From the NCBI RefSeq assembly GCF_020253645.1, contig NZ_JADCBG010000021.1, positions 1 through 36,694 of the forward strand: a stretch of 36,694 bases of DNA. The letters run 5' to 3'. Positions 1 through 36,694 of the stretch are shown one piece after another. The DNA comes from Phenylobacterium sp. (GTDB lineage Bacteria > Pseudomonadota > Alphaproteobacteria > Caulobacterales > Caulobacteraceae). The position numbers and the translations under genes are program-made. How positions within the stretch are numbered: position 1 is the first letter of the stretch; every line of letters starts with the position of its first letter. A model generated the notes under the pieces. That model saw nothing but the letters and a program-made list of their open reading frames with translations. It did no database searches and was not told the DNA's origin.

Positions 1-14
1 CGCTCTTCCGATCT
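1..14. other. Residual Illumina adapter sequence at contig end
   Basis: The first 14 bases, CGCTCTTCCGATCT, are identical to the 3' end of the common Illumina sequencing adapter. They sit at the extreme end of the window, where untrimmed adapter is normally found. The P450 reading frame happens to run through them without a stop, so the first four to five codons of that frame are probably artificial. The match is seen directly; that it is contamination is inferred from position and identity. Confidence 0.85.
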
Positions 15-1248
15 CGCGGCCGAACACCGCGCCCTGGCCCAGGCGGTTGACCTTTCCACCTTCAGCCCGGCACAGCCTGACCTCTTCCGGAACGACGTGA
101 TGTGGCCCTATTTCGAGCGCCTCCGGAAGGAGAGCCCGGTCCACTTCACGCCGGACAGCGACTACGGCCCCTACTGGTCGGTGACCAAGTACAACGACAT
201 CATGGCGGTGGACACCAACCATCAGGTTTTCTCTTCCGAGGGCGGCATCACGATCTTCGAGCAGGTCGGCGGCGAGGGTCCACTGCCCATGTTCATCGCC
301 ATGGACCCGCCCAAGCACGATATCCAGCGCAAGACGGTGACCCCGGCGGTCTCCCCGACCAACCTCGCCCTGCTTGAGCCCCTGATCCGCGAGAGGGCCG
401 GAAAGATCCTCGACAGCCTGCCCATCGGCGAGACCTTCGACTGGGTCGACAAGGTCTCGATGGAACTGACCGCCATGACCCTCGCCACCCTCTTCGGCAT
501 GGACCAGTCGGACCGGCGCAAGCTCACCTACTGGTCCGACGTGGTGACGGCGGTGCCCGGGCACGGGCTGATCGACACAATCGAGCAGAAGATGCAGATC
601 TTCTTGGAGTACCACGCCTATTTCACCGAGCTGTGGAACCAGAGGGTCAACGCCGAGCCGACCGGCGACCTCATCTCCATGCTGGCCCATGGCGAGGCCA
701 CCCGGGACATGAGCCCGCGGGAGTACTTCGGCAACGTGGTCCTGCTGACCGTCGGCGGCAACGACACCACCCGGAACACCATCACCGGGTCGGTCTACGC
801 CCTGAACAAGAACCCCGACCAGTACGCCAAGTTGCGCGCCAACCCCGAACTGATCCCCTCCATGGTCTCCGAGACCATCCGCTGGCAGACTCCCCTGGCC
901 CACATGCGCCGGCGCGCCCTGGCCGACTACGAGCTGGGCGGCAAGCAGATCCGCAAGGGCGACAAGGTCGTCATGTGGTACGTCTCCGGCAACCGGGACG
1001 ACGAGGTCATCGAGAACCCCGACGCCTACATCATCGACCGTCCACGGCCCCGCCAGCACCTGTCCTTCGGCTTCGGCATCCACCGCTGCGTGGGCAACCG
1101 CCTGGCCGAGCTCCAGCTGCGGGTGATCTGGGAAGAAGTCCTGAAGCGCTTCCCCGAGATCGTCGTGGTCTCCGAGCCCAAGCGGGTCTTCTCGACCTTC
1201 GTCAAAGGCTACGAGTCCATGCAGGTGGTGATCCCTCGCAGGCTCTAG
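15..1248 (+). CDS. Cytochrome P450, CYP153-like (5'-truncated)
   Basis: A haem-thiolate monooxygenase whose closest remembered relatives are the CYP153 soluble alkane/fatty-acid omega-hydroxylases. These take electrons from a ferredoxin and ferredoxin reductase. Visible landmarks are the oxygen-binding I-helix GGNDTT (bases 754-771), the ExxR pair in ETIR (871-882) and the haem loop FGFGIHRCVG with the cysteine ligand at 1087-1089. The segments FIAMDPPKHD and MVSEIIRWQTPLA-like text are typical of CYP153. The frame is open to base 1 and reads sensible P450 N-terminal sequence from about base 16, so the true start lies off the contig; the first ATG (97) is internal. No ferredoxin or reductase gene is visible downstream. 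The gene ends with TAG and converges on the hydrolase gene across an inverted repeat. Family assignment is secure; the substrate is inferred. Confidence 0.93.
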
Positions 1249-1279
1249 GATCAGGCTGAAGGTCAACAGCCCCTCAGCA

Positions 1280-1385
1280 GACCCCCTCCGGCCCGCTGCG
1301 CGGTCCACCTCCCCCTGGTGGGGAGGAATGATACAGCAATTGCTCCCCCAAGGGGGAGCTGTCGGCGAAGCCGGCTGAGGGGGTC
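1280..1385. repeat. Nested imperfect inverted repeat between convergent genes
   Basis: The left arm (1280-1328) and the right arm (1340-1385) are imperfect reverse complements, both beginning from the outside with GACCCCCTC and ending near AGGAA/TTGCTC. Each arm also holds its own palindrome: CCTCCCCCTGGTGGGGAGG in the left arm and CTCCCCCAAGGGGGAG in the right. The element lies between the 3' ends of the P450 and hydrolase genes, so it could act as a bidirectional terminator. I recognise similar text as a dispersed intergenic repeat of Caulobacterales and related groups, but cannot count genomic copies here. Confidence 0.7.
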
Positions 1386-1417
1386 AAAGGCGCTTCAGTT
1401 CTCCCTCGGCGCGGCGT

Positions 1418-2155
1418 TCAGCCCAGTTTGCGACGGAAGAGACTGTTGAGACGCTCCCAATGACGCTCGGCCGCCGCCTTGTCGTAGACGGGGCGCTGCG
1501 GGAAGGCAAAACCATGCTTCGTACCCGGATAGGTCTCCACCTCGGCGTCCACCCGATCGGCCTTCAGCGCCTCCGAGAGTGCGTCGACCGTCTCGGGCGG
1601 CGCCCAGACATCTTCCTCGGCGCAGGCGAAATACAACTCGGCCCGGGCCAGGCGGGACGTACGGTGCGGGCTGTCCTCCGCCTCGGTGACCAGGTGGGTG
1701 CCGTAGACCGAGGCGGCGGCGAAGACGCGTTCGGGATGCCGGGCGGCGAGGCTGATCGCGTAGCGACCGCTCATGCAGTAGCCAACGGCGCCGACCCGGC
1801 TGACATCGGCGGCCGGATCGGCCCCGGCAAAGGCCAGGAGCCCCTCGGCGTCGGACATGACCAGGTCGATGTTCAGGCTGTCCATAAGCTGGAACATATG
1901 CTTGCGGGCCGGATGGTCGGGATCCGGCGGGATCGGGCCAAGTTCCATCACGCCCGCCCGGTAGTAGAGGTTGGGAAGGAGCACGTAGTAGCCGCCGGAG
2001 GCCAGCCGCCGCGCCATGTCGCGCAGTTCCTCGCGAATGGCCGGCGCATCCATGAAGAAGAGGATCACCGGGTGCGGGCCGCCGCGCTCCGGATGGACGA
2101 TGAAGGTGGTGGTCGCCCCGTCACGGGTAACGATGTCTGTCTGCCGCTCGATCAT
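1418..2155 (-). CDS. Dienelactone hydrolase family protein
   Basis: An alpha/beta hydrolase of the dienelactone hydrolase family, 245 residues, close to the usual length. The family hydrolyses lactones and esters, classically 4-carboxymethylenebutenolide in chloroaromatic breakdown. The triad is visible: nucleophilic Cys127 in GYCMSG, Asp182 in CAEEDVW and His214 in GTKHGF. The ATG has a GGAG six to seven bases upstream. It is the last gene of a minus-strand unit after the short-chain dehydrogenase and the unknown protein, only 20 bases after the latter. No signal peptide is visible, so it should be cytoplasmic. The family is clear; the substrate is not, because many members act on other esters. 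Confidence 0.9.
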   Translation of the reverse strand: MIERQTDIVTRDGATTTFIVHPERGGPHPVILFFMDAPAIREELRDMARRLASGGYYVLLPNLYYRAGVMELGPIPPDPDHPARKHMFQLMDSLNIDLVMSDAEGLLAFAGADPAADVSRVGAVGYCMSGRYAISLAARHPERVFAAASVYGTHLVTEAEDSPHRTSRLARAELYFACAEEDVWAPPETVDALSEALKADRVDAEVETYPGTKHGFAFPQRPVYDKAAAERHWERLNSLFRRKLG

Positions 2156-2175
2156 TCAGGGCTCCATGGCGGGTG

Positions 2176-2751
2176 TCAGAGAATCAGGAGGCAGGACCGC
2201 GCCAGGGAGACCCGCGTCAGTTCCCGGCGGCGGGCGAAGATCTTCATCGCCTCGGAGGTCGGATCCCGGCTGGCCTGCCATTCGCCCAGGTCCCTGTAGC
2301 GGGTCATCAGCAGCAACCGGCGGGCGCCCTGGCTGCGGTCGATCTCCGTCTCTTCGGCCAGGAAGAGGCCGAAGATGCGGGCCTCGAAGCGGGCCTCGAA
2401 GTCGGGCCAGGCCTCCACCGACAGGGAGACGAACGCGTTGACCGTGCCGGCGTCAATGTTGAACCAGTTATGGACGTAGACCCCGCCGGCCTGAGGTTGG
2501 GCCCCTTCCGCCGGACGGGCGGTTGGCGTCAGCCGGGTCCGGAGGGTGGAGACAGAGCCCTCGACCCGCGTGGCGGCCAAGGCGGCTTCGCCTTCTAGCA
2601 GGGGAAAGAGGGCGAGCACGACGTTCGAGGGAAAGCCCAGCGAAGGCGCAAACACCGCGAGAGGCGGTGTCGGGGTCGCCCGGAGCCGGGCGACCGTCTG
2701 CGTGACCGCATCACCTTCCCGCCCGACGCTGACCTCGAGATAGTCAAACAC
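2176..2751 (-). CDS. Uncharacterised protein, possible dimeric alpha/beta-barrel
   Basis: I do not recognise this 191-residue protein with certainty. I chose the GTG at 2751 because a strong GGAGG lies five bases upstream; a longer frame would run back into the dehydrogenase gene. The second half (VHNWFNID through a conserved-looking LLLMTRYRDLGEWQASRD) resembles the aromatic-rich strands of NIPSNAP or antibiotic-monooxygenase-like dimeric alpha/beta-barrel proteins. That is only a resemblance. It has no signal peptide or membrane segment. It lies between the short-chain dehydrogenase (86 bases upstream) and the dienelactone-type hydrolase (20 bases downstream), which suggests a shared catabolic role. 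Confidence 0.7.
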   Translation of the reverse strand: MFDYLEVSVGREGDAVTQTVARLRATPTPPLAVFAPSLGFPSNVVLALFPLLEGEAALAATRVEGSVSTLRTRLTPTARPAEGAQPQAGGVYVHNWFNIDAGTVNAFVSLSVEAWPDFEARFEARIFGLFLAEETEIDRSQGARRLLLMTRYRDLGEWQASRDPTSEAMKIFARRRELTRVSLARSCLLIL

Positions 2752-2837
2752 TCCGTCCTCCGGGCCTCGCCTGCGGAATCGTCGGTGAAAACCTGCGAGC
2801 AAGTCGCAGGAGACACAAGCGAAAAGCCCGGGAAACC

Positions 2838-3608
2838 TTAGAAGTTCGCTCGCTGGGAGATTCCGCCGTCGACCACCAGGTTTATTCCGGTCGTAAAGGC
2901 CGATCGCGGGCTGCAAAGGAAGACGGTCGCCGATGCAATTTCTTCCGGCGTCGCCATGCGTCCGGTGGGATTGCGCTTGAGCATCTGCTCGAAGAAGGCC
3001 GGCATCGCCGCCTTGACGTTGCCCCAGACGCCGCCCTCGAAGAAGACCGTACCCGGCGAGACCACATTGCAGCGCAGGCCCTTGGGTGCGCCCTCCCTCG
3101 CCACGCCCTTGGCGAAGTGGATCTGGGCCGCCTTCATCGCCCCGTAGGCGGATGGCGCAGCCGCCTCGGCGGCCGAGACGGACGAGATCAGCACCACGGC
3201 GGCGTCGCCGGTCTTCTGGGCCGAGGCCTCCAGGAAGGGGCGGGCGGCGTCCAGGGCGTTCACCGCGCCGAGGATGTCCACCTCGAACATGGCCTTCCAG
3301 TCCTCGGGCCGGGCGCCCTGCACCAGGGCGCTGGCGTTGGAGACCAGGATATCGACACCGCCAAGCGCTTCGGCCGAGGCCTTCACGAAGGCCTGGAGCG
3401 CGGCGCCGTCGGCGATGTCCACGGCTTGGCCAAAGGCCCTGACCCCCCGGGCCTGGAGGTCTGCGACCGCCGCGGCCACCTCATCCGGCTTGCGGGCGCA
3501 GATGGCCACGTTGACCCCCTCCTCGGCGAAAAGATCGGCGATCGCCCGGCCGATGCCGCGGGTCGCGCCCGTGACGATGGCGGTCTTGCCCTTGAGTCCC
3601 AGATCCAT
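2838..3608 (-). CDS. Short-chain dehydrogenase/reductase (SDR)
   Basis: A classical SDR of 256 residues, an NAD(P)-dependent oxidoreductase acting on an alcohol or ketone group. The cofactor motif TGATRGIG is at residues 13-20, a variant SNAS replaces the usual NNAG near residue 90, the catalytic serine lies in LISSVS (about 142-143), and Tyr155 and Lys159 form YGAMK. The C-terminal text TTGINLVVDGG is typical. I chose the ATG at 3608, preceded by GAGGGAGAG, over a start nine codons upstream. It is the first gene of the minus-strand unit and is divergent from glcD, 85 bases away, so the two may share a control region. Substrate unknown. Confidence 0.92.
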   Translation of the reverse strand: MDLGLKGKTAIVTGATRGIGRAIADLFAEEGVNVAICARKPDEVAAAVADLQARGVRAFGQAVDIADGAALQAFVKASAEALGGVDILVSNASALVQGARPEDWKAMFEVDILGAVNALDAARPFLEASAQKTGDAAVVLISSVSAAEAAAPSAYGAMKAAQIHFAKGVAREGAPKGLRCNVVSPGTVFFEGGVWGNVKAAMPAFFEQMLKRNPTGRMATPEEIASATVFLCSPRSAFTTGINLVVDGGISQRANF

Positions 3609-3693
3609 GTCGCTCTCCCTCAAAGGCGCGCGCATTCCTTGTGGCGCAGCCCGGTTCAGGCGCTATGTAAACCGGCCGCCCCGGAAAGCCGAG

Positions 3694-5193
3694 ATGCTCG
3701 ACCAGTTTGACCCGCGACTTGACGCCGATTTTCCCGCCGTGGACCCGGCCGTCCTGCGGGCCCGGTTGGAACCCCTTCTCCCGGCCGGAGGTTTCCTGAC
3801 CCGGTTGGAGGCGTTGCGTCCCTACGAGAGCGACGGCCTTCCCGCCTACCGGGCCCTGCCCGCCGCCGTAGCCCTGCCGGAGACCGTGGAGCAGGTGGCT
3901 GCCGTTCTCAGGGCCTGCCGGGACCTTGGCGTTCCGGTGGTCGCCCGGGGCGCGGGCACCGGCCTGTCCGGCGGCGCCCTGCCCTTCCCCGGCGGCGTCC
4001 TTCTGGTCCTGTCCAAGTTCTCCCGCATCCTCGGGATCGACCCGGTCGCCATGACCGCCCGGGTGCAGCCGGGGGTCCGCAACCTCGCGGTCTCGGAGGC
4101 GGCGGCGCCCCATGGCCTGTTCTACGCCCCGGACCCTTCATCCCAGCTGGCCTGCTCCATCGGCGGCAATGTCGCGGAGAATGCGGGCGGCGTGCACTGC
4201 CTCAAGTACGGCCTGACAGTGCACAATATCCTCTCCGCACAGGTGGTGACCCTGGATGGCGAGATTCTGACCCTGGGCGGTCCGGCGAGCGATGCCGCCG
4301 GCTACGACCTCATGGCCCTCTTCACGGGGTCGGAAGGACTCCTGGGGGTGGTCACCGAAGTGCTTTTGCGCCTCCAGCCCCTGCCCGAGACCACCCGATT
4401 GATCCTCGCCGCCTTTGACGATGTCGGGCGGGCCGCCGGGGCGGTGGCGGCCATCATGGCGGCGGGGGTGGTGCCGGCGGGCCTGGAGATGATGGACGGC
4501 CCGGCCCTGCGGGCGGCGGAGGACTTTGCGAAGGCCGGCTACCCCCGCGACGCCGCGGCCATCCTGCTCTGCGAGATCGACGGCCAGGCCGAGGATGTCG
4601 CCGAGGAAATCGAGCGGGTCTCAGGCCTCCTGCGGGACTCCGGCGCCACCGAGGTGCGCATCGCCCGGGACGAGGCCGAGCGCCGACGCTTCTGGGCGGG
4701 CCGCAAGGGCGCCTTCCCGGCCATGGGACGCCTCGCTCCCGACTACTACTGCATTGACGGCACCATTCCCCGGAAGGCCCTGCCCTTCGTCCTGGCCGAG
4801 ATGGGCCGGTTGGCGGAGGTCCATGGCCTTGGGGTGGCCAATGTCTTCCACGCGGGTGACGGCAACCTGCACCCCCTGATCCTCTACGACGCCAACCTGG
4901 AGGGCGACCTCGAAAAGGCCGAAGCCCTGGGCGGCGCCATCCTGGAGCTCTGCGTCTCTGTGGGCGGCTCCATCACCGGCGAGCACGGCGTTGGCCGGGA
5001 GAAGATCAACCAGATGTGCGTCCAGTTCAGCCCGGCCGAGGTCAACGCCTTTCACGCCCTGAAGGCCGCCTTTGACCCCGCCGGCCTGCTCAATCCCGGC
5101 AAGGCCATCCCCACCCTCGCCCGCTGCGCCGAGTACGGCGGCATGCACGTGCACAACGGAGCCCTTCCCTTTGCCCACCTCGAACGGTTCTGA
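3694..5193 (+). CDS. glcD: Glycolate oxidase subunit GlcD (FAD-linked)
   Basis: The FAD-binding catalytic subunit of glycolate oxidase, which oxidises glycolate (and often D-lactate) to glyoxylate, 499 residues. The PCMH-type FAD-binding domain shows RGAGTGLSGGA (residues 85-95) and GGNVAENAGG (158-167). The C-terminal domain has the signature FHAGDGNLHPL and GEHGVGREK. The frame is open far upstream, across the divergent dehydrogenase, but the ATG at 3694 has GGAAAG seven to eight bases ahead and gives a normal GlcD N-terminus, so the upstream part is rejected. It is the first gene of glcDEF; its 3' end overlaps glcE by 23 bases. No glcC regulator or malate synthase is visible nearby. Confidence 0.95.
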   Translation: MLDQFDPRLDADFPAVDPAVLRARLEPLLPAGGFLTRLEALRPYESDGLPAYRALPAAVALPETVEQVAAVLRACRDLGVPVVARGAGTGLSGGALPFPGGVLLVLSKFSRILGIDPVAMTARVQPGVRNLAVSEAAAPHGLFYAPDPSSQLACSIGGNVAENAGGVHCLKYGLTVHNILSAQVVTLDGEILTLGGPASDAAGYDLMALFTGSEGLLGVVTEVLLRLQPLPETTRLILAAFDDVGRAAGAVAAIMAAGVVPAGLEMMDGPALRAAEDFAKAGYPRDAAAILLCEIDGQAEDVAEEIERVSGLLRDSGATEVRIARDEAERRRFWAGRKGAFPAMGRLAPDYYCIDGTIPRKALPFVLAEMGRLAEVHGLGVANVFHAGDGNLHPLILYDANLEGDLEKAEALGGAILELCVSVGGSITGEHGVGREKINQMCVQFSPAEVNAFHALKAAFDPAGLLNPGKAIPTLARCAEYGGMHVHNGALPFAHLERF

Positions 5194-6235
5194 CGCCGAC
5201 CTGACGGCGGCCCTGGCCGAGGCGGTGCGGGGGGCGGCGGCGGACCGTCGTCCGCTGGAGATCCGCGGAGGCGGGACCCACGCCGGAATGGGACAACCCG
5301 TCTCTGCGACCCCTCTTGAAATGACGGGACACCGGGGAGTGGTCGACTACGATCCCGCCGAGCTGGTCCTGACAGCACGGGCGGGCACGCCTCTTTCGGA
5401 GATCGAGGCCCTTCTGGCGGAGAACGGCCAGATGCTGGCTTTCGAGCCGCCACGCCTAGGCCCGGGCGGGACCCTCGGCGGGGCGGTGGCGACGGGCCTG
5501 CCCGGCCCCCGGCGGCCCTTTACCGGCGCCTTGCGCGACTTCGTCCTGGGGGCCCGGATCCTGGACGGGCGCGGAGAGATCCTGCGGTTCGGCGGGACCG
5601 TTTTCAAGAATGTAGCCGGGTTCGACGCCTTCCGCCTGATGGCCGGGGCCCACGGCACCCTCGGCGTCCTGCTGGATATCTCCCTGAGGGTCGTCCCACG
5701 CCCCGCAGTGGAGGCGGCGAGAGTCCTGGAGACGCCCTCCGCGGAGGCCCTGGCGATGCTGGCGGACCTGATGCGCCGGCCCCTGCCCCTGTCGGGCGCC
5801 TTCCACGATGGTCGCCGGCTGCACCTGCGCCTGTCCGGCGGTCGCGCGGGCGTGGACGCCGCCGTCGCCCGGATCGGCGGCGAGGCGGCGGACCCGGCGG
5901 CTTGGGACGCCATCCGGGACCTGACCCATCCGGTTCTTGCGGGGCCAGGGGGGCTATGGCGGATCGCCCTGCCCCGGACTGGCCCGTCCGGAGACTTCGC
6001 CAGCCTGCCCTGGGACCAGGGCGGCGGCGTCCGATGGCTCGTGGCGGAGGCGCCTCCGCCCGAGGCCTGGGCGCAGGCGGCGGCCCTCGGCGGGCATATC
6101 GAGCGAATCCGGGGGGCGGCGGGCCCCGCCTTCCAGCCCCTGTCGCCGGGGCTTCTCGCCCTGCACCAAAGGGTCAAGGCGGCGCTGGATCCTGACGGCC
6201 TCCTGAACCCCGGCCGGATGTACGCGGAGATCTGA
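5171..6235 (+). CDS. glcE: Glycolate oxidase subunit GlcE
   Basis: The second FAD-binding subunit of glycolate oxidase, needed with GlcD and GlcF for activity. Starting at the TTG at 5171 gives 354 residues. That codon has a GGAG nine bases upstream (5158-5161), and no ATG lies near it in frame. Visible family text is EIRGGGTHAG (about residues 30-39), the FAD-binding RLGPGGTLGGAVATG region (95-109), FKNVAGFD (146-153), and the C-terminal LDPDGLLNPGRM shared with GlcD-type proteins. It overlaps glcD by 23 bases and abuts glcF directly (stop TGA then ATG), implying translational coupling. The exact start is uncertain by a few codons; the identity is not. Confidence 0.92.
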   Translation: MPTSNGSDADLTAALAEAVRGAAADRRPLEIRGGGTHAGMGQPVSATPLEMTGHRGVVDYDPAELVLTARAGTPLSEIEALLAENGQMLAFEPPRLGPGGTLGGAVATGLPGPRRPFTGALRDFVLGARILDGRGEILRFGGTVFKNVAGFDAFRLMAGAHGTLGVLLDISLRVVPRPAVEAARVLETPSAEALAMLADLMRRPLPLSGAFHDGRRLHLRLSGGRAGVDAAVARIGGEAADPAAWDAIRDLTHPVLAGPGGLWRIALPRTGPSGDFASLPWDQGGGVRWLVAEAPPPEAWAQAAALGGHIERIRGAAGPAFQPLSPGLLALHQRVKAALDPDGLLNPGRMYAEI

Positions 6236-7453
6236 ATGCGCACCCGCCTGCCCGACACCCTCGCCGGAGAGGCCCGCGAGATCGCCGAGACCGCCCTGCG
6301 GGCCTGCGTCCACTGCGGCATGTGCAACGCCACCTGCCCGACCTACCAGCTGACCGGCGAGGAGCTGATGGGGCCCCGGGGCCGCATCTACCTGATGAAG
6401 CAGGCGCTGGAGGGCGAGCCGGTCACGGAGCTGACCCGCGAGGCCCTGGACGCCTGCCTGGGCTGCCGCGCCTGCGAGACCACCTGCCCGTCCGGCGTCC
6501 AGTACCATCGCCTCTTCGAGGTCGGCCAGGCCGCCGTCCTGGAGGCCGCGCCCCGCCCCGCCACCGGACGACTGCAGCGGGCGGCGATCCGCGCCCTGGC
6601 CCTGTCGCCGGTCTTCGGCATGCTGTCCGGCCTGGGCCGCGCCCTGCGCCCGCTCCTGCCCGGAGCCCTGAAGGACAAGGTCCCGCCCCCTCCCGGGCCA
6701 GCCGCACGCCCCCCCGTCCGCCATCAGCGGCGGATGGTCCTGCTGACCGGTTGCGTCCAGTCGGGGGCCGCCCCCCACTTCAATGCCGTCGCCGCCCGGA
6801 TCCTCGACCAGTTCGGGATCACCCTGGTGGAGGCGCCCCAGGCGGGCTGCTGCGGCGCCGTCCCCGGCCACCTCGACGCCCGGGACCAGGCCCGGACGCT
6901 GGCGCGACGCAACCTGGACGCCTGGGCCCCCCACCTGGAGGACGGCGCCGAGGCGGTGCTCGTGACCTCATCGGGGTGCGGGACCTACCTCCATGACTAC
7001 CCGGATCTCCTGAGGGACGACCCGGCCTACCTCGACCGGGCCCGTCGGCTGGCGGCCCTGGTGCGCGACCCGGTGGAAGTCCTGGAGACCCTGCCCCTCG
7101 CAGCCGCCGCGCGTCCCGCCCAACCGCGGATCGCCGTCCACGAACCCTGCTCCCTCCAGCACGGCCTGAAGCTGGCGGGGCGTATTCCCGCCCTTCTCCG
7201 GCGGCTGGGCTATGATCCCCAGCCGGTGGCGGACAGCCACCTCTGCTGCGGCTCGGCGGGCGCCTGGTCCCTGCTGAATCCCGAGATGGCCGGGCGCCTG
7301 CGTGACGCCCGGCTGGAAGCCCTCCACGCCGGCGAACCCGCCGCAGTCTATACGGCCAACATCGGCTGCTGGATGCACCTGTCGGCCGGCGCCCCCGCTC
7401 CCCTGAAGCATTGGCTGGAGGCGGTGGAGGACGTCCTGCCCCGGGCGCGTTGA
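6236..7453 (+). CDS. glcF: Glycolate oxidase iron-sulfur subunit GlcF
   Basis: The iron-sulfur subunit that carries electrons from the GlcDE flavins toward the respiratory chain, 405 residues. Two [4Fe-4S] ferredoxin motifs are visible: cysteines 24, 27, 30 and 34 (CVHCGMCNATCP) and 74, 77, 80 and 84 (CLGCRACETTCP). Two CCG-type domains follow, with QAGCCGAVPGH, SSGCGTY, HEPCSLQHG and LCCGSAG. The ATG follows the glcE stop without a gap, so translation is probably coupled. A GC-rich hairpin (7489-7506, GGCGGC/GCCGCC) lies between this gene and the acyl-CoA dehydrogenase; it could end the operon or shield the next ribosome-binding site. Assignment is firm. Confidence 0.95.
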   Translation: MRTRLPDTLAGEAREIAETALRACVHCGMCNATCPTYQLTGEELMGPRGRIYLMKQALEGEPVTELTREALDACLGCRACETTCPSGVQYHRLFEVGQAAVLEAAPRPATGRLQRAAIRALALSPVFGMLSGLGRALRPLLPGALKDKVPPPPGPAARPPVRHQRRMVLLTGCVQSGAAPHFNAVAARILDQFGITLVEAPQAGCCGAVPGHLDARDQARTLARRNLDAWAPHLEDGAEAVLVTSSGCGTYLHDYPDLLRDDPAYLDRARRLAALVRDPVEVLETLPLAAAARPAQPRIAVHEPCSLQHGLKLAGRIPALLRRLGYDPQPVADSHLCCGSAGAWSLLNPEMAGRLRDARLEALHAGEPAAVYTANIGCWMHLSAGAPAPLKHWLEAVEDVLPRAR

Positions 7454-7525
7454 CAGCTCGCTGCGGCGGACGTCTCATGGTCCACCAAGGCGGCCCCGAA
7501 GCCGCCGCGACGGGAGGATCTCGCG

Positions 7526-8737
7526 ATGGCCGACTTCGGCGCCCAGGACAACGTGGCCTTCCGGGCCGAGGCCCGTGACTGGCTTGAGGCCAGCTTTCCG
7601 CCTTCCCTGAAAAACCGCCATGACATCGCCGCCTCCGAAGCGCCTGTGCCTGTTGAGGGTGACTACGCGATTTGGAAGACCCGTATGGGAGAGAAGGGCT
7701 GGGGCGTTCCCACCTGGCCGGCAACCTATGGCGGCGGCGGCCTCTCGGCGGCGGACGCGCGCATCCTGCGCGAGGAGATGTCCCGCATCGGGGCCTGGAA
7801 CCCCATCGGCGGCATGGGGGTCATGATGTTCGGGCCGACCCTCCTGGAATTCGGGACCGAGGACCAGAAGCAGAGGCACATCCCCCCGATCGTCCGTGGG
7901 GAACTGCGCTGGTGCCAGGGTTACTCGGAGCCCGGCGCCGGGTCGGACCTGGCCTCCCTGCAGACCCGGGCCGAAGACAGGGGCGACCACTTCCTGGTCA
8001 ACGGCCAGAAGATCTGGACCTCGGGCGCCCAGTACGCCGATTGGTGCTTCTGCCTGGTGCGCACCGACGTCAGCCGCAAACACGAGGGCATCTCCTTCGT
8101 CCTGATCGACATGCGCACTCCCGGAGTCGAGACCCGCCCGATCCTGCTGATCTCGGGCTCCTCGCCCTTCTGCGAGACCTTCTTCACCGACGTGAAGGTG
8201 CCCAAGGAAAACCTCGTCGGCCCGCTGAACGGCGGCTGGACGGTGGGCAAGCGCCTGCTCCAGCACGAGCGCAACGGACTATCGGGCGGCGGCGACGGAC
8301 GGCCCCGCTTCGACACCGGCCACCTCAGGGACGTGGCCCGCCGGTACTTTGGTCAGGAGGAAGACGGCCGGCTGTCGGATGCCGACTTCCGCACCCGCCT
8401 CGCCGTCCACGACATGGACGCCCGAGCCTACGCCCTGACCCTGCGCCGGGTCGCCCTGGAGGCGCGCAGCGCCAATGGCCCCTCGGCGGCGACCTCGATC
8501 ATGAAAAACGCCAACTCCCGCATCATGACCGACCACTGCGAGATGATGATCGAGGCAATGGGTCTGTCAGGCTCGGGCTGGTCGGGCGAGGACTTCACCG
8601 ACGAGGAGCGGGAGGCCGGGCGCATCTACCTGCGGATCAAGTCCAGCACCATCGCCGGGGGCTCCTCCGAGGTGCAGAACAACATCATCTCGAAGCGGAT
8701 CCTGGGCCTGCCTGACCCGAGCAGCCACACCTACTGA
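7526..8737 (+). CDS. Acyl-CoA dehydrogenase family protein
   Basis: A flavin-dependent acyl-CoA dehydrogenase of 403 residues, catalysing alpha,beta-dehydrogenation of an acyl-CoA with electrons passed to electron-transfer flavoprotein. Family signatures are QGYSEPGAGSD (residues 131-141), the FAD-contacting GQKIWTSGA and the C-terminal IAGGSSEVQNNI. Length is normal. The ATG has GGGAGGA eight to nine bases upstream. It follows glcF by 72 bases and could be partly cotranscribed, but the hairpin between them argues for separate expression. The N-terminal half resembles the FadE-type enzymes of Actinobacteria and Caulobacterales used on branched or steroid side chains; this is a resemblance, and the chain-length preference cannot be told. 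Confidence 0.93.
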   Translation: MADFGAQDNVAFRAEARDWLEASFPPSLKNRHDIAASEAPVPVEGDYAIWKTRMGEKGWGVPTWPATYGGGGLSAADARILREEMSRIGAWNPIGGMGVMMFGPTLLEFGTEDQKQRHIPPIVRGELRWCQGYSEPGAGSDLASLQTRAEDRGDHFLVNGQKIWTSGAQYADWCFCLVRTDVSRKHEGISFVLIDMRTPGVETRPILLISGSSPFCETFFTDVKVPKENLVGPLNGGWTVGKRLLQHERNGLSGGGDGRPRFDTGHLRDVARRYFGQEEDGRLSDADFRTRLAVHDMDARAYALTLRRVALEARSANGPSAATSIMKNANSRIMTDHCEMMIEAMGLSGSGWSGEDFTDEEREAGRIYLRIKSSTIAGGSSEVQNNIISKRILGLPDPSSHTY

Positions 8738-8749
8738 AGGCGTGAAGGT

Positions 8750-8824
8750 TGGTAGGCCGGCTGGGACTCGAACCCAGGACCATCCGATTAAAAGTCGGAT
8801 GCTCTACCACTGAGCTACCGGCCC
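8750..8824 (-). tRNA. tRNA-Lys (anticodon TTT)
   Basis: On the minus strand this folds as a complete cloverleaf. The acceptor stem GGGCCGG pairs with CCGGCCT (one G-U pair), the D-arm is TAGCTCAGTGGTAGAGC, the anticodon stem-loop TCCGA/CTTTTAA/TCGGA places TTT in the anticodon, and the T-arm is CTGGG-TTCGAGT-CCCAG. The CCA tail is encoded at 8750-8752. It lies between the acyl-CoA dehydrogenase and lipoprotein genes, on the opposite strand. Confidence 0.97.
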
Positions 8825-8940
8825 TCGCGCGGCGCGGGAGCGCCGGTCGAAGCGGCGCGGACCATAGGGCGGGGGCGATGTCGGGGCAAGGCCATCGGAA
8901 AGTCTGGTCAGGGGCGCCGGATGGCGCCAGAGTCTTTGCC

Positions 8941-9486
8941 ATGAAGCTCCTTCTGCCAGTCCTGCTTGCGGTGACATTGTCCGGGTGCGCGACCATGACC
9001 GCTCCTGTCCGAGGGGAGGTCGAGGACGGCGTGCAGGTGACCCAGGACGGGTTGGGGACAGCCCTCGCTTCTCCCCTGCGCGACGTCAATCTGGTGCGGG
9101 AGGCCATTCCCACGGTGCTCCAGGATGCAGCCCGCGCGCCCTATGCGCGGCCGGAACCCATGACCTGCGCCAGAATCTCGGCGTTGATCCTGCCGCTTAA
9201 CGGGGCCCTGGGTCCGGACCTCGATGAACTGGTCATCGACGAGACAGGCCTGGGGGAAAGAGGCGGGGAGGCCGCCCTCGACGCCATTGCAGACTTCGCG
9301 TCCAGTGCGATCCCTTTCAGGGGATGGGTGCGGCGACTGTCCGGCGCCGCAGAGCACGAACGGCGTGTACAGGCGGCGATCAACGCCGGCGAGGCCAGAA
9401 GGGCTTACCTCAAGGGCCTTGGGGAACAGCTGAAGTGCGCCGCTCCCGCCGCACCGATACGCAAGAAGTCGGGATCAAGGCGCTAG
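8941..9486 (+). CDS. Putative lipoprotein, unknown function
   Basis: A 181-residue protein starting at ATG 8941 with a clear lipoprotein signal: a short basic start, a hydrophobic stretch and the lipobox LSGC, giving a lipidated cysteine at residue 16. The rest is soluble and alanine- and arginine-rich, with one further cysteine in MTCARIS and another near the C-terminus. I recognise no domain. The open frame extends upstream to 8749 through the tRNA antisense, but the signal peptide fixes the start. The ribosome-binding site is weak. It converges with tgt, 173 bases away. It probably sits in the inner or outer membrane facing the periplasm. Confidence 0.8.
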   Translation: MKLLLPVLLAVTLSGCATMTAPVRGEVEDGVQVTQDGLGTALASPLRDVNLVREAIPTVLQDAARAPYARPEPMTCARISALILPLNGALGPDLDELVIDETGLGERGGEAALDAIADFASSAIPFRGWVRRLSGAAEHERRVQAAINAGEARRAYLKGLGEQLKCAAPAAPIRKKSGSRR

Positions 9487-9559
9487 GCGGACGCGACGCC
9501 CTGGCGCCCGCAGCCAGAAAGCGCACTGGAGTCCGGGCGCTGCCGGCGCCCTACGTCCC

Positions 9560-9573
9560 GGGGCTTTCGCCCC
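9560..9573. terminator. Possible bidirectional hairpin between convergent genes
   Basis: GGGGC-TTTC-GCCCC forms a short stem between the convergent lipoprotein and tgt genes. On the minus strand the loop reads GAAA, a stable tetraloop. There is no T-run on either side, so it is only a weak candidate terminator. Nothing else is apparent in the 173-base gap (9487-9659). Confidence 0.3.
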
Positions 9574-9659
9574 TGTTCACCGCCGCGGAAGGACAGGCGT
9601 TGGATGGGATGAGAGGCTCCGCTTTCGGAGGAGTTGTCTGCGGAATGCGCGGTGGTGGG

Positions 9660-10778
9660 CTAGGACCCCGGCTGGAGCCGGGCGTGGAAATCCTTCCGGA
9701 AGGCGCCGAACCGCCCCTCTGCAATCGCTGCGCGCATGGCCCCCATCAGGGCCTGATAGAAGGCGATATTGTGCCAGGACAACATGACCTGACCGAGGAT
9801 TTCCTCTGATTTTACGAGATGATGGAGATAGGCCTTCGTGTAATCCCGTGAGGCCGGACACTCGATGGTCGGGTCAAGAGGCGTGTCGTCCTCGGCGAAC
9901 CTGGCGTTCTTCAGGTTGACGGGGCCAGCCCAGGTCCAGGCTTGTCCATGGCGGCCGGAGCGGGTTGGCAGGACGCAATCGAACATGTCGACACCGCGGG
10001 CGACCGCCTCCACAAGGTCTACCGGCTTGCCGACTCCCATCAGATAGCGGGGCCGGTCTGCAGGCAGGAAGCCGGGTGCATAGTCGAGCACCCTGCACAT
10101 GGCTTCATGGCCCTCCCCCACCGCGAGGCCGCCGATAGCGTAGCCGTCAAAGCCCGCTTCGACGAGGCGATCCGAGGACTCCCGGCGCAGATGTTCGAAG
10201 GTCGATCCCTGCTGGATCCCGAACAGGGCCTGTCCCTCCCTCTCGCCGAAGGCGGTCTTGGAGCGGCGGCCCCAGCGGTCTGAAAGGCGCATGGCGGCGG
10301 CGGCGGCGGGCTCCTCCGCCGGCCAGGAGACGCACTGGTCCAGCTGCATCACGATGTCGGCGCCCAGGCGGTTCGCCTGGATCTCGATGGAGCGTTCCGG
10401 GGTCAGGACGTGCCGCGAGCCATCGATATGACTGCGAAAGGTCACGGCCTCTTCCTTCACCTTCGAGATGCCGGCGAGGGACATGACCTGGAAGCCGCCG
10501 GAGTCGGTCAGGATCGGGCCTTCCCAGCGCATAAAACGGTGAAGCCCGCCAAGCCGCTCCAGGCGCTCCGGTCCCGGGCGAAGCATCAGGTGATAGGTAT
10601 TCCCCAGGATGATGTCGGCGCCGGTGGCGCGGACCTGGTCGACCGTCAGAGCCTTGACGGTCGCCGCAGTGCCCACCGGCATGAAGGCCGGGGTGCGGAT
10701 ATCCCCCCGCCTGGTCCGCAGGACTCCCGTCCGGGCGGCGCCGTCGGTTGCGGCGATATCGAAGGCCGGGGCGCTCAC
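9660..10778 (-). CDS. tgt: tRNA-guanine transglycosylase (queuine tRNA-ribosyltransferase)
   Basis: Exchanges guanine-34 for the queuosine precursor preQ1 in tRNAs with GUN anticodons; 372 residues, normal length. Visible are TDSGGFQV with catalytic Asp92, and [13 protein letters not shown] with the nucleophilic Asp267 and tRNA-binding arginines. The start is GTG at 10778, overlapping the queA stop by four bases (GTGA), so the two are translationally coupled. The C-terminal zinc site is unusual: where most bacterial enzymes have CxCxxC, this one has Ile305-x-Cys307-x-x-Ser310, while the downstream histidine (His336 in SWHN) is kept. Two of four expected zinc ligands are therefore replaced. 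The rest of the protein looks intact, so activity is likely kept. Confidence 0.96.
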
Positions 10779-11821
10779 TCTGCCCTCCAGAGCAGGCTGG
10801 CGTCGCCGTAGGAGTAGAAGCGGTAACCCGATGCAACGGCGTGCGCATAGGCGGCCCGCATCTCCTGCAGCCCGGCGAGGGCGCTGACCAGCATGAAGAG
10901 GGTCGACTTTGGCAGATGGAAATTGGTCATCAGGGCGTCCGTGACCCGGAAACGTCGCCCCGGCGTGATGAAGATGTCGGTTTCGCCGGTCCAGGTTTCA
11001 AGTCGGCCGTCCTCACCTGCAGCGCTCTCAAGAAGTCGCAGGGAGGTGGTGCCGACGCACACCACCCTTCCGCCTGCCGTCCGGGCGGCGTTGATCTGGT
11101 CAGCGGCCTGGGGCGTGATCTCCCCCCACTCGGCGTGCATGCGATGCTGGCTGACGTCCTCGGTCTTCACCGGCAGGAAGGTGCCGGCTCCGACATGCAG
11201 GGTCACCCGGGCGAGGCCGACGCCCTCCGCCGCGAGGCGTTCGAGGAGTTCGGGGGTGAAGTGCAGTCCGGCCGTGGGCGCGGCGACCGAGCCTTCCTGG
11301 CGAGCATAGACGGTCTGGTAGTCGCTGCGGTCGCGATCGTCCTGCCGTCGCTTCGAGGCGATGTAGGGCGGCAGGGGCATTTCACCGACCCGGGCGATGG
11401 CGGCGTCAAGGTCTGGACCCGAGACAGCGAAGTCGAGGGTGAACTCCCCGGCCTCGCCCTTCTCGACGACCACGGCGGACAGATCGCTGAAGCGGAGCTC
11501 ATCCCCGGGGGCGACCTTCTTTCCGGGCCTCATGAAGGCCCGCCAGGTCGCGTCCGACACCCGCTGGTGGAGGGTGGCCTCCACGGCGATGTCCGACCCT
11601 TGCCTGAGTCTGCGCCCCTTCAACCGGGCCGGAATCACCCGGGTCTCGTTGACCACGAGGACATCGCCCCGGCGCAGCAGGGACGGAAGGTCCCGGACCT
11701 GATGGTCGGAGAGGACGCCGCCCGGCCGGACCTGGAGCAACCGGGCGGAGTCGCGTGGCTCCGCAGGCCGCAGGGCGATGCGGTCTTCGGGAAGCTCGAA
11801 GTCGAAATCCGAGAGCTGCAT
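10775..11821 (-). CDS. queA: S-adenosylmethionine:tRNA ribosyltransferase-isomerase
   Basis: Transfers and isomerises the ribose of S-adenosylmethionine onto preQ1-tRNA to give epoxyqueuosine, the step after Tgt. It has 348 residues, the normal length. Recognisable text includes the N-terminal [45 protein letters not shown] and the C-terminal [15 protein letters not shown]. The ATG at 11821 starts 42 bases after the cyclophilin gene and its 3' end overlaps tgt. Having both queuosine-insertion genes adjacent fits one pathway expressed as a unit. Assignment is firm. Confidence 0.97.
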
Positions 11822-11863
11822 GGACGGGGCTGATGCCTGCGGCGATCCCCGCGCGTCAAGCGG

Positions 11864-12325
11864 TCAGGCGTCCGCAGCCACCTTCATCGAGACAATCCTG
11901 CCCGGGGCGCGAGGCGGCTCGCCCTTGGGCAGGGCGTCGATGTGCTCCATCCCCTCGGTCACCACGCCCCACACCGTGTACTGGCCGTCGAGGAAGGTGG
12001 CGTCGTCGAAGCAGATGAAGAACTGGCTGTTGGCCGAGTTCGGGTTGTTGGTCCGAGCCATGGAGCAGACGCCGCGGACATGGGGCTCACGGGAAAACTC
12101 GGCCGGCAGGTTGGGCTTGGAAGAGCCGCCCATTCCGGTTCCGTGGGGACAGCCACCCTGCGCCATGAAGCCGGGGATGACGCGATGGAAGAGGACACCG
12201 TCGTAGAAGCCCTCCCGCGCCAGTTCCTTGATGCGGGCGACATGCTGGGGCGCCAGGTCGGGACGGAGCTGGATGGTGACCCGGCCAGTCTCTGTATCGA
12301 GCAGAAGGATGTCTTCGGGTTCCAT
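11864..12325 (-). CDS. ppiB: Peptidylprolyl cis-trans isomerase, cytoplasmic cyclophilin
   Basis: A 153-residue cyclophilin-type prolyl isomerase that speeds protein folding. The core active-site text is present: FHRVIPGFMAQGG with Arg, Phe and Gln, then SMARTNNPNSANSQFFI, then FLDGQYTVWG. The position of the last active-site histidine of human cyclophilin A is Tyr here, common in short bacterial forms. There is no signal peptide, so it is cytoplasmic. Its ATG overlaps the stop of the preceding exported cyclophilin by one base (TAATG), implying coupled translation. The pairing of a secreted and a cytoplasmic cyclophilin followed by queA-tgt is a familiar alphaproteobacterial order. Confidence 0.93.
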   Translation of the reverse strand: MEPEDILLLDTETGRVTIQLRPDLAPQHVARIKELAREGFYDGVLFHRVIPGFMAQGGCPHGTGMGGSSKPNLPAEFSREPHVRGVCSMARTNNPNSANSQFFICFDDATFLDGQYTVWGVVTEGMEHIDALPKGEPPRAPGRIVSMKVAADA

Positions 12326-13182
12326 TACTTCACCTCCGAGGGAATGCTGATGGCGCAGGCCGTGAAATCTGCGCCTAGACCCGCCCTGACACGGGCCACC
12401 TCGGCGGCGAACCAGGGACTGCGGGGATCGATGACGCGCACCTTGGGGCGCGAGCCGGGCGGCATGTCGGCCAGAACCTGGACCTTTGTCATGGTGTCCT
12501 GTGGCGGATCCACAGGCTCGCCAGTCTTGATCACCCGCACGACGTCGAGGCCTGAGATGACCCGCCCAAAGGCGGTGTATCGCTTCTCCAGGGAAGGATA
12601 GGCCTGGCGCATGAGGAAGAACTGGCTGTTGGCGCTATCGGGCGCGCCACCCCGGGCCATGCCCGCAACACCGGGGCAGAAGAGGGCCCATCCCGAGATC
12701 CGGCCGTCCGCCGTCATCGGCATGAGTTGGGAGCTCTGGGTCATCACCGGCAGGGGGCCGATGAAACCGATCTCAGCCACCGCCTGGTCCGCCACGCGGA
12801 CAAAGGGCGTGTCCATTCCTCTCCGGAAGGTGAACTCGGCCGCAAGGTCCGGCAGGTCGCTGCCGCCCGTACCATTGTCCCTGGGATCCCCGGTCTGAGC
12901 CATGAACTGGTCAATGACCCGGAAGAAACTCCGTCCATTGTAGAAACCCTGGCGCGCCAGATCCCTCACCCGCACGACATGGGCCGGCGCAGCGAGCGGC
13001 ACGAGCTCAAGCAGGATGCGTCCCTTGTTCGTGTCGATGACCAGAACGTCCTGGGGATCCGGCGAACGGAAGTCTGAGCCAACGGGCGGGGCGGGCGACG
13101 ACGGCGCAGCAGCCGCCTGGGACGACGTCGCCAGGGCAAGGACGAGGCATGCGGCGACGCCGGTTCTGACAGCGGACTTCAA
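12325..13182 (-). CDS. Exported cyclophilin-type peptidylprolyl isomerase
   Basis: A 285-residue cyclophilin with an N-terminal signal peptide (basic start, hydrophobic VAACLVLALATSS, cleavage probably after an alanine near residue 24-26), so it should act in the periplasm. The cyclophilin core shows FFRVIDQFMAQTGDP and DSANSQFFLMRQ. A long insertion of about 60 residues (roughly 125-185) and a C-terminal extension of about 45 residues set it apart from the short cytoplasmic paralogue next to it. The start is TTG at 13182, overlapping the coaD stop as TTGA, so translation is coupled. Cytoplasmic and periplasmic cyclophilins thus sit in one operon. Confidence 0.9.
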   Translation of the reverse strand: MKSAVRTGVAACLVLALATSSQAAAAPSSPAPPVGSDFRSPDPQDVLVIDTNKGRILLELVPLAAPAHVVRVRDLARQGFYNGRSFFRVIDQFMAQTGDPRDNGTGGSDLPDLAAEFTFRRGMDTPFVRVADQAVAEIGFIGPLPVMTQSSQLMPMTADGRISGWALFCPGVAGMARGGAPDSANSQFFLMRQAYPSLEKRYTAFGRVISGLDVVRVIKTGEPVDPPQDTMTKVQVLADMPPGSRPKVRVIDPRSPWFAAEVARVRAGLGADFTACAISIPSEVK

Positions 13183-13673
13183 CGTCCCACCTTGGCCAGC
13201 AGGGCTTCCTTTACCCGGGGGCTGACGAACTTGGTGACGTCGCCTCCCAGGGTGACGATCTCCTTCACCAGCTTGGAGGCGATGGCCTGATGACGAGGAT
13301 CCGCCATCAGGAAGACCGTCTCGATCTCGCGGTCCAACTGCTGGTTCATGGCGGTCATCTGGAACTCGAACTCAAAGTCGGCCACGGCGCGCAGGCCACG
13401 GACAATGACATTCGCCCCAACCTCCCGCGCAAAGTGCATGGTCAGGCCCTCGAACGGCTGAACGACGATCTCGGCGCCGCCGGCCAGGGCCGCCGCTTCC
13501 GCCTCGACGATGGCGACCCGTTCCTCGAGAGTGAACATCGGGCCCTTGCCGGTATTGATGGCGACACCGAGAACCAGACGATCGACGAGCTTCACGGCGC
13601 GGCCGATGATGTCGGTATGGCCGTTATGGATCGGATCGAAAGTCCCCGGATAAAGCCCCACACGCTTCGCCAT
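13179..13673 (-). CDS. coaD: Phosphopantetheine adenylyltransferase
   Basis: Catalyses the fourth step of coenzyme A synthesis, adenylating 4'-phosphopantetheine to dephospho-CoA; 164 residues, normal. The nucleotidyltransferase HxGH motif is in PGTFDPIHNGH near the N-terminus, and VRGLRAVADFEFEFQM and the C-terminal phosphate-binding region QAIASKLVKE are diagnostic. The gene follows gyrA with a 92-base gap holding a small hairpin, and overlaps the exported cyclophilin gene at its 3' end. Assignment is firm. Confidence 0.97.
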   Translation of the reverse strand: MAKRVGLYPGTFDPIHNGHTDIIGRAVKLVDRLVLGVAINTGKGPMFTLEERVAIVEAEAAALAGGAEIVVQPFEGLTMHFAREVGANVIVRGLRAVADFEFEFQMTAMNQQLDREIETVFLMADPRHQAIASKLVKEIVTLGGDVTKFVSPRVKEALLAKVGR

Positions 13674-13743
13674 CGAGGTTCCCCCAACTTAAACGCGACT
13701 TCGCCTTTCGCCGGGTTGACGGGGTCTGGCAAGAGAAAACTCC

Positions 13744-13761
13744 CGCCGCTCTGCTCCGGCG
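13744..13761 (-). terminator. Candidate intrinsic terminator after gyrA
   Basis: On the minus strand, five bases after the gyrA stop, CGCCG and CGGCG form a 5-bp stem around an eight-base loop, followed closely by GGAGTTTTCTCTT. The stem is short but the T-rich tail is in the right place. It could attenuate rather than fully stop transcription into coaD. Confidence 0.4.
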
Positions 13762-13765
13762 ATGA

Positions 13766-16534
<2,769 letters not shown>

Positions 16535-16712
16535 CGGGGGGACTGGCCCTTAGAATCAGGCAGGAAATCGCCTGAATTTCTTTACCATTTCTGGGAAGGA
16601 GGGCCAACCGGGGCCCCGTGATCGGCATCCCGTCGAGGATGCATACCGGTCCCTCCCCTGACGCCCGCGCAGGCCGGACTTCGCCCGGCCCCAACGCCCT
16701 CGCCGGCTGGGC

Positions 16713-17192
16713 CTAGAAGGGAATCTCGTCGTCGAGGTCCGCCGAGAAATCCTCCTGCGGGCCGCCCGACTTGGACCGCGGACCCGACTGGAAGCCGCCG
16801 CCATAGTCTCCGCCGCCATCCCGGCCGCCGCCATCGTCGCCCCGGCCGTCCAGCATTGTCAGCTCACCCCGGAACTTTTGCAGGACGACCTCGGTCGAGA
16901 ACTTCTCCTGCCCGGACTGGTCCGTCCATTTCCGGGTCTGGAGGGAGCCTTCAATGTAAACCTTCGAGCCCTTGCGCAGATAGTTCTCGGCCACCTTGAC
17001 GAGGTTCTCATTGAAGATGACGACCCGGTGCCACTCCGTCTTTTCCTTGCGCTCGCCGGTCGAACGGTCCCGCCAGGTCTCCGAAGTCGCGACCCGGAGG
17101 TTGGCCACCCGGTCGCCGGAACCCAGGCTCCTGACCTCAGGATCCGCCCCGAGATTCCCGACCAGAATGACCTTGTTGACGCTGCCCGCCAT
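16713..17192 (-). CDS. ssb: Single-stranded DNA-binding protein
   Basis: The bacterial SSB, which coats single-stranded DNA during replication, repair and recombination; 159 residues. The OB-fold covers about residues 1-110 ([46 protein letters not shown]). It is followed by a glycine-rich flexible linker ([14 protein letters not shown]) and the acidic partner-binding tail ending DDEIPF. The ATG has GAGGAGAG upstream. An alphaproteobacterial SOS box lies 82-96 bases upstream, so DNA damage probably raises expression. In many alphaproteobacteria uvrA is divergent from ssb; here the next upstream gene is an unrelated lipoprotein on the same strand. Confidence 0.97.
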
Positions 17193-17273
17193 GTGACTCT
17201 CCTCAGCTTCCGTAGATGCGGGTCTGGACCCTGGCGGACGCTAGCCGAGAGAGATGGCTTTCGCAATGCAAAT

Positions 17274-17288
17274 GTTCACGTCCTGTTC
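17274..17288 (-). promoter_or_regulatory. LexA (SOS) box upstream of ssb
   Basis: GTTC-ACGTCCT-GTTC is an exact match to the alphaproteobacterial LexA motif GTTC-N7-GTTC. It sits about 82 bases before the ssb start, a plausible promoter position. A third GTTC follows at 17291-17294. The match is seen; LexA control is inferred. Confidence 0.75.
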
Positions 17289-17317
17289 TCGTTCACCCGC
17301 TTCGTCCACAGGGGAAT

Positions 17318-17719
17318 CTAGGGCCTGGGCGGCATGGGCATGGCGCCGGGAACCACCAGCCGTCCGTCTCCGGAGCGGACCAGCGCGAGGAACTGGTTTC
17401 CTTCCCAGGAGGTGGAGGTGTAGATGCCCGCTGGCACAAGGAAGAGGAAGCTTCCCTGGTAGGCGCCTGCGATGTCCCTCTGATTGCCGCCCATACTCAG
17501 GAACCGCACCCTCATGGCTTCGAGCGCGGCGGCGCAGCTCTCCAGATCGGGCTGCAGCGACGGCAGGCGGTTGTACTTCAGGCCGTCAGAAGTGGGCTGG
17601 ACATGGTAGCAGACCCCCGGATCGCCGGGGGGCTCGATACTCTGGGCGCAGGCCGACAGGGCCAACCCGGCGACAAGAGCCGGCAGGGTCCAGTTCAGCT
17701 TGCGGCGCGGCGTTCGCAT
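17318..17719 (-). CDS. Putative lipoprotein, unknown function
   Basis: A 133-residue protein from ATG 17719. The start is basic (MRTPRRKLNW), followed by a hydrophobic stretch and the lipobox LSAC, so a lipidated cysteine at about residue 24 is expected. The mature part contains VCYHVQP and ESCAAALEAMRVRFLSMGG, with two further cysteines that could form a disulfide, and ends proline-rich. The open frame continues further upstream, but those residues would precede and spoil the signal peptide. I recognise no domain. It lies after the membrane-anchored unknown gene on the same strand and shares the motif of a short cysteine-containing region, so the two may be functionally linked. Confidence 0.75.
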   Translation of the reverse strand: MRTPRRKLNWTLPALVAGLALSACAQSIEPPGDPGVCYHVQPTSDGLKYNRLPSLQPDLESCAAALEAMRVRFLSMGGNQRDIAGAYQGSFLFLVPAGIYTSTSWEGNQFLALVRSGDGRLVVPGAMPMPPRP

Positions 17720-17768
17720 GGGGTGGACTGTACAGCCGCGAGGCATGCAGCGCGAGCCCGCTTTTCGG

Positions 17769-18455
17769 TCAGCCCCCGCCGGCCGGGGCGAAGCTGCAGT
17801 TGGGGCTCTGCTCGAGGAGCGGCCTGAAGGTCCTGTTGTCATTTGAGACCTCCACTCGGCTGGTTACGAGGCGAAGTGTCTGGACGCCCCAGCGCCCGTA
17901 GGAGGCCGAGCCGGCGGGCTCGCACCGCCCGTCAAAGAGCGCCTTGACGCAGGCCAGCTGGGACATCTCTCCCGGGAGGCGTCGCCAGTCCGCGCCGGTG
18001 TGCCGCCAGCATGCCGCCGCCGCCGCCGAAGCGGAGGCGGGCGCCGCCTTGGGTTCGGCGGAGCCTGCAGGACTGAGAACCTCGACGGGCGCAGGCGCAT
18101 CCCCGGAGGGCAAGGGGGACAGGGCCCCGGATCCGGCGCCCATGGCCCCTGTGGAATCGATCCCCACATCGAGGGCCCCGGACGCAACGCCATTCAGGCG
18201 GGCGCAGGCCTCCAGGGTGAGTTCCCCGACGAGCTGACCGTCGACGTAACACCGCAGGCGCGCGCCAGGCGCCAGACGCGCGTCACCGCGGGGACCCGCC
18301 TCGACCACGAGGCCGCCTTCGGAGGCGGGAGGCGGGCCGCTTCCCGGACGACCCAGAACAAGGAGCGCGACCGCCGAGGCCAGGCCAGCGGCCAGGGCGA
18401 CGGCGGCGCCGATCAGGATGGGTCGACCGGATCGCGGTTCCTTCGACGGTTCCAT
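17769..18455 (-). CDS. Membrane-anchored protein of unknown function
   Basis: A 228-residue protein with a short basic cytoplasmic N-terminus, one transmembrane segment (about residues 13-35, ILIGAAVALAAGLASAVALL) and a proline- and alanine-rich periplasmic part. Text such as LRCYVDGQLVGELTLEACARLNGVASGALDVGID looks like a small conserved module with two cysteines. A second module near the C-terminus (ACWRHTGADWRRLPGEMSQLACVKALFDGRC) has four more. I recognise it only as a Caulobacterales-type conserved unknown. It is followed 49 bases later by the lipoprotein gene on the same strand, suggesting an envelope pair. Confidence 0.75.
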   Translation of the reverse strand: MEPSKEPRSGRPILIGAAVALAAGLASAVALLVLGRPGSGPPPASEGGLVVEAGPRGDARLAPGARLRCYVDGQLVGELTLEACARLNGVASGALDVGIDSTGAMGAGSGALSPLPSGDAPAPVEVLSPAGSAEPKAAPASASAAAAACWRHTGADWRRLPGEMSQLACVKALFDGRCEPAGSASYGRWGVQTLRLVTSRVEVSNDNRTFRPLLEQSPNCSFAPAGGG

Positions 18456-18497
18456 GTCCCATCGCTAGAGGCTGGGGACATCGGATGCAAGGCGCGG

Positions 18498-21347
18498 TCA
18501 GCTGAAGCCCGTCAGCCTTGAAAGCGCCTCCTGGTAGTTGGCGATCTGCCTCCGCAGCTGCGTGGGGATGGTGGACTGGCCAGCAGCCTGAGCCGACTCC
18601 GCCCTCTTTACGGCTTCAGGCGTGGCGGCGTCCCTGAGGGTCCGGTAGGTCGAGCGGATCACATTGATGGCGCCTGCGAGTTCCGCCGCCGCATGGTTGA
18701 TCTCGACTGTGTCCTGGAGGTTGATCTGGCGGTTCAGCTTCAGGCCGTAGACCGGCGAGCCCCCGTCGCCGGGAATGATTGCGCCGCCCCTTGCGATGTT
18801 CGTGTTACGGAGCACCCCCTCCGGCAGGCCCAGCCCTTGCAGGGCGTCCTTGCCCGGCGGCCCGGCGACAAGCTCGATCACATTCCGCTGGGTGGCGGGC
18901 TTGACCTGTAGCCGCCGGCCGCCGTCGACCGTCATGACCCGGACATCGGCCTGCGCGCCAAACGCCCGTTTCATGCGATCCGCGAGCGTCGTGAGGGTGT
19001 CGCCCTCCTGGACCGTGATGGTGGTCGTCGGCCCGTTCAGGCGCGCACGGATCTTGAGCTGGTCACCCGTACGAATGGAGCTGACCGCGTCGAGCCGGAT
19101 GGAGTCCGCGGCGTTCAGCTGGCCGGTGGGCAGGCCAAGGCGGTCGAGCACGCTTGCGCCGCCCGTATCCACGGCGATGGCGGAAGGAGCTACATGGCCG
19201 TCCTTGCCGCTGAACCGGCGGGACCAGGGTGAATCGCCATTCGCGGGGTCGATTTCCGCGACGAAGCCGTCCACGGTTCCGATCTTGTTCAGGTCGGGGA
19301 TCGCCGCCTTGCTGGTCCCGGTGATGAAGACGCGATCGTCCTTGATCGCAACGCCGGTGATGGCGTCCTCGCCCTCGCCGCCGAAATAGGTGACGCGATC
19401 CTGTCCCGTGGGCTGCAGGCTGGCGGAAAGACGGACGATGAAGCCGTCCTGACCGCCGGAGAAGGCCTTGGTCACATTCCCGGCGTTCAGGTCTCCCGCC
19501 CAGGTGTTGCCGGTCACGATCACGCGCCCGTTGGCCATCCCGAGCCCGGTGATGTCGCCGCCGCGGAGGCTTCCAAGGTTGCGGGTCTCCGCCAGAACCG
19601 GAGCGCCGCCGGAGAGGTCGAAACGCCGGATCACGGCGAACCCGCCCTCATTGCCGGCGAGGTAGAGATCGTTGCCGTTGACGAAGACCCCCTTCGCGGT
19701 ATCACGCTCGGCGCCGCCGGTGACCGCCGAGGCCGTGTAGGTCACCTTGTTGTTGGCGTCCGTCGCATAGGTCTCGAGGAAGACGTCGGACTGGCCAAGT
19801 CCGTCCAGATTCCCCCGTCCGGTCGAGGTGTTGCCGGCGACGTACAGCTTGCCGTCCGCGCCCCAGGCGAGGTGGGTGGCCTCGTCGTCGCCCCGCGAGC
19901 CGCGCCTCTGTGTCCAGATCTCTTCGCCGGCAGCGTTGAAGACTGTGACAAAGCTGTCGGTCGTCGCCCCCCGGCTGTCATTGATCGCACCGGTTCCGGC
20001 CCCCTCGAGCGCGCCCTTGACCCTGCCGGCTATGGCGATACGCCCATCGCTGGCGACGGACATGGACATGCCGAAGGCCTCGTCGGAGGCCCCCAGGTCC
20101 CGGGAGAACAGCAGCTTTCCCGCCGAATCGAACTTCTGGAGCACGACGTCGCGATCGCCGCGGGTCTTCACGCCGCTCAACTCGCCCGTGACGTCCGCCA
20201 GCACGAGGACGGAGCCGTCGGCAAGAGTCTCCATCGACCGGACGGATGTCAGGGCCGGATCAATCGTCCGGGACCAGACCTGCCCGGCCGCCAGGCTTTC
20301 GGAAGAGTTCAGGACATTGGGAGGCGTCAGGTTCTCGGTCCCGGTCTGGAACTTGAGAAGCTGGTTGGTCAGGACGCCGTCCTTGGTCGCCGGCTTGCCG
20401 TCGGGATCCGGATTTCCCGCCTTCTGCGCGAGGTAGATCGCCGGGACTGTCGTCGCGGGGGTCAGGGTCACGGCCTCGGCGGTATCGAGCTTGAGGTTCA
20501 GAGCCCAGGTATCCGGCGTCTTGCCCAGGGAGATCGTCCTGCCCCCGACGGTCGTCGAGCGCTCCTGGCCAGGTATCCTGCGGGTCTCGAACCGGGTCGT
20601 CAGCCCCTCTTCCTGGAGCTTGGCGTTCACGAAGTTGACGAAGTTCGGAAGTGTCCGCTCGGACTCCGGGACAGTGGAATAGTCGATCTCGATATCCTTG
20701 GTCACGCCGATCCGGGTGATGGACATGTTGAACTTCACGACGCCCTTCAGGGCCTCGCTGACGCCTGCCGAGTTTGTGGCGACCAGCGGCGGCGTCTGGT
20801 AGGCGCTTGAAGCCGGACGCCCGGCGGAGGACGCCCGGACCGAGCCGTTGACCTCCCCGAGGGCAAGCCGCAACCGCTCGAAGCGCGTCTTCTCGACATA
20901 GTCCACGAGCTCGTCGACGCCGCGACGGAACGCTGTCTGCAACTGTGCGGTGCTGGCGGCCGAGGTCGGCTTCGCCTTGGCGTTCTCCACCAGCTGGGAA
21001 AGGGTGTTCAGGCCGTTATAGAGGGCGAAGAGTTTCCTGTAGTCGCTGCTGGCGTTCGGCAAGTCGAGCTTGGCGGCGTCCTCGTCAATGACCTTGGCGC
21101 CGCTGATGACATCCTTAGCCGCCTTGGAGAGAAGTTCGGCATCGTTGGCGGGGTTACGCTGGGCGGTGATCGACCAGGGCGCGGTGGGCGCATAGAGCCT
21201 GCGCGTCAGGGGCGAACCGCCCGCGATTCCGGCCGAGTTTGAACCTAGAAGGTCAGCAGACAGCCCAGACGGCTGCGCAAAACCCCCGCGCGACCCCTGC
21301 GCCGAGGACAGCAGGAGAGACAGATTCGACAAAGAGACGTTGCGCAT
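18498..21347 (-). CDS. flaEY: FlaEY-like flagellar filament-associated protein
   Basis: A 949-residue protein resembling Caulobacter FlaEY, a large protein encoded beside the flagellins and linked to filament assembly or regulation. Its N-terminus (MRNVSLSNLSLLLSSAQG) and C-terminus (LRRQIANYQEALSRL) look like the helical ends of exported axial proteins. A middle region (about residues 350-730) is a run of beta-propeller-like repeats (for example DGFIVRLSASLQP and DDRVFITGTS). Near residues 765-845 lies a flagellin-hook-IN-like segment flanked by two copies of LGLP-x-G-x-L. There is not one cysteine in the whole chain, as expected for a type III exported flagellar protein. I chose ATG 21347, with GAGA five bases ahead; a start at 21398 is also open but lacks a ribosome-binding site. 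Confidence 0.8.
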   Translation of the reverse strand: MRNVSLSNLSLLLSSAQGSRGGFAQPSGLSADLLGSNSAGIAGGSPLTRRLYAPTAPWSITAQRNPANDAELLSKAAKDVISGAKVIDEDAAKLDLPNASSDYRKLFALYNGLNTLSQLVENAKAKPTSAASTAQLQTAFRRGVDELVDYVEKTRFERLRLALGEVNGSVRASSAGRPASSAYQTPPLVATNSAGVSEALKGVVKFNMSITRIGVTKDIEIDYSTVPESERTLPNFVNFVNAKLQEEGLTTRFETRRIPGQERSTTVGGRTISLGKTPDTWALNLKLDTAEAVTLTPATTVPAIYLAQKAGNPDPDGKPATKDGVLTNQLLKFQTGTENLTPPNVLNSSESLAAGQVWSRTIDPALTSVRSMETLADGSVLVLADVTGELSGVKTRGDRDVVLQKFDSAGKLLFSRDLGASDEAFGMSMSVASDGRIAIAGRVKGALEGAGTGAINDSRGATTDSFVTVFNAAGEEIWTQRRGSRGDDEATHLAWGADGKLYVAGNTSTGRGNLDGLGQSDVFLETYATDANNKVTYTASAVTGGAERDTAKGVFVNGNDLYLAGNEGGFAVIRRFDLSGGAPVLAETRNLGSLRGGDITGLGMANGRVIVTGNTWAGDLNAGNVTKAFSGGQDGFIVRLSASLQPTGQDRVTYFGGEGEDAITGVAIKDDRVFITGTSKAAIPDLNKIGTVDGFVAEIDPANGDSPWSRRFSGKDGHVAPSAIAVDTGGASVLDRLGLPTGQLNAADSIRLDAVSSIRTGDQLKIRARLNGPTTTITVQEGDTLTTLADRMKRAFGAQADVRVMTVDGGRRLQVKPATQRNVIELVAGPPGKDALQGLGLPEGVLRNTNIARGGAIIPGDGGSPVYGLKLNRQINLQDTVEINHAAAELAGAINVIRSTYRTLRDAATPEAVKRAESAQAAGQSTIPTQLRRQIANYQEALSRLTGFS

Positions 21348-21432
21348 GGGGATCTCGACAACGGCAGTCCTTCGACCAGAGCCGCCAGCAAGATTCATGC
21401 TAGGCTGAAAGGATTAACGTCTCCTCAAGCCG

Positions 21433-22266
21433 TCAGTTCCTGAAGAGGGAGAGAATAATCTGCGGGGACTGGTTGGCGATCGACAGCGCCTGAGCGCCGA
21501 GCTGTTGCTGGACGTTCAGGGCCTGCAGCCGCGCGCTCTCCCTCGCGAGATCGGCGTCAACAAGGTTGCCGACACCCGCCTCGACGGAATCGCTCAGCTT
21601 GCCGACAAAGGTGTTGTGGTTCTCGAGTTGCTTGACCTGGGCCCCCATCTCCGCGAGGGCCAGGCTCACATTTTCGATGGAAGCGTTGAGGCGGCTGAGC
21701 GAGGTCCGCGCATTTGTCAGAGTCAAGATCGACGCGGCCGCCGACAAGGTGATGATCGACTGACCGAGTCGCATGTCCTGGTTGGAAATCGTGATGGTGC
21801 TCGAACCGTTGGCGTCCGCGAGGAAGCCCATGCCTCCAGGAAGAGAGTTATCCAGAAGCTTGGCGCCATCGAAGGCGGAGTCCCGGACCACCTGGGTTAT
21901 CTGCTTCAGGAGTTGGGTGAAGTCGGCATTGAGGGCCTGTCGGGAAATCGAGGTCAGCGACTGGTCCTGCGCCGCGACGACCTTCTCCTTCATTTGGACG
22001 AGAAGTTCCGAGATGGATTTCCCGGCCGTCAAGGCGGTCTCGCCGATCGACTGGGCCCGGTCCAACCCCATCTTGACAGCGGCGAGCCCTCCGAGGTCCG
22101 CCCGTTGATCCTGGGCGATGGCCCAGATGGCAGAGTTATCCTTGGCGCTGGAGATGCGCAGACCGGTGCCGATTTTGCTCTGGGTGTCCTGGAGGCTCCC
22201 GGTGGTCGAGTTCAAATTCTGCAAGGCGATCATCGCCGCCTTGTTGGTTTGTATCGACAGCGACAT
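21433..22266 (-). CDS. Divergent flagellin (FljJ-like)
   Basis: A 277-residue flagellin with conserved D0/D1 ends: N-terminal SIQTNKAAMIALQNLN and ISSAKDNSAIWAIAQDQR, C-terminal GVGNLVDADLARESARLQALNVQQQLGAQALSIANQ. It differs clearly from the two flagellins upstream: a different centre (LLDNSLPGGMGFLADANGSS) and QITQVVRDSAFDGAKLLD rather than their NGA-type region. In Caulobacter the specialised paralogue FljJ works with FlbT to repress flagellin mRNA; this gene is the best candidate for that role, by inference from divergence only. The ATG has AAGGAGAG upstream. I see no -24/-12 promoter or shared leader hairpin in the 178 bases upstream, unlike the other two. No cysteines. Confidence 0.92.
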   Translation of the reverse strand: MSLSIQTNKAAMIALQNLNSTTGSLQDTQSKIGTGLRISSAKDNSAIWAIAQDQRADLGGLAAVKMGLDRAQSIGETALTAGKSISELLVQMKEKVVAAQDQSLTSISRQALNADFTQLLKQITQVVRDSAFDGAKLLDNSLPGGMGFLADANGSSTITISNQDMRLGQSIITLSAAASILTLTNARTSLSRLNASIENVSLALAEMGAQVKQLENHNTFVGKLSDSVEAGVGNLVDADLARESARLQALNVQQQLGAQALSIANQSPQIILSLFRN

Positions 22267-22444
22267 CGCGCTCTCCTTGGCAATTGAGCCACTCCGGCGG
22301 CGACACAGAGTCGCGAAGCCAGACACCTTCTAGATGCCTGAGTATCGCTGAATCATGGTTTTTAAAAGGTTAATGCAGAAACGCCGAGAACCGCTGCCGG
22401 CGACCCGGAGCGGAATAAGAGCGGAGACGGCGGCGTGAACTGAG

Positions 22445-22738
22445 TCAGGCCGTCGTGCTGATGATCACCCCTGCCGAATAGGTTTCCTGGCTGCGCATCC
22501 TCAGGACTTCCTCCATCGGATACTGCCAGACCACCTCACCCGTTCTCCGGTCTATCGTCTTGTAGACGTAAGACCCCTCTGACGGCTCGATGACGAGACG
22601 CAGGTCCGAGTCGGGCGACGGCTGGAATTTCGGGATCGAGGCCTCCTGTCCGGTCTCCTTGCGTTCAGCCGCCTGCTGCGGGGGCTGACCAGCCGGGAGC
22701 TCCTGGGGCGGAGGAATCGGATTGATCTTGTTTTCCAT
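22445..22738 (-). CDS. FlaG family protein
   Basis: A 97-residue protein. After a proline- and glutamine-rich first half it has the FlaG-type core DLRLVIEPSEGSYVYKTIDRRTGEVVWQYPMEEVLRM, in which a beta hairpin leads to the TGEVVxQ(Y/I)P motif. FlaG proteins affect filament length and flagellin export in several bacteria, by a mechanism not fully settled. The ATG has GGAGA eight bases ahead. It lies between the divergent flagellin and the second flagellin, on the same strand, after a strong terminator. No cysteines, in line with an exported or axial partner. The family call rests on the C-terminal half. Confidence 0.85.
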   Translation of the reverse strand: MENKINPIPPPQELPAGQPPQQAAERKETGQEASIPKFQPSPDSDLRLVIEPSEGSYVYKTIDRRTGEVVWQYPMEEVLRMRSQETYSAGVIISTTA

Positions 22739-22815
22739 GGCCCTTGTCTCCGATGTACCTGAGGCATCGGAAAGACGACGGTCTCCGGGACAACGCCAGG
22801 CGCCATCCCGGAGCC

Positions 22816-22843
22816 GCCGCCCGCCGCCGAGGCGACGGGCGGC
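22816..22843 (-). terminator. GC-rich terminator hairpin after flagellin 2
   Basis: Starting seven bases after the stop of the second flagellin gene, GCCGCCCG-T-CGCC and GGCG-G-CGGGCGGC form a 13-bp stem with one T-G wobble and a two-base loop. There is no T-run, as often in high-GC alphaproteobacteria, so its strength as a terminator rests on stem stability and position. Confidence 0.6.
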
Positions 22844-22850
22844 CCGTCAG

Positions 22851-23678
22851 TTATCGGAAGAGACTCAGCAGGTTTCCGGGACCCTGGTTGGCGATCGACA
22901 GCGCCTGGAAGCCCAACTGCTCCTTGGTCTGGAGAGCCTGAAGCTTTGCGCTTTCCTTCGCCAGGTCCGCGTCCACGATATTGCCGACACCGGCCTCGAT
23001 CGCATCCTGCAGCTTGTTCACGAAGTTCAGGTGCGTGTTGAGCGCCTTGGAACCCGTGCCCAGCTTCGCGAGGGCGAGAGAGACGTTCTCGATCGAAGCG
23101 TTCACCAGAGAGAGAGCGTTCTTTGCATTGGTGACCGTATTGACCTCGGTGCTCGTGGTCACCGTCACGTTTGAACCGCTCAGGTTGAGCCTCTGGGCTT
23201 GCACCGTGATCAGATTCGACCCGGTTTCATCGGCCAGGGCGGTGACGTTCGCGGCGGAGGCACTGATCAGACTGGCGCCATTGAACTTGGTGTTTTTAGT
23301 GGCGTTGGTGATCTGATTCCGAAGCGACTGGAAGTCTGCGTTCATCGCCGCCCGTGATGTCGAGCTGAGCTGGGCGTCTGAAGCGGCGAGCGCTTTTTCC
23401 TTCATCTGGCTGAGAAGATCAGAGATCGTCTCGCCAGCGGCGATGGAAACGTCCGCAACCGACTGGCCCCGCTGGAGGGACTCGCGGACCGCGTTCAGGG
23501 CGCTGCCCGTGGCGCGTTCGTTGTTCGCAATGGCGAAAATGGCGCCGTTGTCTTTCGCCGACGAAACCTTCAAGCCGGTGGCGATAGCGGTTCGGCTCAT
23601 CTGGAGTTGTTCCTGAGTACGGCTCAGGTTCTGCGTCGCGAGCATTGCCGCGACATTGGTATTGATGCTTGCAGTCAT
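22851..23678 (-). CDS. Flagellin (major-type, FljK/FljL-like)
   Basis: A 275-residue filament subunit. The N-terminal D0/D1 shows SINTNVAAMLATQNLSRTQ and VSSAKDNGAIFAIANNER; the C-terminal part shows GVGNIVDADLAKESAKLQALQTKEQLGFQALSIANQ. The short centre is rich in serine, threonine and asparagine (NLSGSNVTVTTSTEVNTVTN) and is the likely O-glycosylated surface. It is very similar to the third flagellin, with which it also shares promoter layout and leader hairpin. The ATG has AGAGG eight bases ahead. No cysteines. Expression should depend on sigma-54 and FlbD, with mRNA control by FlbT, by analogy with Caulobacter. Confidence 0.96.
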   Translation of the reverse strand: MTASINTNVAAMLATQNLSRTQEQLQMSRTAIATGLKVSSAKDNGAIFAIANNERATGSALNAVRESLQRGQSVADVSIAAGETISDLLSQMKEKALAASDAQLSSTSRAAMNADFQSLRNQITNATKNTKFNGASLISASAANVTALADETGSNLITVQAQRLNLSGSNVTVTTSTEVNTVTNAKNALSLVNASIENVSLALAKLGTGSKALNTHLNFVNKLQDAIEAGVGNIVDADLAKESAKLQALQTKEQLGFQALSIANQGPGNLLSLFR

Positions 23679-23726
23679 TCTGCTGGCCTCTTTTTCTCGA
23701 TGTCCAGCCGCTCATTCTGAGGGCGG

Positions 23727-23741
23727 GGAGCGTTTTGCTCC
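23727..23741 (-). promoter_or_regulatory. 5' leader hairpin of flagellin 2 with GCAAAACGC loop region
   Basis: On the minus strand GGAGC-AAAAC-GCTCC makes a 5-bp hairpin at the very 5' end of the predicted mRNA, about 50 bases before the start codon. The 9-mer GCAAAACGC (23730-23738) is shared with the leader hairpin of the third flagellin. It is a good candidate for the FlbT recognition element; that role is inferred. Confidence 0.55.
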
Positions 23742-23752
23742 GATTACAGAGT

Positions 23753-23768
23753 TGCAAGCTTCGGGCCA
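23753..23768 (-). promoter_or_regulatory. Sigma-54 promoter of flagellin 2
   Basis: On the minus strand TGGCCCG-AAGC-TTGCA fits the -24/-12 consensus TGGCACG-N4-TTGCW with one mismatch and exact GG-to-GC spacing. The predicted transcription start is near 23742, giving a leader of about 64 bases. Confidence 0.85.
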
Positions 23769-23839
23769 GCGGGCAGAAACTACCCAATCTGACTAACTAA
23801 TGGAAAAATATGAATTTATTTCCTGTTCATCATGTCTTG

Positions 23840-23856
23840 ATCGGCAGAAATTGCCG
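23840..23856. promoter_or_regulatory. FlbD enhancer (ftr-like) site, flagellin 2
   Basis: ATCGGCAGAAATTGCCG fits the ftr pattern I remember for Caulobacter FlbD sites (C.CGGC..AAA..GC.G) at all but the first position. The centre is about 107 bases upstream of the predicted transcription start, the usual enhancer distance for sigma-54 flagellar promoters. Confidence 0.55.
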
Positions 23857-23863
23857 CTCATGA

Positions 23864-23876
23864 GGCAAGTTTTGCC
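23864..23876. promoter_or_regulatory. Second FlbD-like site, flagellin 2
   Basis: GGCAAGTTTTGCC is an inverted repeat that on the minus strand extends to CCCGGCAAAACTTGCC, a weaker match to the same ftr pattern (two mismatches). Its centre is near -128, about one and a half to two helical turns beyond the better site, so FlbD could bind the pair cooperatively. Confidence 0.4.
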
Positions 23877-23921
23877 GGGCCCGCCAGGCAATTCTCGCCC
23901 GGCGTGCAGCAAAAGGGGGGA

Positions 23922-23949
23922 CCAGGCGAGCCCCTTAAGACTCGCCTGG
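23922..23949 (-). terminator. Intrinsic terminator after flagellin 3
   Basis: Nine bases after the stop of the third flagellin gene, CCAGGCGAG and CTCGCCTGG form a perfect 9-bp stem around a ten-base loop. On the minus strand it is followed by TCCCCCCTTTT, a usable T-tract. It separates the third flagellin from the promoter region of the second. Confidence 0.8.
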
Positions 23950-23958
23950 CCCTGCGTC

Positions 23959-24789
23959 CTAGCGGAACAGGTTGATCAGCTGACTCGGCCCCTGGTTTGC
24001 GATCGAGAGCGCCTGGAAGCCCAACTGCTCCTTGGTCTGGAGAGCCTGCAAACGGGCGCTCTCCTTCGCGAGATCCGCGTCAACAATGTTTCCAATTCCG
24101 GCGTCGACGGCGTCCTGAAGCTTGCCCACAAAGGTCAGATGCGTCGCCAGAGCCCGCGACCCCGTTCCCAGCTTGGCCAGGGCGAGGGAGACGTTCTCGA
24201 TCGAATCGTTCACCAGGGAGAGCGCGGCCTTGGCGTTGGTGACGGTATTGATCTGCGTCGTACTCGTCACTGTCACGTTGGAGCCGCTGAGGGCCAGGAC
24301 CTGGGCCTGCACTGTGAGCAGACTGGTTCCGGTCTCATCCGCCAACGCGGCCACATCGGCGGCCCCTGCCTTGATCAGGTTCGCGCCGTTGAAGTTGGCG
24401 TTGTTGACGGCCTTGGTGATCTGGTCCCGGAGCGCAATGAAATCGGAGTTCATCGCGGCCCGTGAGCTTGAATTCAGTTGCGCGTCCGCCGACGCGAGTG
24501 CCTTCTCCTTCATCTGAAGCAGAAGATCAGAAACGATTTCAGCGGCGGCGCTCGAGACATCCACCGTGGACTGACTGCGCTGCAGAGACTCCCTCACCGC
24601 ATCAAGCGCGCGTGAGGTGCCCCGCTGGTTCGTCGCAATGGCGAAGATCGCGCCATTGTCCTTGGCGTTGGCTACCTTCTGTCCGGTTGCAATCCGCTGC
24701 TCGGCGATCCTCAGTTCTGCTTGTGACGCATTAAGTCTCTGGAGCGCGTACATAGCGCCCACGTTCGTGTTGATGGATTGAACACCCAT
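23959..24789 (-). CDS. Flagellin (major-type, FljK/FljL-like)
   Basis: A 276-residue filament subunit, starting at ATG 24789 with GGAAGG ahead; a longer open frame upstream crosses the leader and promoter and is rejected. The N-terminal SINTNVGAMYALQRLNASQ and ANAKDNGAIFAIATNQR and the C-terminal GIGNIVDADLAKESARLQALQTKEQLGFQALSIANQ are typical. It closely matches the second flagellin, including the centre ADETGTSLLTVQAQ and LSGSNVTVTSTTQINTVTN, so a recent duplication is likely. It has its own sigma-54 promoter, FlbD-like site, leader hairpin and terminator. No cysteines. The serine/threonine-rich centre is the expected target of FlmG-type glycosylation. Confidence 0.96.
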   Translation of the reverse strand: MGVQSINTNVGAMYALQRLNASQAELRIAEQRIATGQKVANAKDNGAIFAIATNQRGTSRALDAVRESLQRSQSTVDVSSAAAEIVSDLLLQMKEKALASADAQLNSSSRAAMNSDFIALRDQITKAVNNANFNGANLIKAGAADVAALADETGTSLLTVQAQVLALSGSNVTVTSTTQINTVTNAKAALSLVNDSIENVSLALAKLGTGSRALATHLTFVGKLQDAVDAGIGNIVDADLAKESARLQALQTKEQLGFQALSIANQGPSQLINLFR

Positions 24790-24818
24790 GTCGTACCTTC
24801 CATTCTGGTCGGGGATTT

Positions 24819-24838
24819 CGTCCGGCGTTTTGCGGACG
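24819..24838 (-). promoter_or_regulatory. 5' leader hairpin of flagellin 3 with GCAAAACGC loop region
   Basis: On the minus strand CGTCCG-CAAAACGC-CGGACG forms a 6-bp stem about 30 bases before the start codon, inside the leader predicted from the -24/-12 promoter. It carries the same GCAAAACGC 9-mer (24825-24833) as the second flagellin leader, although the flanking stem sequences differ. Shared loop with different stem suggests selection for a protein-binding RNA hairpin, perhaps FlbT; the binding is inferred. Confidence 0.55.
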
Positions 24839-24862
24839 CGCGATTCTTCGCCTCCAGCGGGT

Positions 24863-24878
24863 CGCAAGGACCGCGCCA
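24863..24878 (-). promoter_or_regulatory. Sigma-54 promoter of flagellin 3
   Basis: On the minus strand TGGCGCG-GTCC-TTGCG matches the -24/-12 consensus with exact spacing (A-to-G at position 5 and a final G). The transcription start is predicted near 24852, giving a leader of about 62 bases, almost the same length as for the second flagellin. Confidence 0.85.
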
Positions 24879-24970
24879 TGAGCGAGATCGTCCCCTCTTA
24901 CCAAAGGGATTGATAAGGTTGGATTTTCTGACCGAGGCATGGTCCAGAGCACGGCGCCTTGGACGCCGCC

Positions 24971-24987
24971 CGGCAGTTTCCGCCGGG
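24971..24987. promoter_or_regulatory. FlbD enhancer (ftr-like) site, flagellin 3
   Basis: On the minus strand CCCGGCGGAAACTGCCG is a full match to the ftr pattern C.CGGC..AAA..GC.G as I remember it. Its centre is about 126 bases upstream of the predicted start of flagellin 3. The site is also a perfect 7-bp hairpin (24968-24988), 13 bases after the stop of the upstream decarboxylase gene, so it could double as a terminator; the missing T-run and the ftr match favour the enhancer reading. Confidence 0.55.
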
Positions 24988-25001
24988 CTCTTCCTGCCGC
25001 C

Positions 25002-25949
25002 CTAACGGGCTTCGCTGGCGAGCAGGTTGTCGAAGTACGCGATCGTCCGCGTCAGTCCCTCGTCGAGCTCGATCGTGGGTTTCCAGTCGAGCAGCCGGCC
25101 CGCGAGACTGATGTCCGGCCTCCGCTGGCGGGGATCATCGGACGGGAGGGGTCGATGGACAAGCTTTGACGCTGATCCTGTCAGGGCGATGACCCTTTCG
25201 GCCAGGGCGCGGATCGTGAACTCGCCGGGGTTGCCGAGATTGACCGGTCCGGTGACGTCGTCCGGCGTATCCATCAGCCGGAGAATCCCTTCGACCAGGT
25301 CGTCGACAAAACAGAATGACCGGGTCTGGAGGCCCTCGCCATACAGCGTGATTTCCTCCCCCTTCAGGGCCTGGACAATGAAGTTCGAGACAACCCGTCC
25401 GTCGTTGGGATGCATCCTCGGGCCATAGGTATTGAAGATCCGGGCAACCTTGATCTTCAGACCATGCTGGCGGTGATAGTCGAAGAACAGGGTCTCCGCA
25501 CAGCGCTTGCCCTCGTCATAACAGGATCGGACTCCGATCGGATTGACGTTTCCCCAGTAGTCCTCCGTCTGGGGATGAATGGCGGGATCACCGTAGACCT
25601 CGCTGGTGGAGGCCTGGAAAATGCGGGCGCGCCGGCGTTTGGCGAGGCCGAGCATGTTGATGGCCCCGTGCACGGATGTCTTGGTCGTCTGGACCGGATC
25701 GAACTGGTAGTGCACCGGCGAGGCCGGACAGGCGAGATTGTAGATCTCGTCGATCTCCGCAAAAAGCGGGAAGGTCACATCGTGCCGCATGAGCTCGAAC
25801 GCCGGGTTTCCCAGCAGGTGGGCCACGTTGCGACGGGCCCCTGTGTAGAAGTTGTCGACACAGAGGACCTCGTGCCCCGCATCGATGAGGCGCTCGCACA
25901 GGTGCGAACCGATGAATCCGGCGCCGCCGGTGACCAGGATACGTTTCAT
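25002..25949 (-). CDS. UDP-glucuronate decarboxylase (UDP-xylose synthase type)
   Basis: An extended SDR of 315 residues. It most likely oxidises and decarboxylates UDP-glucuronate to UDP-4-keto-pentose and UDP-xylose with bound NAD+. The NAD motif GGAGFIGS is at residues 8-15, STSEVYGDP (114-122) carries the glutamate typical of this family, the YxxxK pair is Tyr144/Lys148 in SCYDEGKR, and [13 protein letters not shown] is another family signature. I chose ATG 25949; a TTG four codons upstream is also open. It lies 32 bases after flaF on the same strand, so flbT-flaF-decarboxylase looks like one transcript inside the flagellin locus. A role in supplying a sugar donor for flagellin glycosylation is inferred; capsule or lipopolysaccharide synthesis are alternatives. 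Confidence 0.9.
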
Positions 25950-25981
25950 GTGTTTCGCCAACTCCGCGCTCAGGCAGGGAA

Positions 25982-26347
25982 TCAGGCCGCAGTCTCATTC
26001 CGTGCGCTGAGACCCTGCATGATCATGCGGTTGACGTCGATCAGGTCCTGAATGTCTTCCCGACCGCGAATGACCTCGCTGGTGTATTTCCCGACCCAGA
26101 TGGAGAGGGAGACGATCCCCGCCCTGAGCTCCTTGGGAAGCTGGTTGCCTTCGCTCCCGCAGTCGATGGCGAGCACCGACCAGAGACGGCGATTCCAGTC
26201 GAGGGCGGGCGCCCTCCCGACAACGTCCGAGGGGTCCAGGCGCGAAGCCTCCACGAGGGCGAGCGTCACCTGCGAAAACAGGCGGAACTCGGCATCCCTC
26301 GGGGTTTCAGCCCTCGTCGCCGCCTGCTGATACGCCCGCAGGGACAT
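25982..26347 (-). CDS. flaF: Flagellar biosynthesis regulator FlaF
   Basis: A 121-residue alphaproteobacterial FlaF. In Caulobacter it is needed for flagellin translation and export and acts opposite FlbT, probably as a flagellin chaperone. Visible family text: [68 protein letters not shown] and the C-terminal [12 protein letters not shown]. The start ATG at 26347 lies within the end of flbT, a 41-base overlap in another frame, so the two are surely co-expressed. It is followed by the decarboxylase gene 32 bases on. Confidence 0.95.
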
Positions 26348-26732
26348 TCCCCAACCTCACATCTTCGTATTCAATAAGCTTCCGACAGGAGAGAAGCGCT
26401 TTGTAATAGTCGCGCTGGAGACAGCAACGTGAAATCGTCACGCACTCCGCGAGAATCGCAGGATTCCTCACTGCTCCCATGAATTCGCTCAACCTCCGCA
26501 CGAATTCATCATAGTACTTCTGGGCGTCTGCAGGCTCAAGGTACATGAGCATGACCTGGAAGTATATCCGACGCGACGGTGTATTGGCCTGATCGGGCTG
26601 GAGAATGTCCTTTTCCCGGAGGACAGAGGCCTTGTTCTGGAGGATCAGAACACCACGGCGATCGCCGTTCTGGATCACCGCACCATTCAGGACCAGCTTT
26701 TCGCCCGGCTTCAGAGAGAGCTTGAGTGGCAA
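26307..26732 (-). CDS. flbT: Flagellin mRNA repressor FlbT
   Basis: A 141-residue FlbT, which binds the 5' untranslated region of flagellin mRNA and couples its translation and decay to hook completion. Recognisable text: PLKLSLKPGEKLVLNGAVIQNGDRRGVLILQNKASVLREKDI near the start and QKYYDEFVRRLSEFM, NPAILAECVTISRCCLQRDYYKAL later. The only usable start is TTG at 26732, which gives the normal FlbT N-terminus and may keep expression low; its ribosome-binding site is poor. It overlaps flaF by 41 bases. The 157-base region upstream is shared with the divergent glycosyltransferase operon and holds two CtrA-like boxes. Confidence 0.95.
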   Translation of the reverse strand: MPLKLSLKPGEKLVLNGAVIQNGDRRGVLILQNKASVLREKDILQPDQANTPSRRIYFQVMLMYLEPADAQKYYDEFVRRLSEFMGAVRNPAILAECVTISRCCLQRDYYKALLSCRKLIEYEDVRLGNVPAGVSAGGDEG

Positions 26733-26797
26733 GACCTGGTTCCCGGGACGCGCGTGGAAGTCGCATTCGAACTTCGGACCTCATAATCGAAGAGGAG

Positions 26798-26812
26798 TTA
26801 ACGATGTCCTTA
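26798..26812. promoter_or_regulatory. CtrA-like box 1
   Basis: TTAA-CGATGTC-CTTA fits the CtrA consensus TTAA-N7-TTAA with one mismatch. It lies in the divergent region between flbT and the first flmG-like gene, 78 bases before the latter. Confidence 0.45.
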
Positions 26813-26828
26813 TCCCCCGAGTTTATGG

Positions 26829-26843
26829 TTAGCGTCGCATTAA
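26829..26843. promoter_or_regulatory. CtrA-like box 2
   Basis: TTAG-CGTCGCA-TTAA followed by C fits TTAA-N7-TTAAC with one mismatch, 47 bases before the first flmG-like gene. The site is also a small inverted repeat (GGTTA/TAACC). Caulobacter flmG is reported as cell-cycle controlled through CtrA, which makes this pair of boxes plausible. Confidence 0.5.
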
Positions 26844-26889
26844 CCCTTCCGGCTTCAGGAAGGCGAAGCCTCTCCAGCAGGATCGAGCC

Positions 26890-28689
26890 ATGACGGACGC
26901 CGTTTCGCCCCTCCCGGCGCCAGACACCCCCGGTGCATCCAAGGGTCTGATGGGTTCCAGCACATCGCAGGGCGCGCTCCGGGTGCTGAAGCAGGAATTG
27001 GCCCTGCAGCGGGATGCGCGGATCTCCGGGTTGCTGGCGCGGGCGGTGGCCGAGATCCGGGCCCATCGGCCTGACGGCGCCGCGGACCTCGCACTTCAGG
27101 CCTTGCAGACCGACGAACGATCCGGGCTCGCATGGCATGTGCTGGCCATCGCCCAGGAGGGACGTGGCGACTACGTGAATTCGCTCCGCTGCTATGAGGC
27201 GGCGCTGGCCCTGCTGCCCGCGGATTCCGACGTGCCTCTCAACCTGGGAAGACTGGCCTTTCGCATGGGCATGTACAACACGGCGGAAAAGCTTTTCGGT
27301 CACTTCCTGGCGCAGCGACCGGACCATGCGGAAGGGGTGAACAACCAGGCCCTCTCCGTCAGTGCGCAGGACCGTACGGACGAGGCGATCCGGATGCTTC
27401 AGGACTTCCTCGGGCGAAATCCGACCCACGCCAACATCTGGAACAGTCTGGCTGGAATGGTCGCCGAAACCGGGGATCTGGCGTCGGCGGAAGTCTTTTA
27501 CCGCGAAGCCCTTCGCCTTGATCCCCGGACGCCGAGAATTCGGTACAACCTGGGCTCGATGTGGATCGATATCGGCCGGATCGCCGAGGGGCTTGGAGAG
27601 ATCGAGACCGCCCTGAAGCGTCCGATGGCCGCTGACGAGAAGGCCATGATGACCATGGCTCGCGGCCTGGCCCAACTCGCCCTGGGCCGGCTTTCCGAGG
27701 GGTGGCGCAACTACGCGGCCCGGCACGACATCCACCTGAAGGATGCCACCTACTTCGCCCTCGACGGCGCCCGCTGGACGCCGGGAAGCACCCTGGGCGG
27801 CAAATCACTCCTGCTGGTCGGCGAGCAGGGCCTGGGTGACGAAGTGCTTTTTGCCGGCATTGTCCCGGACGCGCTCGAAGACCTTGGTCCCGGAGGCCAG
27901 CTGACCATGGCCGTCGAAAAGCGGCTGGCGCCCCTCTTCGCCAGGAGCTTTCCATCGGTGCGGGTGGAGGCCCACAGGACGGTCGCCACCGCGGGCCGCA
28001 CCGTCCGGGCCGTCCCGGCGCTTCAGACGTCCGGCGCGACCTTCGATCTCTGGTCGCCCATCGCTTCGCTGCTGCAGGACTATCGACCCAATGTCGAGGC
28101 CTTCCCCCAAAGGACGGGCTATCTCCGCCCCGACCCGGAGCGCGTCGCCCACTGGCGGGACGCCCTGGCTTCGACGCCCGAGGGCCCCAAGGTCGGTCTT
28201 CTCTGGAAGAGCGCAGTCCTCACCCGCGGGCGGAGTCGCCTGTTCTCGTCGTTCGAGGCCTGGGAGCCCGTGCTTCGGACGCCCGGTGTCGTGTTTGTGA
28301 ACCTGCAGTACGGCGATTGCGAGGCTGAGCTCCGGATGGCGCAGGAGCGCTTCGGGGTCGAAATCTGGACTCCGCCAGGGATCAATCTTCGCGAAGACCT
28401 GGATGATGTCACAGCGCTCTCCGCCGCCCTGGACCTCGTGATCGGATTCTCCAACGCCAGCTTCAACCTGGCCGCCGCCGCGGGAACTCCCGCCTGGCTG
28501 ATCGCCAGCAAGGGCACATGGACGGCGCTCGGTACGGATCGCTATCCCTGGTACCCTCAGGTCCGCCTGCACCGGCCGGAGACCTACTCGGACTGGGACC
28601 CGGTCCTGCAGACCATCGCGGACAACCTGGCTCGGGAGTTCGGCGGAGCGGCAAGGCGGCCCGAGGCCCCGGAAGAGGCCTCGTCGTGA
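26890..28689 (+). CDS. FlmG-type flagellin glycosyltransferase, paralogue 1
   Basis: A 599-residue two-part protein: an N-terminal series of TPR helices (about residues 45-275) and a C-terminal GT-B-like glycosyltransferase domain (about 300-585). This is the make-up of Caulobacter FlmG (formerly FlbA), which binds flagellins through its TPR part and glycosylates them in the cytoplasm before export. Conserved marks in all three paralogues are GEQGLGDEVLFA (311-322 here), GLLWKS (436-441), FVNLQYGDC, N-A-S-FNLA and YPWYPQVRL. The ATG has AGGA ahead. Two CtrA-like boxes precede it. It starts a three-gene operon divergent from flbT-flaF. The donor sugar cannot be told from the sequence. Confidence 0.88.
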   Translation: MTDAVSPLPAPDTPGASKGLMGSSTSQGALRVLKQELALQRDARISGLLARAVAEIRAHRPDGAADLALQALQTDERSGLAWHVLAIAQEGRGDYVNSLRCYEAALALLPADSDVPLNLGRLAFRMGMYNTAEKLFGHFLAQRPDHAEGVNNQALSVSAQDRTDEAIRMLQDFLGRNPTHANIWNSLAGMVAETGDLASAEVFYREALRLDPRTPRIRYNLGSMWIDIGRIAEGLGEIETALKRPMAADEKAMMTMARGLAQLALGRLSEGWRNYAARHDIHLKDATYFALDGARWTPGSTLGGKSLLLVGEQGLGDEVLFAGIVPDALEDLGPGGQLTMAVEKRLAPLFARSFPSVRVEAHRTVATAGRTVRAVPALQTSGATFDLWSPIASLLQDYRPNVEAFPQRTGYLRPDPERVAHWRDALASTPEGPKVGLLWKSAVLTRGRSRLFSSFEAWEPVLRTPGVVFVNLQYGDCEAELRMAQERFGVEIWTPPGINLREDLDDVTALSAALDLVIGFSNASFNLAAAAGTPAWLIASKGTWTALGTDRYPWYPQVRLHRPETYSDWDPVLQTIADNLAREFGGAARRPEAPEEASS

Positions 28690-28702
28690 CGCGAGCCTGC
28701 CC

Positions 28703-30454
28703 ATGACCCCCGGCGAGACTCCTCCCCAGGCCCCGCCCCAGCCGGAGATCCCGGCCTTGGAGGCGACCCTCCAGGACTCCGCACTCAGCGACGTCGGTCG
28801 TGAAGACGGTTCCGCCGGGAACAAACCGGACTCGCTTGTGTCACAGGCCCGTCAGGCGCTCGGGGAACGCAGGCTTGAGGCGGCTGCACAGTTGTGCCAC
28901 GCCGCACTCGAGATCGACGAGACCCACGCACTGGCCTGGCATGTGCTCGCCGTCGTCCATGAGGTCAGGAAGGACTTTCCGACCGCCCTGTCGTGTTACC
29001 AGGCCGCGCTGAAACTGCTTCCCGATGATCCACGGATCGTCCTCAACCTGAGCCGTCTGGCCATGACCATGGGCATGAGCGAGGTGGCGGAAAAGCTGAT
29101 CCGAAAACTTCTGATCTCCGATCCGGAGAATCCCGAGGCGATCAACAAGCTCGCGATCGCCCTGAGCGCCCAGGACCGGCGCACTGAGGCCATAACCCTG
29201 CTCCGCGACTTCCTGGAGCGACAGAACGGTCATCCGAAACTCCTGAACAACCTTGGCAGTCTGGTCGCGGACTCCGGGGATCTGGAGACCGCCAACATCC
29301 TGTTCAGCGAAGCCTTGCGCCTCTCGCCCGACCTCGTCGCAGCGGCCTACAATCTCGGCGACAATCTCCTGGTCCGGGGTCGGACCGCGGAAGCCCTCCG
29401 TCGGATCGAGGCGGCGGTGGCGGCTGGCCCACCGCCTGAGGATCGACCGGCGATGGTCTTTGCGAGGGGGCTTGCGAACCTCGCGCTGGGCGACCTTGAG
29501 GCCGGGTGGCGCGACTACGAGGCGCGGAACGATCCCAACTGGCCGGGACATATCCGCAATCTGCGGGACGAACCGCTCTGGAGGCCTGGAGAGTCCCTTC
29601 AGGGTCGTCGTCTCCTGGTCCTCGGGGAGCAGGGATTGGGGGACGAGGTCCTCTTCGCCAGCCTGATTCCAGACGTCATCGAGCGGGTGGGGCCAGAGGG
29701 AAGCGTCATCCTGGCTGTCGAACCCCGATTGGTCAGCCTGATGGCCAGGACCTTTCCGACAGTCCGCGTTATGCCCCATTGCGCCGGGGATCTTGGCGGT
29801 CACAGGGTCCGGATCGTACCCGGCTTGCCAAAAGGCGAGTGTGACCACTGGACCCCGATCGCATCGCTTCTTCAGACCTTGCGGCCGGATGTTCGCGCCT
29901 TCGCAGGACGGGGCGGCTATCTGAAGGCGGACCCCGGGCGCGTCGACCATTGGCGTAACGTCCTGGCGCAGGCGCCACCCGGGCTGCGGATCGGACTCCT
30001 CTGGAAGAGCGCCTCGCAATCCAGAGGACGGGCTCGCAGCTTCGCGGAGTTCGACGCCTGGGCGCCGGTGCTCAGGACGCGCGGAGCCACATTCGTGAAC
30101 CTGCAGTACGGAGACTGCGCCCCGGAGATCCGGATCGCACAGGAAAGGTTCGGGGCCCGTATCTGGACCCCGCCGGGCATCGACCTGATGCAGGATCTGG
30201 ACGAGGTGACCGCCCTGGCGAGCGCCCTCGACCTTACCGTCGCATTCGCCAACGCCACCTTCAATCTCGCAGCGGCGACAGGTGCGCCGGCCTGGCTGAT
30301 CGCCTCGAAGGGCGCCTGGACCACCCTCGGGACCCGCGCGTATCCCTGGTATCCGCAGGTGCGCCTCTACCAGCCCGGCGCCTACGCGGACTGGGCCCCT
30401 GTCCTGGCCCGGGTGGCGAAGGACCTCAAGGCGGTCCTCGGAGCCAGGACCTGA
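28703..30454 (+). CDS. FlmG-type flagellin glycosyltransferase, paralogue 2
   Basis: A 583-residue paralogue of the gene before it, 13 bases downstream of that gene's stop. TPR helices cover about residues 45-270 (for example AWHVLAVVHEVRKDFPTALSCYQAALKLLPDDP), followed by the GWRDYEARND linker common to the set and a GT-B-like domain starting near 300 with GEQGLGDEVLFAS (308-320). GLLWKS, NLQYGDC, NATFNLA and YPWYPQVRL are all kept, so it does not look decayed. A proline-rich N-terminal tail of about 40 residues differs from the other two. The ribosome-binding site is weak, so translation may depend on reading from the first gene. Its stop overlaps the start of the third paralogue by one base. 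Confidence 0.88.
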   Translation: MTPGETPPQAPPQPEIPALEATLQDSALSDVGREDGSAGNKPDSLVSQARQALGERRLEAAAQLCHAALEIDETHALAWHVLAVVHEVRKDFPTALSCYQAALKLLPDDPRIVLNLSRLAMTMGMSEVAEKLIRKLLISDPENPEAINKLAIALSAQDRRTEAITLLRDFLERQNGHPKLLNNLGSLVADSGDLETANILFSEALRLSPDLVAAAYNLGDNLLVRGRTAEALRRIEAAVAAGPPPEDRPAMVFARGLANLALGDLEAGWRDYEARNDPNWPGHIRNLRDEPLWRPGESLQGRRLLVLGEQGLGDEVLFASLIPDVIERVGPEGSVILAVEPRLVSLMARTFPTVRVMPHCAGDLGGHRVRIVPGLPKGECDHWTPIASLLQTLRPDVRAFAGRGGYLKADPGRVDHWRNVLAQAPPGLRIGLLWKSASQSRGRARSFAEFDAWAPVLRTRGATFVNLQYGDCAPEIRIAQERFGARIWTPPGIDLMQDLDEVTALASALDLTVAFANATFNLAAATGAPAWLIASKGAWTTLGTRAYPWYPQVRLYQPGAYADWAPVLARVAKDLKAVLGART

Positions 30455-32091
30455 TGGGGCGTGCGGCCGGGAGCCCGCTGGACGACGCCCTCAAGGCCCT
30501 CGACGAGGGGCGCCTGCAGGACGCCGTCCGGTCTGCGCGACGAACGGCCGAAATGGACCCGACATCGCTCACCGCCCTCAGGGTCCTCGCCATGGCCCAA
30601 GAGCGGCTGGGCGAGGTGACGGACGCCCTGGCGACCTACGAAAACGCCCTGCGGCTGGCGCCCGACGATCCCGATCTCCTGAACGGCCTCGGCCGGCTGG
30701 CTCTAGAACTGGATCTGGCGCCAGTCGCCGCAGGCATGGCGCGCCAGTCCCTGGCGGCGCGGCCCGGAGACCCTGAGGCGGTGTGCCTGCTCGGCCGCGC
30801 CCTCGCCCTGGAGGGACGGGTTCAGGAGGCCATCAGATGTCTTGCGGACCATCTGGGAGCCTATCCCGAGCAGGCCGGCGTCTGGAATGCGCTGGGCGTG
30901 CTGATGTCCGACACCGGCGATCCGGTCATGGCGGAAACCGCCTTTGCAGAGGCAATACGGCTGAACCCGGAGCTTGTCCCGGCCCGGTTCAACCAGGCGA
31001 ACCTGCTGGTGACCCTTGGGGAAACCCGGCGCGCCCTCGACGCCCTGCTTGAGATACCGGAGACGAACCTGAACGCGCGGGAACGGGCGACCCTGCGATT
31101 CTCTAGGGCCTGCGCCCGGTTGCAAATGGGGGATCTTCCCGGCGGATGGCGTGACTACGAAGCCCGGAACGATCCGGGCCTTTCGGGGGCGGCTGACTTC
31201 GAAGCCCCGGGCAGGCGCTGGCGGCCCGGAGATCCGCTAGATGAACTTGACCTGCTGCTTTTCGGTGAGCAGGGCCTTGGAGATGAGGTCCTGTTCGCCA
31301 GCCTGCTCCCAGACCTGCTGAAGCGGACCGACCGGCCGGCCAGGATTCACTTCGCAGTGGAACCGCGGCTTGTCTCCCTGTTCCAGCGCTCCTTCCCGGA
31401 GGTGTCGGTCATAGCGCATTCGACGGTGGGAACAGGAGGACGCAAGATCCGGCGGATACCGGCGTCGCACAACGCCACTCGCGTCTCGGCCTGGACGCCG
31501 ATCGGCGATCTGCTCCCTGTCCTTCGACCGGACATCACCGCCTTTCCCGGACACAATGGGTTTCTCATCGCAGATCCCCAGCGGGTGCTGGAGTGGCGTG
31601 ACTGGCTGACACGCGCCCCCGGGGGATTGCGTGTCGGGCTTCTGTGGAAGAGCGGGCTCCTGGCGGGGGCCCGGGGCCTCTCCTTCGCAGGCTTCGAGTC
31701 CTGGGCGCCGGTGCTGCAGGCGCCCGGCGTCACCTTCGTCAATCTCCAGTACGGGGATTGCGCGGAGGAAATCGCTTTTGCCCGGGATCACCTCGGAGTG
31801 GAGATTCTCACGCCGCCGGGGCTGGACCTGAAGGAGGATCTCGAGGGCGTGGCGGCTTTGTCCTGCGCACTGGACCTGGTCATCGGGGTCGCCAACGCCA
31901 GCTTCAACCTCGCCGGGGCCTGCGGCGGGAGGACCTGGCTGGTCAGTGGTCCCGACGCATGGACCGTTCTGGGGAGCGGACGCTATCCCTGGTACCCTCA
32001 GGTCCGACTGTTTCCTTCCGCCCGTCTCGGTGACTGGGCGGACATCCTCGCCACCGTCGGCCGCGCGCTCGCCGCGGAAGCGGGGCCCTGA
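30454..32091 (+). CDS. FlmG-type flagellin glycosyltransferase, paralogue 3
   Basis: The third tandem paralogue, 545 residues, the shortest because it lacks the N-terminal tail of the others: TPR helices start almost at once (DDALKALDEGRLQDAVRSARRT) and run to about residue 235. The GT-B-like domain keeps GEQGLGDEVLFAS (271-283), GLLWKS, NLQYGDC, NASFNLA and YPWYPQVRL. Its ATG overlaps the preceding stop as TGATG with AGGA six bases ahead, so it is translationally coupled. Divergence is greatest in the TPR part, where flagellin recognition would occur. No further flagellar gene follows; the next gene is a MoxR-type ATPase 157 bases on. Confidence 0.88.
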   Translation: MGRAAGSPLDDALKALDEGRLQDAVRSARRTAEMDPTSLTALRVLAMAQERLGEVTDALATYENALRLAPDDPDLLNGLGRLALELDLAPVAAGMARQSLAARPGDPEAVCLLGRALALEGRVQEAIRCLADHLGAYPEQAGVWNALGVLMSDTGDPVMAETAFAEAIRLNPELVPARFNQANLLVTLGETRRALDALLEIPETNLNARERATLRFSRACARLQMGDLPGGWRDYEARNDPGLSGAADFEAPGRRWRPGDPLDELDLLLFGEQGLGDEVLFASLLPDLLKRTDRPARIHFAVEPRLVSLFQRSFPEVSVIAHSTVGTGGRKIRRIPASHNATRVSAWTPIGDLLPVLRPDITAFPGHNGFLIADPQRVLEWRDWLTRAPGGLRVGLLWKSGLLAGARGLSFAGFESWAPVLQAPGVTFVNLQYGDCAEEIAFARDHLGVEILTPPGLDLKEDLEGVAALSCALDLVIGVANASFNLAGACGGRTWLVSGPDAWTVLGSGRYPWYPQVRLFPSARLGDWADILATVGRALAAEAGP

Positions 32092-32248
32092 ACCCGCCCG
32101 GCGGCGGCGGCGGCGAGCAGGGATTGAGGCGGGACAGGCCGGGGATGAAGCGGCTTGAATGTCTCCGGCCAGTCTTTAGTGTGCCAGAGGGTTTGAAACA
32201 TCAGTTCAGGCGACCGCCCCCTGGGCCGGCGCATTTCGGGGACACCAT

Positions 32249-33118
32249 ATGAGCCAGCGTTTTGAAGGCACAGACAATTACGTCGCCACCGACGATCTCA
32301 AGGTGGCCGTCAACGCCGCCATCGCCCTCGAGCGTCCCCTATTGATCAAGGGCGAGCCGGGGACCGGCAAGACCGTACTGGCCTACGAGGTGGCCCGGGC
32401 CCTCGACGCCGAACTGATCACCTGGCACATCAAGTCCACGACAAAGGCCCACCAGGGCCTCTACGAGTATGACGCCGTCACGCGACTTAGGGACAGCCAG
32501 CTCGGTGACGAGCGGGTGAAGGACGTCCGCAACTACATCAAGAAGGGCAAGCTCTGGGAGGCCTTCACCGCCCCGAAGCGACCTGTCCTCCTGATCGACG
32601 AGATCGACAAGGCCGACATCGAGTTCCCGAACGACCTCCTCCAGGAGCTCGACCGGATGGAGTTCTACGTCTACGAAACCAACGAGACGATCCGTGCGGA
32701 AATCCGGCCGGTGGTGATCATCACCTCCAACAACGAGAAGGAGCTGCCCGACGCCTTCCTGCGTCGTTGCTTCTTCCACTACATCCGCTTCCCTGAAGCC
32801 GAGACGATGAACGACATCGTCGAGGTCCACTATCCGGGCATCAAGCAGAAGCTGGTCTCTGAGGCCCTGCGTATCTTCTACGACATGCGCAAGGTTCCGG
32901 GCCTGAAGAAGAAACCCTCCACCTCCGAGCTGCTCGACTGGCTGAAGCTCCTGATGGTCGAGGACATCAGCGACGAGATGCTGAAGGAGCGGGACCCGAC
33001 CAAGCTGATCCCGCCCCTGCACGGCGCCCTCCTGAAGAACGAGCAGGACGTGCAGCTATTTGAGCGCCTCGCCTTCCTGGCCCGCCGGGAAAGTGGTCCG
33101 CCCCGCCCGGGCCAGTAG
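32249..33118 (+). CDS. MoxR-family AAA+ ATPase
   Basis: A 289-residue AAA+ ATPase of the MoxR group, chaperone-like ATPases that usually work with a von Willebrand A-domain partner to insert metal cofactors or activate enzymes. Walker A is GEPGTGKT (about residues 36-43), Walker B is VLLIDEIDKAD, and sensor 1 is in VVIITSNNEKELPDAFLRRC, with the arginine finger in the last part. Length is normal. In related genomes a CoxE-like VWA gene follows on the same strand; here the next gene is convergent after 38 bases and unrelated, so the partner must be elsewhere or missing. Ribosome-binding site weak. Confidence 0.93.
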   Translation: MSQRFEGTDNYVATDDLKVAVNAAIALERPLLIKGEPGTGKTVLAYEVARALDAELITWHIKSTTKAHQGLYEYDAVTRLRDSQLGDERVKDVRNYIKKGKLWEAFTAPKRPVLLIDEIDKADIEFPNDLLQELDRMEFYVYETNETIRAEIRPVVIITSNNEKELPDAFLRRCFFHYIRFPEAETMNDIVEVHYPGIKQKLVSEALRIFYDMRKVPGLKKKPSTSELLDWLKLLMVEDISDEMLKERDPTKLIPPLHGALLKNEQDVQLFERLAFLARRESGPPRPGQ

Positions 33119-33156
33119 CAGCCAAACCGACGGGCGGAACGCCGCGGCAGGGCGGG

Positions 33157-33525
33157 TCAGACCTTCTGGACTTCGACGATCTTGTAGGTCAGAGGCTGGC
33201 CGTCCTCGTCCGTGACGGTGACGTACTCGCCCACCATAAAGCGGTGGTCGCCAAGCCTGTGAACGGGCTCGTCGTCGTCGCTGGACCCCTGATCATAGTC
33301 AAAGAACCAGTTCTGGCCGCGACGGGCCAGGCGTCCCATCACGGCGTCCTCGTCAGGCGCGAACCGGCGGACCGTGCACTCGGCGCGGGCCTTTGCGAAG
33401 GCCTCGCCGTCGAGACGCCCCTCCGGAGTCAGGGGAGCCGTCAGGGTGTAGCCACGACGGTCGTCACCGCCGAACTCAGAGCCAGGATTGCGGGCGAGCC
33501 GCATGACGATGCGCGACAGGGACAT
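33157..33525 (-). CDS. Conserved protein of unknown function
   Basis: A 122-residue soluble protein with no signal peptide. Text such as GSEFGGDDRRGYTLTAPLTPEGRLD, NWFFDYDQGSSDDDEPVHRLGDHRFMVGEYVTVTDEDG and the final YKIVEVQKV suggests a small all-beta fold. I have the impression of a widely conserved alphaproteobacterial unknown but no function. The ATG has AGAGG nine bases ahead. It follows the universal stress protein gene by only 12 bases on the same strand, so the two are probably cotranscribed, hinting at a stress-related role. Confidence 0.8.
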   Translation of the reverse strand: MSLSRIVMRLARNPGSEFGGDDRRGYTLTAPLTPEGRLDGEAFAKARAECTVRRFAPDEDAVMGRLARRGQNWFFDYDQGSSDDDEPVHRLGDHRFMVGEYVTVTDEDGQPLTYKIVEVQKV

Positions 33526-33537
33526 GCGCCAGAACCT

Positions 33538-34350
33538 CTAATGAGACAGGAAGAGTGAAGGAGCGTCGGCGGCCAGAAGGCTGCGGGTCGTTCCGCCGAA
33601 GATGAATTCCTGGAGCCGGGGATGCCCGAAGGCGCCGGCGACCAGCAAGTTGGCGCCCGCCCGGCGAACGGCGCCGAGCAGAAGCCCCGCCGCCTCGCCC
33701 TTGTCTCCCAGGACCTCGACCTCGGTCTGCACACCGCGAGCGGCGTAGTAGGCCTGGAGCCGGGCGGGATCGAAATGTCGCGAGGTGGCGCGCGGGGCTG
33801 CAAGCAGGATGACCCGTGAGGCCCTCTCGAGCATGGGCAGGGCCAGACGGGCGGCCCGGCTGGCCTCCTTGCCGCCATCCCAGGCGACCGCCACCACGCC
33901 GCCGACCTCGAACCCGTCGCGAGCGATGAGCACCGGTCTCTGCTCGTCGGCGACGATCTGCTGGAAACACTCGGCCAAGGGGCCGCGTCCCCGCGCCGGA
34001 TCGTCGCTGAAGACCACCAGGTCGGAGAGTCGGGCCTCCGCCGACAGGGAAGCCCAGACGGGGCTCTGCAGGGCGATGAAGGTCTTTTTGCCGTAGACAC
34101 AGGCCTCATAGGATGCGCGGGAACGGGCCTCTCCCGTCGCTGCGGCCTGTCTCAGGGTCTCGATCGCCGTGGTCTGGACACCGCCCATGTAACCTTCGCC
34201 CAGCCAGGGCATGATGTCGGCCACATCGGCTGGGGCGAAAACCGCCGACAGTTCCGCACCGAAGGGCTCAGCGGCCCTGACAGCCGCTGATAGGACGGCC
34301 GCGTCGCCATCGGCTCCGGCCAGCGGCGCCATGACCCTCGCCCAGCTCAT
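33538..34350 (-). CDS. Universal stress protein (tandem Usp domains)
   Basis: A 270-residue protein made of two universal stress protein domains. The C-terminal one keeps the ATP-binding pattern G-x2-G-x9-G-(S/T) in GAFGHPRLQEFIFGGTTRSLL; the first domain is degenerate at that site. Usp proteins help survive starvation and other stress, by means not well known. The ATG at 34350 has GAGGAG seven bases ahead. It leads a two-gene unit with the unknown protein downstream. Cytoplasmic. The single cysteines (YEACVYGKK, AECFQQ) are unremarkable. Confidence 0.92.
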   Translation of the reverse strand: MSWARVMAPLAGADGDAAVLSAAVRAAEPFGAELSAVFAPADVADIMPWLGEGYMGGVQTTAIETLRQAAATGEARSRASYEACVYGKKTFIALQSPVWASLSAEARLSDLVVFSDDPARGRGPLAECFQQIVADEQRPVLIARDGFEVGGVVAVAWDGGKEASRAARLALPMLERASRVILLAAPRATSRHFDPARLQAYYAARGVQTEVEVLGDKGEAAGLLLGAVRRAGANLLVAGAFGHPRLQEFIFGGTTRSLLAADAPSLFLSH

Positions 34351-34461
34351 TCGCGTGCTCCTCGGTTCCTGTGGACCCTAAGCTATCAGACTGCGCACCG
34401 ACATTGATCTTTCTCAAGCCCCGGTGCACCTGTCGGGGATGCCCTGCACCGGAGATCAGCA

Positions 34462-35097
34462 TTGAAGCGCGCCGCTGCAAGCCCTCCACGGGCCTGGCAA
34501 CGCATGCTTTCAGGCCGAAGGCTGGACCTTCTCGATCCCTCCCCGCTGGACATCGAGATCGAGGACATCGCCCATGGTCTCGCCCGCGTGGCCCGGTGGA
34601 ATGGGCAGACCGTCGGCGAACACGCCTTCTCTGTGGCTCAGCACTCGCTGGTCGTGGAAGAGATCTGCATTCACCTGCAGCCGGACCTCGACCCGAGATG
34701 GCGTCTGGCGGCGCTGCTGCACGACGCTTCGGAGTACGTGATCGGGGACATGATAAGCCCCTTCAAGGCGGCTTTGGGATACGACTACAAGGCCTTCGAA
34801 CACCGGCTTGAGCAGGCGATCCACATTCGCTTCGGCCTTCCGGCCCGGACTCCCGCCGAAGTCCGCAAGCTGATCAAGACTGCCGATCGCGCCTGCGCCT
34901 TCTTCGAGGCTGTGCAACTGGCGGGCTTTGGTCACGACGAGTCCGTCTCCCTCTTCGGACGACCGCCCGCAAGGTTTGAGATCGAGATTGAGCCGCTCGC
35001 GCCGGGACCCGCGCAGAGGCGTTACGTCGAGCGGTTCCATCTCTTGTCCGAAGCGGCGGGGTTCGCCTCCGCCGCCACCTCCCGACAGGGGGGCTAG
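34462..35097 (+). CDS. HD-domain phosphohydrolase (YfbR-like)
   Basis: A 211-residue HD-domain hydrolase. The metal ligands are visible: GEHAFSVAQHSL supplies the first histidine, LLHDASEYV the HD pair, and IKTADRACAFFEA the last aspartate. YfbR-type enzymes remove phosphate from deoxynucleoside 5'-monophosphates. The TTG at 34462 has CGGAG eight bases ahead and is chosen here; an ATG 14 codons later (MLSGRRLDLLDPSPLDIEIEDIA) is an equally conserved-looking start but has no ribosome-binding site. It overlaps nothing and is followed four bases later by the NrtR-like gene, so the two are cotranscribed. The nucleotide link between them fits an NAD or nucleotide salvage theme. Confidence 0.88.
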   Translation: MKRAAASPPRAWQRMLSGRRLDLLDPSPLDIEIEDIAHGLARVARWNGQTVGEHAFSVAQHSLVVEEICIHLQPDLDPRWRLAALLHDASEYVIGDMISPFKAALGYDYKAFEHRLEQAIHIRFGLPARTPAEVRKLIKTADRACAFFEAVQLAGFGHDESVSLFGRPPARFEIEIEPLAPGPAQRRYVERFHLLSEAAGFASAATSRQGG

Positions 35098-35101
35098 CGC
35101 C

Positions 35102-36052
35102 GTGTCGCAGCGCATCGTCATCGGACTCTCGGCCGTGGTCGCCGCCGTCGCCGACGGCGAAGCGCGGGTGCTGACGGTGCGGACTCCTGGGCAGCCCGCC
35201 GCCCTGCCCTTCGGCCCCTTCGATCCGGAGGCGGGCAGGACATTCGAGATCGCGCTCAGGACCTTCGTCTCCGCTCAGACCGGCTTCAATCCGGGCTATG
35301 TCGAACAGCTCTATACCTTTGGCGACAAGGGGCGGGATGCTCCCCTGGCCGCGGTCGACGGGGCTCAGGCGGCGCGGGTCATCTCGGTGGGCTATCTGGG
35401 CCTGACCGCGAGGGCCGACACCGTCGCCCAGGCCGGCGCCACCTGGTCGGCCATCACCGGCTTCTTCCCCTGGGAGAACTGGCGGGACGGCCGGCCAGCC
35501 GCGCTGGCCGGGATTGAGGCGGCCCTCCGAAACTGGGCTGGGGCCAGCGCCGCGCGACTTTCCCGCGTGCGGCTTCTCTTCGCCCTCGATGAGGCGCCCT
35601 GGAATGACGAAAGGGTGCTGGAGCGCTATGAGCTTCTTTACGAAGCGGGCCTGGCGCAGGAGGCGGCCCGGGATCGTGGCGAGACGCCGGACCCGGCCAT
35701 CGCCCTGCTTGGGCCGGCTCTGGGCGAGCCCATGATCTCCGACCACAGGCGCATTCTCGCCACAGCTCTCTCCCGGCTGCGCGGGAAGCTCCGGTACCGG
35801 CCGGTCATCTTCGAGATGATGCCGGATGCCTTCACCCTGTCGGCTCTCCAGAAGGCTGTGGAGTTGGTCGCCGGGGTGCCCCTCCACAAGCAGAACTTCC
35901 GCAGGGCCCTCGAACGCTCAGGGCTTGTGGAAGGGCTCGGGCGCCTGGACCAGGAGACGGGCGGACGGCCGGCCGAGCTGTTCCGGTTCCGGCGGGAGAG
36001 CCTGGCATCCCGCTCCGCCCCTGGCCTCTCGCTCCCCCTGCTCCGGGACTAG
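35102..36052 (+). CDS. NrtR-like NAD metabolism regulator
   Basis: A 316-residue protein with an N-terminal Nudix-like domain (about residues 1-155) whose catalytic Nudix box is not preserved, and a C-terminal winged-helix region (about 235-300: FTLSALQKAVELVAGVPLHKQNFRRALERSGLVE). That layout is the one seen in NrtR regulators, which bind ADP-ribose and repress NAD synthesis genes; alphaproteobacteria have a larger version of this protein. The GTG at 35102 has a GGGGGG stretch eight bases ahead. It follows the HD hydrolase gene closely. No NAD biosynthesis gene lies within the window, so the targets are elsewhere. The DNA-binding and sensing roles are inferred from the family. Confidence 0.82.
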   Translation: MSQRIVIGLSAVVAAVADGEARVLTVRTPGQPAALPFGPFDPEAGRTFEIALRTFVSAQTGFNPGYVEQLYTFGDKGRDAPLAAVDGAQAARVISVGYLGLTARADTVAQAGATWSAITGFFPWENWRDGRPAALAGIEAALRNWAGASAARLSRVRLLFALDEAPWNDERVLERYELLYEAGLAQEAARDRGETPDPAIALLGPALGEPMISDHRRILATALSRLRGKLRYRPVIFEMMPDAFTLSALQKAVELVAGVPLHKQNFRRALERSGLVEGLGRLDQETGGRPAELFRFRRESLASRSAPGLSLPLLRD

Positions 36053-36075
36053 AGACCGTCGCGCCGACGGACAAA

Positions 36076-36085
36076 CGACCGGTCG
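36076..36085. promoter_or_regulatory. Palindrome, possible TetR-type operator
   Basis: CGACCGGTCG is a perfect 10-base palindrome in the 262-base gap between the NrtR-like gene and the reductase gene, about 230 bases before the latter. ACCGGT-centred palindromes are common TetR-family operators, and reductases of this family are often under TetR control. The rest of the gap (36053-36314) shows no gene or strong promoter to me. Confidence 0.3.
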
Positions 36086-36314
36086 GCAATAGATTCGCCT
36101 CTTGCATCGGTCCGACCCTCTTTGGCGGCGTGTCCTCAGAGAGTGGGGTCATCACGGGGCGCGGGGATAGGTTCCGTCTGAGGCGCTCTCCGGGAGGCGC
36201 AGGCCCTCTGGCTCCATGACGGCTGCCTGGCGTCCGGAGCTCAGGCCGGCGATCCGTCGGGCTTGGCCTCGCCGCCCGCATCCCCTAACGGTGGAGGGAA
36301 CGGAGGAAACCCCC

Positions 36315-36694
36315 ATGACCCGCGCACGCCAGGTGCATCTCGTCCGCCGCCCATCCGGCATGCCCGTTCCGGAGGACTTCGCCATCGTCGAAGCGCCGCT
36401 CCAGGACGCTGCGGAGGGGGAGATTCAGGTCGAGGGTCTGATTCTCTCGGTGGATCCCTATATGCGTCCGCGCCTCGACGCCGACCAAAGGCTGGGCGAG
36501 GCCATGGCCGGCGGCGGAATCGGGCGTGTGGTGCAGTCGCGTAACCCGAAGTTCCGGGAGGGCGACCTTGTCAGGCATGGCCAGGGCTTCTCCGAACGGT
36601 TCAATAGCGACGGCCGTGGCGTCCAGGTGCTCAGTCCGGACCCGGAGCTGCCCCTCAGCGTCTACATGCACGCCCTGGGCGGCACCGGGATCAC
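36315..36694 (+). CDS. NADP-dependent oxidoreductase, CurA/prostaglandin reductase-like (3'-truncated)
   Basis: The first 126 codons of a medium-chain reductase without zinc, of the CurA / leukotriene B4 dehydrogenase group, which reduces alpha,beta-unsaturated ketones with NADPH. The N-terminal catalytic domain shows VHLVRRPSGMPVPEDFAIVE, the hallmark LSVDPYMRPRLD, AGGGIGRVVQSRNPKFREGDLV and the beginning of the cofactor domain at MHALGGTGI. The ATG has GGAGG eight bases ahead. The frame is open to the last base, so the gene runs off the window. Substrate unknown. Confidence 0.92.
   Translation, partial: MTRARQVHLVRRPSGMPVPEDFAIVEAPLQDAAEGEIQVEGLILSVDPYMRPRLDADQRLGEAMAGGGIGRVVQSRNPKFREGDLVRHGQGFSERFNSDGRGVQVLSPDPELPLSVYMHALGGTGI

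Follow-up and report, generated by a model that had tools for sequence, protein, structure and literature searches.

The analysed stretch of 36,694 nucleotides (the window) encodes three tandem paralogues of the flagellin glycosyltransferase FlmG. Judged from their sequences, FlmG1, and perhaps FlmG2, would serve as the standard flagellin transferase, and FlmG3 would act on a new acceptor, a reading to which we assign a probability of about 0.55. Gene order, paralogy, purifying selection, the predicted fold and the rewriting of the TPR groove of FlmG3 come directly from the analysis, and the activities, acceptors and donor sugars of all three enzymes are what we infer.

Organization of the locus

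The three genes form a single tight operon on the forward strand, all three proteins being intact, which is divergent from flbT, flaF and three flagellin genes:

26829..26843, + strand: CtrA-like site TTAGCGTCGCATTAA, one mismatch to TTAA-N7-TTAA, 46 nt upstream of the FlmG1 ATG
26890..28689, + strand: FlmG1, TPR + GT-B transferase, orthologue of the single-copy FlmG, flagellin-type groove mostly retained
28703..30454, + strand: FlmG2, paralogue with a mostly FlmG1-like groove
30454..32091, + strand: FlmG3, paralogue lacking the N-terminal tail, TPR groove rewritten
26307..26732, - strand: FlbT (PF07378)
25982..26347, - strand: FlaF secretion chaperone (PF07309)
25002..25961, - strand: UDP-glucuronate decarboxylase (UDP-xylose synthase, UXS)-like, with an ATG at 25949
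23959..24879, - strand: flagellin C, actual start likely near 24786
23753..23768, - strand: sigma-54-like site ahead of flagellin B, exact pattern match
22851..23678, - strand: flagellin B
21433..22326, - strand: flagellin A, the older paralogue, actual start likely near 22266
18498..21398, - strand: SBBP-repeat protein, a frequent flagellin neighbour

This layout bears out the first-pass annotation, which had described three intact TPR and GT-B proteins in one operon opposite three flagellins, the third copy being devoid of the N-terminal tail. The site upstream of the operon was scored against TTAA-N7-TTAA, which we take to be the CtrA consensus, and the three genes would be co-expressed from it. 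The sigma-54 consensus behind the site upstream of flagellin B is likewise assumed, and the pattern is not enriched across the whole window (53 found versus 56 expected). The SBBP-repeat protein is an unproven candidate for an alternative acceptor. No literature on ALTTAQ was found.

Family membership and predicted fold

Structure models of FlmG1 and FlmG3 predict an N-terminal TPR part and a C-terminal GT-B part, and FlmG2 is assigned the same architecture on the basis of 51% identity and its TPR matches. FlmG1, FlmG2 and FlmG3 share 49, 44 and 44% identity, respectively, with the FlmG of Caulobacter vibrioides OR37, and the array adjoins flbT, flaF and flagellins, as befits an FlmG-type locus. 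The genomic nonulosonic acid pathway that accompanies FlmG is represented by one NeuB in genome G000 (G000:C199:2192-2908); its contig was considered as a pse/leg cluster and rejected, NeuB being the sole nonulosonic acid gene among the 10 ORFs scanned. The top Foldseek matches are OGT and SPINDLY, TPR glycosyltransferases of the GT41 type, which resemble the FlmG copies in the TPR superhelix preceding the GT-B domain. The three proteins differ from these enzymes in having no match to Pfam Glyco_transf_41 (GT41) at E <= 0.001, and, when the comparison is limited to the GT lobe, the best structural match is a GT9 entry (3tov), despite which none of the three has a sequence-family match to GT9.

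Origin and distribution of the copies

In a tree of 90 rows, built by a quick method without OR37 and with other Caulobacteraceae, FlmG1, FlmG2 and FlmG3 are three groups within one 20-row clade (SH-aLRT 100), FlmG2 and FlmG3 being sister groups (support 96). The copies are common to a 12-genome clade, and FlmG2 occurs in three of the nine clade genomes with a readable array. The genome of the window groups with Phenylobacterium, and the triplication would date back to the ancestor of a small clade of this genus; we infer the order of the gains and losses. At the same locus in C. vibrioides OR37, three flagellins are accompanied by a single FlmG, indicating that the enzymes multiplied and the flagellins did not. 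FlmG1 was also considered as a hybrid of FlmG1 and FlmG2, of which there is no sign over most of the gene length. In four cases, the last 60 residues of FlmG1 are nearer to FlmG2 than to its orthologues from the other three-copy genomes (0.72 versus 0.68 in G000, 0.78 versus 0.72 in G069, 0.78 versus 0.70 in G035 and 0.87 versus 0.77 in G091), and exchange of sequence at the 3' ends of the genes is therefore possible.

These distributions bear directly on the suggestion, made at first reading, that each enzyme serves one flagellin. Three FlmGs do face three flagellins in G000 and G092. However, flagellins A, B and C are all found with FlmG1 and FlmG3 but without FlmG2 in G007, G069, G116 and G062; FlmG3 is present without flagellin C in G035; and the numbers are one FlmG to two flagellins in G091, one to three at the OR37 locus and two tandem copies to five or six flagellins in the G022 group. 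The single FlmG of C. crescentus is described as modifying all six flagellins (PMC7591256). Since neither copy numbers nor the presence of orthologues match, a one-to-one pairing is hardly credible.

All copies are under purifying selection, with dN/dS values of 0.13-0.21 for FlmG1 (five genome pairs), 0.20-0.24 for FlmG2 (three pairs) and 0.20-0.38 for FlmG3 (five pairs, the value of 0.38 coming from a nearly identical pair). The rise in dN/dS from FlmG1 to FlmG3, together with the absence of FlmG2 from six of the nine readable arrays, would suit an explanation in which the extra copies merely raise the amount of transferase and diverge under relaxed constraint. The purifying selection on every copy speaks against it, as does the pattern of change in FlmG3, which is clustered at groove positions and held among orthologues, unlike the spread expected of relaxed drift, and a pure dosage effect is thus quite improbable.

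Rewriting of the TPR groove in FlmG3

The copies differ most in their TPR part, as the first-pass annotation had noticed: FlmG1 and FlmG3 of the window share an identity of 0.525 in the GT part and 0.333 in the TPR part, and single-copy FlmG pairs of comparable GT identity (0.50-0.55) have a TPR identity of 0.492 (sd 0.045, minimum 0.412, n=81 pairs). The positions that we take to line the groove were assigned from general knowledge of TPRs, by their place in the repeat; the register is backed by an ungapped alignment to the consensus TPR and OGT, and by the helix starts in the model. At these positions, identity is 0.646 in the single-copy set (0.565 elsewhere), and between FlmG1 and FlmG3 it is 0.244 (0.406 elsewhere), the lowest of 34 register shifts. 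The corresponding values are 0.430 and 0.458 between FlmG1 and FlmG2, 0.619 and 0.612 within the FlmG3 orthologues, and 0.624 and 0.530 in the independent pair of the G022 group. Some drift away from the single-copy groove is seen in FlmG1 and FlmG2 too, the excess relative to the single-copy set ranking first of the 34 shifts for both, and second when the two are compared with each other.

Conserved groove residues are retained at 12 of 15 positions in FlmG1, 11 of 15 in FlmG2 and 6 of 15 in FlmG3. Losses in FlmG3 thus amount to 9/15 in the groove versus 12/50 elsewhere (p 0.012), compared with 3/15 versus 2/50 in FlmG1 (p 0.076) and 4/15 versus 11/50 in FlmG2, the p-values being approximate because the rows are related. 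Residue 152 is Leu in all nine FlmG3 sequences and Asn in 40/40 single-copy rows, 8/8 FlmG1 and 2/3 FlmG2, the FlmG2 of the window itself having Lys. The biggest drops in FlmG3 identity are at TPR positions 5 and 6, and scaffold positions 4, 7, 15 and 32 hold; the drop at groove positions 12 and 13 is no greater than at several other positions, and two that are not in the groove set, 23 and 24, fall by 0.42 and 0.50. The proposed specialisation of the copies is thus supported for FlmG3, whose groove has been rewritten beyond the range of single-copy FlmG and then kept constant among orthologues, and is much weaker for FlmG2, whose groove is mostly kept.

A comparable split appears in another genus of the Caulobacteraceae, where the flbT-adjacent copy retains the groove and the downstream copy loses it (8/14 versus 15/50, approximate p 0.062). 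The two copies of this genus are one reading frame in one genome. Convergent changes in the GT site of FlmG3 and the G022-group copies are not claimed, since the overlaps (3 and 3 positions) compare with about 2 expected.

By analogy with C. crescentus FlmG, FlmG1 would remain a flagellin O-glycosyltransferase, the TPR groove of which holds cytoplasmic flagellin while the GT-B lobe adds activated nonulosonic acid prior to export. FlmG2 could be a dispensable helper or a second-site enzyme. FlmG3 may have been re-aimed: a new groove on the same catalytic fold would argue for a different acceptor, which could be a protein other than flagellin, or else flagellin itself in another form or presented by another face, for example once it has been glycosylated. 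The donor specificity of FlmG is reportedly the subject of a 2023 paper in EMBO J.

A UDP-xylose synthase gene in the flagellin operon

The UXS-like gene starts 20 nt (TTG) or 32 nt (ATG) past the flaF stop. Its best solved match is the human-type UDP-glucuronate decarboxylase 1 (E 6e-122), which fills the top four rows (E 4e-121 to 6e-122), the next class following at E 2e-37. That the operon includes this gene gives grounds to consider the sequential addition of sugars, whereby FlmG1 would add the nonulosonic acid, and FlmG2 and/or FlmG3 would lengthen the glycan or attach a second sugar, for instance xylose made by this UXS, the changed groove of FlmG3 recognizing glycosylated flagellin. 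In keeping with such a scheme, UXS adjoins flaF throughout the clade (12 of 12 genomes), is flanked on the opposite side by a flagellin gene in all 11 where the contig continues, and is under very strong constraint (dN/dS 0.02-0.04); its close relatives outside the clade adjoin a TPR-GT41 O-glycosyltransferase cassette; G000 contains two matches to PF03721, the UDP-glucose dehydrogenase family; and a conserved Arg of the GT lobe, R546 (38/40 single-copy rows), is missing in 20/20 clade copies. On the other hand, the tandem FlmG pairs of the G022 group have no UXS at the locus, UXS occurs in the flaF region with a single FlmG in G091, G064, G065 and G087, and there is only one NeuB in G000. Stepwise assembly is a less likely alternative. 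As a marker of UXS, the loss of R546 is weakened by G014, where the Arg is lost and no match to UXS reaches E <= 1e-80, as well as by G064 and G087, where UXS and the Arg occur together. A literature search on flagellin and UDP-xylose returned no paper title on flagellin xylosylation.

Comparison with known systems

The window resembles the C. crescentus system (PMC7591256) in the TPR and GT-B parts, the upstream CtrA-like site and the single genomic NeuB, and shares the flbT-flaF-flagellin neighbourhood seen in C. vibrioides OR37. It differs in its three paralogues, the rewritten groove of FlmG3 and the UXS gene between flaF and the flagellins. A search of the FlmG and flagellin literature found no paper title on several FlmGs; nonetheless, two FlmG annotations are listed for P. 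zucineum, of the same genus, in its genome report (PMC2529317). The second, PHZ_c2597, is placed there near flmD, flmC and flmH and not in tandem, unlike the array described here, and the matches in G025 at its published coordinates have 31-32% identity.

The novelty that had been attached to stepwise multi-enzyme glycosylation of flagellin has to be given up, since it is known from Aeromonas Fgi-1 (PMC7874193), C. difficile GT1-GT3 (PMC5207246) and P. syringae Fgt1/Fgt2 (PMC3927599). These systems likewise employ several transferases for flagellin, yet the portions of the descriptions at hand do not mention tandem duplicates of one TPR glycosyltransferase, which sets the window apart.

The manner in which soluble O-glycosyltransferases choose their protein targets is poorly understood, according to one report (PMC7591256). 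Tandem paralogues with a shared catalytic lobe and one rewritten TPR groove amount to a natural experiment on how acceptors are chosen, and a second sugar is a concrete prediction that follows from the UXS gene. A more specific proposal, and an unlikely one, is that FlmG3 would be a re-aimed O-glycosyltransferase using UDP-xylose from the operon, while the FlmG1-type copy still grips flagellin, the outcome being a two-sugar flagellin glycan or the xylosylation of another exported protein.

Organization of the flagellin-modification locus

The genes relevant here are as follows.

18498-21398, minus strand: large SBBP-repeat protein, adjoining the flagellins
26890-28689, plus strand: FlmG1 (599 aa)
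28703-30454, plus strand: FlmG2 (583 aa)
30454-32091, plus strand: FlmG3 (545 aa)
32249-33118, plus strand: conserved AAA ATPase, MadB-like (NCBIfam match below cut-off)

The first-pass annotation described three intact, tightly spaced TPR + GT-B genes facing three flagellins, and this description holds: the open reading frames are complete, 13 nt separate FlmG1 from FlmG2, and the ATG of FlmG3 overlaps the FlmG2 stop. The opposite strand carries flbT, flaF, a UDP-xylose-synthase-like gene (UXS), the flagellins A, B and C, and the SBBP-repeat protein. A putative CtrA-like site, a motif match, lies 46 nt upstream of FlmG1 (2 matches across the window versus 0.27 expected) as is reported for flmG of C. 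crescentus, where CtrA binds the promoter (PMC7591256). The SBBP-repeat protein is a possible alternative acceptor. Of 20 loci compared, 13 have it within the flagellin locus (it is cut or elsewhere in the rest), as do three Caulobacter records. In 18 of the 20 the AAA ATPase comes after the FlmG gene(s) (88-99.7% identity).

A conserved catalytic lobe

The AlphaFold models of FlmG1 and FlmG3 are confident (pLDDT 87.9 and 91.5, respectively). In Foldseek, the whole FlmG1 model matched SPINDLY and OGT best, and the best match restricted to the GT lobe was the GT9 entry 3tov. The 41 aligned rows, the three window copies among them, show no variation at the family's best conserved GT positions. 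Changes specific to FlmG3 are S393D and R396P (both 9/9), R450N and F520V (both 8/9), and R546, kept in 38/40 single-copy rows, is missing in all 20 copies of the window clade.

Divergence of the TPR domain and its groove

Divergence had been noted to lie mainly in the TPR part. Among 40 single-copy FlmGs, the 81 pairs with GT identity of 0.50-0.55 have a mean TPR identity of 0.492 and a minimum of 0.412, versus 0.333 for FlmG1-FlmG3 (GT 0.525) and 0.379 for FlmG2-FlmG3 (GT 0.513). The FlmG1-FlmG2 pair (GT 0.587, TPR 0.442) falls inside the single-copy range for its class (0.404-0.704). The TPR divergence of FlmG3 thus exceeds the ordinary. Three pairs from genus g24 resemble FlmG3 (GT 0.49-0.50, TPR 0.35-0.37), and the pairs of the G022 group are ordinary (GT 0.60-0.61, TPR 0.52-0.56).

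TPR positions 2, 5, 6, 9, 12 and 13, which we take to face inward, were used as the groove, the expected acceptor-recognition part. The register, set by ungapped alignment to the consensus TPR and OGT, agreed within one residue with the modelled helix starts of repeats 2 to 7. In single-copy FlmGs the groove is better conserved than other positions (identity 0.646 versus 0.565). The order is reversed between FlmG1 and FlmG3 (0.244 versus 0.406, the lowest among 34 register shifts), and FlmG1-FlmG2 gives 0.430 versus 0.458. With the same 40 single-copy rows, which are not independent, as reference for all copies, FlmG3 has lost 9/15 conserved groove positions versus 12/50 others (p 0.012), and groove losses in other downstream or dispersed copies are 8/14 in the downstream g24 copies (p 0.062), 11/15 in G125b/G158c (p 0.004), 9/15 in G125c/G158b (p 0.018), 11/14 in G025b (p 0.026), 10/15 in G289c (p 0.029) and 6/15 in G074b/G089b (p 0.146). 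Few positions are lost in FlmG1 (3/15), the upstream g24 copies (4/15) and both G022-group copies (2/15 and 3/15).

By position, the biggest drops are at 5 and 6, followed by 24, 2, 9 and 23, with 4, 7, 15 and 32 unchanged. Several results run counter to a simple groove effect: positions 12 and 13 are unexceptional, 23 and 24 drop although outside the groove set, FlmG1 and FlmG2 likewise drift somewhat from the single-copy groove, and window FlmG2 has Lys at 152. The clearest result of these sequence comparisons is that the third copy appears to have been re-aimed. It may add a second sugar, and UXS may feed it.

Distribution of multiple FlmGs

FlmG matches at E <= 1e-70 were found in 232 of 299 Caulobacteraceae genomes, 74 of them with two or more; these are hand counts of matches, not proven genes, with at most four candidates scored per genome. 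Closer inspection of 14 genomes revealed tandem pairs in four of genus g24. Four genomes (G125, G146, G158, G190) have three matches each, on three contigs. Tandem FlmGs are also present in Phenylobacterium, both in the window clade and, as an independent case, in G022, G023, G071, G083 and G086. Among the loci inspected, only G000 (the window's own genome), G030 and G092 have a triple array; G253, with three matches, lay outside that inspection.

Some loci depart from the usual arrangement. In G163 (g24; locus L129, ORF from 7478) both tandem copies lie inside one 1193-codon frame, apparently a natural TPR-GT-TPR-GT fusion. The g12 genomes (L132-L136) and G025 (L087) have FlmG paralogues distant from the flagellin locus, with groove residues lost. 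The matches in G025 coincide with the printed coordinates of two Phenylobacterium zucineum FlmG genes. The FlmG of G024 (L091) stands without the usual flbT, flaF or flagellins across the 16 kb fetched. A contig filed as a Rickettsiales MAG (L148), probably mis-binned, encodes an FlmG with 64% identity to window FlmG1.

The UXS gene and the ALTTAQ island

UXS at 93-100% identity marks a clade of twelve genomes (G000, G007, G030, G035, G062, G069, G070, G091, G092, G113, G116, G117). It adjoins flaF in each; on its other flank 11 genomes have a flagellin, and the G092 contig ends there. Thirteen genomes beyond the clade carry UXS at 82-86% identity; a by-hand comparison of co-occurrence found ALTTAQ-repeat matches in 13/13. 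Such matches occur in 18 of the 101 genomes of the Phenylobacterium search, 5 of which are without UXS at 82-86%, and in 0/12 of the window clade and 0/7 genomes with UXS at 71-78%. A GT41 match lies within 4 kb of UXS in 9/13 non-clade genomes.

In G087 the island between flaF and flagellin comprises a 2496-aa ORF, a GT41 match, a 763-aa ORF and UXS; of this arrangement, G064 and G065 show the flaF side and G026 and G118 the flagellin side. Of the three large proteins in G064, one carries ALTTAQ repeats, one is a TPR-GT41 protein and one an FkbM-TPR protein. At its locus (L113, 6563-19655) the 2496-aa protein has 71 ALTTAQ repeat matches and is accompanied by the TPR-GT41 O-glycosyltransferase, the FkbM-TPR protein and UXS; the island is also in the flaF-flagellin region at L114, L115, L116 and L117. 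The island resembles an O-glycosylation cassette dedicated to the giant repeat protein. The literature searched contained no mention of ALTTAQ. The window clade may thus have kept UXS from an island of this kind and lost the remainder.

History of the array and flagellin number

Nine clade genomes have readable arrays, those of G070, G113 and G117 being cut by contig ends. The order is 1-2-3 in G000, G030 and G092, and 1-3 in G007, G069, G116, G035 and G062 (whose contig begins inside FlmG1); G091 has FlmG1 alone. In a tree built by a quick method, the copies form three groups within one clade, FlmG2 and FlmG3 being sisters. Most simply, all three copies would have been present in the ancestor, with FlmG2 then lost repeatedly; the copies could instead have spread by exchange between lineages.

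The dN/dS values are 0.13-0.21 for FlmG1 (5 pairs), 0.20-0.24 for FlmG2 (3 pairs), 0.20-0.38 for FlmG3 (5 pairs, the 0.38 coming from a nearly identical pair with dS 0.036) and 0.02-0.04 for UXS (5 pairs). Between G035 and G092, dS is 0.036 in FlmG3 versus 0.94 in FlmG1. FlmG3 and the next gene are about 95-99% identical (L077 of G035, 13100-15700, versus L073 of G092), with FlmG1 far apart. Along the DNA, identity jumps close to the FlmG1 end, which points to an exchange of alleles at this flagellin-modification locus.

The flagellin tree (59 rows) places B and C together inside the clade and shows A to be an old paralogue. Genome-wide, there are three flagellins each in G000, G092, G007, G069 and G116, and two each in G035, G091 and G030 (82% complete, its contig cut inside flagellin B). 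One FlmG faces three flagellins in C. vibrioides OR37 and in two further Caulobacter records, an arrangement that argues against one enzyme per flagellin. The proposed specialisation of the copies is supported for FlmG3, given its groove losses, and not supported in its one-to-one form. The tandem FlmG set is a real, conserved enlargement of the known system.
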